This document shows, one piece after another, positions 1-64,000 of a DNA stretch of 64,000 bases. The notes below the pieces were generated by a model that was not told the origin of the DNA, did not search any database, and saw only the letters and a list, made by a program, of their open reading frames with translations. Made by a program: the position numbers and the translations under genes. Source of the stretch: Desulfovibrio mangrovi (GTDB taxonomy: Bacteria > Desulfobacterota > Desulfovibrionia > Desulfovibrionales > Desulfovibrionaceae); NCBI RefSeq assembly GCF_026230175.1, contig NZ_CP104208.1, positions 2,976,001-3,040,000 on the forward strand. Direction: 5' to 3'. Numbering within the stretch: the stretch's first letter is position 1; each line of letters starts with the position of its first letter.

Positions 1-1464
1 CGGAGTCACCGGCTTGCTTGCTCGCAACTGAGCCTCATCGGAGGAGGAAAAGGCCAGCGGAATGGTAAATGAGACCTTGGTACCCAACCCGGTTTTGCTT
101 TCAATGGTAAATACCCCGCCCATCTCGGCAACAAGGGTCTTGCAGATGGCCAGTCCAAGACCGGCTCCCTGATGCTTTCTCGTGAAGCTCTGATCGGCCT
201 GTGAAAACGGTTCGAGCAGAAAGGGCAGTGTTTCCGGTTCAATGCCGCAGCCCGTATCTTCGACGGTGAAGATCACCTTGGCCTTGGTGCCGTTCTGCAC
301 TGAAAGTAGGCGGGCCGTCAGTGCGATGGTGCCTGCGTCTGTATACTTGCAGGCATTGCTCATGAGGTTTGCCAGCACCTGATGCAGGCGTTCAGCATCA
401 CCTTCCACGCATCGGGGGATGGCTTCGTCAATGTCTGAACGAAAGGTCACTGCATTGTTCTTGTATCGCTGGGCAAAATGGCCTGCCACATCATCCAGCA
501 GGTCACGCAGGATGAAGGGGCGGGAAATGATGTCGATTTTGCCCGCTTCTATTTTCGCAAGGTCGAGCAGATCAGAAATGAGCCGCGAAAGACGCTCGCT
601 GGATTGAATGGCCATGGAGAGCAGTTCCTTCTGGCCGGGATGCGTGATCTGGGTCTGAAGCATCTGCAGAACGCCGGCAATGCCGTTGAGCGGGGTTCTG
701 AACTCGTGACTCATGTTGGCTAGGAAGAGGGATTTGGCCTGCGTTGCTGCCTCTGCCGCCTCCTTGGCGCGGATGAGTTCGCCGTTGATGTTAGTCAGCT
801 CCTGCACGAAACGCTTGACGGATCGGTGATAGAGCGCCTGAAGCGGCAGTGAGGCGAGAATGAGGGCTGCGGTAATGATGGCAGCAATGAAGAAGTTGCG
901 GACCCTGAGAGCGGTGATGTGCGAAATGTCGTAGTCTGCGCAGGCAAGATAGGTGCGCCCTCCGGGAGAAGTTTCCGGAATTACCACCGACCGGAAGGTT
1001 CCCCATTGGTCGGTATAGGAGGCAAAGACCGCCCTGCCGGTACGAAGTGCGGAAACAAAACTGTCCGGCACGTCTTCGTAGGGGTAGTAATACCAGCGCT
1101 TCCGGCTTGCAGCCTCTTCTTCACTGACGGTGGGGGCGGCGAAGAAATATTTTCCGTGGTTGCCAACTACCGTATAGGCGTAGGTGAGACCTGAAAAGAG
1201 CGTGAGGTCGTTGACGCGTTTGCGATTTTCCATTTCCTCTTCGTAGGAGATGGAATCCGGTCCCGTTGCGCGGTCATGGAAGTCCTCGGCGAGCATGTGC
1301 TTGATGGAGAGGGCTGCGGTTTTCAGGCGCGAGTCTATGTAGTCCATCTGACGCTGCTCTTCATAGATGGTCCATGTCACGGCCATGAGCAGTACGACAA
1401 ACAGGAATACTCCATACAGGAAGGGGTATCTTCGGAAGGTACGGTCAGTCGTCATGTCCTGCAT
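1..1464 (-). CDS. Sensor histidine kinase, C-terminus cut by the window edge
   Basis: Membrane sensor kinase of a two-component system; the gene runs off the left edge. The visible 488 codons give a first membrane segment (about residues 14-34), an extracytoplasmic sensor of roughly 145 residues, a second membrane segment (about 183-205), a HisKA phosphoacceptor region with MSHEFRTPLNG, and a HATPase with N box LANLMSNACKYT, G1 DTGCG and G2 GAGLGLAI. The kinase core ends shortly before position 1 and the frame stays open, so a receiver domain (hybrid kinase) may follow outside the window. The start at 1464 is the first ATG; an in-frame ATG at 1455 is an alternative and neither has a clear ribosome site. 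Signal and partner regulator are not visible. Confidence 0.85.
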   Translation of the reverse strand, partial: MQDMTTDRTFRRYPFLYGVFLFVVLLMAVTWTIYEEQRQMDYIDSRLKTAALSIKHMLAEDFHDRATGPDSISYEEEMENRKRVNDLTLFSGLTYAYTVVGNHGKYFFAAPTVSEEEAASRKRWYYYPYEDVPDSFVSALRTGRAVFASYTDQWGTFRSVVIPETSPGGRTYLACADYDISHITALRVRNFFIAAIITAALILASLPLQALYHRSVKRFVQELTNINGELIRAKEAAEAATQAKSLFLANMSHEFRTPLNGIAGVLQMLQTQITHPGQKELLSMAIQSSERLSRLISDLLDLAKIEAGKIDIISRPFILRDLLDDVAGHFAQRYKNNAVTFRSDIDEAIPRCVEGDAERLHQVLANLMSNACKYTDAGTIALTARLLSVQNGTKAKVIFTVEDTGCGIEPETLPFLLEPFSQADQSFTRKHQGAGLGLAICKTLVAEMGGVFTIESKTGLGTKVSFTIPLAFSSSDEAQLRASKPVTP

Positions 1465-1643
1465 AGGTCTTCAGCAAACCTCCATTCGGCGGGTGCGCCA
1501 GACAGTTCTGGTGCTGGTAGGGATTCTGCAGCGCGCCGCGCATATGCGTGGCGGAAAGTATGCCATGAGATAATACCTGCTGCAACAGCTTACAGAAAAA
1601 TGAAATGATTGGGTTTGAAACGATTCGGATCCGCTACGTGCCA

Positions 1644-3005
1644 TCAGCGCCCCATCGTATCCTCGGAAGGGGGGGCGTTGTTCTGCACGAGATGCACGTT
1701 GGCATCACCGAAGCGAACAAGCACCATGCCTGAGAATTTATTTTCACGATAGACTTCAACACGATACACGGTTCCCGCTTTATCAATGGAATAGGCATCC
1801 ATGATGTCGTTCTTGCTGATTGAGATGCCGCATTCGTTCTCCACGCCGGATCGTGTGAAGCCGATGACATTGACGCGATACCCTTCTTCCGGCGTCACTT
1901 CGAATGCTTCGCCCACCTGCACCATGCTGCCTATGGGGGCTGCTGTCTGTTTGCCGTCAACCATGAGACGCAGCGTCTTGAGGCTGTCGTCATAATCAAA
2001 ATACTGCGGCATGAGCTGGGTGATACGGTTGTTTCCGTAATAGACCCTGTAGCCGTTGCCTTCGTCCACCACGGTGAGCAGGGGTTTTGAAGGGATGAAG
2101 TCATTGCCTGCATTGCGGCTGAGCGGCATATAGCGCAGTGTGCTGCGGATGTTGTCCATATCCAGCTTCAGCCTGCCGTCATGAAAGGCCAGATGCAGGT
2201 TGCGGTTCATCGCCGCTTCCAGCCCCTCGGGCGTGAGGGTGAAGTCGCGCTCGAACCGGATTCCGGCCTGCCGCATGAAGGATTCTAGAATGCGCACGTG
2301 GTAGTAGGCGCGCGTGGCCGTATTGAACGACTTGCTGGCCTCCACGCCGAAGGCGGGTTTGCCGTGGTTTATGGCAAAATAGGTGAGGGTCTTTTCCATC
2401 TCCACATCGCCGTCGCGCGTGCGGGTGTTCTTGAGATGGTACAGGTGTTCCGGCACCAGCAGGGCGTTGTTTGCGTCTGCAACGGCAACCGTGGCCATGG
2501 CCGCCAGATTGCCGAAGCGGGAGTCTTCAAGCGATTCTTGGTCAATAATCACGCTCTGTCCCCAGCGGTCGGGGTTGCGGACGGAATTCTCCCACTTCGG
2601 TCTGTAGAATCCGCTGCCGTCGTGCAGGTTCAGAATGAGGTCTACCTGCGGATGCAGGATGATGGACTTGATTTTCTCGACAGTGTTGTATTCGGGATCT
2701 TCCTTGCCCAGCCGCGCGAACTTGCGGTTCATGTCTCCGTGCAGGCCGCGTGACCGGTTGATGATGCTCGGGAAGTTCAGGTTGGGCACCACCCAGACGT
2801 TGCCCTTGGTAATGGCGTAGTGGCTGGCCAGCACCCCTGCGGCGTTGAAGCCCCCGGGCTCGTCGCCCTGAATGCCGCCTATGACCAGCAGTGTGGGGCC
2901 GGCAGGATCGTTGCCCAGTTTGAGCAGGGTGAAGTCCAGCGGGTTGCGGGCATGCGCCGCAAGCGTTGTGCAGAGTACGAGAAGGAGTCCGAGTATGTAT
3001 TTCAT
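1644..3005 (-). CDS. Csd4/Pgp1-type M14 peptidoglycan D,L-carboxypeptidase
   Basis: Predicted periplasmic zinc carboxypeptidase of 453 residues that trims peptidoglycan tripeptides to dipeptides, the activity that sets helical or curved shape in Helicobacter (Csd4) and Campylobacter (Pgp1). It starts with the signal peptide MKYILGLLLVLCTTLAAHA. The zinc motif reads GGIQGDEPGG, giving Gln46, Glu49 and His128 (NLHDGSG) as ligands, with Glu222 in FGVEAS as likely catalytic base. The rare Gln ligand and, as I recall them, the same residue numbers are known from Csd4. The start at 3005 is chosen because its ATG overlaps the stop of the upstream M15 gene as ATGA; an earlier start at 3029 would add residues ahead of the signal peptide. 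The family assignment is strong; the effect on cell shape is inferred. Confidence 0.85.
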   Translation of the reverse strand: MKYILGLLLVLCTTLAAHARNPLDFTLLKLGNDPAGPTLLVIGGIQGDEPGGFNAAGVLASHYAITKGNVWVVPNLNFPSIINRSRGLHGDMNRKFARLGKEDPEYNTVEKIKSIILHPQVDLILNLHDGSGFYRPKWENSVRNPDRWGQSVIIDQESLEDSRFGNLAAMATVAVADANNALLVPEHLYHLKNTRTRDGDVEMEKTLTYFAINHGKPAFGVEASKSFNTATRAYYHVRILESFMRQAGIRFERDFTLTPEGLEAAMNRNLHLAFHDGRLKLDMDNIRSTLRYMPLSRNAGNDFIPSKPLLTVVDEGNGYRVYYGNNRITQLMPQYFDYDDSLKTLRLMVDGKQTAAPIGSMVQVGEAFEVTPEEGYRVNVIGFTRSGVENECGISISKNDIMDAYSIDKAGTVYRVEVYRENKFSGMVLVRFGDANVHLVQNNAPPSEDTMGR

Positions 3006-3892
3006 GCCTGATTCACTTTCACATGCCATGGTTCGAAACGCACGCCCAGCCGGTTGCCGCGTGGGTAGCGCAGGGTAAGATAGCCCAGTTCCGCAAGCCG
3101 TGCGAACACATCCGTCTCGGTGAAGCGATCCGTGAAATTGTATTCGCCGAAGTCCCGCTGTCCCACGTCAAAGTCGCTCACTCCGTGGAAGGAGTAGCCT
3201 GGAGGCGCAAGGGAACGGGAAGCGAGCGAAAGGTTCGCATCGTTCTGGACGGCCTTGTTCAGGAACAGGTGAAATTGCTTCATCACGCCGCGTACGCCAG
3301 AGGTGAGCACCACCGTGTTGCCAAGCGTTTTCTGAATGGCAAGCCACGTGTCGTGCGGTTCTCCTTTGAACAGGTAGTTGCCGCTGTAGGGAACCTTGAT
3401 CACATTCTTCTGGCTGATCCGCTCCGTCAGCCGCGTGATGACCTTGACCCCGTAAAAACCGTATATGGCCGCATCTGCGTAAAACTGGCACTCCATGAAT
3501 TCCAGCTCGTTCTTCGTGAAGGTGCCGATTTTGGGATAGTTGCGGCCCAGCCGGACGGCATCGTCAAAGCCGAGCAGGGAGAAATTGGCGTAGCCAACGG
3601 TATCCACCATGCGCTGGATTCGCTGGAGCGTCCGGTACAGAATGTCGCGGTGTTCGCCCTGCAGGATGATGTCACCTTCGAAGGGCGAGTCGAAGTGGCG
3701 CATCTTGTCGTAATAGTCGCGGATATGCAGGTCGTAGGCGCCCGCCTGCGGTGCCAGATGCAATGCCGTGCCGTCCAGCGTGGAACTGGAAATGGCCGCG
3801 GCTGCCCGGACTGGTGCAGGCAGCAGCGACTGAACGGCAAGAGCGGCCGTGCAGCCGCAGATGTGTTGTAGGAAGTGTCGCCGGTTCAGCAT
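3002..3892 (-). CDS. Tat-exported M15 (VanY-like) D-Ala-D-Ala carboxypeptidase
   Basis: 296-residue exported metallopeptidase of the LAS/M15 group, expected to remove the terminal D-alanine of peptidoglycan stem peptides. The N-terminus MLNRRHFLQHICG followed by a hydrophobic stretch resembles a twin-arginine signal. The zinc signature is GYSFHGVSDFDVG (His and Asp ligands) plus the C-terminal EPWHVKV (third His). The start at 3892 is the Met before the RR motif; the frame stays open far upstream, but that part only mirrors dnaX. The gene overlaps the Csd4-like gene by 4 bases, so the two are almost certainly translated together. The His-Asp spacing is one residue shorter than in VanY as I remember it. 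Confidence 0.82.
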   Translation of the reverse strand: MLNRRHFLQHICGCTAALAVQSLLPAPVRAAAAISSSTLDGTALHLAPQAGAYDLHIRDYYDKMRHFDSPFEGDIILQGEHRDILYRTLQRIQRMVDTVGYANFSLLGFDDAVRLGRNYPKIGTFTKNELEFMECQFYADAAIYGFYGVKVITRLTERISQKNVIKVPYSGNYLFKGEPHDTWLAIQKTLGNTVVLTSGVRGVMKQFHLFLNKAVQNDANLSLASRSLAPPGYSFHGVSDFDVGQRDFGEYNFTDRFTETDVFARLAELGYLTLRYPRGNRLGVRFEPWHVKVNQA

Positions 3893-4222
3893 CAGACCCC
3901 TCTGGCTGATAGTGCGTGTGTCTCGTGAAGGAGTGTATCTCAGAATGATGCGGGACGCAAAAACGTTATAGCGGCGTTTTGCTTTTGTCCCTTGAGGGAG
4001 GGGGGCTGCTGCGGCGCGCAAACTTGAAGCACTAGCCCGATGCGTCGGCTTGCCTCTTGGCCGGATTTTCTTTAGCCTGTCCCATTGTCCGGAATGGCAG
4101 AGTCCCCTTCCGGCGCGGCGTGGCGACGGTGCGGTATCGCAACCTGAATCGTAGCGATACCGCAGCCGGTCCGCATGATCTGCCGCCAGTTTCGTAATGT
4201 CATCTCCATAACGCAGGGAACC
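3893..4222. other. Divergent intergenic region between the M15 gene and dnaX
   Basis: This 330-base gap separates the minus-strand carboxypeptidase pair from plus-strand dnaX, so it must hold both promoters. The clearest structure is the 11-bp hairpin at 4130-4164. I looked for the SRP RNA that neighbours dnaX in some bacteria and did not find its conserved GGAAG/AGCAGC loop. No protein-like reading frame is evident. Confidence 0.5.
4130..4164. repeat. Perfect 11-bp inverted repeat upstream of dnaX
   Basis: TGCGGTATCGC (4130-4140) pairs perfectly with GCGATACCGCA (4154-4164) across a 13-base loop. No T-run follows on either strand, so it is not a standard terminator. It lies about 60 bases before the dnaX start and could be an operator or a leader hairpin. 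Confidence 0.6.
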
Positions 4223-6289
4223 ATGAGCACAGCATCTCTGACTACAGCATACCGTCCGCAGACCTTTGCCGATGTGGCAGGACAGGAGACCATCAAGGCC
4301 ATCCTCTCCCGCGCGGCACGGGAAGACCGCATAGCGCCCGCCTATCTCTTCAGCGGCACGCGGGGCGTGGGCAAGACCACCATTGCCCGCATTTTCGCCA
4401 AGTCGCTCAACTGTGTGAACGCGCCCGCGGCCGAACCCTGCAACGTATGCGAGCACTGCCGCAAGATCACGCAGGGCATGCACGTGGACGTGGTGGAGAT
4501 CGACGGTGCATCCAACCGCGGCATCGATGATGCCCGCCGCCTGCGCGAATCCATCGGCTATGCTCCCATGGAAGGCCGTTACAAGGTCTTCATCATCGAC
4601 GAAGCGCACATGCTGACCCGCGAATCCTTTAACGCGCTGCTCAAGACGCTGGAAGAACCGCCCAAGGGCGTGACCTTCATCATGGCCACCACGGAGCCGC
4701 ACAAATTTCCCATCACCATCATCAGCCGCTGCCAGCATTACATTTTCAAGCGTCTCGGCGAGCATGAGCTGGAAGCGCACCTGACCAACATTCTGGGCAG
4801 GGAGCAACGCGCCTTCGAACCGCAGGCGGTCAAGCTCATCGCCCGCCGTGCGGCCGGTTCCGTGCGCGATTCCATGTCGCTCATGGGACAGGTTCTGGCG
4901 CTGGGGCATGAAACGCTGCTGGAAAGCTCCGTGCGCTCCATTCTCGGTCTTGCGGGGCAGGAACTGTTTTTCAAGGTCATGGAGGCCATGAAGGCGCAGG
5001 ATGTGGTGGCGGTGTCTTCCGTCATCCGCGAGATTCTGGATCAGGGCGTGGATATCGGCTACTTCCTGCGTGAACTCGCCACCACGTGGCGCAACCTGTT
5101 CATGCTCAAGCAGGCCGGAGAGCAGGCGCTGCCGCTGCTGGACCTGCCAGAGGCGGAAGCCCGCCAGTGGCTGGCATGGGTGCCCGAATTCGAACTGTCG
5201 CACGTGCATGCCTGCTGGCAGCTCACGCTGGAAGGCCAGCGCCGCGTGCTGACAAGCCTTGAGCCCGCCATGGCGCTGGAGCTTCTGCTGCTGAACCTGA
5301 CCTTCCTGCCCAAGCTTCTGAACATGGAGCAGCTGTCTCGCGGCGGCGCGCGTCCCGCTGGCCAGCAGCCCGCACAAGGCGGTGCGCCACGGCCTTCAGC
5401 GCCAACAGCGCCGCAGGGCAGGGGGCCGACAAACCCTTTTGATGCCGCAGCCGGTGCCGCGAACCAGTCGGGCAACATGCCTGATGCACCGTCTGCCGCA
5501 ACCGGAACCGCTTCCTCTTTCTCCGGCACTCAGGCCGGTGCCATGCCCCCCGCCGGTGCCGGGCTCGCGCCCCATGCCCGACGGCCTGAGCCTCCGCACA
5601 GACGTGCCGCGCAGGCTGCGGCAGGCCGTGATGTGCCTCCATCCGCCGGAATGCCTGGCCCCATGGACAACGACGGCCCGCCTGTCGGATATCTGGATGG
5701 CCCCCCGGCGGACCTGCCGCCCGAGTTCGGCGGTGCCGCAGGTATGGACGGGCCTCCGCCCGCCCCGCCTGCAACCTATGACGAGGCTATGTCTTCTCAG
5801 GAAAGCGCTGCCGACGGAGGTCAGGGCTCCTCTCCGTTCATGGGGCATTCGGGACTGAATGGTGATCAGGCTCAGGATGCTGAAGTTGCCGAAGCCCCCG
5901 TGCTGGACCCAGCCACGTATGCAGGGCCGCGCAACTGGGAGAATTTTCTGGAGTTCTGCAAGCAGCAGAATGGTGAAGGCGGCCGCAGCGTGAATATCCT
6001 GTATTCCGCCAAGGGCGAGTTCTCAGGGAATGAACTGCGCATTCTTACGCAGTCCGGCATTCAGTATGACCGCCTGAACGAAGCGGGGCTTCTTGCCATC
6101 CTGAACGAGCGCGTCCGTCAGTGGTTCGGGCCGGAAACCAGCCTTGCCGTGCTGGAACCCACCAGCCGTGTGCGCCCCTATGCCGAGCTGCGCAAGGAGG
6201 TGGAAGAACACCCCCTTTCCCGCATGCTGGAGGAAGAGCTGGGTGCCTCGCTCATCCACTTCCGCCACAAGGACGAGCCCGGCAAATAA
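4223..6289 (+). CDS. dnaX: DNA polymerase III subunit gamma/tau
   Basis: 688-residue clamp-loader ATPase of the replicative polymerase. The N-terminal AAA+ module shows AYRPQTFADVAGQE, Walker A GTRGVGKTT, a zinc finger ending CNVCEHC, Walker B IIDEAHML and the sensor/SRC motif ISRCQHY. A clamp-loader domain III follows. About 200 Pro/Ala/Gly-rich residues (roughly 380-570) form a flexible linker to a C-terminal tau-like domain beginning near RNWENFLEF. The start at 4223 is preceded by AGGGAA and gives the usual MSTASLTTAYRPQ start; an in-frame extension to 4175 lacks support. I saw no A-rich slippery site for programmed gamma production. Confidence 0.96.
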   Translation: MSTASLTTAYRPQTFADVAGQETIKAILSRAAREDRIAPAYLFSGTRGVGKTTIARIFAKSLNCVNAPAAEPCNVCEHCRKITQGMHVDVVEIDGASNRGIDDARRLRESIGYAPMEGRYKVFIIDEAHMLTRESFNALLKTLEEPPKGVTFIMATTEPHKFPITIISRCQHYIFKRLGEHELEAHLTNILGREQRAFEPQAVKLIARRAAGSVRDSMSLMGQVLALGHETLLESSVRSILGLAGQELFFKVMEAMKAQDVVAVSSVIREILDQGVDIGYFLRELATTWRNLFMLKQAGEQALPLLDLPEAEARQWLAWVPEFELSHVHACWQLTLEGQRRVLTSLEPAMALELLLLNLTFLPKLLNMEQLSRGGARPAGQQPAQGGAPRPSAPTAPQGRGPTNPFDAAAGAANQSGNMPDAPSAATGTASSFSGTQAGAMPPAGAGLAPHARRPEPPHRRAAQAAAGRDVPPSAGMPGPMDNDGPPVGYLDGPPADLPPEFGGAAGMDGPPPAPPATYDEAMSSQESAADGGQGSSPFMGHSGLNGDQAQDAEVAEAPVLDPATYAGPRNWENFLEFCKQQNGEGGRSVNILYSAKGEFSGNELRILTQSGIQYDRLNEAGLLAILNERVRQWFGPETSLAVLEPTSRVRPYAELRKEVEEHPLSRMLEEELGASLIHFRHKDEPGK

Positions 6290-6321
6290 GGGCTGCCTCA
6301 GGCAAAACACGACATGTATGA

Positions 6322-6360
6322 AGTCCCCGCTGTTTTCATTGAACAGCGGGGACTTTTTCT
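6322..6360 (+). terminator. Rho-independent terminator of dnaX
   Basis: A 13-bp perfect stem (AGTCCCCGCTGTT with AACAGCGGGGACT), 7-base loop and a following TTTTT tract, 32 bases after the dnaX stop. Confidence 0.93.
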
Positions 6361-6450
6361 TGTCATGGCGGCTGGGGCAGGAAGACGTGCGGTGGCTTCA
6401 ACGGACAAGCCGCCGCACAAGGAATACGGGTCAGGCTGCATCAGCAGCGC

Positions 6451-7872
6451 TTAAAATGTTGTATTTTTCTCAGCTGTTACATCTCCAGCAACAACCCTGT
6501 TTCTTCCTGCGTTTTTGGCTTTGTAAAGTGCCTTATCTGCATAGTACATGACATCAGAAATGTTCTGACCATCCTCTCGCTCAACCACACCAATGGATAC
6601 TGTGAATGAAATGCTGCCATTATAGCCTTCAACCCGCAGTAGGGCCAAGGTTTGTCTGAGGCGTTCGGCTACGCTGGTAGCAACATCTATGGGTGTCTCC
6701 GGCAGGATAACCGCAAATTCTTCGCCACCGACTCTTCCAAAAATATCAATCTGCCGGAACATTCTGCGACAGGCTGTGGAAAGAGCTCTGAGAACATCGT
6801 CTCCGGCTGCGTGGCCGAATGTGTCATTGATGTTCTTGAAATAATCAATATCAAGCATCAGAAGCGATAGCGGCCTGTTATAGCGGCTGGAACGAACGAA
6901 TTCTTCTTCAGCCCTCTCCAGAAAACGATGGCGATTGTTTGCACCGGTGAGAGCGTCCGTTGTGGCTAAGTGGCTTAATTCGATCTCCAGTTTCTTTCTT
7001 TGCGTAATGTCGTCGAGAATTATCAGAATGCCTGAATATTTATCTGATACATCCAGCATTCTGGCAAAAAACACATCAAAGTATTGGTTTGCGCCGGATG
7101 ATTCGTATTTGACCTCCGTTCTGTGGAAAAGAAGATCTCCTTCAGAAAACAGGTTTGCCTCTTCTTTCAGCCACGGCAGATAGTCCGTAAAGGGCTTGCG
7201 AAGCCTTTTCATATTTCCATTTGCGGTGCTATGCCCCCCTGAATAGTATGTCTCGCCAGATATCTTTTCCAACCCCAGCAAGTTTGATGCGGCAAGATTC
7301 AACGTGTCCAGCAGTCCATCCTTATCTATCAGGAGTGCTGGTCTGGGGGTGCTTTCGAACACGGTAAGATACTTGTTTTTTTCATTGGAGAGTCGGCGGT
7401 TTGCTTCTTCAAGCGTAGAAATCTGCTCCTGGCTTTCCGTGGCCACCCACTCAGCACACAAAGCGATTTCAAATCGGTCGAAGCTTCTTAGGACAAAGCG
7501 CATAGATGCTGCTTTTATCTCTTCAGGGCACTTCTCTTCCACAAGGTCAATATATGTGTCCCTGTAGTACTTAAGGAGCCCGAGAAACATGCTTATAGTA
7601 ATGCCGCGTTCCCGGTGGCGCTTGGCTTCCAGCCTCCCGAACTCTGTAACAGGGTCGGAAGTATAATCTTCATCAGGGTTGAATTGCGGCTCTTCCCCCC
7701 CATGCTTATGAAGGCTCGTGCACAGGGCATTTGTCAGGCCGGATATGGACAAGCGCCAGGCATCGAGTAACGTCGAAGTATATTTGGTGAAATTATGCAG
7801 CTTGGCGTACGAAAGTATGCGCACCATAAGCCATGATTCATTGTCTCGTAATAGTTGTGAAAGTTGTTCCAT
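6451..7872 (-). CDS. PAS-GGDEF diguanylate cyclase
   Basis: 473-residue soluble c-di-GMP synthase. The N-terminal ~150 residues are helical and resemble RsbR-type or other globular sensor domains but lack a recognisable motif. A PAS-like segment (about 170-285, starting near NKYLTVFESTPRPALLI) precedes the GGDEF domain. The active site reads RVGGEEF, and RQID five residues upstream is a complete RxxD inhibitory site, so product inhibition is expected. The start at 7872 has GAGGAAG upstream. The gene is monocistronic and convergent with dnaX. No membrane segments are seen, so the signal is probably cytoplasmic. Confidence 0.9.
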   Translation of the reverse strand: MEQLSQLLRDNESWLMVRILSYAKLHNFTKYTSTLLDAWRLSISGLTNALCTSLHKHGGEEPQFNPDEDYTSDPVTEFGRLEAKRHRERGITISMFLGLLKYYRDTYIDLVEEKCPEEIKAASMRFVLRSFDRFEIALCAEWVATESQEQISTLEEANRRLSNEKNKYLTVFESTPRPALLIDKDGLLDTLNLAASNLLGLEKISGETYYSGGHSTANGNMKRLRKPFTDYLPWLKEEANLFSEGDLLFHRTEVKYESSGANQYFDVFFARMLDVSDKYSGILIILDDITQRKKLEIELSHLATTDALTGANNRHRFLERAEEEFVRSSRYNRPLSLLMLDIDYFKNINDTFGHAAGDDVLRALSTACRRMFRQIDIFGRVGGEEFAVILPETPIDVATSVAERLRQTLALLRVEGYNGSISFTVSIGVVEREDGQNISDVMYYADKALYKAKNAGRNRVVAGDVTAEKNTTF

Positions 7873-8151
7873 CGGACTTCCTCAGTTATGGATTACGAAT
7901 GACAATCTTCAAAAGACGTTCGGGCGAGCCGCGTTAAACAACGCTGTCGGATGCTGTCGCATGGTCACATCAGCCATCGCCATATCCCCCCGGTCTTCAG
8001 TCCGGACACCTCTCGATCTTGCAACGTAGCATGGCCCGTGCTCTTCTTGTAATGATATGTGGGGATCGGTGCCTTCGTACGCCATATTGTTCAGGCTTTA
8101 CTATTCTGACTGATCTGGGGTTTTCATATCGCAATACCCATCAGATCACAC
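7873..8151. other. Gap upstream of the diguanylate cyclase
   Basis: This stretch holds the unmapped promoter of the cyclase gene on the minus strand. I see no further gene, tRNA or strong repeat before the ars terminator. Confidence 0.4.
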
Positions 8152-8187
8152 AAAAAGGCCCCCGTCCGCACGGACGGGGGCTTTTTC
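8152..8187. terminator. Bidirectional terminator of the arsenite operon
   Basis: GCCCCCGTCCG and CGGACGGGGGC pair around a 2-base loop, flanked by AAAAA and TTTTT, so it works on either strand. It follows the minus-strand acr3 stop by about 25 bases. Confidence 0.93.
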
Positions 8188-8207
8188 AGGGTGATCCTTT
8201 CAATCGG

Positions 8208-9302
8208 CTATTCCTGCGGACAGCGCACATGGCAAACCCCGCTCGGAGTCGCCTTGGCGTGCGGGAAGTACCGCTTCTTGAAGTGCAGGGCCACGTTCAC
8301 CAGTGCGATGAGAACGGGTACTTCCACCAGCGGGCCGATGACGGCGGCAAAGGCTTCGCCGGAATCGATGCCGAACACGGCAATGGCCACGGCAATGGCC
8401 AGCTCGAAGTTGTTTGACGCGGCGGTGAAGCTGAGCGTGGTCGCCTGTTCATACGTGGCGTCTGCCTTGTAGGAAAGGAAGAAGGACACAAGGAACATGA
8501 CCAGAAAGTAGATGGTCAGCGGCAGGGCAATGGTCAGCACGTCCAGCGGCAGTTCCACAACCTTGTCGCCCTTGAGGGAGAACATGACCAGAATGGTGAA
8601 GAGCAGAAAGATCAGCGTGAGCGGGCTTATCTTGGGAATGAACACCTGCTCGTACCAGTCGCGGCCTTTCAGGCGAAGGCCCGCAAAGCGAGTGACCATG
8701 CCGCCGAGGAAGGGAATGCCCAGATAGATGAACACACTTTCGGCGATCTGGCCGATAGAGATGTCCACCACGGCACCCTCAAGCCCGAACCACGCGGGCA
8801 GCACGGTGATGAATACATAGGCGTAAACGGAGAAGAACAGCACCTGAAACACGGAGTTGAAGGCGACCAGCCCGGCGCAGTATTCGCGGTCGCCTTTGGC
8901 CAGATCGTTCCATACGATGACCATGGCGATGCAGCGGGCAAGGCCGATGAGAATGAGTCCCACCATGTATTCATGCTGTCCGGAAAGGAAGGAAATGGCC
9001 AGCCCGAACATGAGCACGGGGCCGATGATCCAGTTCTGCACCAGCGAGAGCAGCAGCACGCGGCCGTTGCGGAAGACCTGACCGAGCTGCTCATACCGCA
9101 CCTTGGCCAGCGGCGGATACATCATGAGCACAAGGCCGATGGCGATGGGAATGTTGGTGGTGCCCACCTGCACGCTGTTGATCACATCCTTTACGGCCGG
9201 ATACAGGTAGCCGATGCCTACACCGGCAAACATGGCGAGAAATATCCATAGAGTGAGGTAGCGGTCCAGAAAGGACAGCTTTTTCATGAGGGATTCGGTC
9301 AT
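8208..9302 (-). CDS. acr3: ACR3-family arsenite efflux transporter
   Basis: 364-residue inner-membrane arsenite/antimonite exporter of the bile/arsenite/riboflavin transporter superfamily. About ten hydrophobic helices are visible. The conserved cysteine lies in [16 protein letters not shown], the ACR3 hallmark helix, and the start [13 protein letters not shown] is typical. The start at 9302 has GGAG 7 bases upstream; a Met at 9287 is possible. It follows arsR by 11 bases, so the two form one operon under ArsR control. No arsenate reductase gene is seen beside it. Confidence 0.94.
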
Positions 9303-9313
9303 TGCTGGCTCCG

Positions 9314-9688
9314 TTATCCGTTGCAGGGTTTCTGTGCGGTATCGGCACAGGCGGCGGTGGTTTTGGCGGCAAGATGTTGCTGCAGGCGCGCATCATCCTC
9401 TTTTGCTTCCGGCCGGGGCGGCAGAAGTTCCTTCAGTGTGGCAAGCAGGGTGGCGTGCGCGGGGTCGCGGGCAATGGCGAGGCTGTAATAGACCCACTTG
9501 GTGCTTCGCCTGCCGTTCACCCATCCTGCGCGCTTCAGAAAGGACATGTGGCGCGAGATGGTGGACTGGGGCAGGTCCAGCGCTGCCATGAGGTCACAGA
9601 TGCACAGTTCTCCGTGCATCAGCAGCCGGACAATGCGCAGTCTGGTCGGTTCCGACAGGGTTTTGAGCTGATCTGCGAGTTGTTGCAT
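9314..9688 (-). CDS. arsR: ArsR-family arsenite-responsive repressor
   Basis: 124-residue winged-helix repressor of the ars operon. [20 protein letters not shown] begins the fold, ELCICDL carries the two cysteines of the classic arsenite-binding site in the helix before the recognition helix, and [20 protein letters not shown] is the recognition region. The C-terminal tail has further cysteines ([12 protein letters not shown]). I chose the ATG at 9688 over 9709, because the latter lies upstream of the -10 box and would not be transcribed from the promoter described here. The chosen ATG has no ribosome site and lies 7 bases downstream of that -10. Confidence 0.93.
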
Positions 9689-9722
9689 GGGGAGATCATA
9701 TCCGCCCATGCGGATATGTCAA
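9689..9722 (-). promoter_or_regulatory. arsR promoter overlapped by an ArsR operator palindrome
   Basis: On the minus strand, TTGACA (9722-9717), a 16-bp spacer and TATGAT (9700-9695) form a near-consensus housekeeping promoter. The perfect 9-bp inverted repeat CATATCCGC-CCAT-GCGGATATG (9697-9718, plus strand) spans the spacer and touches both boxes, which suits repression by ArsR. Only six bases separate the -10 from the arsR ATG. Confidence 0.85.
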
Positions 9723-10110
9723 TGCGAGCGGGAAGTCTTTTGCGTGACGTTTTTGTGTCGGGAGGCGGGGAGTGGGGCGAACCGCGGCATTGAGGTACCG
9801 TGAGATGGGGGCGCTGGGTGCGTCAGGCGGAGGGGCGTGGAATAGCGCCACGGTCTGATACAGGACAAAAAAGAAGCGCTCCCGTTGTTGCCTCGGGAGC
9901 GCTTTTCCATGTGGTCGTAGTGGCTGTGGAGTTTTTCGGCACTTCGAGCCGTGCATGGGGTTCCGGTTGTTGGGCCCGGAGGAGGATGAGGCCCATGCAC
10001 TGTTGCCGTGGCTTTTGTGCCCGTGTGCGGTTGCCGCCACACACGTTGTTGCAACTACGGCCTATGGTAACGGCGGAGTGTTGCCGGCTCCGCCGTCAGG
10101 GGTGTTAATT
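9723..10110. other. Gap between ars operon and OB-fold gene
   Basis: About 390 bases with no convincing gene. Reading frames here have skewed composition and no recognisable domain. It contains the hairpin terminator at 9866-9907 and a GC-rich hairpin GGCGGAG/CTCCGCC near 10074-10096 without a T-run. Confidence 0.45.
9866..9907. terminator. Terminator hairpin
   Basis: AGCGCTCCCG (9875-9884) pairs with CGGGAGCGCT (9894-9903). The A-run 9867-9872 gives a T-tract on the minus strand, so it probably ends the OB-fold gene transcript about 200 bases beyond its stop. A shorter T-run follows on the plus strand. Confidence 0.75.
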
Positions 10111-10494
10111 TTACAGGGTTACCGGAGCAGCTGCGGGCTGGTTGCCGCCGGTGATCTCGTACTGACGCACGTCGATGACTGCTTCGGACTGGTTCACCAG
10201 CTTGACCATACCCTTGATGATCACTTCGGCGCCGTTCATGGAGTAGTCGTGAATGCCGTCGAGCTTGTAGTACACTTCCTGACCGGGAAGCTGCAGGAAG
10301 TATTCGTCGTTCTGTTCGGCAATGGTGCCGGAGAAGACAACATCGTGACCAACGGTGATCTTGGCGGCCTTTGCGGTTTCGGGGGTGTAAGCCTTCTGAG
10401 CTGCCTGAGGAGCGGAGGCGATGAAGGCTGCGAATACGGCGCAAAGTACCAGTACGGCGGCGAAACGGGCAAACATGGACTGCTTGGTGGACAT
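10111..10494 (-). CDS. Secreted small OB-fold-like protein
   Basis: 127-residue exported protein of unknown function. A signal peptide (about residues 1-33, RFAAVLVLCAVFAAFIASAPQAA) precedes a compact beta-rich domain: VVFSGTIAEQNDEYFLQL, then VYYKLDGIHDY, then AEVIIKGMVKLV, then AVIDVRQYEI. The alternating beta strands ending in a valued xVRxYEI strand suggest an OB-fold such as the BOF/YgiW type, but that is inference. The start at 10494 has AAGGAAG upstream. It lies downstream of a sigma-54 activator gene on the same strand and has its own sigma-54-type promoter. Confidence 0.7.
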   Translation of the reverse strand: MSTKQSMFARFAAVLVLCAVFAAFIASAPQAAQKAYTPETAKAAKITVGHDVVFSGTIAEQNDEYFLQLPGQEVYYKLDGIHDYSMNGAEVIIKGMVKLVNQSEAVIDVRQYEITGGNQPAAAPVTL

Positions 10495-10661
10495 GGCGAT
10501 CTTCCTTTTATGCGGCCTTTGCCTACTGCCTTGGCTCGGGCCTTTTGGATATATGCTGTTCTGCGGTGTTGCCGTATGGCCTCCCCTTGAAGCCTTCGGC
10601 GGTTGTTCCGGATGGGCCGGTTTGCCGCAGAGCATTTTTGCATGTGCTTTGATTCTCCATA

Positions 10662-10680
10662 AAGCATGGCCTGTGCCAAA
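10662..10680 (-). promoter_or_regulatory. Sigma-54 promoter for the OB-fold gene
   Basis: Minus strand TTGGCACAGGCCATGCT has GG and GC separated by exactly 10 bases and matches TGGCAC-N5-TTGC closely. It lies about 170 bases upstream of the start at 10494 and on the same strand as the sigma-54 activator ending at 10926. Confidence 0.75.
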
Positions 10681-10747
10681 GTGGTATCATGCTGGTTTTA
10701 TTTACTTTATGGTTTGTGGCTGTCTATGTGTCGGAACTGGGAGTTCT

Positions 10748-10767
10748 TATGTGACTGAGTGCACATA
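10748..10767. promoter_or_regulatory. Possible activator-binding palindrome
   Basis: TATGTG-N8-CACATA, 70-90 bases upstream of the -24 element at 10680, a normal position for an upstream activating sequence. Confidence 0.4.
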
Positions 10768-10847
10768 TAGCAAAAAGTGGCGGTTTGGCGACGTAGATTG
10801 TCTAACTCGCTGAAAAGCTGGGGGAAAGGCGTTTGTAATGCCATAAC

Positions 10848-10892
10848 AAGAACCCGCAGTTCCGAATATGCATACAGGAACTGCGGGTTCTT
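10848..10892. terminator. Long 16-bp hairpin after the sigma-54 activator gene
   Basis: AAGAACCCGCAGTTCC (10848-10863) and its exact complement (10877-10892) flank a 13-base loop. A T-rich run follows only on the plus strand, where I see no gene. On the minus strand it follows the activator stop by 34 bases and may still end or protect that transcript. Confidence 0.6.
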
Positions 10893-10925
10893 ATTTTTGG
10901 TCGCCCCGGAGTGTGCGGACAAAGA

Positions 10926-12311
10926 TTATTTGAAAATTTCTTTACGCAAGCCGTGTCGGGTCATCAATTTATGCAGCTGACGGGTGGTTATGCCTGCTTT
11001 TTCCGCAGTTTGCGAAATGCTGCCGCGTGTGACGGTGAGCAGCTGCGCAAGATACATGCGTTCAAAGCGGTCAACGGCCTGCTGGCGGGCCTCGGCGAGG
11101 GGAAGGTCGGTATCCGTCTGGAAGGAGACGGGGCAGCGGTCTTCGCCGAACAGGTCCTGCGGTACGCTCTCCGGCGAAAGGACGAATCCTGTCTCCAGAA
11201 TGCAGGCCCGCTCCACAAGGTTTTCCAGTTCGCGCACGTTGCCGGGCCAGTCGTAGCGCAGGAAGGCGTCCAGCACCTTGGGGTGGATGGAGTGGATCTC
11301 CTTGCCGATGGGCTTGGAGCGCTGGATGAACTGGGTGGCGAGTTGCGGAATGTCCTCGCGGCGTTCGCGCAGCGGGGGCACCTCGATGGGAAAGACGTTC
11401 AGCCGATAGAAGAGGTCGCGGCGGAACTGACCCTTGCGCACCAGCGTTTCCAGATCTTCGTTGGTGGCGGCAATGACGCGCACGTTGCAGGGAATGGTTT
11501 CTTCACCGCCCACGCGCTGGAATTCCCTGTCCTGCAGCACGCTGAGCAGTTTGACCTGTGTGGCGTGGCTGATGGTGCCTATTTCATCCAGAAAGATGGT
11601 GCCGCCTTCGGCCAGTTCAAATTTCCCGGCCTTGCGCTTGATGGCTCCGGTGAACGCGCCTTTTTCATGGCCGAAGAGTTCGCTCTCGGTCAGCGGCTCC
11701 GGAATGGCGCCGCAGTGCACGCTGATGAACTGGCGTCCGCGACGTTTGCTGTTCTGGTGGATGAGACGCGCAAGAAAACTTTTACCCGTGCCGGTTTCGC
11801 CCGTGATCAGCACCGTGCTGCGGGTGCCCGCCACGCGTTCCACCTTTTCGTACAGCGCCTGCATATGGGGGCTTTGGGTCTGCAGGCTGCCCAGCGCCTT
11901 TTCCTGCCACTGGTCGTCTGTCTGTGCGCCGATCTCGCTTTTAAGCTCCAGCGAGCGGAACAGATGACTCATGACCAGATGCAGTTCTTCCGGTTGCACG
12001 GGGCTGGTCAGGTAGTCCGCGGCTCCGTCGCGCACGGCATCCACGGCAAGGCGTACGGATTCCGGCGGGGTGAGCACGGCCACTTCGCAGGAGGGGCGGC
12101 GTTTCCAGATTTCCTTCATGCCCTTGTGGGCGGAACCGAAGGGGCCGGAAAGGGCTTCCAGATCAATGAACACGGCGTCAAAGAAGAGGCGTGAAAGCAC
12201 GTCCAGCGCGTCATCCAGCGTGGGGAACACGCGGACGTCGTGGTTGGCGAGTTCTGTGAGCAGGGTGTAGCGGTCCGTCTCGTCCCTGCAGATGATCATG
12301 ATGGATTTCAC
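10926..12311 (-). CDS. Sigma-54 activator with atypical receiver domain (NtrC family)
   Basis: 461-residue enhancer-binding protein. Residues 1-125 are a receiver-like domain with Asp in FIDLEAL, but the usual TKP lysine is replaced (DYLTSPVQPEEL). The AAA+ domain has Walker A GETGTGKS, the sigma-54 contact loop GAFTGA, Walker B GGTIFLDEIG and the arginine-finger region. The C-terminal Fis-type helix-turn-helix reads SISQTAEKAGITTRQLHKLM. I chose the GTG at 12311 because GGGAGAG sits 5-6 bases before it; ATG at 12299 is the alternative. No sensor kinase lies next to it. Probable targets include the sigma-54 promoter at 10662-10680. Confidence 0.9.
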   Translation of the reverse strand: MKSIMIICRDETDRYTLLTELANHDVRVFPTLDDALDVLSRLFFDAVFIDLEALSGPFGSAHKGMKEIWKRRPSCEVAVLTPPESVRLAVDAVRDGAADYLTSPVQPEELHLVMSHLFRSLELKSEIGAQTDDQWQEKALGSLQTQSPHMQALYEKVERVAGTRSTVLITGETGTGKSFLARLIHQNSKRRGRQFISVHCGAIPEPLTESELFGHEKGAFTGAIKRKAGKFELAEGGTIFLDEIGTISHATQVKLLSVLQDREFQRVGGEETIPCNVRVIAATNEDLETLVRKGQFRRDLFYRLNVFPIEVPPLRERREDIPQLATQFIQRSKPIGKEIHSIHPKVLDAFLRYDWPGNVRELENLVERACILETGFVLSPESVPQDLFGEDRCPVSFQTDTDLPLAEARQQAVDRFERMYLAQLLTVTRGSISQTAEKAGITTRQLHKLMTRHGLRKEIFK

Positions 12312-12373
12312 GCTTGCTCTCCCTGCGGGCGTTGGCCGTTTGGCCGCCGACGCCGCAGACTTGTCTCATGAAA

Positions 12374-12410
12374 AACAGCAGGCGGCACGGGTCCGGCCCG
12401 CGCCGCCTGT
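12374..12410 (-). terminator. Terminator after the DUF2959 gene
   Basis: AGGCGGCACGGG pairs with CCCGCGCCGCCT (one mismatch) around TCCGG. On the minus strand the stem is followed by GCTGTTTTT, directly after the lipoprotein gene stop. Confidence 0.8.
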
Positions 12411-12415
12411 CTTTT

Positions 12416-13117
12416 CTATTGTTCCTGCGGTTCCGTTCTCTGTTTGTGTACCTGACGGCTCATGGAGTGGATGAAGCCGTTGGTTGCGTCAATAGCTGTC
12501 TGGGCGTGATCGAGCAGGGCCTGAAGGTCGGTCTGCGAACGGTCCAGTTCGGCGATGACGTTTTCAGAAGCCTGCGGGCTCTGGTTCAGCTTCAGATGCA
12601 TGACATGCTGTTCCAGTGCGCTCAGTACGGGGGGCACCCTGTCAGAGGCGGACCGCACGGGGCGCATCATGGTGCGGAAGGCTTCGCGGGTTTCATCCAG
12701 ACGTTTCTGGCTGGCCGCACGCATGCTTCCCTCGGGATGCTGGGTCGTCTGTTCGATCCAGTCCTCGAACAGCGCGTTGGCTACGTCTTCCGTCTTTTCA
12801 ATGCCTTTGCGCAGCTCATCATACCGGTCTTCACAGCTGTCATACAGAACCTGAGCCTGTTCATACTGCTGATCGGGGGCCAGCGCGTCGGGCTGGACGA
12901 TGGTGCCCAGTCTGCTGAAGGCCACGCCGAATTCGGTTTTCACCAGATGAAGCGTGTCACGCAGCTCTTCCGAGCGGTCCACAAGCATTTCGCGCTTTTC
13001 AAAGCCCACGGCTTCCAAGGCGTCGTAGTATGCCTTCTGGCAGCCGGTAACAGCACCGAGCACCAGAATGCACATGAGAGATACCAGAACACACACAACA
13101 CTACGCGTTACGCGCAT
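12416..13117 (-). CDS. DUF2959-family lipoprotein
   Basis: 233-residue predicted lipoprotein. The signal peptide ends in the lipobox AVTGC, and the next residues QKAYYDALEAVGFEKREMLVDR are the DUF2959 signature as I recall it. The rest is helical with heptad-like charged segments and many Glu/Gln, consistent with a periplasmic coiled-coil. No enzymatic residues are evident and the family has no known role. The start at 13117 gives a clean signal peptide. It follows yccF by 22 bases, so they are likely co-transcribed. Confidence 0.82.
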   Translation of the reverse strand: MRVTRSVVCVLVSLMCILVLGAVTGCQKAYYDALEAVGFEKREMLVDRSEELRDTLHLVKTEFGVAFSRLGTIVQPDALAPDQQYEQAQVLYDSCEDRYDELRKGIEKTEDVANALFEDWIEQTTQHPEGSMRAASQKRLDETREAFRTMMRPVRSASDRVPPVLSALEQHVMHLKLNQSPQASENVIAELDRSQTDLQALLDHAQTAIDATNGFIHSMSRQVHKQRTEPQEQ

Positions 13118-13139
13118 ACTGCACTCATCCTGTTGATTG

Positions 13140-13559
13140 TTAGGAGTCGAGAAGGGAATCGGGCCGTTCCACCACGGTCTTGCCGATGGGCGCAAGACAG
13201 ATGGCCGCCAGCTTGAGATGCTGGAAGCCGAAGGGAATGCCGATGATGGTGATGAAGTTCAGCAGGGCCGCAAACAGGTGACCTATGGCCAGCCAGATTC
13301 CGCCGAAGATGAACCAGACCACGTTGCCGAGCAGCCCGAGTGCGCCGGTGCCGATGTCGTCACGGCCGGTAATGTACTCGCGCCGCACCACTTCCTTGCC
13401 GAAAGGCCAGAAGGCGAAGGTGCCGATGACAAAGCAGGCCTTGGCCCACGGAATGCCTATGATGCTGATCAGCATGATCAGACCGGCAAAGTACCAGCCT
13501 ATGCCCATCCACAGGCCGCCAAGAATGAACCAGAGAATATTCAGTAATAACCGTATCAT
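13140..13559 (-). CDS. yccF: YccF-domain inner-membrane protein
   Basis: 139-residue membrane protein made of two tandem YccF repeats. Each has an (N)ILWFILGGLWMGIGW-type hydrophobic hairpin followed by LISIIGIPWAKACF or FITIIGIPFGFQHLKL. About four membrane segments are visible, and PFGKEVVRRE is typical. The start at 13559 coincides with MIRLLLNILW, the family's usual beginning. The function of the family is not established. It heads a two-gene unit with the DUF2959 lipoprotein. Confidence 0.9.
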   Translation of the reverse strand: MIRLLLNILWFILGGLWMGIGWYFAGLIMLISIIGIPWAKACFVIGTFAFWPFGKEVVRREYITGRDDIGTGALGLLGNVVWFIFGGIWLAIGHLFAALLNFITIIGIPFGFQHLKLAAICLAPIGKTVVERPDSLLDS

Positions 13560-14055
13560 GTATTCGCTCGTGAAAAAGGTTTGCTGCGGAGGGCCAGGTT
13601 CTGACGGTCTGCCATGGATTGATGGCCGGACAGATCGCCGCATGACCGGAAGAGGCGCTGTTGCCCCGCAGTGCGTTGTGTAAAAAGTATCGGTCCTTAC
13701 CGGCTATGGCAAGAGAAACGCTATGGTCCGGTATAGGGGTGGTGCTGCGTTGCTCTTCAAAGTCGGGGTGGGTGTCTGAAGAGATGTGGCAGCGGAGCAG
13801 GTTTCACGTTACAAGAAGTGGAGAAAACGGGACAGCGTTGTGATACTGTCGGGAGTAGCCCGTTATTATGCCGTGAGTACCTCAGGCAGCGTGTGTATCC
13901 CGTTCATTGAGGTGCATGCAGGGGAAGCCCTTCAGCGCTTGTCCGTGCCTCTGATCCGTACGGATAATGAGAGCAGCGAGGCAGGGGGGCACCTGCGCAA
14001 GCGTATCTGAATAAACAATACTGCGTCCATATGACGCAATGACAGGAAAATCGTG
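13560..14055. other. Divergent gap between yccF and the acyl-CoA synthetase gene
   Basis: Nearly 500 bases containing promoters for both neighbours. I found no convincing small gene, RNA or palindrome. Short frames here lack a ribosome site and a protein-like composition. Confidence 0.4.
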
Positions 14056-16533
14056 ATGTGGGGAAAATCCGTATTCGCCCAGCGTTGGGATGAGCGTCTG
14101 CGCAAGGTGCAGACCAATGTTGATCTGCCGAGCATGGAAGGCGTTCTCCGTCGTGCGGCGGACGAAGGCCGCTCTGCCCTGTTCGAGCACGAGGTCTACC
14201 AGTTCCTGAAGCATCTGGGGTCTGAAACGCCCCCGCGCACCCTGCTGCTGCCCGTCACGGCCATGCCGGACGACGAGGAGCTGATGAGCATGCCCGGCGA
14301 CAAGGTGGTGCTGAAGATCGTTTCGCCCACCATCGTGCACAAGACCGAGGTGGTCGGCGTGCGCATTGTGCCCAAGGAGCCGGACAAGATCCGCGCCACC
14401 TGCCGCAGAATGCTCTATGAGGTGTCCGAGAAGTACGCGACGCTCATCGAGCGGCATCCGGCCAGCGCGCCGGAAAAGTACCGCGGTCTTTCCGGCGATG
14501 CCCTGCTCACCGCCATTTCCCTTGATATCGTGGGTGTGCTGCTGGTGCAGTTCATGCCGCCGGACAGCGACGCCTTTGGCAACGAGCTTATCGTGGGCCT
14601 GCGCAATACCCGGGAGTTCGGTATGGTGCTTACCGCTGGCTTGGGCGGCACGGATACCGAGCTCTATGCCGAACATTTCCGCAAGGATCGTGCGCTGGTT
14701 TCCGCAGCCACGGCCAATCTGGACGGCATCACGTTTTTCGAACTGTTCTCGCGCACCGTTTCCTACAAGAAGCTGGCGGGACTCACCCGCAGCCAGCCCC
14801 GCATGGTCACGGACGAGCAGCTGGTGGAGTGCTTTTCCGCACTGATCAAGGTGGCCAACCACTTCTCGCCGCATAATCCTGATGCGCCCTTTGTCATCGA
14901 CGAGCTGGAAGTGAACCCCTTCGCCTTCAGCGACTACCGCATGGTGCCGCTGGACGGCCTGTGCGCCTTCTCCGAGCCCAAGGCGGCGGGCGTGCCGCGT
15001 CCCATCGCAAAGATAGACGCCCTGCTGCACCCCAAGAGCATCGGCATTATCGGCGTATCACCCACGCGCATGAACTTCGGGCGTATCATCCTCAATAATA
15101 TCCTCAAGGCGGGATTCCCAGCCGAAAACATGTGCTGCATCCATCCCTCTGCGGAGAGCGTGGACGGCGTGCGCTGCGTTTCCGGTCTGGACAGGCTGGA
15201 GAAGCCGCTGGACTTCTTCGTGGTGGCTGTGGGCGCGGATATGGTGCCCGATCTGGTGGACCAGATCGTGGAGCGCAATGCCGCGCAGTCTGTGCTGCTC
15301 ATCCCCGGCGGGCTGGGCGAGACCGAAGAGAGCCGCGAACGCGCCGAGGAGATCATTGCCAAGATCGCTGCGGCGCACACCACGGAATCCGGCGGTCCCG
15401 TGTTCTGCGGCGGCAACTCCATGGGCATCATTTCGCATCCCGGCAAGTATGACACGTGGTTCCTGTCGGAAGAGAAGCTGCCCAAGCAGCGCGGCACCTA
15501 TCATCGCAACATGGCCTTCATCAGCCAGAGCGGCGCGTTCATGGGCACCCGCGTGAGCCAGTGGCCCTCGCTGGACCCTGCGTATCTTGTCTCCGTGGGC
15601 AACCAGACGGACCTGACGCTGGGCGATTTCATGGCCTATTTCAAGGACAGGCCGGACGTGGACGTCATCGGCGTGTATGCCGAGGGCTTCAACGATCTGG
15701 ACGGTCTTGCCTTTGCGCGGTCTGTGCGCGCTGCCGTGGACGCGGGCAAGGAGGTTGTCTTTTACAAGGCCGGACGCACGCCCGAAGGACGCCTTGCGAC
15801 CTCGGGGCATACGGCATCGCTGGCCGGAGACTACACCGTGTGCGAAGCCTGCCTGACGCAGGCGGGTGCCATGGTTGCCAAGAATATCGGACAGTTTGAA
15901 GACTTGTTGCGGCTGGCCTCGCGCCTGCACGGCAAGCCCATTGCGGGCAACCGCATTGCGGGCTTCTCCAGCGCGGGGTTTGAGGCCGTGGGCATTGCGG
16001 ACTATGTGCAGACCGACGATTACCAGATGCAACTGGCGGAGTTCTCTCCCGCCACGCAGGAGCAGCTGACCGAGCTGGTGCGCCGCAAGCGTCTGGAAAG
16101 CCTCGTGACCGTGAAGAATCCTCTGGATATCAATCCCGGAGCCGATGACGAGGTGTTTGCCTCGGTCATCCGTCTGCTGGACAAGGACTCCCGCGTAGAT
16201 GCGGTGGTGGCCGGTCTTGTGCCCATTACGCCCGCCATGCATTCGCTTATCGCGCCTGCGGCCTGCGGCGTGAAGCCGGACGGCGACCTGCCGGACTCCT
16301 CCTGCGATTGCAACACGCCGGATAAGGCCCGTATCGTGGACGAGCTTGCCGCAATGTGCTCAAGCCTCAAGAAGCCGCTGGTGCTGGTGGTGGACGGCGG
16401 TCGTATCTTCGATCCCTTCAAGGATGCGCTGGAAGCCCTTGGCTACCCCGTGTTCCGCTGCGTGGACAGGGCCATGGAGTCTCTCTCGCTGTACATCAAG
16501 GCGCGGCTGACCACGGCGCTGGGGAGACGGTAG
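14056..16533 (+). CDS. ADP-forming acyl-CoA (acetate-CoA) ligase, fused subunits
   Basis: 825-residue fused enzyme interconverting acyl-CoA + ADP + Pi and acid + ATP + CoA, giving substrate-level ATP from acyl-CoA. Residues about 40-300 are the ATP-grasp (beta-type) part with VVLKIVSPTIVHKTEVVGV and FVIDELEVNPFA. The CoA-binding Rossmann part begins near LLHPKSIGIIGVSPTR. The succinyl-CoA-ligase-like part contains FISQSGAF and SGHTASLAGDY with the phospho-histidine. The order ATP-grasp first is less common than the reverse. ATG at 14056 is preceded by AGGAAA; the GTG one codon earlier is less likely. Monocistronic with its own terminator. Confidence 0.92.
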   Translation: MWGKSVFAQRWDERLRKVQTNVDLPSMEGVLRRAADEGRSALFEHEVYQFLKHLGSETPPRTLLLPVTAMPDDEELMSMPGDKVVLKIVSPTIVHKTEVVGVRIVPKEPDKIRATCRRMLYEVSEKYATLIERHPASAPEKYRGLSGDALLTAISLDIVGVLLVQFMPPDSDAFGNELIVGLRNTREFGMVLTAGLGGTDTELYAEHFRKDRALVSAATANLDGITFFELFSRTVSYKKLAGLTRSQPRMVTDEQLVECFSALIKVANHFSPHNPDAPFVIDELEVNPFAFSDYRMVPLDGLCAFSEPKAAGVPRPIAKIDALLHPKSIGIIGVSPTRMNFGRIILNNILKAGFPAENMCCIHPSAESVDGVRCVSGLDRLEKPLDFFVVAVGADMVPDLVDQIVERNAAQSVLLIPGGLGETEESRERAEEIIAKIAAAHTTESGGPVFCGGNSMGIISHPGKYDTWFLSEEKLPKQRGTYHRNMAFISQSGAFMGTRVSQWPSLDPAYLVSVGNQTDLTLGDFMAYFKDRPDVDVIGVYAEGFNDLDGLAFARSVRAAVDAGKEVVFYKAGRTPEGRLATSGHTASLAGDYTVCEACLTQAGAMVAKNIGQFEDLLRLASRLHGKPIAGNRIAGFSSAGFEAVGIADYVQTDDYQMQLAEFSPATQEQLTELVRRKRLESLVTVKNPLDINPGADDEVFASVIRLLDKDSRVDAVVAGLVPITPAMHSLIAPAACGVKPDGDLPDSSCDCNTPDKARIVDELAAMCSSLKKPLVLVVDGGRIFDPFKDALEALGYPVFRCVDRAMESLSLYIKARLTTALGRR

Positions 16534-16569
16534 GCAGCTTCTCACACGTCTCGGGCTGATTGATCTTGC

Positions 16570-16604
16570 GCCCCGCCGGAAAATGTCCGGCGGGGCTTTT
16601 TTTC
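16570..16604 (+). terminator. Terminator of the acyl-CoA ligase gene
   Basis: GCCCCGCCGGA and TCCGGCGGGGC form an 11-bp stem followed by TTTTTTT, 37 bases after the stop. Confidence 0.94.
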
Positions 16605-16728
16605 TGCGATTCTCAGTACATAATTGTCGAGGGTGATTGTGCGAACCTGTTCTTGCTGCTAATTGTTACGGTATCTGTGTGCAGGTATTGGCAGTTTTCT
16701 GCCCATCATATCACCCAAGGAGCTTCAG

Positions 16729-17142
16729 ATGCTGTTGCACCGCTTTGTATCCGTTGTCGTCGTCGCGTTGTTGCTTGCGGTTATTGTTCCGAATCTTGCG
16801 CACGCCACAAAGGCGGAAGACAAGACCATGACCAAGGAAGTGCTGAACGAGGCCGAGGCAAAGTTTGATGCCTTTGAGGCCATAGCCAAGGAATGGAAGA
16901 AGGCTCCGCAGGGCAGCGCCGAGGCTGACGTGCTTGTGCAGAAGGGCTCGGACGCCCTGGCTGTGCTGGAAAGCTATGTTCAGGAAAAGCTGGCCGTGTT
17001 CGAGTCCCGCGAGGCGTGGTACGCCCAGCAGGGCAAGGACTACAAGCAGGGGCTGGACTTCATGAAGAACAACATCAAAAAGCTCAAGGGCTACCTTGAT
17101 GCTGCCAAGGATACGGAGTTCTATCAGAACCTGAATCCGTAG
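16729..17142 (+). CDS. Small secreted helical protein of unknown function
   Basis: 137-residue exported protein. The signal peptide is roughly MLLHRFVSVVVVALLLAVIV to HA at 26. The mature part is Lys/Glu-rich and helical (EAEAKFDAFEAIAKEWKK, later GLDFMKNNIKKLKGYL), like small periplasmic helical bundles. No cysteine or catalytic motif is seen. The ATG at 16729 has AAGGAG 7 bases upstream; the longer frame from 16663 lacks a ribosome site. It is single-gene, between two terminators. I do not recognise the family. Confidence 0.75.
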   Translation: MLLHRFVSVVVVALLLAVIVPNLAHATKAEDKTMTKEVLNEAEAKFDAFEAIAKEWKKAPQGSAEADVLVQKGSDALAVLESYVQEKLAVFESREAWYAQQGKDYKQGLDFMKNNIKKLKGYLDAAKDTEFYQNLNP

Positions 17143-17168
17143 CAGGCAGGCATGGCGCAAACCACAGG

Positions 17169-17197
17169 GGGCGCGGAGGTTCTCTCCGCGCCCTTTC
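17169..17197 (+). terminator. Terminator of the small secreted protein gene
   Basis: GGGCGCGGAG pairs with CTCCGCGCCC around a 5-base loop, followed by TTTCTG; 26 bases after the stop. Confidence 0.8.
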
Positions 17198-18942
<1,745 letters not shown>

Positions 18943-18966
18943 CATGTTCATGCACCAGACTGTCAG

Positions 18967-18996
18967 GCCCCGCCGGAAACGGCGGGGCTTTTTATT
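18967..18996 (+). terminator. Terminator of gdhA
   Basis: GCCCCGCC-GGAAAC-GGCGGGGC followed by TTTTTATT, 24 bases after the gdhA stop. Confidence 0.93.
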
Positions 18997-19205
18997 TAAG
19001 GCCGAGGCCTGTGACAGGGTGATGCCCTGTGCAGCCCCATGGTTCGTGGTGTCCGCCCCGCAACAGGCTGGTTCTGTTGCACGTTTGTTCAGTTAAAGCT
19101 CGTGTTATGCCGTATTGTGCGGATTGATCCCCTGCGCTGGCCCCGTATCCGTGATCGTGCCGCGCCACTAAAAAGAAAAAACATGCATGTTTTGATTTTT
19201 TCCTG

Positions 19206-19234
19206 TTGACATCGGAGGGCCTCTTCGCTAGTTA
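19206..19234 (+). promoter_or_regulatory. Housekeeping promoter of tRNA-Ala
   Basis: TTGACA (19206-19211), a 17-bp spacer and TAGTTA (19229-19234) lie 16 bases before the tRNA 5' end. Confidence 0.8.
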
Positions 19235-19249
19235 CCTCTTCCACAGCGT

Positions 19250-19325
<76 letters not shown>

Positions 19326-19332
19326 CGCAAGC

Positions 19333-19368
19333 AAAAGCGGTTAGGTTTAACACCTAACCGCTTTTTTC
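19333..19368 (+). terminator. Terminator of tRNA-Ala
   Basis: AAAAGCGGTTAGGT pairs with ACCTAACCGCTTTT around TTAAC, then TTTTTT. The same terminator is copied with the tRNA fragment at 34832-34920. Confidence 0.93.
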
Positions 19369-19467
19369 GTTGTGGGTAACAGGGATGGTTAGCCGACTCC
19401 AGTTGTTACATGCCAAAAGAAAAGCGGGGCCGGGCCCCGCTTTTCATGTGCTGCAGCAGTAAGCGCA

Positions 19468-20046
19468 TTATGCGCAGTCGTGCTTATCCCACGGTTCACG
19501 GTTGTCGCGAGCCAGAGCACCTTCCATGCGTATGAGCGCTTCTTTCAGCTTGGTGGTTTCGTCCAGCTTCATGTTGGGGCTTTTCAGTGCCTGGTACAGA
19601 ATGGCACCGCAGCATTCGGTAGTGATGGGGAAGTCGGTGATGTAAGCCAGTGTGGGAACGATGTCCTTGGCGCAGGCGGCGCGTGCAACAGCGCCGGCCT
19701 TGGTGTTGATGCCGGAACCCTGCAGAACCAGAGCACCCTTGGCGACAACGGCGATGACGGTCTTGCGGTCTGCGGCGTCAACGATGGTTGCCAGCGCTGC
19801 GTCCAGAGCTGCAGTGTCTGCATTACCAAGGTCGATAAGACCCAGCGCCACGCCGCCTTCAATGGCAGCTGCAACGTCCTGAGGCTGCAGGGCGGTAACG
19901 GTCTCAGGAGCAACAGCAGCGTCGATTACGTCGCCAGCTGCGAAGTTTGCGAACTGTGCGCCCTTCTTGAGCAGCTTTTCAATGGAGGAGCCTGCGCCCA
20001 GTTCGGCGGCAGGTGCAAGTACGATAAGAGCTTTCTTCTCGGCCAT
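19468..20046 (-). CDS. Miniature, catalytically degenerate alkaline-phosphatase-fold protein
   Basis: 192-residue protein that appears to be a reduced relative of the 628-residue phosphohydrolase encoded just upstream. Shared signatures are the N-terminal pattern (KKALIVLA... EKLLKKGAQFANF against AALLGFD... EALVAEGALPNF) and the C-terminal block (AKDIVPTLAYITDFPI...GAILYQAL against LADIVPTICYATGNPI...GIMYQIM). The metal ligands of the larger protein (GFD, SDHG) are not preserved, so it is probably not an enzyme. The start at 20046 has AAGGAT upstream. It follows the larger gene by 76 bases, likely in one operon. A role as regulatory or structural partner is inference. Confidence 0.7.
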   Translation of the reverse strand: MAEKKALIVLAPAAELGAGSSIEKLLKKGAQFANFAAGDVIDAAVAPETVTALQPQDVAAAIEGGVALGLIDLGNADTAALDAALATIVDAADRKTVIAVVAKGALVLQGSGINTKAGAVARAACAKDIVPTLAYITDFPITTECCGAILYQALKSPNMKLDETTKLKEALIRMEGALARDNREPWDKHDCA

Positions 20047-20122
20047 GATGATATCCTTGCAGGTATGTGCAGATGTGCCCCGTGCGGCAGCAATGTGAGT
20101 GCCGCACGGAGCGCGGTGATGT

Positions 20123-22009
20123 TTACTTTACCAGGTTGGGATCTTCCATGATCTGGTACATGATGCCGCCTTCGGCATCGTCCGGAATGGGGTTGCCCGT
20201 GGCGTAGCAGATGGTAGGTACGATATCGGCCAGCCAGCGGGGACGTTCGTACTTGAAGTTCTTCTTGATGTTGGGGCCCTTGAACAGAAGGATGTTCTTG
20301 AGGCTGCCACACCCGGATTCGCCGGTGGGGAATCCATAGCCGTGTTCTGCCATGTATTCGGGCTTCAGTGCGTAGACAACGTCGCCAGCCTGAGCGCCGC
20401 CCATGCCGAAGACAGTGGCATCTTCTCTGCGTACCGCCAGCAGCACAGGACGTTCGCCGGTTTCAGGATGCTTGAAGTCGAGCAGGGCGTCGATGATCTG
20501 ATCGCGCACCTTTTCATAATCTTCAGCTTCTACAATGCCGCCGGGATACTTGTCCTTCAGGTTTACGTACACGAACATGTAGCGCTGGGGCACAGCCACG
20601 GACTTGGAAACGTCCAGCACGTAGTTGTAGCCTTCGGACTCTTCGTAGATTTCCCAGTAATTGTCAGAATTCTTGGGTTCGTAGTGGCACAGACCCTTGG
20701 CCTTCAAGGCTTCGGCCGTATTCAGGATGGGGCCGATGGGGGTGGCGCCGTGGTCGGAGCACAGGCACACGAGAGTCTCGTCGCCGAAGATTTCCATCAT
20801 CTTGCCGAGCATGCGGTCTTCGATCTGGTAGATCTTGCGTTCCATGTCGTAGGCACGATTGCGAACTTCTTCGTCCTTGCTGTCCATGTCGCCCAGCCAA
20901 CCGTGGTAGAACCAGTCGATGGGGTGGGAGTGCATGTAGAAAAGATCCCAGTCGGCATTGGCCTTGAGCAGGCTGGAGGCGACGCGCACAAGCCAGTCGG
21001 AATGGAACTGGGCCAGTTCAACAACGCTGTCCATGTCGAGGATGCCGTGCATGAAGCCCACAAGGCCGATGTCGTTGGCGATGACGTCTTCGGAGAAGTC
21101 GATGTCGGCAGCGGCTTCGGCAGGAGCGATGAATCCACGGTGGCCGGAAATGCCGGTAACATACAGCTTGAACTCTTCAGCATCATCGGAAAGGTTGATG
21201 AGCTTGCAACGGAAGGTGCCCTTTTCGTTGCGGCCGTCTTCCTTGACCGTGAAGTCATGAACCACGGGGCCGCTCCACTGCCCTGCAGTGATGGTGAAGA
21301 AGGCCTTGGAGTAGTCCTTTTCGGGGCACAGGGCGAAGGTGTCAAAACCGTCGTCGCCGCTTTCCCAGCACAGGCCGTACCAGGTTTGGTTTTCCAACGG
21401 GAACATGGATTCCTTGAAGGGCATGTCCACGACGAATTCCAGCGGCTCATCGCATTCGGGCAGGTTTTGCCAGCCGCGGGCCTTGTCGAAGCTTGCCTGC
21501 ACGCCCATGGGGAAGAAGTCGTTGGAGATGACGCTTTCGGAAGCAAGGAACTCGCGGTGCGCGTTGCCTTCTTCCATCCAGCGGGTTTCCGCAGGAGAAA
21601 TGCCTTCGCCCATCACCATGACGCCATTCTTCATTTTGCTGGGCCATGCCATGGGGTAGTTCACCACGATGCACTTCTTGCCATCCTTGTCCCAGCGATC
21701 CCAGATGGTCTGCGCGGTCAGGATTTCAGAACCGAATGCCTGTACGGTTTGCTTGTGCTCGAGGCTTCTGCCTTCAACGTAGTAATAATAGTCTTCCACA
21801 CCGTGGGTGCGGGGATAGGCACCGGTGCAGATGGTTGCCCAAGAAGGCGGGGTTACCGTAGGGAGGTTGTAACCCTCAGTCATATAGCTGCCCGTTTCCA
21901 TGAACTTCTTGAAGTTGGGCAGAGCACCTTCGGCAACGAGTGCCTCAAGGCGCTTGGGAATGGCGCAGTCAAAGCCCAGAAGGGCCGCGCGCTTAGCTTT
22001 GACAGTCAT
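20123..22009 (-). CDS. Type I phosphodiesterase/alkaline-phosphatase-superfamily hydrolase
   Basis: 628-residue metal-dependent phosphohydrolase-like protein, substrate unknown. Metal ligand Asp is in AALLGFDCA, the nucleophile Thr in NLPTVTPPSWATICTGAYP, a metal pair in HPIDWFYHG and another in CSDHGATP. The usual final His ligand (GxHR-type motif before ILLFKGPNI) is missing: the site reads FPTGESGCG. An insertion of about 250 residues separates the nucleophile from the second ligand group. No signal peptide, so cytoplasmic. The start at 22009 is the first Met of TVKAKRAALLGFD. It heads a two-gene unit and is divergent from the BCCT gene, each with a sigma-54-type promoter. Sulfatase or phosphonatase activities are alternatives. 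Confidence 0.82.
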   Translation of the reverse strand: MTVKAKRAALLGFDCAIPKRLEALVAEGALPNFKKFMETGSYMTEGYNLPTVTPPSWATICTGAYPRTHGVEDYYYYVEGRSLEHKQTVQAFGSEILTAQTIWDRWDKDGKKCIVVNYPMAWPSKMKNGVMVMGEGISPAETRWMEEGNAHREFLASESVISNDFFPMGVQASFDKARGWQNLPECDEPLEFVVDMPFKESMFPLENQTWYGLCWESGDDGFDTFALCPEKDYSKAFFTITAGQWSGPVVHDFTVKEDGRNEKGTFRCKLINLSDDAEEFKLYVTGISGHRGFIAPAEAAADIDFSEDVIANDIGLVGFMHGILDMDSVVELAQFHSDWLVRVASSLLKANADWDLFYMHSHPIDWFYHGWLGDMDSKDEEVRNRAYDMERKIYQIEDRMLGKMMEIFGDETLVCLCSDHGATPIGPILNTAEALKAKGLCHYEPKNSDNYWEIYEESEGYNYVLDVSKSVAVPQRYMFVYVNLKDKYPGGIVEAEDYEKVRDQIIDALLDFKHPETGERPVLLAVRREDATVFGMGGAQAGDVVYALKPEYMAEHGYGFPTGESGCGSLKNILLFKGPNIKKNFKYERPRWLADIVPTICYATGNPIPDDAEGGIMYQIMEDPNLVK

Positions 22010-22069
22010 GAATTGACTCCTGTGTGATTATGAGAAGCGTCTGAGCGCAGGTCCAGCTGGCTGCATAAT

Positions 22070-22087
22070 TACAAAAACAGTGCCACA
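22070..22087 (-). promoter_or_regulatory. Sigma-54 promoter of the phosphohydrolase unit
   Basis: Minus strand TGGCAC-TGTTT-TTGTA matches TGGCAC-N5-TTGCA except that GC at -12 is GT. It ends about 60 bases upstream of the start at 22009. Confidence 0.68.
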
Positions 22088-22147
22088 CTTGTTTCTTCAA
22101 TGTTTTCGATGGAATGAGTGTGTTTGGCGGAAGGGTGGCAAGCTATG

Positions 22148-22163
22148 GCGACAACCCTGTCCC
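22148..22163. promoter_or_regulatory. Near-match activator palindrome GCGACA-N4-TGTCCC
   Basis: GCGACA-ACCC-TGTCCC differs by one base from the palindrome found exactly at 26261, 26333 and 28998. It lies about 65 bases upstream of the -24 element at 22085. Confidence 0.55.
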
Positions 22164-22380
22164 CATATGTCTGAGCGGTATTTCACAAGGCAGGCAGTCT
22201 TCTGTTAATATGATACGGTCACTGTTGTGGCTGCCATGGAGAGACTATGCGTATGCGACACAGGGGCGACAGTTATGACGCCTTTGCGCTCCGTGGGCTG
22301 GGCGCGGGACTGGTTGCGGGGGGATAAGGGATGAAGGGAGGCGCTGGAATGGATGGAGCAGGAGGCGGCAATCCGGATTT

Positions 22381-22425
22381 CTGTGTCCGAAAGATCGGAC
22401 ACAGCGACAGCGCTGACGTGCGACA
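22381..22425. promoter_or_regulatory. Palindrome and GCGACA half-sites upstream of the BCCT gene
   Basis: CTGTGTCCGA-AAGA-TCGGACACAG (22381-22404) is a perfect 10-bp inverted repeat. GCGACA follows at 22404-22409 and again at 22420-22425. They lie 80-125 bases upstream of the sigma-54 promoter at 22506, the usual range for enhancer sites. Confidence 0.6.
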
Positions 22426-22505
22426 GTTCCCGCAAGCGAAGGGATTGAGGTTCCTGTTCAGGGAAAACTATTGCAGGATAGTGGGTTACGTGTTTTTTGT
22501 GAAAA

Positions 22506-22522
22506 ACGGCACAAATTCTGCT
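22506..22522 (+). promoter_or_regulatory. Sigma-54 promoter of the BCCT gene
   Basis: CGGCACAAATTCTGCT has GG at 22508-22509 and GC at 22520-22521, ten bases apart, matching the -24/-12 consensus well. The predicted leader to the ATG at 22677 is about 145 bases. Confidence 0.7.
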
Positions 22523-22676
22523 TATTGCCAGCTCATGGATAGTCTGATGCGCTCGTCCAGCTGAGCAAAACGGAGTACTATGCAGCCGAAACACACGGTA
22601 CCGGCAGGGTTTTTGCCCTGTCGTAGCCTGAAACGGACAGCCCCCCTGAACATCCCAATTTGAGGAGCTGACACGT

Positions 22677-24230
22677 ATGTCTACGAATCATAACGGTGAA
22701 GAAGCGAATCTTCGTCCGGATAAATACATTCTCATTCCCGCTACCGCGGTACTTATTGCAATTATCGCCTGCTCCATTCTGTTCACGGAAGCTTGTGAAC
22801 AGTTTTTGAAGACTACTTATGCCGCTTTTACGCACACCACCGGCACTTGGTACCTTTGGGTGACTTTGCTGATGATACTGCTTTCCGGCTACTTCATTTT
22901 CAGTAGGTACGGCGAAATCAAGTTCGGTGAAGCGGATGAAAAACCTGAGTTCAACAACTATTCATGGATCGCAATGATGTTCTGTTCCGGCGTTGCCGGT
23001 GCAGTCATGTTCTGGTCCATTGCCGAACCGCTCTACAATCTGGCTTATCCTCCCATGTTTGCAGAGCCCCTTTCTCGCCAGTCCTATGAATGGGCCATGT
23101 CCTATGTGCTGTTACACTGGGGACCTGTTACCTGGCCCTGGTACATGGTGACTGCACTGCCCATCTGCTACATGTTCTACAAGCGCAAGAAGCCGGTTCT
23201 GCGCATCAGCTCTGCTGCTGAGCCTGTTCTTGGCGAGAAGACCAACGGCGGCATCGGCAAGGCAATTGAAGTGTTCTTCATTATCGGTCTCATGTTTTCC
23301 AACGCCGCGGTCATGGGCGTTTCCGTGCCGATTGTGAACCATGCTCTTGCAGTTACGTTGGGTATTGAACCGTCCTTCACGCTGGAACTGATTATCCTGG
23401 GTATCAGCGCTGTTATCTTCACTGCCTCGGTTTCTCTCGGCCTGAAGAAGGGCATCAAGCTGCTTTCCGATGCCAACGTGATCATCGCGCTGCTGATGGT
23501 TGCATTCTGCTTCGTAACCGGCCCGACGGTTTTCATTGTCGATAACTTCACCAGTTCTTTCGGACATATGCTGAATAATTTCTTCGGCATGATTTTCTGG
23601 ACTGATCCCTACACCTCCGGTTCCTTTCCGCAGGACTGGACCATTTTCTACGCTCTGTGGATGGCTTCCTACGGTCCCTTCATGGGCCTGTTCATTGCGC
23701 GAATCTCCCGTGGACGTACTGTTCGTCAGGTTGTTGCCATGGGCCTTGCAGGCGGCATTGCCGGCTCGTACATGATTCACGCTGTGTTCGGTGGCTACAC
23801 CCTCTTTGCACAGCTGAACGGCATTGTTGATGCCGTGGGTGTGCTCAACGCCAGCGGCGGCCCTGCTGCGTTGGTTTCCGTGCTGCAGTCTCTGCCCGCC
23901 GGTGCCGTTGTGCTCGTCGGCTACTGCGTATTTTCCACCATCTTTCTTGCAACCAGTGTAGACTCATGCGCCTATGTCATCTCCTGTGCGGCAACTACCA
24001 AGCTGACCCTTGGTGCTGAACCCACCCGCGGTCACCGCTTCTACTGGGCGGCTGTTCAGGCCGGTCTTGCTCTTGCTGCCATTACCATGGGCGGTTTGGG
24101 GCCGGTTCGCGTGTTTGCAAACTTCTCCGGTGCGTTGATGCTTATTCCCATCGCGCTTGTGGTTGTCTCGTGGTTCAAGATGGTCCGCGAGGACAAGGCG
24201 CTTGAGAATATTTGCAAAGAAAGCAAATAG
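22677..24230 (+). CDS. BCCT-family transporter
   Basis: 517-residue, 12-helix secondary carrier of the betaine/choline/carnitine family. Family landmarks are MFWSIAEPLYNLAYPP, HWGPVTWPWYMV and DWTIFYALWMASYGPFMG, then FIARISRGRTVRQ. The helix-4 aromatic residues of the betaine site (W189, W194, Y197 in BetP numbering, from memory) are kept, but in helix 8 the WWxxW set becomes W-M-x-x-Y. The substrate may therefore not be glycine betaine. The C-terminus is short, without a long osmosensing tail, so metabolic uptake rather than osmoprotection is likely. The start at 22677 has GAGGAG upstream. Divergent from the phosphohydrolase. Confidence 0.93.
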   Translation: MSTNHNGEEANLRPDKYILIPATAVLIAIIACSILFTEACEQFLKTTYAAFTHTTGTWYLWVTLLMILLSGYFIFSRYGEIKFGEADEKPEFNNYSWIAMMFCSGVAGAVMFWSIAEPLYNLAYPPMFAEPLSRQSYEWAMSYVLLHWGPVTWPWYMVTALPICYMFYKRKKPVLRISSAAEPVLGEKTNGGIGKAIEVFFIIGLMFSNAAVMGVSVPIVNHALAVTLGIEPSFTLELIILGISAVIFTASVSLGLKKGIKLLSDANVIIALLMVAFCFVTGPTVFIVDNFTSSFGHMLNNFFGMIFWTDPYTSGSFPQDWTIFYALWMASYGPFMGLFIARISRGRTVRQVVAMGLAGGIAGSYMIHAVFGGYTLFAQLNGIVDAVGVLNASGGPAALVSVLQSLPAGAVVLVGYCVFSTIFLATSVDSCAYVISCAATTKLTLGAEPTRGHRFYWAAVQAGLALAAITMGGLGPVRVFANFSGALMLIPIALVVVSWFKMVREDKALENICKESK

Positions 24231-24492
24231 CAGAAGTTTGACGAGTCGATAGAGAACTGTTCCGGCTGCGGAGCTGTTCCCTGCCGCCGGAAATTCCGTA
24301 TGGTTGGAGCCTGTCTGTTATCAGATCGGTGGTGTGACCCGGAACGCTGAACAGGAATCAGCTTTCTGTACAGTGTGGATGAAGGTGCAGAAAGCGTTTC
24401 TTAGCATACCCCGCATGGGCGCGGTGCCCGCTGGCCATGAGGGAGAATGTGTACAGCTGTTTCGACATGCTAATGTGATTCGCTGCTGAAAA

Positions 24493-24536
24493 TAGGCCGG
24501 CATGGCGCATAGTGCGTCATGCCGGCCTTGTTCATT
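24493..24536. terminator. Bidirectional terminator between BCCT and activator genes
   Basis: AGGCCGGCATG and CATGCCGGCCT pair around a GCGCA-type inner stem. T-rich sequence follows on both strands (TTCATTTT plus, TATTTT minus). It serves the convergent BCCT and activator genes. The 260 bases between the BCCT stop and this site hold no gene. Confidence 0.8.
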
Positions 24537-24594
24537 TTGAGTGAGGGGTAAACCGTTCCTGTTCCGGTTGGCATGCAGGTCGGGTTGGAGCTGA

Positions 24595-26103
24595 TCAGTT
24601 CGCGTTATGTCGGCCGATGTTGTATTTTTTTAGTTTGCGCTGAAGAGTGCGAATGGTAACGCCGAGCATGTCTGCAGTTTTCCCCTTTTTCCAGTTGTTT
24701 TGCTCGAGGGCAAAGAGGATTCGCTGCATTTCAATCTTGCTCTTGGCATCAGAAAGGGAGCCGTCAGCCGGCGGTGCAGGGGTATAGACTTGACCCGGTG
24801 TATCTGCAGAGCTGGTTTGCACAGCATCATTGGTCTTCGTAGGGGTTGAAGCGCTGTGCTCTTCCTGCGGGGTAAGCGGCGCAAAGTCGAAGATGTCGGG
24901 ACAGGGGGTTTCCGATGCGAGAACCAGTTCGCCAAAGGCCCAGTAGTTTTCCAGCGTGTTTTGCAATTCACGCACGTTGCCGGGCCAGCTGTATTTTACA
25001 AGGCGCTGCATGACGTTTCTGGGGACGGGCTTGGTAATTCCCTTCTTGCGGGCATAGTCGGCCACAAGCAGGGGGATGTCTGAACGGCGCTCCCGCAAGG
25101 GCGGCAGGACAATGGGCAACACGTGAATGCGGTAGTAGAAGTCGGCCCGCATGGCCTTTTTCTTCACCAGTTCGCTTAAATTCTGGTTTGTTGCTGAAAC
25201 AAGACGGAAATTGGATGTCCTGACATCGTTCGAGCCGACCGGCGTATAGGATTTGCCCTCAAGCGCACGGAGCAGTTTAACCTGCAGGTTCAAGGGCAAG
25301 TCGGCTATTTCGTCGAGAAAGAGGGTGCCGTCATCTGCAGCAGCCAGATATCCTGGGCGATTGGTGGTGGCGCCGGAGAAGGCCCCTTTGACATGGCCGA
25401 AGAACTCGCTTTCCAGCAACTGTTCCGGAATGGCCGCACAGTTAACCGGAATATATCTGCCCTTTACGCTGGCCATCTCATGGATGGTCTGTGCGGCAAG
25501 GTCTTTGCCTACGCCTGTTTCGCCATACAGAATGACACTCATGTTGGTTTTGGCAGCCTTGAGCAGCAGGCTGTATACTTTCTGCATGGCCTCACTGGTG
25601 CCGACTATGCGATTGAGTCCCCCTGTGCTGGTAACAGACGTACGTAGCAGCGTGTTTTCCTGTCTCAGTTTATGTTCGCGAGCTTTCTGTGCGGTGACGT
25701 CCATCATGATCCCTTCAAGGTAGATGCACTTTCCAGCCTCATCAAACACCCCTTCGCCTTGGTCCCATATCCAGCGAATCTCATCAGAGGGTAGGCGAAC
25801 CCTGTAGTAGGTTTCGTAACTCTTCCGTTCCTTGATGGCTTCATGGATGATTGTGCGCATCAGGGCCAGATCTTCCTCATGCGTCATGCGTTCAACCGTA
25901 TTGGTCGGGTTGCTCATCACCTCTTCAACGGTCATATCCAGGATCTTCTTGCACCCTTTGCTGGTAAAGATCATCCGGTATTCGTAGCTGCGCTCGACAA
26001 CGCAGCGATAGGCCATGCCCGGAAGATGGTTGAGCAGTCTCGTGTGACTGGCTTCAATCTCGTTCAGGCGCTGTTGTAGAATCTCGTATGCTTTTCTTTC
26101 CAT
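24595..26103 (-). CDS. PAS-domain sigma-54 activator
   Basis: 502-residue enhancer-binding protein and likely master regulator of the surrounding units. The N-terminal coiled segment and PAS domain (about residues 15-140, with IRWIWDQGEGVFDEAGKC and YLEGIMMDVTAQK) probably sense a cytoplasmic signal. The AAA+ domain has GETGVGKD, the sigma-54 loop as GAFSGA rather than GAFTGA, GTLFLDEIADL and WPGNVRELQNTLENY. A Pro/Thr-rich linker precedes the Fis-type helix-turn-helix GKTADMLGVTIRTLQRKLKKY. The start at 26103 is the Met directly before the coiled segment; an upstream extension to 26298 looks non-coding. It is divergent from osmC, whose control region carries two copies of the shared palindrome. 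Confidence 0.9.
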   Translation of the reverse strand: MERKAYEILQQRLNEIEASHTRLLNHLPGMAYRCVVERSYEYRMIFTSKGCKKILDMTVEEVMSNPTNTVERMTHEEDLALMRTIIHEAIKERKSYETYYRVRLPSDEIRWIWDQGEGVFDEAGKCIYLEGIMMDVTAQKAREHKLRQENTLLRTSVTSTGGLNRIVGTSEAMQKVYSLLLKAAKTNMSVILYGETGVGKDLAAQTIHEMASVKGRYIPVNCAAIPEQLLESEFFGHVKGAFSGATTNRPGYLAAADDGTLFLDEIADLPLNLQVKLLRALEGKSYTPVGSNDVRTSNFRLVSATNQNLSELVKKKAMRADFYYRIHVLPIVLPPLRERRSDIPLLVADYARKKGITKPVPRNVMQRLVKYSWPGNVRELQNTLENYWAFGELVLASETPCPDIFDFAPLTPQEEHSASTPTKTNDAVQTSSADTPGQVYTPAPPADGSLSDAKSKIEMQRILFALEQNNWKKGKTADMLGVTIRTLQRKLKKYNIGRHNAN

Positions 26104-26260
26104 GCCTACTTCTCTGTTCTTTGGTCTGACCAGAAGGATGCATATAGCGCGCCGTTTTGCGGACATTTCTGTCCTGTTATGTAACGGCTTGAAATTGTGC
26201 AGTTTGGTGTTGAGCAGAGGCGTGGGAGTGTGCGCAGGAAGGAATTGGGATCGAAAAAAG

Positions 26261-26276
26261 GCGACATGGGTGTCGC
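26261..26276. promoter_or_regulatory. Activator palindrome GCGACA-N4-TGTCGC, copy 1
   Basis: Exact GCGACA-TGGG-TGTCGC, 158 bases upstream of the activator start and about 160 bases upstream of the osmC -24 element. It could serve both divergent genes. Confidence 0.72.
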
Positions 26277-26332
26277 GGCACTGCTCGGTGCGACGCATGC
26301 ATGACTGTCTGATTCCGTCTCCAATCCTGCAT

Positions 26333-26348
26333 GCGACATGCGTGTCGC
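26333..26348. promoter_or_regulatory. Activator palindrome GCGACA-N4-TGTCGC, copy 2
   Basis: Exact GCGACA-TGCG-TGTCGC, 72 bases from copy 1 centre to centre (close to seven helical turns) and about 85 bases upstream of the osmC sigma-54 promoter. Confidence 0.74.
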
Positions 26349-26432
26349 TCTCTATGGAGATTCAATAAGTGCAAGTCAAGAAGAATAATCACTTCTCCTA
26401 TTAACATGCTGTTTTTATTGAATCTGAATTGC

Positions 26433-26449
26433 TTGGTATGGACTATGCT
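26433..26449 (+). promoter_or_regulatory. Sigma-54 promoter of osmC-lpd-gcvH
   Basis: TTGGTATGGACTATGCT has GG (26435-26436) and GC (26447-26448) ten bases apart, fits the consensus at most positions, and lies 52 bases before the osmC ATG. Confidence 0.65.
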
Positions 26450-26500
26450 TTTAAGGCCCGAATGGACGGCTTGTCCAAATAATTACGAGGGAGAGCTCAA

Positions 26501-26926
26501 ATGGCCCAAGTCATTGTTTCATACGACCGCGAAGGCGAAAAGCAGACTATTCACACCGGCTCCAAGATTCTTGGTGATCTGGATATCAAATACGATGGCG
26601 TGCCGGAAGACGAACGCGGCGGTACTGCAAAGCAGCTGCTGGCTTCTTCCGCCCTGTATTGTTTCTGCGGTGCGCTGGGCAAGGCGCTGGAAACCCGCGG
26701 GGCAAAGTACGAGCGCATCACCGGTACCGCTACGCTTGAGACCGGCGTGGATGATAAAAAGCGTGCCCGTGTGGTGGGTATAGCTCTGGCCGTGACCGTG
26801 TACATGGACGAAGAGTTCGAGTTCATCTTTGACCGTGTGGAAAAGATTATGCAGCAGGGATGTCTGGTTACTGCCTCTCTGCATGAGGCCTTTCCCATCA
26901 CCTACAAGCTATATCACGAATTTTAA
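26501..26926 (+). CDS. OsmC-family protein
   Basis: 141-residue cytoplasmic protein of the OsmC/Ohr fold, members of which reduce organic hydroperoxides using two cysteines. One cysteine region is LLASSALYCFCGALGKAL and the other MQQGCLVTASL, in the usual places. GDLDIKYDGVPEDERGGTAKQLL resembles the N-terminal swapped strand region. The start at 26501 has AGGGAGAG upstream. It is first in a three-gene unit with lpd (32-base gap) and gcvH. Whether it acts as a peroxidase or binds another electrophile here is unknown. Confidence 0.85.
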   Translation: MAQVIVSYDREGEKQTIHTGSKILGDLDIKYDGVPEDERGGTAKQLLASSALYCFCGALGKALETRGAKYERITGTATLETGVDDKKRARVVGIALAVTVYMDEEFEFIFDRVEKIMQQGCLVTASLHEAFPITYKLYHEF

Positions 26927-26958
26927 CCGGCTCGCCGCCTCAGCAAACAGGAGAAGCA

Positions 26959-28377
26959 ATGCCATCTATTACGATCATTGGTGCGGGCCCGGGCGGCCAC
27001 ATCGCCGCGTTTGACGCTGCCCGTCGGGGGGCAGCTGTCACGCTGGTCGAGAAAGGCGAAGTGGGGGGAACCTGTCTGAACACAGGCTGCATTCCCACCA
27101 AGACCATCAAGGCTTCGGCAGAAGCGCTTGAGACTGCCGGGCGTCTTGCCGAGTTTGGCATCCGTACAGGTGTGGAATCCGTTGGATATCAGGCAGATAT
27201 GCCGGCCATTGTTGCGCGCAAGGAGCGGGTACGCAAAATTCTGTGTGGTGGTCTGGAAAAGACTTGTGCCGCCCTTAAAATCCGGCTTGTGCGTGGTGCC
27301 GCAGAATTGGGGGCCAACCGCAGCGTGCTGGTGCACACGGAAGAAGGAACTGAACAGATACATAGTGATGCCGTCATCATCGCTACGGGGTCCAAAATCC
27401 TCGATCTGCCTTCACTTCCTGTGGACCACAAACATATCATCAACAGCGACGATGCGCTGAATCTGGACCACGTTCCCGCCCGTATGATCATCGTGGGCGG
27501 CGGGGTTATCGGTTGCGAGCTGGCCTTCATCTACCGCGCTTTCGGTGCGGAGGTAACCATAATTGAAGGTCTGAATCGTCTGTTGCCCATTCCCTCCGTG
27601 GATGAAGAGATGAGCCGCCTGCTGCTGCGGGAGGCCAAGAAGCATGGCATTCGCGTGGAACTGGCACGCACTGTGAAGCAGGCAACGGTTGAGAATGGTG
27701 TCGTGCAGTGTGTTCTCAGTCCTTCTCCCTTCGTGGAAGGCGTTACCGGTCCTGATGCTACGGTTGAGACGGATATGGTGCTTGTGGCCGTGGGGCGTTC
27801 TCCCAATACTGAAGGACTCAAGCTGGCAGAAGCTGGTGTGGAAACTGACAACCGCGGCTGGATCAAGGCTGACTTGAGAATGCGCACCTCCGTGGAAGGG
27901 GTTTACGCCATTGGTGACGCGCTCGGACCTGCGCGTATCATGCTGGCGCATGTGGCTTCCGCAGAAGGTCTTTGTGCCGTTGCAAACTGCTTTGGCGAAG
28001 AAAGAGAGCTGGACTACAATGTGATTCCGGCCGGTATCTTCACTTCTCCCGAAATGGGGACTGTGGGGCTTTCTGAAACGGAAGCTGCACAGGCCGGCAT
28101 CGAGTTTCGCTCTCAGGTTTTCCAGTTCCGGGAACTGGGCAAGGCGCAGGCCATGGGCGAACTGCCGGGGTTATTCAAGCTGATCTGCGAAAAGGAAAGC
28201 GGCAAGATCATCGGTGCCCACATTGCAGGGGCGCACGCAACCGACCTTATAGCGGAAGCGGCGCTTGCCATGGAAAAAGGCCTCACTGCAGCCGATCTGG
28301 CCCACACCATCCATGCGCACCCCACGTTGGCCGAAGGGCTCTACGAGGCCGCAGAAGGATGGCTGAGAGGCCGTTAA
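26959..28377 (+). CDS. lpd: Dihydrolipoamide dehydrogenase
   Basis: 472-residue FAD-dependent disulfide oxidoreductase that reoxidises protein-bound dihydrolipoamide with NAD+. FAD motif GAGPGGHIAAFDAARRG, redox pair in GGTCLNTGCIPTK, NAD motif IVGGGVIGCELAFIY, and the C-terminal catalytic His in HAHPTLAEG are all present. Full length. The start at 26959 has CAGGAG upstream. It sits between osmC and gcvH, so its likely substrate is the adjacent lipoyl protein. No E1, E2 or gcvT/gcvP gene is nearby. Confidence 0.95.
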   Translation: MPSITIIGAGPGGHIAAFDAARRGAAVTLVEKGEVGGTCLNTGCIPTKTIKASAEALETAGRLAEFGIRTGVESVGYQADMPAIVARKERVRKILCGGLEKTCAALKIRLVRGAAELGANRSVLVHTEEGTEQIHSDAVIIATGSKILDLPSLPVDHKHIINSDDALNLDHVPARMIIVGGGVIGCELAFIYRAFGAEVTIIEGLNRLLPIPSVDEEMSRLLLREAKKHGIRVELARTVKQATVENGVVQCVLSPSPFVEGVTGPDATVETDMVLVAVGRSPNTEGLKLAEAGVETDNRGWIKADLRMRTSVEGVYAIGDALGPARIMLAHVASAEGLCAVANCFGEERELDYNVIPAGIFTSPEMGTVGLSETEAAQAGIEFRSQVFQFRELGKAQAMGELPGLFKLICEKESGKIIGAHIAGAHATDLIAEAALAMEKGLTAADLAHTIHAHPTLAEGLYEAAEGWLRGR

Positions 28378-28413
28378 TCCATTCCCCCTATTGAGTACAG
28401 CAAAGGAACCATC

Positions 28414-28803
28414 ATGAGCGAACTTACCTATCCTGAAGATATTCTCTATCACGCCGAGCACACCTGGGTGCGTATTGCGGATGACAATACCGCCGTTGTG
28501 GGTATTACCGATTTTGCCCAGGACCAGTTGGGAGAAGTGGCCTTTGTGGACCTGCCTTCCGTTGGTTCTGCTTTTGCCGCAGGCGATGAATTCGGCACAG
28601 TTGAGTCAATCAAGGCTGTCAGCAGTCTCCATATGCCTGTTTCCGGCACGGTTACTGCTGTGAATGAAGCCCTTGGCAGTGATCCGTCGCATGTGAATAC
28701 CTCCCCTTATGGTGAAGGCTGGATGCTGCGCATTACTGTTGCGGCAGATGCCGACCGTTCCCACTTGATGAATGATCAGGATTATGCCGGGCAGCTCAAG
28801 TAG
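28414..28803 (+). CDS. gcvH: Glycine cleavage H-like lipoyl carrier protein
   Basis: 129-residue lipoyl-bearing protein. The N-terminus LTYPEDILYHAEHTWVRI and the lipoylation site FGTVESIKAVSSLHMPVSG are characteristic of GcvH; Lys in ESIKAVS is the attachment residue. VVGITDFAQDQLGEVAFVDLP is also typical. The start at 28414 has AAAGGAA upstream. Last gene of osmC-lpd-gcvH. As the partner gcvT and gcvP are absent here, it may act in glycine cleavage encoded elsewhere or carry another group; sulfur-oxidising systems use GcvH-like carriers. Confidence 0.92.
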   Translation: MSELTYPEDILYHAEHTWVRIADDNTAVVGITDFAQDQLGEVAFVDLPSVGSAFAAGDEFGTVESIKAVSSLHMPVSGTVTAVNEALGSDPSHVNTSPYGEGWMLRITVAADADRSHLMNDQDYAGQLK

Positions 28804-28875
28804 CTGGGCGGTTTCCGAACGATACTCCCAAGACTGAGGTCCCCCGTCCCTCCGGGTGGGACGGCCTTGCGCCAG

Positions 28876-28910
28876 AGCGGCTTCCTGTGCAGGAAGCCGC
28901 TTTCGTTTTG
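28876..28910 (+). terminator. Terminator of osmC-lpd-gcvH
   Basis: GCGGCTTCCT and AGGAAGCCGC pair around GTGC, then TTTCGTTTT; 73 bases after gcvH. Confidence 0.85.
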
Positions 28911-28990
28911 TCAGCTTCTGGGAACGGTCCGCGGTGTCGTGTTTTGCTGGGGGCAAACGTAACTCGCTTGAATAGTGATCTCTCTTTGGC

Positions 28991-29013
28991 TGTCGCTGCG
29001 ACAATGGTGTCGC
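28991..29013. promoter_or_regulatory. Activator palindrome, copy 3, with an extra half-site
   Basis: TGTCGC-T-GCGACA-ATGG-TGTCGC: the exact palindrome is 28998-29013, with one more TGTCGC half-site at 28991-28996. It ends 63 bases upstream of the sigma-54 promoter at 29076. Confidence 0.75.
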
Positions 29014-29075
29014 CTTTTGAATCGCCCCAGAGATTTTTTCAGGCATAATTCCATTAATAACAGATAGATGCGTGT

Positions 29076-29092
29076 TTGGCGCGACATGTGCT
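29076..29092 (+). promoter_or_regulatory. Sigma-54 promoter of the EamA-YitT unit
   Basis: TTGGCGCGACATGTGCT: GG at 29078-29079, GC at 29090-29091, exactly ten bases apart, and a near-perfect match to YTGGCACG-N4-TTGCW. The predicted leader to the ATG at 29302 is about 200 bases with no clear gene in it. Confidence 0.75.
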
Positions 29093-29301
29093 CTATGCCG
29101 GTTGGCCCGCAGGGACGTGCGCTTGTGCAGAAGTGCAGCGCGGACCGTAGAGGGCCGGAGCAGGTAGGAGTGTGCACTGTGCGCATTCCCTGTGGTGGTC
29201 TGCTTCATTGTTCACTACCCCCGCATGGGGCCAAGCCGGTATTCTGCCGGAACGGGCAGCGCCTGACGTCGGAAAGTCACGTAGACCCGTAGGATTAGTT
29301 T

Positions 29302-30267
29302 ATGCACTGGAATACATTTAAGACGACGCAGTTTGCAGGCTACCTTTTTATCATTCTCAGTATCATTAACTGGAGCGGCAATTTTGTTGCTTCGCGGGGT
29401 ATGGCCGACATGGGTAGCCCGGGGGCGCTCAACTTGTTGCGGTGGGGGCTTGCCACAGTGCTTTTTGCTCCTTTCGGCATTCGCGCCCTGTGGCGGGAGC
29501 GGGCCGAGGTTTTGCGACTTTTCATGCCGCTTTCAGTGATTGCGCTTTCAGGTATTTCTCTCTTTGATACCTTGATCTTCTTGGCCGGCCATACCTCTGA
29601 AGCCTTGAATATGTCCCTGATTTCGACGCTGTCTCCATTGTTGACGGCTCTGACGGCACAATGCTTTCTGCGGCAGCGGTTTCACGGCAGGATGTATGTG
29701 GGGATAGCCGTAAGCTTTCTGGGGGTCTGTCTGCTGGTAACCAATGGCAATCTTCTGCGGCTGGGATCAATGGAATTCGCAGCGGGAGATATCATCATTC
29801 TGGCTACGGCTTTGATGAGCGCCATTTATAATCACACCATCAAACTGGTTGCCGACAGGATAAGTCAGGCTACGCTGCTGATGGCTAGTTGTTTGCTGGG
29901 AACAATCTATTTGGTGCCGGTGGTGTTATGGGAAGGCGGTGGCAGTTTCAACTTGCCCGATATGACTTCCACACTTATCTGGTCACTGTTATATCTGGCG
30001 ATATTTGCATCCCTTCTCTGTTACCTGCTGTGGAACATGGCTGTGCAGGTGCTGGGGGCAACCAAGACCGCCATGTTTTACTATACCCTGCCGCCCGTCA
30101 GTGGATTTGCGGCATGGGTGGTGCTTGGCGAACCGGTGGGTATGGACCAGCTTCTCAGCGGTGCAATTATTCTTGCTGGCATACTCATCGCGCTTTATGC
30201 TGAAAAGCCCAAATGGTTGAAGGTAAGGTTGGCAACTCATGAGCAGCTTGCTGAGAACGCTGAGTAA
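29302..30267 (+). CDS. EamA-family (DMT) transporter
   Basis: 321-residue inner-membrane protein with ten predicted helices in two EamA repeats. INWSGNFVASRGMADMGSP and NLLRWGLATVLFAPF mark repeat one; ALMSAIYNHTIKLVADR and GATKTAMFYYTLPPVSGFAAWVVLGEP mark repeat two. Members export amino acids, metabolites or drugs, usually by proton or sodium antiport. ATG at 29302 has AGGAT upstream. The 3' end overlaps the YitT gene by 29 bases. Placement under the shared sigma-54 control suggests export of a product or excess of the substrate handled by the neighbouring units. Confidence 0.9.
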   Translation: MHWNTFKTTQFAGYLFIILSIINWSGNFVASRGMADMGSPGALNLLRWGLATVLFAPFGIRALWRERAEVLRLFMPLSVIALSGISLFDTLIFLAGHTSEALNMSLISTLSPLLTALTAQCFLRQRFHGRMYVGIAVSFLGVCLLVTNGNLLRLGSMEFAAGDIIILATALMSAIYNHTIKLVADRISQATLLMASCLLGTIYLVPVVLWEGGGSFNLPDMTSTLIWSLLYLAIFASLLCYLLWNMAVQVLGATKTAMFYYTLPPVSGFAAWVVLGEPVGMDQLLSGAIILAGILIALYAEKPKWLKVRLATHEQLAENAE

Positions 30268-31102
30268 TTCTTTGGTGTGGAACATGTTTTTGCTGATGCT
30301 TGGAGCCTTTGTCTTCATCGTCGGCTACAATGGCATTGCCGCGCACTATAATTTTGTTCCGGGTGCGCTTTACGGTCTTGCCGTGGTGGCAAACGATGCT
30401 GTGTCCGCAGTGTCGCTTGCCAAGTGGTATCTCATGTTTAACGTACCGTTGTTTGCGGCGGCGTGGACTGGGGTGAGTAAGCGTTTTTTCTTCCTCAACC
30501 TTTTGACCATGGGTGCCATTGCATTGATGACATCTCATGTGCAGCTTGATCTGGGTATACGGGACGGTATGAACGCGGCAATTGCCGCAGGTGCACTCAT
30601 GGGAGCAGGTAGCGGAATTATCCTTCGGTCATATGGCGGGGGAGGTGGCCTTGATGTGCTTGCCGTCATCCTGAACCGCAAATACGGCGTTCGCTTTGGG
30701 GTGTTCTACTTTGCTGTTAATGGTGCCGTGATGCTGTTTGCCCTCTCCCGCTACTCTTCTGATACGATAGTTTCCTCCCTTGTCATGCTGTTCATCAGTT
30801 CCATTGTCACTGAATACGTATTGTCGTTGTTCAACCAGCGTAAGGCGGTGCGCGTAATTACCCGAAAGGGAGACGCCATGGTCCGGCAACTGACGGAAAC
30901 GAGCAAGTTTCACGCTACGGTTATTCCGGCACGGGGCGGGTACTCTGGTGCGCCCATGGACATGGTGTATTCCATAACGGACAACTTGCGGCTGCGGGCT
31001 TTGGAAGAAATAATCTTTGCCGTGGACCCCGAGGCCGTGCTGGTGGTGGAGAATACCTTCAGCGTGCTTGGGGGGAGCATTGCCTCCAGAAAGACCTACT
31101 GA
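30239..31102 (+). CDS. YitT-family membrane protein with DUF2179 domain
   Basis: 287-residue protein: five or six membrane segments (VWNMFLLMLGAFVFIVGYNGIA, FNVPLFAAAW, GALMGAGSGIILRSYGGGGGLDVLAVIL) followed by a soluble C-terminal DUF2179 domain of about 80 residues (KAVRVITRKGDAMVRQL, TVIPARGGYSG, VFAVDPEA-like end). The family has no agreed function; transporter or sensor roles are proposed. It overlaps the EamA gene by 29 bases, so the pair is translationally coupled. Confidence 0.88.
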   Translation: MSSLLRTLSNSLVWNMFLLMLGAFVFIVGYNGIAAHYNFVPGALYGLAVVANDAVSAVSLAKWYLMFNVPLFAAAWTGVSKRFFFLNLLTMGAIALMTSHVQLDLGIRDGMNAAIAAGALMGAGSGIILRSYGGGGGLDVLAVILNRKYGVRFGVFYFAVNGAVMLFALSRYSSDTIVSSLVMLFISSIVTEYVLSLFNQRKAVRVITRKGDAMVRQLTETSKFHATVIPARGGYSGAPMDMVYSITDNLRLRALEEIIFAVDPEAVLVVENTFSVLGGSIASRKTY

Positions 31103-31130
31103 TCAGGTTGAGCAGCAAGAATCTTGAAAG

Positions 31131-31173
31131 GAAAAGCGGGAGCCGGACTATTTCCGGCTCCCGCTATTTTTTG
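31131..31173. terminator. Terminator of the EamA-YitT unit
   Basis: AGCGGGAGCCGGA and TCCGGCTCCCGCT form a 13-bp stem followed by ATTTTTT. A-rich sequence on the left lets it also act on the convergent MerR gene. Confidence 0.92.
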
Positions 31174-31187
31174 GGCTATTCCCGTTT

Positions 31188-32024
31188 TTACCGTTCGACC
31201 TTGATAAGGACTTCCGTGACGAACTGTTCGCTATTTCTCGTGGACCAATAGTCGGCTACGTAGCGTTCATAGGACTCATCCGCGAAGGCATATGAGTAGT
31301 GTTCCGCCCACTTGAACATCTTTTTGTAGGTTTCCCCGATGTTTTCATGGGGGCCTATGTGATAGCAGCTGGCCATCATGCATTCTCCGAAACTGGTCAG
31401 GGATTCGACCGGAGCCGAGTGCAGGGGTTTTTGCAGAATGCGAACATGCTTGGGGTGTTCATCCAGCCTTTTCTTGAGCGATAGGAAATTGATGACAACC
31501 GGACCCGTTACTTCAATGTTCAGGCTGTCAATGTAGTTGGTCCACTCAATGTTTATAATGCTACCCTTGAAGTCGTTATTAAATACCTGTTTCTGCTGAA
31601 CATATTCTGTGGTTTCAATATATTTTATCGAAACCTCCCTGCTGTTGTTGGCCATTACGATCTCTGCTTCGGTAATAAGATCATGCCAGTCTTTTATGGA
31701 AATATACTGCTTTTGAATTTCATTTTTAAGTCTCTTAAGTTCTTTTATTTTACTTATAAATGAATGTTTTAATGTGTTGTATGAAGAGTTGGATTCAATT
31801 CCTTCGATAAAGAAACGCATTTCATCGAGAGTGAATCCCATCTGTTTGTAATATTTGATGATGGGAACTGTGAGTATGGCGTCGCGCGTGTAGTATCGGT
31901 AGTTGTTATGGTCGTGTCGAATTGGAGTTATGAGGTTGATATCATCATAATAACGTAGCGTTTTTTTTGAGACATTGCAGATGCGGCTGACGTCTCCTAT
32001 GGAATATTTCGCTTTGCAGGTCAT
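31188..32024 (-). CDS. MerR-family regulator with GyrI-like effector domain
   Basis: 278-residue transcription regulator. The winged helix-turn-helix reads YSIGDVSRICNVSKKTLRYYDDINLITP, followed by a long dimerisation coiled coil and a C-terminal GyrI/BltR-like ligand-binding domain with paired aromatic strands (KHVRILQKPL, MMASCYHIGPHENI, TEVLIKVE). The start at 32024 has GAGGAAC upstream; the frame extends upstream but looks non-coding. The middle of the gene (about 31560-31780) is much more AT-rich than the neighbours, suggesting transfer. Its target is not obvious: no divergent efflux gene is intact next to it. Confidence 0.85.
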   Translation of the reverse strand: MTCKAKYSIGDVSRICNVSKKTLRYYDDINLITPIRHDHNNYRYYTRDAILTVPIIKYYKQMGFTLDEMRFFIEGIESNSSYNTLKHSFISKIKELKRLKNEIQKQYISIKDWHDLITEAEIVMANNSREVSIKYIETTEYVQQKQVFNNDFKGSIINIEWTNYIDSLNIEVTGPVVINFLSLKKRLDEHPKHVRILQKPLHSAPVESLTSFGECMMASCYHIGPHENIGETYKKMFKWAEHYSYAFADESYERYVADYWSTRNSEQFVTEVLIKVER

Positions 32025-32194
32025 GATGTTCCTCTGCTGTGTCAGTAGATGTAGTATGGATAACTGTGCGTACTGATGACATGTGTATGTGATGGAATAT
32101 TTGCTTGCCTGTTGAGAGGGGGCTGCGTAGCGTCTCTCCCGCTCATAATGTCGCGTTTGTGTATTTGCATAACGTGTTCCAAAAAGTTTTATCA

Positions 32195-32437
32195 GGGGGA
32201 GCGCCACTTGTGAGCATGGCTGCGCCAGCCGTTGGAAATTGTGGCGACAAGATTGCGCGTGAGGCGTCATGGCTTGCCTCTTCTTTCAACAGGTAAGCAG
32301 GCATGCAGTGTTTTGTGCTTCGGGCTGCACACGTTCAAGTGCCGTCATGGGAGATGATGAAAAGAGGCTTGCGATAAGAATGATCGCAAGCCTTGTTGTT
32401 TGAGAGAGCTGCCAGCCCGTTGGTTATGCGTTTCCTT
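32195..32437 (+). repeat. Long direct repeat, copy 1
   Basis: About 243 bases repeated at 34544-34787 in the same orientation with scattered differences. The longest exact block includes AGGTAAGCAGGCATGCAGTG and the text around GTGCTTCGGGCTGCACACG. The copies flank the glycosyltransferase gene. Confidence 0.88.
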
Positions 32438-32663
32438 TGTTTTGCTGTATGGCTGTGGTTGTCGTGGTGTCGAATATTCACAGAATGCTGGTATGCTGCT
32501 GACGTCTCGCATGTGTCCGATAAGTTCTTGGTATATATGGGGAGTGGCTGTGCTCTGTCTTAGAAGATGAACAATTAATGGCTGAGTTTGAAAGCTCCCG
32601 GTGAGAGTCCAAACAGAGCGCGGAAGCATCTGAATTATTTTTTGGGGGTAGCGTTGCGTGACA

Positions 32664-32696
32664 ATAGAAAGGCCCTGCTTTTTGTGAAGCAGGGCC
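32664..32696 (-). terminator. Terminator of the glycosyltransferase gene
   Basis: GGCCCTGCTT pairs with AAGCAGGGCC around 6 bases; on the minus strand TTTCTATT follows. It lies 55 bases beyond the stop at 32752. Confidence 0.7.
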
Positions 32697-32751
32697 TGTG
32701 ACGTTGACGGTTTCGTAAAGCGTGCCGCCTTACAGGAGGCCGTGGATCCTG

Positions 32752-34365
32752 CTACAATGGGTAATTATTTCGAGTCACTTGCCAGTTTTTGAAAGTGGGC
32801 AAGCTGTTTTCAAATCGGTAGTAGAATTTTACATCGTTCCCCAGCGAATTGCCGTATGACGCTCTGGACTGGCTGGCAAAACCTGTGGACCGGTAGTGAC
32901 AGCAGGTAACCTGCCCAACATAGCGGACTTTGTATCCCAGGAGGCGCAGATCAAGGTGGAAAGCCACATCGTCCAGTTGGCTGGGGGAGAAGCGGATATC
33001 GAATTCCGGCAATTTCTCGAGGCATTCCCTGCGGATCAGGTGGCAACAACCCATGATGGAATCAACATCCTTGCGCACATTGTACAATCCGTTGTCCAGG
33101 GTGTGCAGTGGAGTGCTCAGGCTTAGTCGGAATAGGCCGGGGCGTGCTATGGAAACGTCGCGATACAGATACTGCAGCGTGTTGTTGCCGGGGTTGGTTA
33201 CTTTGCACCCTACGGCCCCAATTTGAGGGTCTTCGTCAATTGCTGTCACCAGCGCCGCCAGCCACTCTTTATCAATGGTCACATCGTCATCAAGGAAGGC
33301 AACCAGCTCAGTCTTTTCGTCACTCAGGGCGTGCTGGACAATGTAGTTGCGGGCAGCCGGAGCACCGACATTTACAGGGAGTACGATGGACTCCAGCTGA
33401 GTTGTCATGAAAAGTGATTTTGCCTCTTCAACAACTTGCTGGCTGTGGTCTGTGCATCCATTAAGCAGCACAATGCAACGAGCCGAACCAATGTTCGAGG
33501 CACGCAGGCTGTCGAGTGTTTGTTTCAGCAGGTCTGCTTTGTTGTACGAGTAAATGGCAATGACAATATTTCGCCCGGCAAAGGCATTTGGAATAACTGC
33601 AAAGGGCTTGGCAAGTTCGTCTCGAAGAAGCCGGATCGGCTTTTGCGACGGAGCGATTTGTAACGAGGTTTCCAGCAGGGCGCTGGCTGTATCGGTGTCC
33701 TTTAATGAAAGGCTGCTTATGGCTAGGGCATTAAGTAGAAATTCATTGTTGCAGTCAGGTACCGGCAGTGTGGGAAGGTAGGTTAGCGCTTCTTCGGCCC
33801 TGCCGGCTCTTGCTGCCAAATAGGCGAGGCGTTGCGACCATAGCGGTTTCAGTTCCGCGTGCGGGGTAAAGGATGGGAGCCAGTCATGCGAGCTGTTGCC
33901 CTGCTCCAGATCCATTTCATAGAGGGCGATGCCAAGATAAACGTTTCCTGCGTTGGCAGAAAGTTCCCGCAGAAGTCTGGCGCGTGCCTTGTCAGGATTT
34001 CCGGCGCTGACAAGCCGTTCCACAGATTGCATAAAGCTGGCGTTGGGGGTCAAATGCGACAAAATTTTAAGGCGCATTTTCAAAGCGGGAGACGGGGCAA
34101 TCTGCTGCATAACGTTCCCTACGGAAGCGTTGAACGGGTCAATTTTATGCAGGCATTTTACCAGATGGACAAAGCAGGTAATTGCCTCGGAGTGCTTAGC
34201 CAGTTTTTCATCGGCAGCAAACCGGTTGAAGAAATACGCGCCCAAAAATTCGTCTAATTCAAAGCAGGAATAATGGGTTTTGTAGTGCTGACAGACCTCA
34301 TCCAGTGTCAGTGCATTTAGCTCTGGAGAAAGCCCTGGCGGAATATACTGAAAGTCTGTCGTCAT
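32752..34365 (-). CDS. Family 2 glycosyltransferase with helical-repeat N-terminus
   Basis: 537-residue protein. Residues 1-260 are helical and resemble TPR-type repeats (RLAYLAARAGRAEEALTYLPTL, SSLSLKDTDTASALLETSLQIAP). The GT-A domain starts near NIVIAIYSYNKADLLKQTLDSLRAS; the metal/nucleotide-sugar motif is FLDDDVTIDKEW, and ED-like residues lie in SPSQLDDVAFHLDLRLLGYKV. No membrane segment is seen. Both sides carry the 245-bp direct repeat, so the gene looks like a mobile or duplicated module. Likely role: adding a sugar to a surface glycan or glycoprotein; acceptor unknown. Confidence 0.87.
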   Translation of the reverse strand: MTTDFQYIPPGLSPELNALTLDEVCQHYKTHYSCFELDEFLGAYFFNRFAADEKLAKHSEAITCFVHLVKCLHKIDPFNASVGNVMQQIAPSPALKMRLKILSHLTPNASFMQSVERLVSAGNPDKARARLLRELSANAGNVYLGIALYEMDLEQGNSSHDWLPSFTPHAELKPLWSQRLAYLAARAGRAEEALTYLPTLPVPDCNNEFLLNALAISSLSLKDTDTASALLETSLQIAPSQKPIRLLRDELAKPFAVIPNAFAGRNIVIAIYSYNKADLLKQTLDSLRASNIGSARCIVLLNGCTDHSQQVVEEAKSLFMTTQLESIVLPVNVGAPAARNYIVQHALSDEKTELVAFLDDDVTIDKEWLAALVTAIDEDPQIGAVGCKVTNPGNNTLQYLYRDVSIARPGLFRLSLSTPLHTLDNGLYNVRKDVDSIMGCCHLIRRECLEKLPEFDIRFSPSQLDDVAFHLDLRLLGYKVRYVGQVTCCHYRSTGFASQSRASYGNSLGNDVKFYYRFENSLPTFKNWQVTRNNYPL

Positions 34366-34831
34366 ACTTGTTTCCTTGACGTGGGGGTTGGCGGGATTGC
34401 GTACTGTCTATTTCGTCTGACCCTATCTATTTTTGGGCTGGTTGGCAAAAGGGCGACTTGGCGTAGCAAATATTGATACAAAGGTGTAACTCCCTGCTCA
34501 AACTGAACAGGGTGTCGTTTTGTTTCTTAAGCGATTGAAGATAGGGGGGGCACCACTTTTGAGCATAGCTGCGCCAGTCGTTGGAAATGGTGGCGACAAG
34601 AGTGCGCTTGAGGGTTGTGGTTTGCCTATTCTTTCAACAGGTAAGCAGGCATGCAGTGTTTTGTGCTTCGGGCTGCACACGTTCAAGTTCCGTCATGGGA
34701 GAAAATGAAAAGAGGCTTACGATAAGAATGATCTCAAGCCTTGTTGTTTGAGAGGACTGCCAGCCCGTTGGTTGTGCGTTCCTTCGCAGTTTCTCATAGG
34801 AATACCGAAACAAGTCTTTTTGTAGGGTTGC
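34366..34831. other. Gene-free stretch with repeat copy 2
   Basis: Holds the glycosyltransferase promoter, repeat copy 2 and about 45 bases of unique sequence before the tRNA-Ala fragment. No convincing gene. Confidence 0.5.
34544..34787 (+). repeat. Long direct repeat, copy 2
   Basis: Partner of 32195-32437, offset 2349 bases. Its internal hairpin is disrupted (CTTACGAT against ATCTCAAG), so this copy has decayed more. Confidence 0.88.
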
Positions 34832-34920
34832 ATGGCATTCAAGAGGTCATCGGTTCGATCCCGTTCAGCTCCGCCACGCAAGCAAAAGCGGTTAGGTTTA
34901 ACACCTAACCGCTTTTTTCG
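34832..34920 (+). repeat. Truncated tRNA-Ala copy with terminator (attachment-site scar)
   Basis: 89 bases match the intact tRNA locus at 19281-19369 with only two differences. The match begins exactly in the anticodon loop (ATGGCATTC) and runs through the tRNA 3' end and its terminator. The 5' half of the tRNA is absent, so it is not functional. This is the pattern left by site-specific integration at a tRNA gene. Confidence 0.9.
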
Positions 34921-34972
34921 TGTTGTCGAATGTTCACTGAATGTCAGTGCCTACTGGCGAGTCGTGTTTTTC

Positions 34973-35627
34973 ATGTATGTGCTTGGGATCTGTGGGAGCT
35001 GGCGATACACCACCACTGAAGGCTGGACATGTATGGATTCCTCCATTGACAGGGGCGACATCCCGGACGCCCTGCGTCTTTTCAGACCGATGTCGGGAGA
35101 GGCCGCCATAGTCATCTTTCCGATTATCGTATTCTTTTTCGCATGCAGTGCCGAGATCATTTACGTTCTCATTTCCTAAAGCTACAGCGAGGGGACGCTG
35201 CCTTTCAGGATATACCTGCTCCTCCTCCTCCTCCTCCTCCTTCTTCTTCAGTGGCATTATGGTGTCGCTCGGAAAATAAAGACTCATCATGATCCAGACC
35301 ATCGTTTGTCTGGCTTGTAACGGTACAATCGGCATTGACCTCGTCAAGGCGCTCGGTTACTCGGGTGTAGCCGCAGCAACGGTTCTTACCGTACTGCCCA
35401 TCGCCATCCCCTGACACTGCGTGATGGTAAAAAAGATAACTGGCACCAAGTTCAAGGACGTCATCCCCCTCACTCGTCTGATTAAGCACTTCCTAGTGTC
35501 GTCTTTGCTAGCGATTCCCCTTCTCTCGGTGGGGTACTTCATGCAGGCGCAGCCCCTTACCCGGCTCATCATCTATTCGGCGATCAGTGCACCGTCCGCC
35601 TTGCTCTGTTGGAGCAAGCGGGTATAG
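34973..35627 (+). pseudogene. Decayed Wzx-like polysaccharide flippase, C-terminal part
   Basis: Remnant of a multi-helix oligosaccharide flippase. Two frames carry consecutive pieces: IPDALRLFRPMSGEAA and VIFPIIVFFFACSAEIIYVL end at a TAA (35177-35179), and the same frame continues SYSEGTLPFRIYLL into a CTC repeat. The other frame then resumes with IMVSLGK, RLIMIQTIVCLACNGTIGID, LVKALGYSGVAAATVLTVLP and PLTRLIKHFLVSSLLAIP, broken by in-frame stops near 35276 and 35412. The N-terminal part is missing, the remnant starting just after the tRNA-Ala scar. Family assignment rests on the pattern of these fragments. Confidence 0.68.
35217..35249 (+). repeat. CTC trinucleotide repeat in the flippase remnant
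   Basis: About eight CTC units followed by three CTT units. The run sits where the flippase would encode a leucine-rich helix, next to the frame change. It is a likely slippage site. Confidence 0.85.
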
Positions 35628-35714
35628 GACGCATCAAACGCCATAAACAGAATCAGGCAACTCGCGGGAGCAAGATAAACGCCCCGGCTTTGCAGAGAGA
35701 TAAACAGTACCGAC

Positions 35715-37811
35715 ATGTCATCCTTGAAATACAGACCAGAAATTGACGGGCTGCGCGCCATAGCGGTCATGCTTGTCGTCATCTACCACGCAGGAATCAC
35801 CTTGGGTGGGGTGGATATCTTTCCCGGCGGCTTTCTCGGGGTGGACGTCTTCTTTGTCATTTCGGGCTACCTGATCACAAAGATCATCAACCGCGAACTC
35901 GACGCTGGCAACTTCTCGATAATCCGCTTTTATGAACGCCGCGCACGCCGCATCATTCCGGCGCTGACGGCCGTTCTCTTTGTAACAGGCATCCTGTGCT
36001 GGCACTTCCTGCCTCCGGAGCCCTTTGTCGAATACGGAAAGAGCCTGCTCTCCACAGTTTCCTTTGTGGCGAACATTTTCTTCTACCTTCAGGACAGCTA
36101 CTCTGCCGAAGCAAGCAACCTTAAACCGCTGCTACACATGTGGAGTCTGGGTGTTGAAGAGCAGTTCTACCTCTTTTACCCCCTGCTGTTGATGCTCATT
36201 GCCAAAATGAAAAAAGGCAACAGGGGCGTATTCATACTCTTCGCCCTCTCTCTTGCCGCCTGCGAATACCTCAGTCATGTCGACAACGATTTCAATTTCT
36301 TCATGCTCCCCACGCGTGCGTGGGAACTACTTGCAGGCGGAATGGCGGCCATATATGAAAACGAACTCAAAAGGATGGTCGCCTCGAGGAGTATACGGCA
36401 CTGGCTGCTGATAGGAGCGCTGCTGACTATAACGCTTTCTTCCATTTTTCTGTCGGAATCGTCGCGTCTGCCCTCCCTGCAAGCCGTATTTTTGGTTGGT
36501 TTCACTGCCTGCCTCATCATTTTTGCAGACTCCGCCACCATTGCCGGCAGGATCATAGCCAACCCCGTTGCCGTATTCATAGGTTTACGGTCGTATTCTC
36601 TCTATCTGTGGCACCAGCCTCTCTTTGCGGTTAGCAGAACCGCACTGGGCAGAAACCTGCATAACAGCGAATCGCTCGCCCTGATCGGACTCTGCCTGCT
36701 CCTTTCCGACCTGAGTTACAGGTTTGTGGAAACGCCGTTCAGAAGTCCAAAGGGGTATTCGCGGAAAAGCATTTTCGTCATCACAGCTGCAAGCTGTCTC
36801 GCATCCGTACTGTTCGGAACGGTCATTATCGCCAACAAAGGGCTGGATATGCGCTTCCCCGCCGTGAAGAATTTTCTGGCGGACTATGACTTCGGCTACG
36901 ATGCCTACAAAAGAGACGGATACCTTTCCCTTGCCAAACAAAGCGGCATAGATACCTCCAAAGCTCCCGCACTGTTCTCCTTCAACAATGCTGAAGGATA
37001 CACGCTGGTCACCCTGGGCGATTCCCATATACGCACCCTGAACGCCCCCATCATTACGGGGCGAGACAACTTGCCCTATATATCAGCTTTAGCGCCAATG
37101 GATGTCAGCAGCGGCCTCTTTGTACTGGGGTTGGATGTTGCACGGGATATAAACGTTCCGCAGCAGACCCTTGGCATTGAGAAGAAGAACGTGGAGCGCC
37201 TTGAGCGCATACGCGGCCTGCACAATCCCATAGTCATCATCGGCAGCCGCCTGCCCCTGTATCTTTCCGCAATGCGTTTCGATAACAAGGAAGGGGGAAT
37301 CGAGGAGGGAGACGATCACTTCGGCATCACCATAGACACGCCATCAGGCAAACGAAGAGCAACCACGGCGGAAGTGGTTGCTGCCATGCGGCAGACCGTG
37401 GATCAGCTTCTGAACATGAACTGCAAGGTCATACTGCTCTATCCCATTCCTGAAGCAGGATGGAATGTTCCGGCTAAGATCATGCTGGAAACCCGCAGTC
37501 TTTCGGCGGATGCAACCAGAGCCTACCTTTCCGACAAAACAAGAGTGGCAACGCGCTACAGTGTTTTCAAAGATAGAACCCACGAAGCATACGAGGTTCT
37601 GAACGCCGTCGGAGATAACGAAAACCTTCTGAGGGTCTTTCCGGAAGACGTATTCTGCGACGGGCAACTCTGCTACAGCTATGGAGAAACAACGTACTAC
37701 AGAGACGATGACCATCTCTCCTATCAGGGCGCTCAACGTCTGCTTGATCATATCGCCATGAAGATGCAGGGCCAGTGGCCCCGTCTGCAGAGCTATGCCG
37801 CAAAAGAATAA
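35715..37811 (+). CDS. OafA-type O-acetyltransferase with SGNH domain
   Basis: 698-residue membrane acyltransferase expected to O-acetylate a surface polysaccharide. The acyltransferase-3 domain opens with YRPEIDGLRAIAVMLVVIYH (catalytic His at the end) and shows FLGVDVFFVISGYLITK, RFYERRARRIIPAL and LLHMWSLGVEEQFYLFYP, with about ten helices. The periplasmic SGNH domain has LVTLGDSHIRTL near residue 435 and the DxxH pair in YRDDDHLSYQGAQRL. Full length. It lies between the flippase remnant and a Sel1 lipoprotein, bounded by two tRNA-Ala fragments. Confidence 0.93.
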   Translation: MSSLKYRPEIDGLRAIAVMLVVIYHAGITLGGVDIFPGGFLGVDVFFVISGYLITKIINRELDAGNFSIIRFYERRARRIIPALTAVLFVTGILCWHFLPPEPFVEYGKSLLSTVSFVANIFFYLQDSYSAEASNLKPLLHMWSLGVEEQFYLFYPLLLMLIAKMKKGNRGVFILFALSLAACEYLSHVDNDFNFFMLPTRAWELLAGGMAAIYENELKRMVASRSIRHWLLIGALLTITLSSIFLSESSRLPSLQAVFLVGFTACLIIFADSATIAGRIIANPVAVFIGLRSYSLYLWHQPLFAVSRTALGRNLHNSESLALIGLCLLLSDLSYRFVETPFRSPKGYSRKSIFVITAASCLASVLFGTVIIANKGLDMRFPAVKNFLADYDFGYDAYKRDGYLSLAKQSGIDTSKAPALFSFNNAEGYTLVTLGDSHIRTLNAPIITGRDNLPYISALAPMDVSSGLFVLGLDVARDINVPQQTLGIEKKNVERLERIRGLHNPIVIIGSRLPLYLSAMRFDNKEGGIEEGDDHFGITIDTPSGKRRATTAEVVAAMRQTVDQLLNMNCKVILLYPIPEAGWNVPAKIMLETRSLSADATRAYLSDKTRVATRYSVFKDRTHEAYEVLNAVGDNENLLRVFPEDVFCDGQLCYSYGETTYYRDDDHLSYQGAQRLLDHIAMKMQGQWPRLQSYAAKE

Positions 37812-37933
37812 CTTCCGTCGAATGGTCCGAAGAACCGAGGTCACCTCTTTGGTGGCTCTTGAATACGGGGTGCTTCAGTGGCGTTTATGCGACTAATGCG
37901 ATCATAATGATAGCTAGATCGAGGGGGTAACGA

Positions 37934-38539
37934 ATGAAAATGAGAACGTGTTTTGCGTTGGTTCTGATAGTGTTGTTGGCAGCATGCGCAGGCCTTAACC
38001 CTAATCCCGGAGAGCGTTCAGTTGATATGGCCTGGGTGACGGGAGAATTTGAAAGGGCTTATGCGGAAACGAAACCCAGAGCCGAAGCCGGAGAGCCTTG
38101 GGCGCAGCTGCGTCTTGGGATTTTTTATGAAAATGGATGGGGTGTGCCTATTGACGCCAAGATGGCGGAATATTGGTATAAAAAGGCTGCCGCGCAAAAA
38201 GCGACGGGCGACTGGGCGGATGGTAATTTAGCTGCAGCCCATGGGCAGGCGGGGTATTTTAATCAGAATAGCGATGCAGTCATCGCCGAGTATAATTTGG
38301 CGAATCTCTACTATCGTGGAGAAGGTGGTGTAAAACAGGATCTTGTGACGGCATATGTTCTTATTAAAAATGTATTGTCGCAGAGCAAGGGGGAGTCTGT
38401 ATTCTTTTGTTGTGAGTTTGACGGAGGGAGATATTTTATTCAGGAACAGTTTCTTAAATTAGATAATGCAATACATATTCAGTTAACTGAAGAGCAGCTA
38501 GTGCAGGCAGAGAAGAAAATTAAGGAAATCGAAAAATAG
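37934..38539 (+). CDS. Sel1-repeat lipoprotein
   Basis: 201-residue predicted lipoprotein: signal peptide with lipobox LLAAC, then Sel1-type repeats (AEAGEPWAQLRLGIFYENGWG VP-like first repeat, AEYNLANLYYRGEGGVKQDLV second repeat). The C-terminal 60 residues are Lys/Glu-rich and AT-rich at DNA level. The start at 37934 has GAGGGGGT upstream. Sel1 lipoproteins often act as protein-interaction or host-interaction factors; no specific role can be read here. Confidence 0.82.
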   Translation: MKMRTCFALVLIVLLAACAGLNPNPGERSVDMAWVTGEFERAYAETKPRAEAGEPWAQLRLGIFYENGWGVPIDAKMAEYWYKKAAAQKATGDWADGNLAAAHGQAGYFNQNSDAVIAEYNLANLYYRGEGGVKQDLVTAYVLIKNVLSQSKGESVFFCCEFDGGRYFIQEQFLKLDNAIHIQLTEEQLVQAEKKIKEIEK

Positions 38540-38716
38540 CCTTTCTTTTTCAGATGCTGGAAGATTCCTTCGGGCTTTATGTGCCATCCATTGTCTTAAG
38601 CTGCGATCCTTTTATTTGGGATGAACACTCAGGGCACATAGTCTCCGCTGTTCGGTAAAAAAGCATTCACTCAAAAATCATCGATGATTTCAGCGAATAC
38701 GCAATCCCCACCTTAA
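38540..38716. other. Short gap before the second tRNA scar
   Basis: Contains the palindrome ATCATCGATGAT near 38680 and no gene. It leads directly into the tRNA-Ala fragment. Confidence 0.35.
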
Positions 38717-38759
38717 ATGGCATTCAAGAGGTCATCGGTTCAATCCCGTTCAGCTCCAC
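38717..38759 (+). repeat. Second truncated tRNA-Ala copy
   Basis: 43 bases identical to the tRNA at 19281-19323, again starting in the anticodon loop. After CAGCTCCAC the sequence diverges, with a different terminator. The sequence TGTTGTCGAATG follows at about 38804, as after the 34832 copy. Confidence 0.9.
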
Positions 38760-38764
38760 AACAC

Positions 38765-38802
38765 AAAAAGCGGTCATGTCGAAAGGCATGACCGCTTTTT
38801 TG
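38765..38802 (+). terminator. Terminator after the second tRNA scar
   Basis: AAAAAGCGGTCATG pairs with CATGACCGCTTTTT around 8 bases, followed by T. It shares GCGGT/ACCGC ends with the tRNA-Ala terminator, but the inner stem differs. Confidence 0.88.
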
Positions 38803-38902
38803 TGTTGTCGAATGCTCGCTGGTATCAGCGGGAGGAGCTGTATGTCAGAGGGGCTGGCGCTTCTGCGGCATTATTGTGGTGTTTTCGTTGTTCAGTGCAT
38901 TT

Positions 38903-40339
38903 CTACTGATCTTCAATAAGCCTGAATCGCGCCTGTAGATATGGAGGGGTGATCGGGCAGAACTCGATGGACTCATCTTTGAAAAGGTGTTCCACATCCA
39001 TAAAGGCCGCTACCACAACCGGATCAAAGTGTTTCCCGGTTTCAGCTTTAATCAGCTCGATTGTTCTCTCGTGAGTCCAGGGTGTCTTGTAGGGTCTTTT
39101 GCTGCGCAGAGCATCGTATACATCGGCAAGGGCGACGATTCGTGCGGAAAGCGGGATATTTTCACCGCTTGTGCCGTGGGGGTAGCCGGTACCGTCCCAC
39201 TTTTCATGATGATAAAGGGCAATGTCTGCAGCTAGAGCCAGATAAGAGTCTTTGCCAAACTCCTTGATAAAGGTTTCGTTACCGAGGTTCAGAATATTTC
39301 CGGCAACGGTAGTATGTTGTTTGACAGTTTCAAACTCCTCTTCTGTCAACTTGGCGGGTTTTGACAGAATTTCCACGGGGATGGATGTTTTTCCAATGTC
39401 ATGAAGAATGGAGGCCAGAGCGATTTCGTTAACGTAGTTTTCTTTGGTGGCTAAGTATGACGCATATGGCCCTTTTTCTTTAAGTCTGGAAGCGATTATG
39501 TGTGTTAAATTTTGGATGCGTTTGAGGTGTAAGCCGGTATCTGGATCATAACTTTCTGCGAGAATTGCAAGAGATTGAATGGAAACTTCCTGTGTAACAC
39601 GAATTTCATGTGTTTTCTTGTCAACCAATTTTTCAAGATTCATATTGATCAATCTGATTTTTTCTTCAGTTAGATCGTTTTTATAACTAATATTCCAAGC
39701 TTTTATGAGAACAGAAAAAACAATTGTAAAAATTAATAATGATATCAAAGCGCCAATCAGCGCTTCTTTTATCAAAAGGTTGTCAAGTTCATCTTTTCTA
39801 GCTGTAAGATCGTAATAGAGTTCGAATGCACCAATAAATTTTCCTTCGTTGAGTATGGGGATATAAATTTCTGCTACGTCTCTTGAGACTGTTCTACCTT
39901 CAAGTGTTTGCTTATCCTTTGTTACAATTTTGGAAAAATTATTTCCATTCGCAACTATAAGATGAAAGTAGTCGTGGGTATTGATCTCGTTAATGTCTTC
40001 AGCGTCTGTTGAATATAGTATCTTTCCTTTTTTGTCGAAGATTTTTACTTTTTCCAATCCAAATTCGACTGCAAGGTTTTTGACCATGTTGTCAACACCA
40101 TGGCGCAGTTCGATTGTATTTTCAGAAGATATTGTAACAAACTTTGAAGCCCAGTAATTAGCTGTCTTTTCTGCTTCTTCTTCAGAGTAGTTTAAGAGTT
40201 TTTCGCTGAAGAATGGCAGAACGACGTAGAAACTACGCAAGGGATAGGCAATTGTTGTAATAATGCCAATGAATAAGAGGAGAATGATCTCCGGATGCCT
40301 TTTCAGAGTCTTTAGGATGTCTGTGCGTTTATTCTTCAT
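38903..40339 (-). CDS. Membrane HD-GYP c-di-GMP phosphodiesterase
   Basis: 478-residue protein. Two membrane segments (about residues 18-42 and 188-212) bracket a periplasmic sensor domain of Cache type (VKIFDKKGKILYSTDAED, YIPILNEGKFIGAFELYYD). A short linker coil leads to the HD-GYP domain with LAILAESYDPDTGLHLKRI, ILHDIGK, and ALYHHEKWDGTGYPHG. All metal and GYP residues are present, so it probably degrades c-di-GMP. The 5' two thirds are AT-rich compared with neighbours. It opposes the GGDEF enzyme at 6451 functionally. It begins the region to the right of the last tRNA scar. Confidence 0.9.
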   Translation of the reverse strand: MKNKRTDILKTLKRHPEIILLLFIGIITTIAYPLRSFYVVLPFFSEKLLNYSEEEAEKTANYWASKFVTISSENTIELRHGVDNMVKNLAVEFGLEKVKIFDKKGKILYSTDAEDINEINTHDYFHLIVANGNNFSKIVTKDKQTLEGRTVSRDVAEIYIPILNEGKFIGAFELYYDLTARKDELDNLLIKEALIGALISLLIFTIVFSVLIKAWNISYKNDLTEEKIRLINMNLEKLVDKKTHEIRVTQEVSIQSLAILAESYDPDTGLHLKRIQNLTHIIASRLKEKGPYASYLATKENYVNEIALASILHDIGKTSIPVEILSKPAKLTEEEFETVKQHTTVAGNILNLGNETFIKEFGKDSYLALAADIALYHHEKWDGTGYPHGTSGENIPLSARIVALADVYDALRSKRPYKTPWTHERTIELIKAETGKHFDPVVVAAFMDVEHLFKDESIEFCPITPPYLQARFRLIEDQ

Positions 40340-40567
40340 GTGATTATCTTGAACCTAACAGCTGGCAGGTAGGAACGATTCAGTAAAGAGCATTGTTCAT
40401 GTGTTATAACGTGCATGAATCGTTAGGTCTATGCGCTCATTATGAGTAGGATTCTCTTAGTACCTATTCCCTGTTGCAATCCTTCATGATTTCAGTTTGT
40501 TGCGCTGTTTTGATAACGGTTCCGTCAGGATTGTGTTCAGTAAGCAGCATCAATACGTCGGGATTTG
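40340..40567. other. Intergenic stretch with a possible coding tail
   Basis: The half next to the cyclic-nucleotide protein (40464-40567) reads on the minus strand, in another frame, as a protein-like tail (KPDLTNPDVLMLLTEHNPDG, then TVIKTAQQTEIMKDCNRE) ending at 40464. See the finding on a possible frameshift. The other half holds the HD-GYP promoter. Confidence 0.4.
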
Positions 40568-41101
40568 TCAAATCAGGCTTATGCTGAGCTCGGTTGTGGA
40601 TGCGTCGCCTTCCTGCTGTTTTTGCAGGCGCTTTTCTTCCCATGCGATGACCCTGTTGGTCAGCCCTTTCAGGAATTGCGTGGCAATTTCGGGCTTCTGT
40701 ATAAGGTCGGTCAGAATCTTCTTTCGCGGCAGCACAAGACAGATCGTCGGGGTGGCCGCCCTTGCCGTAAAGAGCCGCCGGACATCGGCAACAAGGGCCA
40801 TGGCGCCGAAGAACTGCCCTGCCTCTATGCTGCCGCAAGGCACCTTGCCTTCGGGGTCGGCTGCCGTCTTCCTGTAAAGGTGCAGCGTGCCGGAGATGAT
40901 GATGTAGGCCTTGTCATCCACCTCTTCTTGTCTGAAGAGAGGGTCGTTCGTCTGGTAGCGGATGCGTTTGCACAGATAGGCATAGGCCCGCTGCGACTCC
41001 AGCGGCAAAGCGGAGAAGAGCGGAATGTCGCGCAGCAGCTCGAGATTCTTGTCGAATTCGCATTCTACGCAAACGTTATCCTGATTTGTGGATAAGCTCA
41101 T
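40568..41101 (-). CDS. Cyclic-nucleotide-binding-domain protein
   Basis: 177-residue cytoplasmic protein with one cNMP-binding beta-barrel: LLRDIPLFSALPLESQRAYAYL, then DPLFRQEEVDDKAYIIISG, GSIEAGQFFGAMALVADVRR and TARAATPTICLVLPRKKI. The phosphate-binding cassette (FFGAMAL...RRLFTARA) is close to consensus. No DNA-binding helix-turn-helix follows, so it is not a Crp-type factor. Its start overlaps the 3' end of the upstream ABC exporter gene by 26 bases, with GAGGAG as ribosome site, pointing to a joint function, perhaps ligand control of the exporter. The C-terminus may continue through a frameshift. Confidence 0.85.
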   Translation of the reverse strand: MSLSTNQDNVCVECEFDKNLELLRDIPLFSALPLESQRAYAYLCKRIRYQTNDPLFRQEEVDDKAYIIISGTLHLYRKTAADPEGKVPCGSIEAGQFFGAMALVADVRRLFTARAATPTICLVLPRKKILTDLIQKPEIATQFLKGLTNRVIAWEEKRLQKQQEGDASTTELSISLI

Positions 41102-43595
41102 ACAGCGCTCCTCTCTTGTTCAGCAGCTCTTCATAGCCGCCTTGTTCGATGATCTTGCCAGCCTTCAGAACGGCCACCTTGTCATACCCCTTCAGTGTGT
41201 CGAGGCGGTGAATAACGGAAATGACGCTCGCCTTGCCCTTCCACTTCTGCTCCAGCAGGTTCTGAATCCGTGCCTGCGATGCGTTGTCCAGGGCTGATGT
41301 GGCTTCATCCAGAATGAGTATGGGCGGTTCCTTGAGAAAGGCCCTTGCAAGTGCCACCTTTTGCCGCTGCCCGCCGGAGAGCCTGTCCCCCATGCTGCCG
41401 ACATCGAACTGCAGCCCTTTCTCCAGCACTTTTTCCAGCGCGTTTTCCAGAATCAGCAGCTGATTGAGCCTCTGCTGCACGCGTTCCTGCGCCCCTGCGC
41501 TGTCGGATTTGATGTGACCGTAAATGATGTTGTCCCCCAGCGACAGGGAACCGAGGTAACTGGCACGGCAATAGAAGGTGAAGGCCTCCGGTGCATGGGC
41601 TTCCGCATAGCTGCGGAAGGCTTTGCGTACCTCCGGTATGCGCGAGGGCAGGGTGGAGGGCATGGGCACCAGCGTGTGCTCGCTGGGGGTGAAGCGCAAT
41701 GCCAGCTTGAGCAGCTGGTTGCTTTCTGCTTCCGTAAGCGCAATGGAGGGGGCTTCACCCCGCTGCTTTTCGCGCAGCACCATCTCGTCGACCAGTGAGG
41801 CATAGAGTTCAAATTCTTCCTTGCGGATGATGCTGTTCTCGAAGATTTCATCGTTCTCGCCGGACATCTCAATGAGTTCGACGTTGCGTTCCGCCGCATC
41901 CCGTCCGATGTTTACCAGCAGATCGAACAGGCTGTATTCGTAGAGGAAGCGCAGAAAGAGCTTGTTTTCAGGCAGGGATTCGAAGGTGAAATCAGGATCG
42001 TCCGGAGCGCCGAAAACTATGTTCTCGGCCAGCGAGCTGTAGCGAAGGAATGTGTTTTCCTCAATGAACTCAATGTCATGATCAAGGTCCTCGCCGTGGA
42101 TCAGCTGGAACTGCTCACGGGCACTGATGATGCTTTGTACCAGTTCCGGCTCATGCTTTGCGTCAACATGTGAGCGCAGGCCGAAACTGAGCACATCGAC
42201 GAACAGCCCGACCTGCTGCACAACTTCGATGACCCGGTCAAGGCTCGGGCGTTTGGTTTCATCCCATTCTCCGCTTTGCAGCAGTTTGGCATCGCAGGAA
42301 TAGAGCAGGTTGTCATACAGCGTGCCGTTGAAAATGAACGGATGCTGCGCCACCACGCCCATGTTGCAGGCGATATCCTGCTTGGAAAGAGTGCCCACCT
42401 CGTGACCATCCAGTGCGATATGGCCGCTGGTGTACTGTTGCAACTGGGCAATGACCTTTGCCAGCGTGGACTTGCCGCTGCCCGAAAAGCCAACCAGCGC
42501 CATATGCTCGCCCGGTCTCACCTGAACGTTCATGTGGTCCAGAAGCCGAATGTTGCCTGCAACCACAAAGGAGACATCCTGCACGTCTATGTTTCCTGCC
42601 AGTTTCAGCGGGGGGCGTTCGTGCACGTGGGGTTCGAACTCAGGCTCAATGTCGAAATAATCCATGACCTGCGCGTAGCGCACCTTGCTGTCCTGATAGA
42701 GCTGGTAGAACTCCATGAGCTCCTTCCACGGGTCGTAGACCTTTTCGTATGCGGAAAGGAAGGCAACCAGTGCACCAAGGTCGAAGCGGCCCTTGATGGC
42801 CATGATGCCGCCCACGATGAAGAGAATGAACGGCCCGAGAGACTGAAAGAAGTTGTTCACAAACTTGATGCCGAATTTCAGAACGTGCAGGCGCATCCCC
42901 TGCGTATACAGACGGGAAATGTTGCCGCCGAACTTGCGTCCTTCCAGCAGGAATGAGCCGTTGCCGTGCACCTCGTGAATACCGGATATGGATTCACCCA
43001 CTGTGCCGCTGGCTTCGCGCAGGGTATTGGTGCGTTGGCGATTGGTTATGTTGTATTTTTTTTGAAGGAAGGGAATGACCACCATCTCCAGCGGGTAGAT
43101 GCTGATGGAAAGGGCGGCCAGCAGGGGGTTGAGCCAGAACATGTAGCCCGCGAAGGCGATAAAGGTAAGGATGTTGACCAGCGGGGCCGACAAGGCGCTG
43201 CCGGTGAAGATGGCCATGGGCTCCAGCTCGGACATGAGGCTGGAAATGACCTGACCCGGAGATGAGCGCCGGAAAAAGTGCAGGGGAAGCGAAAGGACAT
43301 GCTGAAAGAGCTGCTCGCGTATGGCCAGCAGGGTTTTTTGTCCGATGTAGCCTTGCAGGATGTTGATAACGTATTTGAGGCTGCCAGCCAGAAATACGGC
43401 TCCCATGTAAAGCAGACAGTAGAGAACCAACGCTTCCATGTCCTTGAGACCGATGGCCTGGTTGATTATCCTTTTTTGCATTTCCAAAGGGAAAACACGC
43501 GCGGCCACGGTAACAAGAATTATGGCTACCAGCAGGATCTGAAGTCTGGTATTCTTGTACCATACCCAGTAATATAAGGACCGTTTTGTGACCAT
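41076..43595 (-). CDS. ABC exporter with large insertion in its nucleotide-binding domain
   Basis: 839-residue fused half-transporter. Six membrane helices (about 18-300) precede the ATPase. Walker A is GFSGSGKST (369-377), the Q-loop glutamine is near 417 (VVAQHPF), but the signature LSGGQ is not reached until 739, followed by ILILDEATSALD. The Q-loop to signature distance is over 320 residues instead of about 65, so some 250 residues are inserted. The post-Q-loop motif recurs three times: TLYDNLLYS (425-433), SSLAENIVFG (520-529), SLSLGDNIIYG (683-693). All catalytic motifs remain. It overlaps the cyclic-nucleotide-binding gene. Substrate unknown. Confidence 0.9.
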   Translation of the reverse strand: MVTKRSLYYWVWYKNTRLQILLVAIILVTVAARVFPLEMQKRIINQAIGLKDMEALVLYCLLYMGAVFLAGSLKYVINILQGYIGQKTLLAIREQLFQHVLSLPLHFFRRSSPGQVISSLMSELEPMAIFTGSALSAPLVNILTFIAFAGYMFWLNPLLAALSISIYPLEMVVIPFLQKKYNITNRQRTNTLREASGTVGESISGIHEVHGNGSFLLEGRKFGGNISRLYTQGMRLHVLKFGIKFVNNFFQSLGPFILFIVGGIMAIKGRFDLGALVAFLSAYEKVYDPWKELMEFYQLYQDSKVRYAQVMDYFDIEPEFEPHVHERPPLKLAGNIDVQDVSFVVAGNIRLLDHMNVQVRPGEHMALVGFSGSGKSTLAKVIAQLQQYTSGHIALDGHEVGTLSKQDIACNMGVVAQHPFIFNGTLYDNLLYSCDAKLLQSGEWDETKRPSLDRVIEVVQQVGLFVDVLSFGLRSHVDAKHEPELVQSIISAREQFQLIHGEDLDHDIEFIEENTFLRYSSLAENIVFGAPDDPDFTFESLPENKLFLRFLYEYSLFDLLVNIGRDAAERNVELIEMSGENDEIFENSIIRKEEFELYASLVDEMVLREKQRGEAPSIALTEAESNQLLKLALRFTPSEHTLVPMPSTLPSRIPEVRKAFRSYAEAHAPEAFTFYCRASYLGSLSLGDNIIYGHIKSDSAGAQERVQQRLNQLLILENALEKVLEKGLQFDVGSMGDRLSGGQRQKVALARAFLKEPPILILDEATSALDNASQARIQNLLEQKWKGKASVISVIHRLDTLKGYDKVAVLKAGKIIEQGGYEELLNKRGALYELIHKSG

Positions 43596-43685
43596 GGTTT
43601 ATCCTGTCCTTATGAAGAAGATATGCTGTAGTGTAACAGACAGCACTTGCAGGTAAAGAGGAATTCCGTCTCAGAGAGGTCAGGA
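43596..43685. promoter_or_regulatory. Divergent promoter region
   Basis: Ninety bases between the ABC exporter and the phosphatase gene, transcribed in opposite directions. I could not identify the promoters. Confidence 0.35.
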
Positions 43686-45974
43686 ATGCAGAGTGACAAC
43701 AGTTCTCCCCGACAGGAAACCATCCACATGGCAGCCAAGAGGGTTCCCTTGCGATGGAAATTCTTTTTTGGGCTTCTTTCGTGTTGTCTGATCCCCATGC
43801 TTACAGTCATGCTGCTCGTAGGCAATTTGACCCGGGACGTGAAGTTCAACCTGTTCACGCAAACCCGGGATACCTTGACCGGCCAGGCCAGTCTTGAACT
43901 GGTGTACCTCGCCAGCAATTACGCAACGATGCTCAAGCAGGAAGAACTTTCCTGCAGAATTGCCCTGCAGGCTCTTGCGGATGCCGCCGTCAGACATCTG
44001 CAGGGCAGCGGAGCAGCCGGCGCGGCACCCGGAAAATGGGACGTCATTTTTGATACCCAGTATGCATCTGAAAAGCCCTTTCCAGCCGGTCTTGCCTTTA
44101 ATGAGCAATACCTTCCCGCTGTTAATAAAGATGAAAACAGAGATGCCAACGGCATGATGGCTGATGACGTGCAGGGGCATGCCATGGGCATGGACATGCG
44201 GCCGGATATGGGAACCGCCTCGGGGTGGGTTTCGTTTTCCGACCTGGCCTTTCACAAGGCCCCGGGTGCCAACGCGGACGCACTGGCGCGCCAGGCCCGC
44301 TTGCTGGCTCCTGTTCTGGATAATATCCTCCAGTTATACTCATTATATGGCGGCAAGCTGTTCAGGGTTTATGCCGGCTTTGAAAGTGGCCTGCACATGA
44401 CTTTTCCCGGACATGGTGATCTGGCTGCCGCGTATGATCCCAGAAAGCGCAACTGGTATACAAAGGCCGTACAGGCTGGCCGCATGGTATGGTCCCTGCC
44501 TCTCCGCGACGCCTCCTCGGGGCGTATAACCATAACCGGCTCTGAACCGTTGTATGCTGAGGATGGCACGCTGCTGGGAGTGATGGGAATCGATTTTCTG
44601 TGGGAGCAGCTTTTGGGCAGCGGCACGGTTCTGTCCAGCTGGTCGCATGATACGACCCTGCTCATAGCTGTACCCGTGCCGGCTCGGAACGGAACAGACA
44701 GTTATTTGGAGATCATTGCCGAGTCCTCCATGGAAGAGAAGGGCATTATGCAAATGGCGGGGAGGCACAGGCGCATGCGATTCTCCGTCAACGCGGAAGA
44801 GGATATGCTGCGTGAGGCCATGCAAAAACAGGGGTCAGGTACCCTTGCCATGCCGTGGGAGGGGGTGAATTCACTCTGGGCATGGGCCATGCTGCCTGAC
44901 AAGAGCGGCTATATCATAGCCATTGTGCCTTCAGACTCAGTCATGCGGGTGCCTAATTCCATCACGGCTGCCCTTGAGCAGGCCTCCGTTACCCAACGGG
45001 GTATAGCCAGTGCCTCTGTCCTCTTGACTGCCCTGTTGGCTTTTTTTGCAGCGTTGTTCGCCAGCAATGTCATAACCAGGCCCATGTACCAAATGATCGC
45101 TACGGCGCGACGTCTTGCCGCCGGCGACTTTGAAGCAAGGATGGGGCTTCGTACGGGAGATGAGCGCGATACGGTCATAGAGGCATTCAATGATATCGGT
45201 CCGCAACTGGCAGAGCTCGTCTCCACGCGACAGGCATTGGGTATTGCTCGTGAGGTGCAGGAGAATCTGTTGCCGCGGGTGAACCCCTTGTTCCCGGGAT
45301 GGGAGATCGTGGGGGTGAGCCAGTATTGCGATGAAACCGGCGGTGATTTTTTCGATTTCTTCCCGCTTGTCCGCGACGGAGAGAGCGTTCTGACCATCTC
45401 CGTGGGCGATGTCTCCGGCCATGGCATCCCTTCGGCGTTGCTCATGACAACGGCACGCGCCCTGATCCGCGGTCAGGCTGAATGCGGCAGCATCTCCCTT
45501 GCTGACAGGATAGAGCGGGTGAACCGTATGCTAGCCAAGGATGTGTATGGCTCCGGACGCTTCATGACTTTTTTCGGAATGGAGCTGGTCAAGCGGGCGG
45601 ATACGGTCTCCTGGGTCAGGGCGGGGCATGATCCGGCAATTGTCTACCATGCTTCGGAGGATGCGTTTTCTTCTCTGGCAGGCAGTGGCCTGCCTTTGGG
45701 AGTGCTTGATGACTCGGAGTACGAGGAGCTGGTATCCCACCCCTTGATAAAGGGTGATATCATTCTTATCGGTACTGATGGGATATGGGAAGCACGTCAG
45801 CCATCCAGCGGCGAGATGTTCGGCAAGGAACGCGTGCAGCAACTCATGCGGGATTGTGCGGATGCTTCGGCGCAGGAATTGTGCGATGCGCTGCTCAAAG
45901 CCCTGCAGGACTGGCGTCAGGGGCATTCATGGAAGGATGACGTAACGCTTGTGGTTGTCAAGAAGACCCGCTAG
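43686..45974 (+). CDS. RsbU-type PP2C phosphatase with Cache and HAMP domains
   Basis: 762-residue membrane phosphatase. A helix at about residues 25-45 precedes a large periplasmic Cache-type sensor (to about 425, with PRKRNWYTKAVQAGRMVWSLP and GVMGIDFLWEQL), then a second helix, a HAMP domain (ITRPMYQMIATARRLAAGDF) and a SpoIIE-type PP2C domain (ETGGDFFDFFPL, ISVGDVSGHGIPSALLM, LIGTDGIWEAR, WKDDVTLVVVK) with the metal aspartates. It should dephosphorylate the STAS protein encoded two genes downstream in response to an external signal. The start at 43686 has AGGTCAGG upstream. Confidence 0.92.
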   Translation: MQSDNSSPRQETIHMAAKRVPLRWKFFFGLLSCCLIPMLTVMLLVGNLTRDVKFNLFTQTRDTLTGQASLELVYLASNYATMLKQEELSCRIALQALADAAVRHLQGSGAAGAAPGKWDVIFDTQYASEKPFPAGLAFNEQYLPAVNKDENRDANGMMADDVQGHAMGMDMRPDMGTASGWVSFSDLAFHKAPGANADALARQARLLAPVLDNILQLYSLYGGKLFRVYAGFESGLHMTFPGHGDLAAAYDPRKRNWYTKAVQAGRMVWSLPLRDASSGRITITGSEPLYAEDGTLLGVMGIDFLWEQLLGSGTVLSSWSHDTTLLIAVPVPARNGTDSYLEIIAESSMEEKGIMQMAGRHRRMRFSVNAEEDMLREAMQKQGSGTLAMPWEGVNSLWAWAMLPDKSGYIIAIVPSDSVMRVPNSITAALEQASVTQRGIASASVLLTALLAFFAALFASNVITRPMYQMIATARRLAAGDFEARMGLRTGDERDTVIEAFNDIGPQLAELVSTRQALGIAREVQENLLPRVNPLFPGWEIVGVSQYCDETGGDFFDFFPLVRDGESVLTISVGDVSGHGIPSALLMTTARALIRGQAECGSISLADRIERVNRMLAKDVYGSGRFMTFFGMELVKRADTVSWVRAGHDPAIVYHASEDAFSSLAGSGLPLGVLDDSEYEELVSHPLIKGDIILIGTDGIWEARQPSSGEMFGKERVQQLMRDCADASAQELCDALLKALQDWRQGHSWKDDVTLVVVKKTR

Positions 45975-45984
45975 CGGCGTGAGG

Positions 45985-46431
45985 ATGTGTGAGCTGATGA
46001 GCATGGACACCAGAGTTATTACCACGCGGGAAGAGATTGTCTCCGTTCTGACAGAGGTGGAGTCCGTTCTGCGCAATGCCGGAGCATGCGCTGCCGAGGT
46101 CTATTCCATAACGCTGGCGCTGGATGAACTGCTGACCAACATGTTCGACCACGGTTTTGATGTGGGAACGGAACATCGCATAGCCATTTCCTATGTACTG
46201 AAGGGGCGGTTCTTCGAGTTTTCCACCGTTGATAACGGGCGCAAGTTCAATTGCACAAAGGCAAGGCCGCCTGAGCTTGATGTTCCGTTCAGCGAACGGA
46301 AGAAGAAGGTTGGCGGCATTGGAATTCATTTGGTAAAAGAGATGATGGATGTCTTCACCTATCACAGGGAAGGCGACATGAATCATATTGTCGTGGGTAA
46401 GCATCTGAAGGAGGAGGCGATATGCAGCTGA
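45985..46431 (+). CDS. RsbW-type serine kinase / anti-sigma factor
   Basis: 148-residue GHKL ATPase. The N box reads ITLALDELLTNMFDHGF, G1 is VDNGRKFN, and the G2-like region is KKVGGIGIHLVKEMMD. It should phosphorylate the STAS antagonist and hold a sigma factor or other partner. Start choice is uncertain: 45985, 45997 and 46003 are in frame, with GAGG just before the first and GAG before the last. It begins 10 bases after the phosphatase stop and overlaps the STAS gene by 10. Confidence 0.87.
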   Translation: MCELMSMDTRVITTREEIVSVLTEVESVLRNAGACAAEVYSITLALDELLTNMFDHGFDVGTEHRIAISYVLKGRFFEFSTVDNGRKFNCTKARPPELDVPFSERKKKVGGIGIHLVKEMMDVFTYHREGDMNHIVVGKHLKEEAICS

Positions 46432-46754
46432 ATACCATAGCGCTCGGCAACGTAACCGTGCTTGAGATGCGGGAACGGCTGGACGGGCCTAATACGCAGG
46501 TGCTTGAAGAGACCGTGCAGTCCCTGATTGCCAACGGCACCAGCAATCTGGTTTTCGATTTCATGGAGCTTGATTATATCAACAGCTCCGGGCTGCGCAT
46601 TCTGGTTATGGCCTATCAGCGGCTGCGTTCCTCAGGCGGATCCGTGGCGGTCTGCTGTGCGCGTGATTATATTCAGGAAGTGTTTGAGATCTCCGGATAT
46701 GACAAACTGTTCGGCATGTATCCCACGCGGGAGGACGCAGTTTCAGCCGTGTAG
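46422..46754 (+). CDS. STAS-domain anti-sigma factor antagonist
   Basis: 110-residue SpoIIAA/RsbV-like protein. NVTVLEMRERLDGPNTQVLEE opens the STAS fold, and the phosphorylatable serine is in DYINSSGLRIL. It alternates between phosphorylated (by the adjacent kinase) and free (by the PP2C phosphatase) states. AAGGAGGAGG lies 5 bases before the ATG. Third gene of the operon. No sigma factor gene is linked, so the output is encoded elsewhere. Confidence 0.92.
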   Translation: MQLNTIALGNVTVLEMRERLDGPNTQVLEETVQSLIANGTSNLVFDFMELDYINSSGLRILVMAYQRLRSSGGSVAVCCARDYIQEVFEISGYDKLFGMYPTREDAVSAV

Positions 46755-46796
46755 CCCAGTTCCGCACATCTGCCGTCGCGCAGGTGTCGTGATGTG

Positions 46797-46828
46797 AAAA
46801 ACCCGCCGTATGGCGGGTTTTTTTATGG
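46797..46828. terminator. Bidirectional terminator between converging operons
   Basis: AAAAACCCGCC-GTAT-GGCGGGTTTTTTT. It ends the partner-switch operon on the plus strand and the long transport/glycan operon on the minus strand (stop at 46836). Confidence 0.93.
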
Positions 46829-46835
46829 ATTCAGC

Positions 46836-48791
46836 CTAGTAGGCCAGACGTCCCAGCGATTTCAGAATGAGCGTGCAGCCCATGGCGAACATGCCGGTCA
46901 GCCCCATGCCGCAGGAGAAACCCGCCAGAAGTACGGGCGCATACTGCCGCCAGCGGGGGCCGTATCTCTTGAGGAAGTAGAACCTGCCCAGCAGCGCACC
47001 GACAACTTCCAGAATCATACCGTGCGGCGTGGACTGGCCCAGTCCGCGTACAACGCCGTAGACCAGCAGCACTGGCAGCCCCAGGGTGATGAGCACGCTG
47101 TACATGGCTACGCCGAGTGCGAGTCCTGCAAAGACTATGGTGCCGTTCAGCGCCTCGTAGAAGAGGGAGGAACCGTCCAGCGTGGCGGTTTGCATGAGCA
47201 GCGAGTTCAGGGCCTGCAGGTGCCACAGCTCCTGCGCATAGGGGAAGTTGGAAGACGGCAGCGGTGCGAGCTGCCACAGGAACTGAGAGAAGAAGAGCGA
47301 GGCGATCATGACCACGGGGAAGACCACGAATTCGGCCTTGATGATGCCCCTCAGACTGGTGCCCGTCAGTTCGATCTGCCGGAAATGCACGGTGGCCTCC
47401 CCGTAGTTGTGAACCGGAATGGGGGCGTACCAGATTTCGATGCCATGGTAGCCGAAGTACTTTGCGCCTGCGATGAAGCCGGCTTCCCGCACCAGCGGCA
47501 GCGAGACGAACTGCCCTGCAATGCCTTCCATGCGGGCCGTGATGTAGGAAATGAAGGGCGTGTACACAAAGCCGTAGAGCAGGAAGAATATCCACGGAAA
47601 AGACGGCACAAGCCATATGCACAGCCCCACATAGGCCAGCGTGGAGAAAATGTAGATGGCGATGGACAGCCAGAAGTTTATGTCCCCGCGACCGGGGGGC
47701 GGATTGAACAGGGCCGAGAAGTCCACGCCCCCGTTGGATTTGACGAAGGAGCGCGCAACGTTCCAGATGCCTATCATGCCGATGGCAAGGCCGAGCCCGA
47801 TACCGAAGGACATGTAGAAGTCGAAGTTGTTGGCAAACACCGTTTCCACGGTTTCCATGCCCTGATGCCAGCGGTGCAGAACGCCGTGTTCGTACAGAAC
47901 TGGGTTCAGGATAATGGTGATAATGAGGCCGATAAGCCCGCCCATGACAGCCCAGAAGGGCAGCACCATGCCGATGAAAACCAGCCCGAGGTCAAGCATG
48001 ATGCCCGTGGCCACGGCAGGAAGAATGACCTCTGTATGTCTGGTCAGTTCCACCCACGGAATGGGAATAAGCCGTATGGGCTGTTCGAAAATCAACCCGG
48101 AAACAGCGGGCAGCAGAACATAGATGGCACCGAATGTAAGGCCGATCATGCCGCCGATGGAGAACACGCGCCATTTCCAGCCGGTTTTGCGGTCTTCCGT
48201 TGATTCGGCGAGGGCCATGGTGCCCAGCGCGCCTACCGAGGCCATGGGAAAGGGCAGCTTCTCCACGTCGGATGTGATGCGGTACAGGGCATAGCCCAGT
48301 CCGAAGTGGTCAATGCGCTGGATGATCTGCGAGCCCACGAGTAGCAGAATGGGGATAAGCCAGTCGCGGTGCAGGAATGTGCGTTCCAGCAGGGATTCCG
48401 ATCCCGGCTGGGGCGCGACCCATGTGGGGATGAATTCCGTCAGCCCCAGCACCTTGGCCGCATCCGATTGCACAAGGTACTGGTTCCATAGCAGCCCTGA
48501 AAAAGGCGATGCGAGCGCGGCACCCGCCATGTAGTAGAGCAGGAAGATTTCCTGCTGCTTGAGCTCGGTGTAGGAACGTTTGGCGACCTCGGCAAAGAGG
48601 ATGATCGTCACCCAGCGTGCGGCGGGACCGATGCCCTGTCCGATGACCAGTTGCAGATACATGCTGCCGGGCATCATCAGAAAGCCGATGAAAATGGCAC
48701 CGACAATGGCCTTCCAGTCGAACCCTTCCTCGAAGGTCGTGGGAGGCTTCATCAGGTCCCGATATTCCTGCAGTTCCTTATCCATATACAT
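46836..48791 (-). CDS. OPT-family-like multi-helix transporter
   Basis: 651-residue polytopic protein with about 14-16 hydrophobic helices, resembling oligopeptide (OPT) transporters. Segments such as GAIFIGFLMMPGSMYLQLVIGQGIGPAARWV, LPFPMASVGALGTMALAES and HFGLGYALYRITSDVEKLPF support this. No ATPase. The start at 48791 (MYMDKELQEYRDLM) has GGAG 6 bases upstream; the frame is open further upstream but overlaps the next gene's body. It is the last gene of the long minus-strand operon and follows a second, related membrane protein by 35 bases. Substrate unknown; a lipid-linked or peptide-like compound is conceivable. Confidence 0.8.
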   Translation of the reverse strand: MYMDKELQEYRDLMKPPTTFEEGFDWKAIVGAIFIGFLMMPGSMYLQLVIGQGIGPAARWVTIILFAEVAKRSYTELKQQEIFLLYYMAGAALASPFSGLLWNQYLVQSDAAKVLGLTEFIPTWVAPQPGSESLLERTFLHRDWLIPILLLVGSQIIQRIDHFGLGYALYRITSDVEKLPFPMASVGALGTMALAESTEDRKTGWKWRVFSIGGMIGLTFGAIYVLLPAVSGLIFEQPIRLIPIPWVELTRHTEVILPAVATGIMLDLGLVFIGMVLPFWAVMGGLIGLIITIILNPVLYEHGVLHRWHQGMETVETVFANNFDFYMSFGIGLGLAIGMIGIWNVARSFVKSNGGVDFSALFNPPPGRGDINFWLSIAIYIFSTLAYVGLCIWLVPSFPWIFFLLYGFVYTPFISYITARMEGIAGQFVSLPLVREAGFIAGAKYFGYHGIEIWYAPIPVHNYGEATVHFRQIELTGTSLRGIIKAEFVVFPVVMIASLFFSQFLWQLAPLPSSNFPYAQELWHLQALNSLLMQTATLDGSSLFYEALNGTIVFAGLALGVAMYSVLITLGLPVLLVYGVVRGLGQSTPHGMILEVVGALLGRFYFLKRYGPRWRQYAPVLLAGFSCGMGLTGMFAMGCTLILKSLGRLAY

Positions 48792-48826
48792 AACAGGCTC
48801 CAGCTCTTGCGTATGGGCGTCCGGTT

Positions 48827-50803
48827 CTATGGCAGCGGGAAGACGTTGTAGTGTATCGAGCTCAGGTAGCCCGTCACGGCCCAGATGCCGCCCATCAGAA
48901 TATCTCCGACGATAAGTCCCATGAAGAAGAAGCGTACTTTCCGGTAAAGCGGGGTGCCGCCGTAGTGCAGCACCAGATAGTTGCATAGCCAGCCGATGAG
49001 GAAACAGAACCACAGCACGCGCATGCTTTTACTGTAGGCGGCCAGAAAGCCCAGCGGATGCAGCGGCCACCAGTGAAAACGGTAATAGCCCAGCACCAGC
49101 AGCAGCATGATGACAGCCCCCAGACCCGCAAAGATGCTGATCCAAAGGTTGGGCCCCACGGGACTGGATATGAGCCGTGCGGCGCTGTCATATACCGAGG
49201 CCGTGGACGAAGCCGCCCAGTCTAGCTTGAGGTCGCGTATGCCAACCTTGTGGCAGAGCACCAGCATGGAGGCGAAGGCCGTGCACACGCAGAGCACCAG
49301 CAAGATGCCCAGCGCAATGATGAAGCGCCTGCGGTTGTGAATGCCTTCTGCCACCTTGGCACCGTGCACCAGCGTTGGCATGAGTGATTCCTGAATGTCG
49401 AGGAACAGCACTTTCTGCATGACAACGCCGGTGACCAGACCGGCTGGCCCCAGAAGACGCGAGCCGAACAGCCCTGTGATGCTGTCCACGGGGCTGGCCG
49501 AGAGCATGAACTGCGGCAGGCCGCCCTGTGCAATGAGGCGTGAGGTAACGAGCAGCACTACAAAGAAGGTTGCGGGCAGCAGCACCGATCCTGCCACGGA
49601 CATGCCGAAGGACAGACACCAGATGCACATTGCGGCCGTCCCGGTCAGAGCCCCCCAGAAGGAGAGACCGGCGGACATGAACTCGCCTGAACGGATGGGG
49701 GCAAGGGGGTTGGTCAGTGCGGAACGGGCCACGGAGGCGATATGCGCCCGTGCCAGCCAGAGCATGAAGCAGAAGAAGATGAAATAGGCGCCGATGACCT
49801 GCGCTTCCGCAGGGCGGGCAAGGTTGGGACCGAAGGTGATGCCCATGGCGGCTTCCGGTACCTCAAGGCCGAAGACATACAGTACGCCCATGAACAGGGC
49901 CCCGAGCAGGTAGAACACCCAGAAGCTGAAGGCGATCTGCCGCGTGGTCAGGAATGCGAAGCCGATGAAGGCGGGAACAATGTAGAGCTTCAGCTTGTGA
50001 AAGCCGGAAAAGAGCCCGAATTTGGGGAAGTATTTCCCTGCCAGCATGAGCAGCGGCACTTCCGGTACGGAAGGCAGCTGCTGGTGCAGCCCGTTCAGGC
50101 CGTGCAGCATTACGGGAATGGCCACACCCCAGAGCAGGTAGCGGTTGGTGAAAAAGTCGCCCAGTTTGCCGTTGTCGAGCATCTCAGCCATGAGTTGTGG
50201 CACTCGCAGCAGGGGGAAGTTGACGCGTTCGTTTTCCACCCACTGCCTGCCGAACAGGTTCACGATACACAGCATGGTGGCATAGGCCAGCAGAATGAAG
50301 GCGCTCCACAGGAACAATACCGGCAGCCAAGCGCCCCACGGCACCCGGGTGGCCACCTCGGCCAGCGGCATGCCGCGTCCGTTCGCCACACCGTTGTACA
50401 GGGTTTTCACGGCGGCCGGGTCATGCAGGTACCATGCATCCGGCAGATAGGGGGCAAGGGCCTTCACCCAGTTCAGCTCGTCTTTGGCATAGTGCACGGG
50501 GGCGGTGATGTTCAGGAAAAAGGTTTCCACAAGCCCTGCGTAGCCTATGCCCGTTCCCACCACCATGAATAGCCAGATGACCAGTTGTTCAAGGCCGTTG
50601 ATGGCGGGTTTGACCTTGCGCAGGCGCGCATCGATCATGGTGGCGGCAAAAAGGATGAGCGAGAGGGCAAAGGGAGCAAGGGGGAAGTGTCCGCCGCCCA
50701 GAGGCGTCCCGGCAAGCCATGCGGTATTGAAGGGGCCTGCGGCGCACAGGCCAAGGGCCAGCACCATGCCCAGCAGCAGAGAGTGGATGCGCAGCCCGTT
50801 CAT
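48827..50803 (-). CDS. DUF6785/DUF6784-type large membrane protein, OPT-related
   Basis: 658-residue protein with about 14 hydrophobic helices. The C-terminal WWPLHPLGFLAA segment followed by LIGWLCNYLVLHYGG and FFMGLIVGDILMGGIW fits the DUF6784 end as I recall it, and the NERVNFPLLRVPQLM region resembles OPT proteins. Its ATG overlaps the stop of the 1723-residue gene (ATGA). With the following OPT-like gene it may form a heteromeric carrier. No signal or catalytic motif is seen. Confidence 0.75.
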   Translation of the reverse strand: MNGLRIHSLLLGMVLALGLCAAGPFNTAWLAGTPLGGGHFPLAPFALSLILFAATMIDARLRKVKPAINGLEQLVIWLFMVVGTGIGYAGLVETFFLNITAPVHYAKDELNWVKALAPYLPDAWYLHDPAAVKTLYNGVANGRGMPLAEVATRVPWGAWLPVLFLWSAFILLAYATMLCIVNLFGRQWVENERVNFPLLRVPQLMAEMLDNGKLGDFFTNRYLLWGVAIPVMLHGLNGLHQQLPSVPEVPLLMLAGKYFPKFGLFSGFHKLKLYIVPAFIGFAFLTTRQIAFSFWVFYLLGALFMGVLYVFGLEVPEAAMGITFGPNLARPAEAQVIGAYFIFFCFMLWLARAHIASVARSALTNPLAPIRSGEFMSAGLSFWGALTGTAAMCIWCLSFGMSVAGSVLLPATFFVVLLVTSRLIAQGGLPQFMLSASPVDSITGLFGSRLLGPAGLVTGVVMQKVLFLDIQESLMPTLVHGAKVAEGIHNRRRFIIALGILLVLCVCTAFASMLVLCHKVGIRDLKLDWAASSTASVYDSAARLISSPVGPNLWISIFAGLGAVIMLLLVLGYYRFHWWPLHPLGFLAAYSKSMRVLWFCFLIGWLCNYLVLHYGGTPLYRKVRFFFMGLIVGDILMGGIWAVTGYLSSIHYNVFPLP

Positions 50804-53800
50804 GCGACATCCTCCTTGTGGTCAGGCCCGTCGGCATCGTTGTTCTGTGCCCTGAGCGTATGTTCATGCAGACCATCGGCTGCTGGCACATCGGTCATGA
50901 CCGAGGCGTTTACGGCATCGCCGATGATCGTCGCCAGCTCGGCTTCATACAGTTGCCGTGCCTCGTCATCCAATGAACGCCATACGAGCAGTTGCTTGCG
51001 CAGTCCGTCCAGAAAACGTTTGTTGAGGTTGCGCCAGATCATTTTTTCACCGGCTTCGCGGGTGAGGATGACTTGTATCTGCTTGAATCCCGCATAGGTA
51101 TCCGAGGGGCAGAAGACCAGTTTGACGGTCTGGCGTACGCCGAAGTCGAAGGGAGCCAGCCACGCCTTCAGGTCCATGAGGAAGCAGACGTCTTCATGAA
51201 TGAGTTCCTGACCGGATTTGGCGTGAATGCCGTGACCGGGGAGGTCTTCGGGCGGAATGAATGTGCAGGCAAGATTTTCAGTGGAAAAGTCGCCGTGCGA
51301 GATGTCCGCGTGGGCGTTGTAGTAATCCATGAGGTAGCCGCCCGCGCAGGCCTGCTCGGCTGTCTTGATGAGGAAGGGCAGGGCCAGAATGATCTTGTCC
51401 CCTTCCGGTTCGGGCAGCTTCCATGATCGGGAGACATCCGGAATGGCGATGCGCGATGCGATCTTGGAGGGATAGATGACCGAGATGAGCACCACGGAGA
51501 TGACGATGAGCATGGCTGCAACACCGGCCGTGGAGGAGTAGTTGGCGGTCATGCCTTCCCAGAGCGGGGTGCCCGCGAAGAGGGCGGCAGCTCCCTGCGC
51601 CACAAGGTAGCCGAACACCACGCTGATGACCGCAAAGGCCAGCGCTTCCGCCACGAAGAGGAAGGAGACGTGCGAAGGCGCAAGGCCGATGGAGGTGTAT
51701 ACACCGATTTCGCCCCTGCGTTCATGCACGGAACCGATCATGGTGTTCAACACGATGAGTACGGAAATGGCCAGCGGGATGAGAATGTTGGATATACCCG
51801 CATAGCTTGTGGCGTTGCTGGCAAAAAACAGGGCCGTGCCGCGTCCGTCGCCGCGGAAGAGCATGGTGCCCAGCCGGTCGCCCAGTTCCCCGGCAACATG
51901 CATCATGCCGCTTGTCATGTCGGGTGTGCCTGCCATGCTTTCTGCCCCGTTTTCCACCATGGGGGATGGTGTTCTGCCGTTGACCGGCGCATGCATTCTC
52001 GGGGTGTGCAAGGTGTGCGAAGGATGACCGGCCATGGGACCATGGGGCACGATCCCGCCTTCACCGAGACGGAAGGCCACGCTCTTCAGCGAGCCGCCCG
52101 CGGCCAGCAGGGAGGGGGCGGGAACGATGATGGTGTCCTTACTGTTCACATGGACATACCGTGAGTCGTAGCGGAGGATGTCCTCCCCTTCGGCAATGGC
52201 TTCGGCCTCCACCTCGCTGAGGCGGGATGCGGATTCGTTGGGGTAGAAAATGGGGGTGATCATCTCGCCGTCGAGATCCGGATGCTCTTCAAGGGCCGCA
52301 TCGCGGATGATGCCGCGCACGGTGAACTGCTGGCCCCATATGGTCACCGCAGGGGGGGCAGCATCGGGAGATTCCGGCATGCGCACGTCCAGTCTGGCGG
52401 CAATGGTTTCCGGAAGGATCACCGCAAAACGGTCTTCGGGGCGCAGCCATTCTCCGGCCATAAGGCCTTGCGGTATGCGCGTTATTGTTCCTTCATGCGG
52501 AGGCAGGCCTATCATGGCACGGGCCACGGTGTCCTTGCCGCCGCTATGCAGGGGAATGACCGGTGGGCTGGTCTGTTCGCTGGTTTCATACCAGACCCTC
52601 GGGGCGGCCTGTTCAGGGGAGCCGAGCATGTCTTCCATGACCTGCATGGTTTCCGGCGGTAGGGTGGCCCAGCGCAGCTTCTTGATCATGAGGCCGTGGT
52701 AGGAGGCGTCGTTCCTGAAGGAAACCCAGCCTTCCTTCCGGATGCTTTTGGCTGCAGTGAAGTTCATGATCGTGAAGGTGAGAATAACCAGCGTGGCGAT
52801 GGTCAGGGCTGTCCGCACGGGGCGTCTGCGCAGGTTGGAAACGCCGATGACCATGGCCGCCGCAAAGGCCGCCCACTTGCTAATTTCTGAGGATTTCAGA
52901 TGCAGTGAGCGACGTTGCAGTTCCACCATTTCCCGTTCGAAGCGGAAGAAGATGATCAGCGACACAAGGGTGGAAAGGCCCATGATGAAGAAGGCCAGAA
53001 TGACCACGCCGGGGCTGTAGGTCAGTTGAAATGCGGGATGCACGGCGTAGATGACGCCAATGGTCGCCAGCAGTACGCCGCAGAAGCCGATGATACGCCG
53101 GTGTATGGTCACTGCGCCGATGAGCAGGCGTTCAAGGCAGTAGGCAAAAGGCACGAAGAGGGCAATGTAGAAGAGCACGCCCGTCAGTACGTCGCGCTGG
53201 GTGGTATCCACATCGTTGTAAACCAGTGAGGCATAGGCGAGTGCGGAACGGGAGGCTTCGAACATGTCGTCCCAGCGCTTGTCCCGCAGCGCTTCGTCGG
53301 CCTTGCGCATGGCTGCTTCGCCCTTGCTGTGCAGGGAGCGGATGCGGTCGTTGATGATGCCGTGTTCCTCAAGGTTGCCGATGCGCGGGGTAAGCAGGTT
53401 CCACATGTCCGTGGCGGCGCGGAACTCCGTAAGCGGCACGGTGGGCCATTTGCTGACGGGAAAGCCTTTGCCCATGGGGGACGTGGTGCTGGTGTTCAGC
53501 AGAAGCATCTTCTTGCCCAGCACCGTATCGGAGAGGGTGAGCTTGAAGGGTACGTCCGGTTCCAGAAACAGCGTTGCCAGCGTTGAGGAACGGGTATCCA
53601 TGCGGCTGTACCAGTAGCGAAGCGGCTGGGACTCCGAACGGGCATCTATGATTTCGGAGCGGTACAGGTAGTCCAGCGTTCGCGGTTCCAGCATGTTGAA
53701 CAGCGTTGTCTGGGTGCAGCCGAACAGCACTAGGTCGGTCTTAGTGATCCGGCGGCCGAGTTTGACGCGGTAGTTGTCCTTGCCGACCTTGGGCTTGTCC

Positions 53801-55971
53801 ACGGCCCAGACGGCAAGCCCCGTGTCCTGATCGAAGCGGAAGGCCTCGATGATGGCTTTATGCACGGTGAAGTTGCGGTTTGCGAGGCCGACAGTCCTGA
53901 ACGTGCCTGCCGTGTCGACCATGCTGTAAAACGGCTGTTTGCCGAGGAAGGTGAGAACGACCGTGCCCTGTGCAGGCTGATCGGGAAACAGTTCGCCCTG
54001 ACGCTGCAGGTTGGCCCTGCCCTCCAGAATGGCGAAGCCGGATTGCGGGGCATTGGCGGGCGGAAGGGGCACGGTATCCAGATGGCGTATCATGGCGACG
54101 ACGCTTTCCGCCTGTCTGCGTGCGTAGGCGAAATTGACACGGGCGGGAATGTCGTTGGGGGTACCCCAGTCTGCGCGCAGGTCGTTCAGGGTGGCCAGAC
54201 TCGCCATGGGCAACCCTGCAAGAGCCAGCGGTTCGCTGGCAAGGGCCGGTTTATCCGGCAGATAGGATTGCCACGGATGATTTCTGTCGGGACGCAGCGT
54301 TGCCTGCCACAGGCTGCCGTTTTTGCCGAGTTGCTTAGCGCCTGCGGCGATGGCGTCGCCTATGGGCGCAAAGAAGCGGGTGCGGTTCACGCTGTCGTTC
54401 AGGTCATAGAGCCAGCCGCGTTCAAAGGCTCCGATGCCGTCGCCATGGCTGGAAAGATGCAGGCTGAATCCCGCACGCATGGTCATGCCATCCAGCGTCT
54501 GCCGCAGGGTGATGTTTGATTCCGCCACACCAAGCTGCTGGATGGCGTCTTCAAGAATGGCGGCCTGCGTCCGGCGGGTCTGCCCCAGCATGGGCTGCAG
54601 AGTTGCCCGCTCCGTGGCGTCCATGGTTGACGGATTGTGTTGCGGTGTCGCCACCCAGACAAGGTTTCTGAGTGTGAGGCGCCGTTTGCTAAGCTCGGCT
54701 ATACGGGCACTGTCACGCTCAGACTGGGCGGCAAGGCGCAGGCGCATGAGTTCTGTGGTTAGTTGGTCCATGACCGTTTTGACTGTGGCATGGAGGGCGG
54801 TGCGCAGGCGTTCGGCATCACCCGAGTTCACGGCTTCCTGCGACTCGCTGACGGCGAGAGGATCAGGCAGATCCAGCACGGCAAGAGTGCGTTGGGCATC
54901 ATCCCTGCGCTCGATGAACCGCTGCTGCAATTGTTTGAATTCCTTGTCGCTGCCCGTCAGGGTCCACGTCAGGGCCCGGGAACCGGCAACGGACTGCGCA
55001 TGGCCGGAAGAGGCCAGCAGCAGGACGGAGCGCTTGGGCGGTGTGGCCGCAAGGGACTGTGCCAGATGCAGCAGGCTGGCTACGGAGACGGCCTCGTCCG
55101 CGCCGGGAGAACGGCCCGGTACAAAGGCCGTTGAGTCGTAGAAGGCCTGCACCAGCATGTATTCACCATACGAGGTGGGGTCCGTGCCCGGAATGAAGGC
55201 CCAGACGTTCTGCGCCGTGGTGTTGGTCCAGGTGGTCCGGGAATGCAGTTCCACCAGCGGCCTGCGATCGTTGAGAATTTCCAGCGGCCCGAAGATCTCT
55301 TCGGCCTGCGCGACCGACATCCAGAATCGCGGAAAGGCGATGGGAGTCTGCTCGGACTTGTTGTTGAAAAGATAGCGTTGCGGAGCATCGTTCTCATTGC
55401 TGCCGTCAATGAAGATGACGGCTCCGGCCCCCAGCATGGCCGCGTTTATCCAGTTCTTTCCGGAAGCAAGATCCATGAGGACCACGGCTCCGGCCACGTC
55501 CATGCCGTTGAATTCTCGCAAGGCGCCGCTACCGGCATAGAGAGCCCTGCCGGTGAGTCCCTCCGGTCTGATGGTGCCTGTGGCAAGGGCATTCATGCGC
55601 AGCGGGTGCAGGGCATGCGGAACGGCCAGTGGTTCTTCCGGAAGGAGTATGCTGCTGCCTTCGTGCAACTGCACGGGAACGGTGAAGCTCTGGCGGCCTG
55701 TCTGCACCTTCTCATGATGCGCCATGCCACCGGAAAAAGCCGTTTCGAGGGCCCGCTCGATAAGCTCCGCGGCAAGCTCCGCGCCTGCCGTACCGGTGGA
55801 CCGGTCTTCCAGAAAGGCCAGTGCCCGCACGGTCTGCTCCACATCAAGCCGCTCCACAGCCTGCGCAGGCGCTGCGCAGAGGCTGCCCAGACACATCAGA
55901 CAGAGCAGAGCGGTCAGAACCGTTCTGCCAAGCGCGGGGTGCGGGGCATATGTGAAGCGGCCTCTGGTCAT
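50800..55971 (-). CDS. Giant FtsX-type permease fused to an inactive M28-like domain
   Basis: 1723-residue envelope protein. A signal-like helix (about 14-38) leads to a large periplasmic region: a PA-like domain (about 130-240, ALYAGSGALREFNGMDVAG, GAGAVIFIDG) and an M28-peptidase-like domain (about 255-340). The M28 metal and catalytic residues are lost: the AHYD-type motif reads QAFYDS, PGADDN reads PGADEAV, and the EE pair reads SGHAQS. Near residue 920 a cluster of helices begins; an FtsX core follows (SVHERRGEIGVYTSIGLAPSHV) with a long periplasmic insert and a cytoplasmic tail of about 170 residues. It overlaps both neighbours by 4 bases. Likely the main permease for the adjacent ATPase. 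Confidence 0.85.
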   Translation of the reverse strand: MTRGRFTYAPHPALGRTVLTALLCLMCLGSLCAAPAQAVERLDVEQTVRALAFLEDRSTGTAGAELAAELIERALETAFSGGMAHHEKVQTGRQSFTVPVQLHEGSSILLPEEPLAVPHALHPLRMNALATGTIRPEGLTGRALYAGSGALREFNGMDVAGAVVLMDLASGKNWINAAMLGAGAVIFIDGSNENDAPQRYLFNNKSEQTPIAFPRFWMSVAQAEEIFGPLEILNDRRPLVELHSRTTWTNTTAQNVWAFIPGTDPTSYGEYMLVQAFYDSTAFVPGRSPGADEAVSVASLLHLAQSLAATPPKRSVLLLASSGHAQSVAGSRALTWTLTGSDKEFKQLQQRFIERRDDAQRTLAVLDLPDPLAVSESQEAVNSGDAERLRTALHATVKTVMDQLTTELMRLRLAAQSERDSARIAELSKRRLTLRNLVWVATPQHNPSTMDATERATLQPMLGQTRRTQAAILEDAIQQLGVAESNITLRQTLDGMTMRAGFSLHLSSHGDGIGAFERGWLYDLNDSVNRTRFFAPIGDAIAAGAKQLGKNGSLWQATLRPDRNHPWQSYLPDKPALASEPLALAGLPMASLATLNDLRADWGTPNDIPARVNFAYARRQAESVVAMIRHLDTVPLPPANAPQSGFAILEGRANLQRQGELFPDQPAQGTVVLTFLGKQPFYSMVDTAGTFRTVGLANRNFTVHKAIIEAFRFDQDTGLAVWAVDKPKVGKDNYRVKLGRRITKTDLVLFGCTQTTLFNMLEPRTLDYLYRSEIIDARSESQPLRYWYSRMDTRSSTLATLFLEPDVPFKLTLSDTVLGKKMLLLNTSTTSPMGKGFPVSKWPTVPLTEFRAATDMWNLLTPRIGNLEEHGIINDRIRSLHSKGEAAMRKADEALRDKRWDDMFEASRSALAYASLVYNDVDTTQRDVLTGVLFYIALFVPFAYCLERLLIGAVTIHRRIIGFCGVLLATIGVIYAVHPAFQLTYSPGVVILAFFIMGLSTLVSLIIFFRFEREMVELQRRSLHLKSSEISKWAAFAAAMVIGVSNLRRRPVRTALTIATLVILTFTIMNFTAAKSIRKEGWVSFRNDASYHGLMIKKLRWATLPPETMQVMEDMLGSPEQAAPRVWYETSEQTSPPVIPLHSGGKDTVARAMIGLPPHEGTITRIPQGLMAGEWLRPEDRFAVILPETIAARLDVRMPESPDAAPPAVTIWGQQFTVRGIIRDAALEEHPDLDGEMITPIFYPNESASRLSEVEAEAIAEGEDILRYDSRYVHVNSKDTIIVPAPSLLAAGGSLKSVAFRLGEGGIVPHGPMAGHPSHTLHTPRMHAPVNGRTPSPMVENGAESMAGTPDMTSGMMHVAGELGDRLGTMLFRGDGRGTALFFASNATSYAGISNILIPLAISVLIVLNTMIGSVHERRGEIGVYTSIGLAPSHVSFLFVAEALAFAVISVVFGYLVAQGAAALFAGTPLWEGMTANYSSTAGVAAMLIVISVVLISVIYPSKIASRIAIPDVSRSWKLPEPEGDKIILALPFLIKTAEQACAGGYLMDYYNAHADISHGDFSTENLACTFIPPEDLPGHGIHAKSGQELIHEDVCFLMDLKAWLAPFDFGVRQTVKLVFCPSDTYAGFKQIQVILTREAGEKMIWRNLNKRFLDGLRKQLLVWRSLDDEARQLYEAELATIIGDAVNASVMTDVPAADGLHEHTLRAQNNDADGPDHKEDVA

Positions 55972-56753
55972 GACGGGGTACCGCCTGTGCTGTCCGGAGG
56001 TTGCTGTTCCTGTTCCGGCTCCTTTTCGCCGATGGCGCCGATGGAGATATTCAGTTCGTCGCGGTGTTCAATACGGTCCACGCGTCCGTCCTGCACCCAG
56101 ACCACGCGGTCGGAGACATTGAGCATCTTGTAGTCGTGGGTCGCGGAAATGACGGTTACTCCGCGCTGCTTGCTCAACTGCTTGAGCAGGTAGATCACTT
56201 CTTCGCCGGTGCTGAGGTCAAGGTTGCCCGTGGGTTCATCCGCAAGGATGATGGCCGGATCGTTGGCAAGGGCGCGGGCAATGGCCACACGTTGTTGCTG
56301 CCCGCCGGAGAGTTCCAGCGGCTTGTGCTGGTGGCGTTTTTCCAGCCCCACGAGCTTGAGCAGTTCCAGCCCCTTCTGGGTGGCGTCCTCGCTGTTCATA
56401 CCGGCAAAGGTCATGGGCAGGGTCACGTTTTCCAGCGCGGTCATGACCGGAATGATGTTGAAGGTCTGGAAGATGTAGCCGATCTTGCGGTTGCGCAGCC
56501 ACGCCAGTTCGTAGGCATCCAGCTGCGAGATATCCACTTCGTCGATGAAGACCTTGCCTTCAGTGGGTTTATCCAGTCCGCCGATCATGTTGAAGAGGGT
56601 GGACTTGCCGGAACCGGATGGGCCCATGATGGAGATATACTCACCCGCGTAGACCTCAAGGTCTACGCCCTTGAGCGCTTCCACATCGATCTTGCCCATG
56701 CGGAAGGTTTTCCGCACGCCTACGACCCGTACTATGGTGCGTCCGTGTTCCAT
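55968..56753 (-). CDS. MacB/LolD-type ABC transporter ATPase
   Basis: 261-residue ATPase. Walker [11 protein letters not shown]-loop [21 protein letters not shown], signature [16 protein letters not shown], Walker [13 protein letters not shown] and the switch ISATHD are all present and typical of the LolD/MacB/FtsE class, which couple to FtsX-fold permeases rather than transport domains. A Glu/Gln/Pro-rich tail of about 20 residues is extra. The start at 56753 follows the methyltransferase by 25 bases. Its natural partners are the 1723-residue permease and the small FtsX permease in the same operon. Confidence 0.95.
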
Positions 56754-56778
56754 TACTTGCTCTCTTTGCTGTACGTTG

Positions 56779-57633
56779 TTAACCGGCAGGCGGCAGCCTG
56801 CGCCCGCGGAGGCTGACTTCGAAGGATGATTGCGGCGTCATGGCAAACGATCTGTGCTGCGTGTTCAGGGGCTCCCGTGTGAACAGGGCGCACAACGTGT
56901 TGGAAACATGGCAAAGGTTGCCGCGCAGTTCCTCGGGACATCCGTCCAGTATGCCCGCATACACGGGCCAGCGCACCCGTTCCGGTGACTCGGCATAATC
57001 GTGCCAGACAATGACGGAGCGTTCGTCGCGCAGCAGCTTGAACACATTCCGCGTGTCCTGCCTGACCGCGGCCGAATGGTGATCGCCGTCCACGAAAATG
57101 AGGTCGAACTTTCGGTCAAGCGAGGCGAAATCAAAGGTCTGCGTGTCGCAGTCGATGCATTCGATGTTGGGGGTAGCTGCCATTCTGTTTATGAAAAAGC
57201 CGTCCTGCCCGATCATGGTCCGGTCAAAACCGGTTTGGTGCATCTGTTCCGGCGAAAGGCTGAGCGATACGGCCGAGCGTGAGACTGAGGCCACGTTGAC
57301 CAGAGACTCGGCCCGCCATCTGCCGATTTCCAGATAGTCGCAATGCTCGAAGCGCTGTGCCAGCTGTTTGAGCAGGGCCACATCCATGGGGGTGGCCGAT
57401 GCCTCCAGCATGGCGAAGGGGGTCACGGTTTCCTCGAACTCCGGAAACAGGTCCAGTATATCCACTTGCGGCAGGCCTTTTGCGAGAGCAGGGGAGGCCG
57501 CATATCGTTCCGCCACGTAGGTTTCCCAGTAGCGGGCAGCAAACCTGTCCCGATGAATGGCCTTGAGCGCCTTGACCGGCTTGCGCAACAGGTAGCCCAG
57601 CGCAGCAAGAAGGCGTTGGTTTTGTGTGTGCAT
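56779..57633 (-). CDS. Class I SAM-dependent methyltransferase
   Basis: 284-residue cytoplasmic protein. The SAM fold is seen in CDYLEIGRWRAESLVNVA (motif I, with GRWRAES in place of a GxGxG loop), IECIDCDTQTFDF (motif II) and FDLIFVDGDHHSAAVRQDT, followed by VIVWHDYAESP, typical of the Methyltransf_24 group. Motif I is less glycine-rich than usual. The start at 57633 has GGAG upstream. Placed between the two permease genes in the operon, it may modify the glycan or lipid being exported. A sugar O-methyltransferase is the best guess. Confidence 0.8.
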   Translation of the reverse strand: MHTQNQRLLAALGYLLRKPVKALKAIHRDRFAARYWETYVAERYAASPALAKGLPQVDILDLFPEFEETVTPFAMLEASATPMDVALLKQLAQRFEHCDYLEIGRWRAESLVNVASVSRSAVSLSLSPEQMHQTGFDRTMIGQDGFFINRMAATPNIECIDCDTQTFDFASLDRKFDLIFVDGDHHSAAVRQDTRNVFKLLRDERSVIVWHDYAESPERVRWPVYAGILDGCPEELRGNLCHVSNTLCALFTREPLNTQHRSFAMTPQSSFEVSLRGRRLPPAG

Positions 57634-57718
57634 GGCAGGCTCCGTATGGCACTCCGCAGTGGCGGAGATGGAATCGTCAGTTTATGGTATCGTTGGTCGT
57701 CACGCCTGTTGGAAGTCC

Positions 57719-58450
57719 CTAGTGTTCTGCCTTGATGGCGATAATGGGCCGCATGCGCGCGGCCAGAAGCGCCGGATAAAAAACACCGATCAGGCTGAGC
57801 GTGACGCCTGCACCAACGGATTGGGCCAGTGACAGAAGCACAGCCTGCCACTGCAGTCCCGCAAAGGCCGTAAACCCGAAACTGAAAGCACCTCCGGCAA
57901 GGGCAAAAACGAGTCCCAGCAGGGCGCCTGCAAGAGCGCCCGCAAACCCCATCATGCCTGCCTCCAGCAGAAAAAGGCGTAGAATCATGCCGTCCAGTGC
58001 CCCAAGGCATTTGTAGACGCCGATTTCACGGAAGCGCTCTGTCACGGACATGAACTGGGCATTGAGTATGCCCACCGTGCAGACCAGCATGGAAAGAATG
58101 ACAATCCAGCGTTCCTTGGCCCCGGCGGATACGGTGCCCGCTTCCTCGTTCACCACATAGCCCGCTTTGACCAACTGGCGGACCATGGGGTTCATGCTGG
58201 AAATCATGCCGCTTCTGTGCCCCTGCGCATGGGCGGCCTGCGTGTAGATGCCGGTGGCGATATCCAGATTGACGAGCACGTAGGCCAGAAACGAGACCGC
58301 AAGCATGAGGCTGCCCACCGTGATGAGCGAGCGGAAGAAGCGCACCTTCAGGCTCTTGAAAGCTATTTCAAGGGATTTGGAGAAGGGCAGCACGATCTGC
58401 CGCCGTATTTCGCCGCGCCGTATCTGTGCGTCGCTGTTCATGTTCTGCAT
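57719..58450 (-). CDS. Small FtsX-fold permease
   Basis: 243-residue four-helix permease of the FtsX/MacB type with a short periplasmic loop (about 70 residues). FKSLKVRFFRSLITVGSLML is the first helix region, and TERFREIGVYKCLGALDGMIL is the FtsX core motif that contacts the ATPase. The C-terminal helices end in YPALLAARMRPIIAIKAEH, typical of the family. The start at 58450 has AGGAAG upstream; the frame is open further upstream but overlaps the deacetylase. Probably pairs with the MacB/LolD-type ATPase and perhaps with the 1723-residue permease as a heterodimer. Confidence 0.85.
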   Translation of the reverse strand: MQNMNSDAQIRRGEIRRQIVLPFSKSLEIAFKSLKVRFFRSLITVGSLMLAVSFLAYVLVNLDIATGIYTQAAHAQGHRSGMISSMNPMVRQLVKAGYVVNEEAGTVSAGAKERWIVILSMLVCTVGILNAQFMSVTERFREIGVYKCLGALDGMILRLFLLEAGMMGFAGALAGALLGLVFALAGGAFSFGFTAFAGLQWQAVLLSLAQSVGAGVTLSLIGVFYPALLAARMRPIIAIKAEH

Positions 58451-58532
58451 GGCATTCGCTTCCTGTTCTGCTGTATGCAGCCCCGGTGCAATGAAGACTC
58501 CGGCATTTTTCCGGTATGGGGATATGGGGCAA

Positions 58533-59324
58533 TTATGCCATATCCTCATGCATATGAACAAGGCTAAGGCTGTTGTTTTGTGCGAGCTGAGACAGCAGGG
58601 TGTCCAGAAAGGCAACTGCATTGGCGTTCATGCGTTGATGATGGAGCATGATGCCGCAGGAGCCGCTTGCAAGTGCCCGCGTTAGTTCATCAAGAAAGGC
58701 TTTCCAACCTTCTGCCGGGGTTTCTTCCCGTCTGGTGTGCAGGTCCACGTTGACGCCGACATCCGTAAATCCTGCGGGCGCAGGGGGGCGGGCTCCGGTG
58801 GTTCGGGAAATGCCGCAGTATCCCTGCTCCTTCAGGATATGCAGAGTGTCGGCGTCCACCCTGTTCCACGGCGGGGTAAACAGGGGAACGAGCTCTTCTC
58901 CCATGATGGAGGCGAGGCGCTGTCTGCCCCGTATGATGTCCTGTTTCTTGGCGGCGTGGGGGCGGGAGGGGCCGAACTCATATTTGCGGCCCTCCGGCTC
59001 GTGGTTGCAGTGCCGCCAGCCGTGCTGGTGCCAGCACCACAAATCCTGTCTGCCGCCGAGTTGTTCTTGCATGGCGGTCCATCGGGACGCCGTCAGCCAT
59101 ACGGGCACGGTGGCAAGTCCCAGCGGAACGCCATGGCGCATGAAGGCATCGGTCATGGCAAAAAAGAGAGCCGAGGGAACGCCTATGTCGTCGGCACGGA
59201 AAAACATCGCAGGGGTGCCGTCGCAGGCTTGGATGCCGCTGGCGATGGCTTGCTCCAGCCTGTGGGGCAGATCACCAGGCTGTTGCGTCCAGAGTGCGGA
59301 GACATAGGGGCGAGTGGCAATCAT
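58533..59324 (-). CDS. Polysaccharide deacetylase-like protein (NodB fold)
   Basis: 263-residue protein. FFRADDIGVPS gives the catalytic/metal Asp pair, HQHGWRHCNHE the two-His metal motif, FTPPWNRVDADTL the arginine/tryptophan region, and IMLHHQRMNAN the final His motif. These are the five NodB motifs, so the enzyme is likely active on N- or O-acetyl sugars. No signal peptide, so it would act in the cytoplasm, perhaps on a lipid-linked intermediate. ATGA overlap with the upstream glycosyltransferase. Confidence 0.88.
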   Translation of the reverse strand: MIATRPYVSALWTQQPGDLPHRLEQAIASGIQACDGTPAMFFRADDIGVPSALFFAMTDAFMRHGVPLGLATVPVWLTASRWTAMQEQLGGRQDLWCWHQHGWRHCNHEPEGRKYEFGPSRPHAAKKQDIIRGRQRLASIMGEELVPLFTPPWNRVDADTLHILKEQGYCGISRTTGARPPAPAGFTDVGVNVDLHTRREETPAEGWKAFLDELTRALASGSCGIMLHHQRMNANAVAFLDTLLSQLAQNNSLSLVHMHEDMA

Positions 59325-60559
59325 GCACGCCCTCCGGCATGCCTCTGCGCATTGCGGGGTTCGGCCGGTGCAAAAAGCTGCTCGATAAACGCGGCTGTGC
59401 GTTGTGCCCCGTTCAGGTCAACCTGCACGGGGGCAGGCCTGTCTTTTCTTTGCAAGGCATCACGCATGCGGGCGGCCAGAGTGGACGGGGCAAGGTCTTC
59501 CTGCTCCAGTACGCTCAGCGCTCCCCGCGCTGCAAGGCGTTCCGAGCGCATGCGCTGTTCCCTGTTCTGGTCAAAGGGTTGCACCAGTCCGTATGTGCCG
59601 GCTGCCAGCAGATTCATGGTGGTGTTGTAGCCTGCCATGCTGACGGAAAGGTCCGCTGCGCACAGGTACTGCATGAAGTTGTCGGTAAATTCGTCCAGCG
59701 CTATGTGCGACACGTCTTTTGCCGCCTGTTTCAGCAGGTTCTTCTGGAGCTGGTCCATGAAGGGGCCGGTGAAGACCTGCAGTCTGTGGGGCAGACTGGA
59801 TGCCAGCTCGCATGAGGCGAGTATGGTTGCCTTGAGCAGGTCGTATCCCACACTGCCGCTTCCTGCGCTGGCCACGATGTAGGGCATGTCGCCGGACAGG
59901 TTCTGCGTGTTACGGAAGGCGGCACCATATTCTTTTTCCTTTTCGGGCAGCGGGGTTACATAGCCTGTGTCCAGCACCGGCACGGCGATATCTGCCGTGC
60001 GGGCAAAGGTCTCTTCCAGCCGCACCACGTGCGGGTCCGTATGGACAAGCACTCCGTGGAAAAGCGGGTTGAGTATGGAAAGTACCCGGTTTTCGTAGGC
60101 CTCCTGATTGTCTTTTTCCACCAGAATGTCCCTGAGGCTGCACAGGCACTTCATGGCCCCGAATTCACCGTTGCGTGCCCGCTCCAACACGGGAAGCAGT
60201 TCGAAACCGAACTGTTTGCGGCCGAAAGGAAACAGCTCCACCAGAAAAATATGCGGTCGGACCTGCTCAACAATCGTCAGCAGGCGGTTCGCACGGTTGG
60301 TGCGGATGCGGTCCAGTTCCTTTTCCGGATCTATCTCGCCGGGTTCGTAGCCGCCCATGCAGACAAAACGGGAAAAGTCCTTGTCCATCATGAGCGGGGG
60401 CAGTTCCTCGTGCCGGACATGGGGGGGCAGGGAAGCCCCGACAGGCATGCCGCCGGTAACGAGCGTGACCTCATGGTCGCGGAGGGCCTTGTCTATCTCC
60501 AGACTGCGGAAGAAGTGGCCCATGCCGAGAACATGCTGGCAGTAGTGGAGAATGCGCAT
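59321..60559 (-). CDS. GT28/MurG-like glycosyltransferase
   Basis: 412-residue GT-B enzyme. The N-terminus MRILHYCQHVLGMGHFFRSLEI is a typical acceptor-side start, and the C-terminal donor site reads ADLSVSMAGYNTTMNLLAAGTYGLVQPF with following EQRMRSERLAARGA. The start at 60559 shares one base with the stop of the histidine phosphatase gene (TAATG). It is related to the partial gene at the right edge of the window (SMGGYNTVCEIL). Likely builds a glycan together with the two GT4 enzymes. Confidence 0.85.
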   Translation of the reverse strand: MRILHYCQHVLGMGHFFRSLEIDKALRDHEVTLVTGGMPVGASLPPHVRHEELPPLMMDKDFSRFVCMGGYEPGEIDPEKELDRIRTNRANRLLTIVEQVRPHIFLVELFPFGRKQFGFELLPVLERARNGEFGAMKCLCSLRDILVEKDNQEAYENRVLSILNPLFHGVLVHTDPHVVRLEETFARTADIAVPVLDTGYVTPLPEKEKEYGAAFRNTQNLSGDMPYIVASAGSGSVGYDLLKATILASCELASSLPHRLQVFTGPFMDQLQKNLLKQAAKDVSHIALDEFTDNFMQYLCAADLSVSMAGYNTTMNLLAAGTYGLVQPFDQNREQRMRSERLAARGALSVLEQEDLAPSTLAARMRDALQRKDRPAPVQVDLNGAQRTAAFIEQLFAPAEPRNAQRHAGGRA

Positions 60560-61179
60560 TACAGGGCTCCGTTGAGTTCGATGATGGAGAAGCGGCCTTC
60601 GGCGCAACGGATGCGATGTAGGCCGTACTTGCCCGGAAGTTGGGGCTGTTCCGGCGATTCCGCCCGCCCTGCCTGTGACTCGGCGAGAAAGGCGGCGATG
60701 GCTTTGATGCAGCCAAGGTGCGTGACAACGAGAATGCGCTCATCAGGGTGTTGCGCTGCGCAATCGCGTAACGCATCCATGGTCCGTTGCAGCAGGGCAA
60801 GGCGGCTTTCCCCTCCGGTGGGGGTGAAGTGCCAGCCTGCGGCTTCCTGACGCTCCACTTCTCCCCGTTCGTCCGCACGCAGTTGTTTGACGGTACGGCC
60901 CACCCAACTGCCCCAGTCCTGTTCGCGCAGACGCGGATCTGCGCTTATGGGCAGCGTGCCGAGGCGGTTGTTTATGATGGCGGCGGTATCCATGGAGCGT
61001 TTCAGGTCGCTGCACAGAATGCGGGTCCAGCCGTGCTGCGCAAGCGATGCGGCCCATGCTTCAGCCTGCCTGATGCCGGCTGCCGAGAGGGCCGTGTCTG
61101 TCTGGCCCTGTATGCGCTTTTCTGCGTTCCATGTGGTTTGGCCGTGTCGTATCAGGCCGAAATCAGTAACGTACGTCAT
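60559..61179 (-). CDS. Histidine phosphatase (phosphoglycerate-mutase-like)
   Basis: 206-residue enzyme of the histidine phosphatase superfamily. The catalytic motif is LIRHGQTTWN; LREQDWGSWVGRTV, ESRLALLQRTMD and VVTHLGCIKAIAAF supply the remaining catalytic residues, including the second His. Such proteins act as small-molecule phosphatases (cobalamin-pathway CobC, fructose-2,6-bisphosphatase-like) or phospho-sugar phosphatases. Its place between glycosyltransferase genes favours a sugar phosphate. It overlaps the GT4 gene (stop at 61176) by 4 bases. Confidence 0.88.
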   Translation of the reverse strand: MTYVTDFGLIRHGQTTWNAEKRIQGQTDTALSAAGIRQAEAWAASLAQHGWTRILCSDLKRSMDTAAIINNRLGTLPISADPRLREQDWGSWVGRTVKQLRADERGEVERQEAAGWHFTPTGGESRLALLQRTMDALRDCAAQHPDERILVVTHLGCIKAIAAFLAESQAGRAESPEQPQLPGKYGLHRIRCAEGRFSIIELNGAL

Positions 61180-62324
61180 CGGGTGTTTTCCCGTGTTGCA
61201 GGCGAAGAAGTGTTCAGCATGTCGAACATGCGCTTTTCAACCATGCCGTAGTTGGCGTTCAGGTCATGGTGAGCGAGTACATGTTTGCGGGCCGCCTCCC
61301 CCATGGTCGTGCGGGTCTGTCTATTGTCTGCCAGCAGGCCGATGGCACGGGCAAAGGCTTCGCCATCGTATGAGGGGGTGATGAAACCGGTTTTTCCGTG
61401 TTCCACCATCTGGGGCGCGCCGTCATGGTCCCATGCCACGACGGGCAGGCCGCAGCACTGTGCTTCCAGATAGACCATGCCGAGCCCTTCATTGATGCCG
61501 GGAAAGGCAAACAGGTCAGCGGCGCTGTAGGCACCGTACAGGTTCCACCTGTCGACCATGCCGAGGAAAAGGCTGCGGGAGGGCAGAAGCTCCCCGGCCA
61601 TTGCTTCGAGCCGTTCCCGTTCCGTTCCGTCTCCGGCCACAACGAGCATGATGTCCCTGCCCTGACGGGCGAGTGCTGCGCAGGCGGTAATGACGTGTTC
61701 CACACCTTCCGCCTTCACGCCGGGTCTGAGCATGGCGGCGGTCATGACTATCGTTCGGCCTTGCGCCTGCCATTCGGCCCGCAGGGTTTCTCGTTGCTCA
61801 GCGTTGAAACTGAACCGCTCGGTCCGTATCCCCGGCGGCACAAAGGTGATGCGGTTCTCCGGCAGCAGGGAGAGCAGGGGCGTCAGATCGCGTTGCTTGT
61901 TGGTGAAAACGTGATCGGCCGTTTTCAGCGCATGCACGTTCAGGCAATAGCCGGGGCGGGTGTTCCACGTTTCCCTGCGTCCGGGACTGTGGGCACCGGC
62001 AAAGATGACATAGGGAATGCCCATGCGGCGGGCCATGGGGCCGAACAGGTCCGGCGCCCTGTAATAACTGTGGTAGGTGAACCACAGGTCGGGGCGCAGG
62101 CCGTTGCCGCTGTCGCACAATCTGCGGACGGCGCTGCGGGCGCGCAGATAGGCGGGCCATCTGGCGGGCTGCTTCCATATCCAGTCCGTTGAGAGGTGCG
62201 GCACCGTTGCCGGACTATGGCCATGTCCGGCGAAGTAGTCGAAAAGATCCTGCGCAATGGTCACGTCCCCGGAGGTGCGGGGATGATTCAGCGGTTTGAA
62301 GGGAGTGCAGAATGCCATGCGCAT
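61176..62324 (-). CDS. Family 4 glycosyltransferase
   Basis: 382-residue GT-B enzyme. The donor domain reads ITFVPPGIRTERFSF, VMTAAMLRPGVKAEGVEHVI, VVAGDGTERERLEAMA, YSAADLFAFPGINEGLGMVYLEAQ and GLPVVAWDHDGAPQMVEHGKTGF, with the EGLGMVYLE glutamate motif of GT4. The start at 62324 is the first Met of MRMAFCTPFKPLNHPRTSG. The gene is in the operon between another GT4 and the phosphatase. Sugar donor not predictable. Confidence 0.9.
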   Translation of the reverse strand: MRMAFCTPFKPLNHPRTSGDVTIAQDLFDYFAGHGHSPATVPHLSTDWIWKQPARWPAYLRARSAVRRLCDSGNGLRPDLWFTYHSYYRAPDLFGPMARRMGIPYVIFAGAHSPGRRETWNTRPGYCLNVHALKTADHVFTNKQRDLTPLLSLLPENRITFVPPGIRTERFSFNAEQRETLRAEWQAQGRTIVMTAAMLRPGVKAEGVEHVITACAALARQGRDIMLVVAGDGTERERLEAMAGELLPSRSLFLGMVDRWNLYGAYSAADLFAFPGINEGLGMVYLEAQCCGLPVVAWDHDGAPQMVEHGKTGFITPSYDGEAFARAIGLLADNRQTRTTMGEAARKHVLAHHDLNANYGMVEKRMFDMLNTSSPATRENTR

Positions 62325-62356
62325 GATCGTGTTCCTCGGAGCGGAGAGCCGGAGCC

Positions 62357-63619
62357 TCAGTTGGCGGAGCGGGGTACGTCGTTGTCGGCGAAAATGTCGC
62401 CCAGCCTGCCGATGAGTACGCTGTTGTCAAAGACCTCGTGCACTTTGTCGCGGGCGGCCGGAATGACACGCCGACGCAGTTCCGCGTCCGTCAGTATGCT
62501 GCGGATGCCTTCGGCAATGGCCTCAACGTCGCGGCTGGGAACAAGCATGCCGGTCACCCTGTCCTCCACAAGTTCGGGGACGCCGGAAACGTTGGTGGAC
62601 ACGACGGGAACGCCCATGGCCATGGATTCCGCAATAACGTTGGGAATGCCGTCGCGATCACCGTCCTTTGCTTCCATGCAGGCCAGCACGAAAGCCTGGG
62701 CCGTGCGGAAATATTCCAGTACCTGGTCATGCGCAATTGTGCCGGTGAACTCCACCTCATTGTCCAGTCCCAGCTTGTCGACCAGCTGTTTGAGCTGTTT
62801 GCGGTCTGCGCCGTCGCCTATGAGGGCGTAGCGGAAATCCAGCCCCTCCTTTTTCAGCAGTGCGAGGGCGTGCAGAATGTCCGGCAACCCCTTTTTTTCC
62901 ACAAAGCGGGCCACCGTCATGATGCGGTAGGGCGGCTCGGCGGGCTGTTGTTCCCGCAGGGCGGCTGCGCCATTGAAAAGCGAAAGGTCAATGCCGTGGT
63001 AGATTTTATGAATATGTTCCGGACGTTCGGTCAGGGTGTCGAGAAATAGCTTGTTGTATCCCGTGCAGGTCACTGCGAAGCGGGCAAGTGCCAGTTTTTC
63101 GCGGATGCGTTCGGGTGCCTGTGTGTAGATGTCCTTGGCGTGGGCTGTAAAACTGAACGGAATGTCCAGAAATAGTGCGCCATACAGTGCGACCGTGGTT
63201 GGCGTGTGGGCAAAGTGGGCATGCAGGTGCGCCACCTCCAGTCCTTGCGCCTTGTTGGCCAGAAAACAACCTTGCATGAAATGTTTTAGCCACGTGTGCT
63301 TTTTGGGCGCTCCGGCGAAGCGCGAGCCCAGCATGCGCAGTCCCCTGGTGAAGCGTCTGGGGTGCGAGCAGGCGTAGGCCAGAGTGTTCCAGACAAGCGC
63401 GGGCAGTCCCCAGAGCATGGATTCCGGAAGATAGGTGACCCTGGCCTGTATGTCCCTGACGGATTCATGGGTGAAATTCTCGCGCGGCTTGCGCATGGAG
63501 AAAATGTGCACGGCAAAACCGTTTTTCTCCAAGCCTCGTATCTCATTGGATATGAACGTCTCGGAGATGCGGGGGTAGCCTTTGAGCACCATACCGAGAC
63601 GTTTGGTCTGTTCGGGCAT
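62357..63619 (-). CDS. Family 4 glycosyltransferase
   Basis: 420-residue GT-B enzyme. RLGMVLKGYPRISETFISNEI is a common start for exopolysaccharide GT4 enzymes; HAHFAHTPTTVALYGALFL, KIYHGIDLSLFNG, PYRIMTVARFVEKKG and ACMEAKDGDRDGIPNVIAES (the E-x7-E motif) follow. A likely ortholog class is WcaL/colanic-acid-type transferases. It follows the partial GT gene by 3 bases and precedes the next GT4 by 32. Confidence 0.92.
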   Translation of the reverse strand: MPEQTKRLGMVLKGYPRISETFISNEIRGLEKNGFAVHIFSMRKPRENFTHESVRDIQARVTYLPESMLWGLPALVWNTLAYACSHPRRFTRGLRMLGSRFAGAPKKHTWLKHFMQGCFLANKAQGLEVAHLHAHFAHTPTTVALYGALFLDIPFSFTAHAKDIYTQAPERIREKLALARFAVTCTGYNKLFLDTLTERPEHIHKIYHGIDLSLFNGAAALREQQPAEPPYRIMTVARFVEKKGLPDILHALALLKKEGLDFRYALIGDGADRKQLKQLVDKLGLDNEVEFTGTIAHDQVLEYFRTAQAFVLACMEAKDGDRDGIPNVIAESMAMGVPVVSTNVSGVPELVEDRVTGMLVPSRDVEAIAEGIRSILTDAELRRRVIPAARDKVHEVFDNSVLIGRLGDIFADNDVPRSAN

Positions 63620-63622
63620 TCG

Positions 63623-64000
63623 TTATTCCTTGCGAAACGCTGAGAGTCGGGAGCGCATGACGTCGAGTCCGGTCATGGGGAAGTCCTTGATGGCCTCGGA
63701 ATAGGATTGGGGAGCCTCAAGCAGGGCATCGATTTTTCTTCTGAGCGCTGCAGGTTCCAGCATATCCCACTTGAGATAATCGGCCAGTCCGGCTTTCTTG
63801 AGCACTTTGGCGCGGATGAGCTGCTCCTGTCTTGGGCTTTCCCGTGGTATGATGAGCGAAACCTTCTTGAGGGACAGGATCTCGCACACCGTGTTGTAGC
63901 CGCCCATGCTGACGATGACGTCTGCCGTGGCGATGATCTTTTCCATGCGTTTCTGGAAGGTGGAAAAGGCCACGCCGCATTTGCGTGCCCGCGCAGCGAG
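63623..64000 (-). CDS. GT28-like glycosyltransferase, C-terminal part only
   Basis: The frame is open to the window edge, so only the last ~125 residues are seen. They contain ATADVIVSMGGYNTVCEILSLKKVSLIIPRESPRQEQLIRA, here split as ADVIVSMGGYNTVCEIL and IPRESPRQEQLIRA, the donor-binding end of MurG-like enzymes. It resembles the protein at 59321-60559. The start lies outside the window. It is the most upstream visible gene of the long operon. Confidence 0.85.
   Translation of the reverse strand, partial: LAARARKCGVAFSTFQKRMEKIIATADVIVSMGGYNTVCEILSLKKVSLIIPRESPRQEQLIRAKVLKKAGLADYLKWDMLEPAALRRKIDALLEAPQSYSEAIKDFPMTGLDVMRSRLSAFRKE

Follow-up and report, generated by a model that had tools for sequence, protein, structure and literature searches.

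A conserved gene set of sulfate- and sulfite-breathing bacteria is probably activated by a single regulator acting through its own DNA sites. The cluster described here encodes a PAS-AAA+-Fis activator, which would bind the palindrome GCGACA-N4-TGTCGC upstream of -24/-12-like sites, and the units under its presumed control would import and cleave a choline ester. To this reading, a sigma-54 regulon combined with choline ester uptake and cleavage, we assign a probability of about 0.6, a figure that leaves out the sulfate step considered in the Discussion.

Sequences and scoring

The window is the whole stretch of DNA that was analysed, 64,000 nt of Desulfovibrio mangrovi (GCF_026230175.1, NZ_CP104208.1, positions 2,976,001-3,040,000), and all cluster positions are in window numbering (Table 1). 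Genome-wide palindrome counts refer to the whole genome of 3.95 Mb. Genes were called with our own codon-usage caller, and -24/-12-like sites were scored with a scheme of our own built on the -24/-12 consensus. Activator homologues were defined by E<=1e-120 in a sample of 199 family genomes, 42 of which had one; genomes in the comparisons of these 42 with the other 157 are related, so that Fisher values overstate independence. The comparison set consisted of 40 regions around homologous activators, taken from 38 of the 41 other activator-bearing genomes. In the upstream test a palindrome with at most one or at most two mismatches was sought within 350 bp 5' of each gene in these regions.

Table 1. 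Features of the cluster
Feature	Position	Strand	Match or sequence
Shrunken AP-superfamily partner, 192 aa, C-terminal arm ..REPWDKHDCA (penultimate Cys)	19468..20046	-	
AP-superfamily hydrolase (PDE), 628 aa	20123..22009	-	PF01663, Pfam 93 bits
-24/-12-like site of PDE unit	22070..22085	-	TGGCACTGTTTTTGTA
Palindrome, 1 mismatch	22148..22163	.	
Palindrome, 1 mismatch, PDE-BCCT intergenic	22266..22281	.	
Weak palindrome, 2 mismatches	22404..22419	.	
-24/-12-like site of BCCT	22507..22522	+	CGGCACAAATTCTGCT
BCCT carrier	22677..24230	+	PF02028, 428 bits
Sigma-54 activator, 502 aa: PAS_3, AAA+ with GAFSGA, Fis-type HTH	24595..26103	-	
Palindrome, exact	26261..26276	.	
Palindrome, exact	26333..26348	.	
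-24/-12-like site of osmC-lpd-gcvH	26434..26449	+	TGGTATGGACTATGCT
OsmC-like protein, two-cysteine form (C54, C121)	26501..26926	+	PF02566, 31.7 bits (cut-off 27.5)
Dihydrolipoyl dehydrogenase (Lpd)	26959..28377	+	TIGR01350, 458.8 bits (cut-off 408.8)
GcvH-type lipoyl carrier with conserved ESIK lysine, cysteine-free	28414..28803	+	TIGR00527, 134.5 bits (cut-off 115.85)
Palindrome, exact	28998..29013	.	
-24/-12-like site of EamA-YitT	29077..29092	+	TGGCGCGACATGTGCT
EamA-family transporter	29302..30267	+	PF00892
YitT-family membrane protein	30239..31102	+	PF02588, PF10035
MerR/GyrI-like regulator, relative of choline-utilisation activator	31188..32270	-	

Palindromes and promoters in D. mangrovi

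The three exact palindromes and the one-mismatch copy at 22148 reported in the initial annotation were all found, together with a further one-mismatch copy at 22266 absent from its list. In the window the palindromes lie about 60-240 bases 5' of -24/-12-like sites. The whole genome contains the exact palindrome three times, always inside the cluster and always with a -24/-12-like site downstream, and the reversed-pattern control not once; a palindrome common genome-wide without sigma-54 sites, the result that had been named as speaking against the regulon, was not what we found. With at most one mismatch there were 21 genomic sites (five of them in the 6.9-kb cluster stretch) versus 16 for the control, so single-mismatch palindromes are near chance genome-wide. 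The 14-base core CGACA-N4-TGTCG has five genomic copies, three in the cluster, and the two outside it have no site scoring >=6 within 500 bp. Given the site-less extra core matches and a single-mismatch count close to the control, we rejected the idea that this genome has targets beyond the cluster.

As had been proposed, each of the four units has a -24/-12-like promoter by our score. Taken without relatives these four sites are weak evidence, and 26 sites score >=6 on the two strands of the 64-kb window; they are credible because they are conserved in relatives. Similarly placed sites scoring >=6 precede the PDE unit in L064, L067, L068 and L070, the EamA-YitT site has identical letters in L064 and differs by one letter in L066, and 20 of 21 BCCT genes in other regions have a site scoring >=6.5.

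Conservation of the proposed regulon

The activator matches the sigma-54 interaction domain PF00158 (202.8 bits), with the loop reading GAFSGA in the translation, and ends in a Fis-type HTH (PF02954, 43 bits, cut-off 22). Its start at 26103 was favoured by the codon-usage caller over a longer ATG at 26298. When all 4096 palindromes of the 6-N4-6 form were ranked in the 40 regions, GCGACA-N4-TGTCGC came first with 52 copies, followed by a variant of its own (11 copies) and then by 6; each of 89 other permutations of its letters had at most four. With this rank and with all genomic copies in the cluster, a chance origin of the palindrome was rejected.

A palindrome with at most one mismatch was found upstream of 15 of 18 osmC genes, 14 with a -24/-12-like site downstream of it, and of five of six ABC carrier genes, 10 of 21 BCCT genes (17 with at most two mismatches), 9 of 30 PDE genes, 4 of 16 EamA genes, 3 of 16 in a second EamA-like family and two of five chemoreceptor genes. 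At the same stringency the 350-bp test found none before eight DsrH-like and five porin genes. Among other genes the frequency was 1/104, or 8/104 with two mismatches allowed. Such conservation strongly supports the earlier proposal that one PAS activator would run these units via sigma-54. In 25 of 38 cases the activator gene itself has a palindrome with at most one mismatch within 350 bp upstream. As most of these palindromes lack a -24/-12-like site, they suggest that the activator tunes its own gene.

Hydrolase, cysteine-arm partner and thiol modules

The two genes first described as a phosphohydrolase pair comprise one AP-superfamily hydrolase, PDE, and a shrunken relative ending in ..HDCA. 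Assignment of PDE to PF01663 is borne out by the Pfam match, by the fold (model pLDDT 67) and by the candidate metal and nucleophile residues. These residues (D14, T53, D365, H369, D419, H420 and H556), which we take to be the nucleophile Thr and the metal ligands, are invariant in all covering rows of 29. PDE is present in 32 of the 40 regions, every time with the 192-aa partner, and relatives occur in Desulfovibrio, Mailhella, Bilophila and Pseudodesulfovibrio records. Foldseek neighbours of the model (pLDDT 67) are phosphate and phosphonate enzymes and no sulfatases: nucleotide pyrophosphatase/phosphodiesterases, PafA, phosphonoacetate hydrolase, ENPP7 with phosphocholine, and ENPP6. Against the phosphonoacetate hydrolase model PhnA (TIGR02335), PDE scored 27.3 bits, far from the equivalog cut-off of 407.55. 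A loop with four tyrosines is common to the enzymes of BCCT/ABC-type and absent from the four fused ones of TRAP-type; in the fused form the cysteine arm is on the hydrolase's own C-terminus.

The partner had no match in Pfam or NCBIfam; a profile match (36% over 56 columns) linked it to the hydrolase's C-terminal portion. Its C-terminus reads W[D/E]KHDCA in 35 of 35 rows, the cysteine being penultimate, and its AF2 model (pLDDT 88.5) has a low-confidence tail (63 and 48); these features point to a flexible arm bearing the cysteine. Foldseek placed YejM and arylsulfatase A on top; with a lowest E of 1.9e-3, no hit reached E<=0.001. At E below 1e-60 the partner was detected in 40 of 42 activator genomes versus 0 of 157 others, and it would work jointly with the hydrolase. 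A relationship to DsrC was rejected, since the fold matches are to the AP superfamily instead of DsrC and the sequence match is to the hydrolase.

Two-Cys OsmC, lipoyl carrier and Lpd lie in one operon, which is the arrangement of the lipoyl-dependent OsmC peroxidase; K67 of GcvH is invariant in 14 rows. The carrier was rejected as an LbpA, since it has no cysteines and LbpA, in the portions of PMC6067878 used here, has two extra conserved ones. Lpd was found in 15 regions, a TusD-like protein (Cys90 invariant in 10 rows) in 10, and both together in 0 of 40, so that the two thiol modules appear to replace each other. DsrE/DsrH-like proteins stand in for Lpd-GcvH where OsmC is without the second cysteine, a split that is imperfect because L193 (G039) combines a two-Cys-type OsmC with the DsrE module. 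In L087 three DsrE/DsrH proteins each pass the Pfam DsrE or DsrH gathering score, the NCBIfam Tus models staying below cut-off.

In a different reading, the hydrolase would act specifically on choline compounds, as a phosphodiesterase or phosphatase of glycerophosphocholine or phosphocholine like mammalian ENPP6, and osmC-lpd-gcvH would be a separate lipoyl-dependent peroxidase shielding oxygen-sensitive enzymes such as CutC. The Foldseek neighbours of PDE listed above, ENPP6 and ENPP7 with phosphocholine among them, agree with this, as do the conserved candidate nucleophile and metal ligands and a four-tyrosine loop suited to a trimethylammonium group; reduction of OsmC/Ohr by lipoyl proteins and Lpd is known. 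Nevertheless, no glycerol or phosphate genes were recognised in the window cluster, and the carriers of the scanned regions are BCCT, NitT/TauT-like ABC and TRAP, the exception being MFS carriers at the distant locus L191 with weak, below-cut-off matches to phosphoglycerate carriers. Moreover, the invariant cysteine arm would remain unexplained, and so would the exchange of Lpd-GcvH for DsrE/DsrH-like proteins with loss of the second OsmC cysteine. We regard this reading as rather unlikely.

Carriers and a probable link to choline

The closest solved sequence to the BCCT carrier is DddT, followed by the CaiT-type. DddT is a DMSP carrier, and both it and the carnitine-type BCCT proteins carry zwitterions. 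The top NCBIfam matches of the ABC carrier in L073 were SaoA/SaoP, below cut-off.

CutC is the choline TMA-lyase. In L068 (G186) osmC, lpd, gcvH, a BMC-aldehyde dehydrogenase gene, cutC and cutD follow each other on one strand with gaps of 13-30 bases, and the run is preceded by a one-mismatch palindrome (10735) and a -24/-12-like site (10650). In L202 (G212, from another family) an osmC-lpd-gcvH-cutC run has an exact palindrome (14483) and a site (14621) in front. These two genomes, with cutC behind palindrome and site, provide a new tie that would connect the regulon to choline. In G182 cutC adjoins osmC-gcvH. Two palindromes (7387 and 7643) and TGGCACATTCGTTGCA at 7830 precede BMC-aldehyde dehydrogenase-cutC-cutD in L069 (G073), at 928, 672 and 485 bases from the first gene of our own call. 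CutC exceeded the TIGR04394 cut-off in L068, L069, L074, L080, L100 and L202 (all >1050 bits), and in 31 of 42 activator genomes versus 14 of 157 others. With cutC as leading gene, the 350-bp test found a palindrome in 0 of 3 cases. The own cut operon of D. mangrovi, 200 kb away, has no palindrome with up to three mismatches and no site >=6 in the 660 bases upstream; it was rejected as a target, and cutC is therefore unlikely to be one in this genome.

The MerR regulator scored 418.9 bits against NF053782 (cut-off 450) and is 60% identical to the MerR beside the own cut operon, which exceeds that cut-off; its true start is likely inside the called ORF, homology starting at residue 83.

The compound might instead be a betaine- or DMSP-like osmolyte or an organosulfur zwitterion, without any choline ester, the closeness to cut reflecting nothing but shared habitat. 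Such a reading draws on the similarity to DddT, on the 11 of 42 activator genomes without CutC over cut-off, on the site-less own cut operon and on the DsrE-like proteins, which suggest sulfur. Against it stand cutC in the osmC units of G186 and G212, its position in G182, and a relative of the MerR choline activator in the cluster, and we hold it to be unlikely. That the palindrome belongs to another regulator, the PAS protein being a bystander, is very improbable: a site does not tell which protein binds it, one MerR regulator lies close by and 41 of 157 genomes without an activator homologue have the exact palindrome somewhere, yet 29 of 42 activator genomes have it (13 do not), it recurs upstream of the activator gene, MerR is present in just 10 of 40 regions, and sigma-54 promoters require an activator of this kind.

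Discussion

The initial annotation had inferred that the PAS protein controls how one compound is taken up, processed and exported. There is good support for uptake and processing; the single compound stays conjectural and is narrowed to a choline-related one; and export of a product by EamA-YitT is a guess from family names. In the regulon reading that we prefer, uptake would rely on BCCT here, with some relatives using a NitT/TauT-like ABC carrier. The imported compound, presumably small, zwitterionic and choline-containing, would be split inside the cell by the AP-superfamily hydrolase with its cysteine-arm partner. The choline set free would pass to CutC, and the cysteine arm would take the other half of the substrate, to be released by the thiol module: OsmC, lipoyl-GcvH and NADH-fed Lpd here, OsmC-like and DsrE/DsrH-like proteins elsewhere.

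The likeliest substrate would be choline-O-sulfate, whose cleavage would also yield sulfite for DsrAB, a proposal we make tentatively and with low confidence. The boldest suggestion, about as doubtful, is the chemistry itself, a thiol-dependent 'reductive sulfatase' splitting choline-O-sulfate, or other sulfate esters where TRAP carriers occur, into choline and sulfite without ATP. The enzyme would transfer the sulfo group to its partner's C-terminal cysteine, or to that of its own tail when fused; PAPS reductase, which forms Cys-S-SO3-, is the model for this step. Sulfite would then be set free by one of the two thiol modules, either OsmC, lipoyl-GcvH and Lpd or the OsmC-like and DsrE/DsrH-like proteins. 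It would go straight to DsrAB, sparing the cell the ATP that sulfate activation costs, and CutC would receive the choline. Three observations agree with such a scheme: 11 cluster genomes have DsrA and no AprA over cut-offs (G039, G073 and G125 among them have weaker or partial AprA matches), none of 46 genomes has a canonical choline sulfatase over its cut-off, and the four-tyrosine loop of the BCCT/ABC-type enzymes is missing from the four fused TRAP-type ones. BetC (TIGR03417) was over cut-off in 0 of 46 genomes with the cluster, weaker matches in 30 of them reaching at best 129.6 bits versus 433.45, and was rejected as the enzyme doing the job. The phosphate and phosphonate enzymes around the PDE model (pLDDT 67) speak against a sulfate step.

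The analysis yields a regulator, a DNA site and a gene set for a conserved pathway. The choline turnover of such bacteria makes trimethylamine and their respiration makes sulfide; because the system may couple the two, it bears on TMA and H2S in the gut. Two features offer specific and testable chemistry: an AP-superfamily enzyme split in two and bearing a cysteine tail, and an exchange between lipoyl and DsrE-type partners that accompanies the loss of an OsmC cysteine.

No recognisable description of the cluster was found in the literature searched, which covered few subscription papers. Most sigma-54 regulons described for Desulfovibrionales in Table 1 and the sections considered of Kazakov et al. 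(2015, PMC4641369) comprise one to four operons. The present system resembles them in its one-component PAS activator adjoining its own sigma-54 operons and in its short sites, and the GAFSGA loop is shared with DVU2827. It differs from them in function, choline or betaine use being absent from Table 1, where targets are locus numbers unmatched to these genes; betaine, OsmC, glycine cleavage, lipoamide and choline did not occur in a term search of the main text. The cut microcompartment locus of D. alaskensis G20 (Dde_3282), in the sections of PMC4215793 considered, likewise combines CutC, microcompartment and acetaldehyde-converting genes; in G186 and G212, by contrast, cutC is joined to osmC-lpd-gcvH behind a palindrome, and those sections do not mention the hydrolase, the cysteine-arm partner or the thiol module. 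In sulfur pathways such as those of the LbpA/DsrE sulfur-oxidation clusters, GcvH-like carriers, DsrE-like proteins and Lpd are close together, and DsrE proteins are able to carry thiosulfonate, according to passages of PMC6067878 and PMC4175335; the window GcvH exceeds the cut-offs of GcvH models and, unlike the LbpA of the former passages, is without the two cysteines. Among the window proteins scanned with Pfam and NCBIfam, none was identified as an Hdr gene product.

As in lipoyl-dependent Ohr/OsmC peroxidases, OsmC occurs here with a lipoyl carrier and Lpd, its peroxidase function being putative. PDE shares the AP-superfamily fold and candidate catalytic residues with ENPP6, the nucleotide pyrophosphatase/phosphodiesterases and phosphonoacetate hydrolase; unlike in these, a cysteine arm is present, on a separate shrunken homologue or, when fused, on the enzyme's C-terminus. 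DsrC/TusE carriers and PAPS reductase have a conserved cysteine close to the tip of a C-terminal arm. The 192-aa protein described here shares that arm and cysteine with them and differs in its AP-superfamily fold and in having no known partner.

Distribution of the palindrome

The genome, of which the window is G000:C1:2976001-3040000, is a single contig of 3.95 Mb. In it exact GCGACA-N4-TGTCGC occurs three times, every copy in the window cluster, and the reversed-pattern control does not occur at all. When one mismatch is allowed the count is near background (21 sites, control 16), with five of the 21 sites inside the 6.9-kb stretch of the window. By the exact counts the palindrome is a real and specific element. 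The initial annotation had proposed a search of this and related genomes for the palindrome, near -24/-12-like sites and together with the activator, and co-occurrence was found: among 199 genomes of the family, 70 of which carry the exact palindrome, it is present in 29 of the 42 with an activator homologue (E<=1e-120) vs 41 of the 157 without one. Homologues other than the window's own are 48-83% identical to it, so some may be paralogues.

For comparison, 40 regions (645 kb) were taken from the other genomes with an activator, 38 of 41 being represented; G039, G067 and G125 lie outside this sample, and a G039 region added later is excluded from the counts. Among all 4096 possible 6-N4-6 palindromes GCGACA ranks first in these regions, with 52 copies in 24 of the 40, followed by ACGACA (11 copies) and the next with 6; the remaining 89 letter permutations of GCGACA have at most 4 copies each. 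By per-genome counts the 38 genomes carry 62 exact palindromes, 52 of them inside the fetched regions.

A conserved gene set and its upstream sites

Besides a hydrolase (PDE) and its partner, the locus encodes a BCCT carrier, the PAS/AAA+/Fis activator, OsmC, Lpd, GcvH, EamA, YitT and a MerR-type regulator. The partner (E below 1e-60) was found in 40 of the 42 activator genomes and in none of the 157 others; at E<=1e-20 two of these 157, G028 and G135, matched through a fused form. PDE is present in 32 of the 40 regions, every time with the partner. In G212, from a different family of the phylum, the order is PDE, partner, BCCT, activator, osmC, lpd, gcvH, cutC, and an exact palindrome and a -24/-12-like site precede osmC. 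Comparison shows one conserved gene set with the palindrome and putative -24/-12 sites, and control of this set by the activator is strongly suggested.

BCCT carriers (23 regions) and ABC carriers (8 regions) never share one of the 40 regions. An ABC carrier stands in place of BCCT at loci L070-L073 and L075; for that of L073 the nearest NCBIfam models are SaoA and SaoP, both below cut-off, and at L072 a Desulfovibrio-type outer-membrane porin is close by. Outside the finding, the window encodes an 839-aa protein, two stretches of which match MsbA/type I secretion ABC transporters.

Regions of 350 bp before unit-leading genes were scanned, using our own gene caller and a -24/-12 consensus. With at most one mismatch, the palindrome lies upstream of osmC in 15 of 18 cases, in 14 of which it is followed downstream by a site scoring at least 6, and upstream of the ABC carrier in 5 of 6. 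For BCCT the count is 10 of 21, or 17 of 21 with up to two mismatches, and a site scoring at least 6.5 is present in 20 of 21. PDE, which in several regions sits behind BCCT on the same strand, has the palindrome (at most one mismatch) in 9/30, EamA in 4/16, a second EamA-like family in 3/16, the chemoreceptor in 2/5, MerR in 1/8, YitT in 1/5 and the partner in 1/21. No such palindrome was found within 350 bp upstream of DsrH-like (0/8), GcvH (0/6), porin (0/5), DsrE-kind OsmC-like (0/3) or leading CutC (0/3) genes. Among 104 other genes, one has it and eight have sites of at least 6.5.

Of 38 activator genes, 25 are preceded by the palindrome; a site scoring at least 6 was found before six, with the palindrome upstream of it in none. 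Since these palindromes mostly come without a -24/-12-like site, they suggest that the activator may regulate its own gene in a different manner. Chemoreceptor-family proteins are encoded near palindromes at L067, L094 and L097 (identified by domain scan at L094, by similarity at the other two), which suggests that the compound is a nutrient towards which cells swim.

Coordinates and neighbours of the features
Feature	Locus	Position	Remarks
PDE, PF01663 hydrolase	window	20123-22009	
192-aa partner of PDE	window	19468-20046	
839-aa protein	window	41076-43595	
Exact palindrome; -24/-12-like site	L202 (G212)	14483; 14621	ahead of osmC
One-mismatch palindrome; site	L068	10735; 10650	ahead of osmC-cutD run
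Exact palindrome	L069	7387	928 bases ahead of first gene
Symmetric palindrome, 2 mismatches	L069	7643	672 bases ahead
TGGCACATTCGTTGCA	L069	7830	485 bases ahead
Chemoreceptor-family protein	L067	1028-2938	
Chemoreceptor-family protein	L094	2526-4664	
Chemoreceptor-family protein	L097	1879-3429	
Fused form	L188 (G065)		adjoins TRAP carrier, activator relative, chemoreceptor
Fused form	L190 (G135)		adjoins TRAP carrier, OsmC, Lpd, GcvH
Fused form	L189 (G028)		adjoins activator relative, chemoreceptor, OsmC-like, three DsrE/DsrH-like proteins
Fused form	L192 (G060)		adjoins chemoreceptor
OsmC, both kinds	L193 (G039)	5674-6111; 10187-10618	with DsrE module
Own cut locus	L155	G000:C1:3196583-3198946	CutC, aldehyde dehydrogenase, BMC-type genes, own MerR activator
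Second CutC-like frame	G117	G117:C1:3906944-3909310	interrupted by one TGA and one TAA

The proposed two-part hydrolase

Residues D14, T53, D365, H369, D419, H420 and H556 of PDE, which we take to be candidate catalytic residues, are invariant in all rows covering them. Its AF2 model (pLDDT 67) most closely resembles structures of alkaline phosphatase SPAP/PafA, NPP and phosphonoacetate hydrolase; ENPP6 and ENPP7 are also matched. Fold and sequence matches make the partner a reduced version of this fold; its C-terminal EPW[D/E]KHDCA is common to all 35 rows, and the C-terminal residues have low confidence in the predicted model. A loose search found a tail-like pattern at 42 of 48 PDE loci of named genomes; five of the other six stop within the gene or about 130 bases of it, and L142 does not. 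We infer that this cysteine arm would accept a group from the substrate.

In four genomes hydrolase and the same kind of tail form one chain of 648-667 aa. All four (L188, L189, L190, L192) have the loop FHNH/FHHH instead of YYYY, so the single-chain form probably acts on another substrate. Two genes neighbouring that of L189 are of TRAP-like size, judged by size alone. Remote PDE homologues (33-34%) occur at L204 and L205, in another family of the phylum, where the 192-aa partner was not found in the stretch covered and the adjoining genes are, by size alone, like tripartite-tricarboxylate carriers.

Thiol modules

Of the 40 regions, 15 have Lpd and 10 a TusD-like protein, and none has both. 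In an OsmC alignment of 27 rows (L071, L072, L090 and the second L076 copy excluded) C54 is conserved throughout. Position 121 is Cys in every one of the 16 first-kind rows and Ser in each of the 11 second-kind rows. Lpd is present in the region for 13 of the first-kind rows, the exceptions being L079, L080 and L100; ten second-kind rows go with a TusD-like protein and L096 with another DsrE-like one. The split is not perfect: at L193 a first-kind OsmC stands alongside a DsrE module. Both OsmC kinds are present there, and no Lpd was found in the stretch. The second kind scores 25.6 bits with Pfam OsmC, just under the cut-off of 27.5. Cys90 of the TusD-like protein is invariant, and the lipoyl lysine of GcvH is conserved in 14 rows. 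The operation of a thiol relay in this system is strongly suggested. Lipoyl-dependent OsmC/Ohr peroxidases, PAPS reductase chemistry and DsrC chemistry are known.

Probable link to choline use

CutC (choline TMA-lyase) is over cut-off at L068, L069, L074, L080, L100 and L202. The L068 genes osmC through cutD share a strand and are spaced 13 to 30 bases apart; a palindrome and a site precede them. At L202 cutC starts 30 bases past gcvH. Three elements lie upstream of BMC-aldehyde dehydrogenase-cutC-cutD at L069, at distances based on our gene call. CutC passes its cut-off in 31 of the 42 genomes with the activator vs 14 of 157 others, a comparison that calls for caution since the genomes are related to one another. 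The MerR adjoining EamA-YitT is 60% identical to that of this genome's own cut locus, which is over the NCBIfam choline-activator cut-off. Before the own cut operon (3.196 Mb) neither palindrome nor -24/-12-like site was found, and in 11 of the 42 activator genomes no CutC is over cut-off; both count against the link. A choline-related compound is strongly suggested. G117 contains a second, interrupted CutC-like frame.

Possible reaction and relation to known systems

The boldest proposal is that choline-O-sulfate would be split into choline plus sulfite, to which we give about one chance in five. In the main rival reading the substrate is glycerophosphocholine or phosphocholine, and the lipoyl peroxidase is a separate system. 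This reading is favoured by the NPP-like fold of PDE; the cysteine arm and the swap of thiol modules count against it.

The physiology was assessed in 46 genomes (the 42 with activator, G212, G525, G028 and G135). In 31 of them AprA passes its cut-off, and in G163 it is split across contig ends. The other 14 (G039, G042, G067, G073, G089, G103, G125, G127, G135, G147, G155, G169, G183 and G525), several of which are above 95% complete, have no AprA over cut-off. G039, G073 and G135 have full-length AprA-model matches of 363-389 bits (cut-off 641.75); in other genomes such matches are also seen alongside a true AprA. The G125 match spans 110 residues and sits at a contig end. DsrA passes its cut-off in 41 of the 46; G154 and G175 have fragments, and in G135, G169 and G525 it is weak or absent. 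Since DsrA passes in 11 of the 14 genomes, sulfite would be respirable in these 11 and sulfate probably not, a pattern consistent with, though no proof of, a reaction that yields sulfite. None of the 46 has choline sulfatase (TIGR03417) over cut-off, and 30 have weaker matches.

Many sigma-54 activator regulons are described for D. vulgaris (Kazakov et al. 2015, PMC4641369), and the parts of that paper covered contain no counterpart of this regulon. The cut pathway of D. alaskensis is treated in the parts covered of PMC4215793, and in those of PMC6067878 and PMC4175335 lipoyl carriers and DsrE proteins act in sulfur metabolism.
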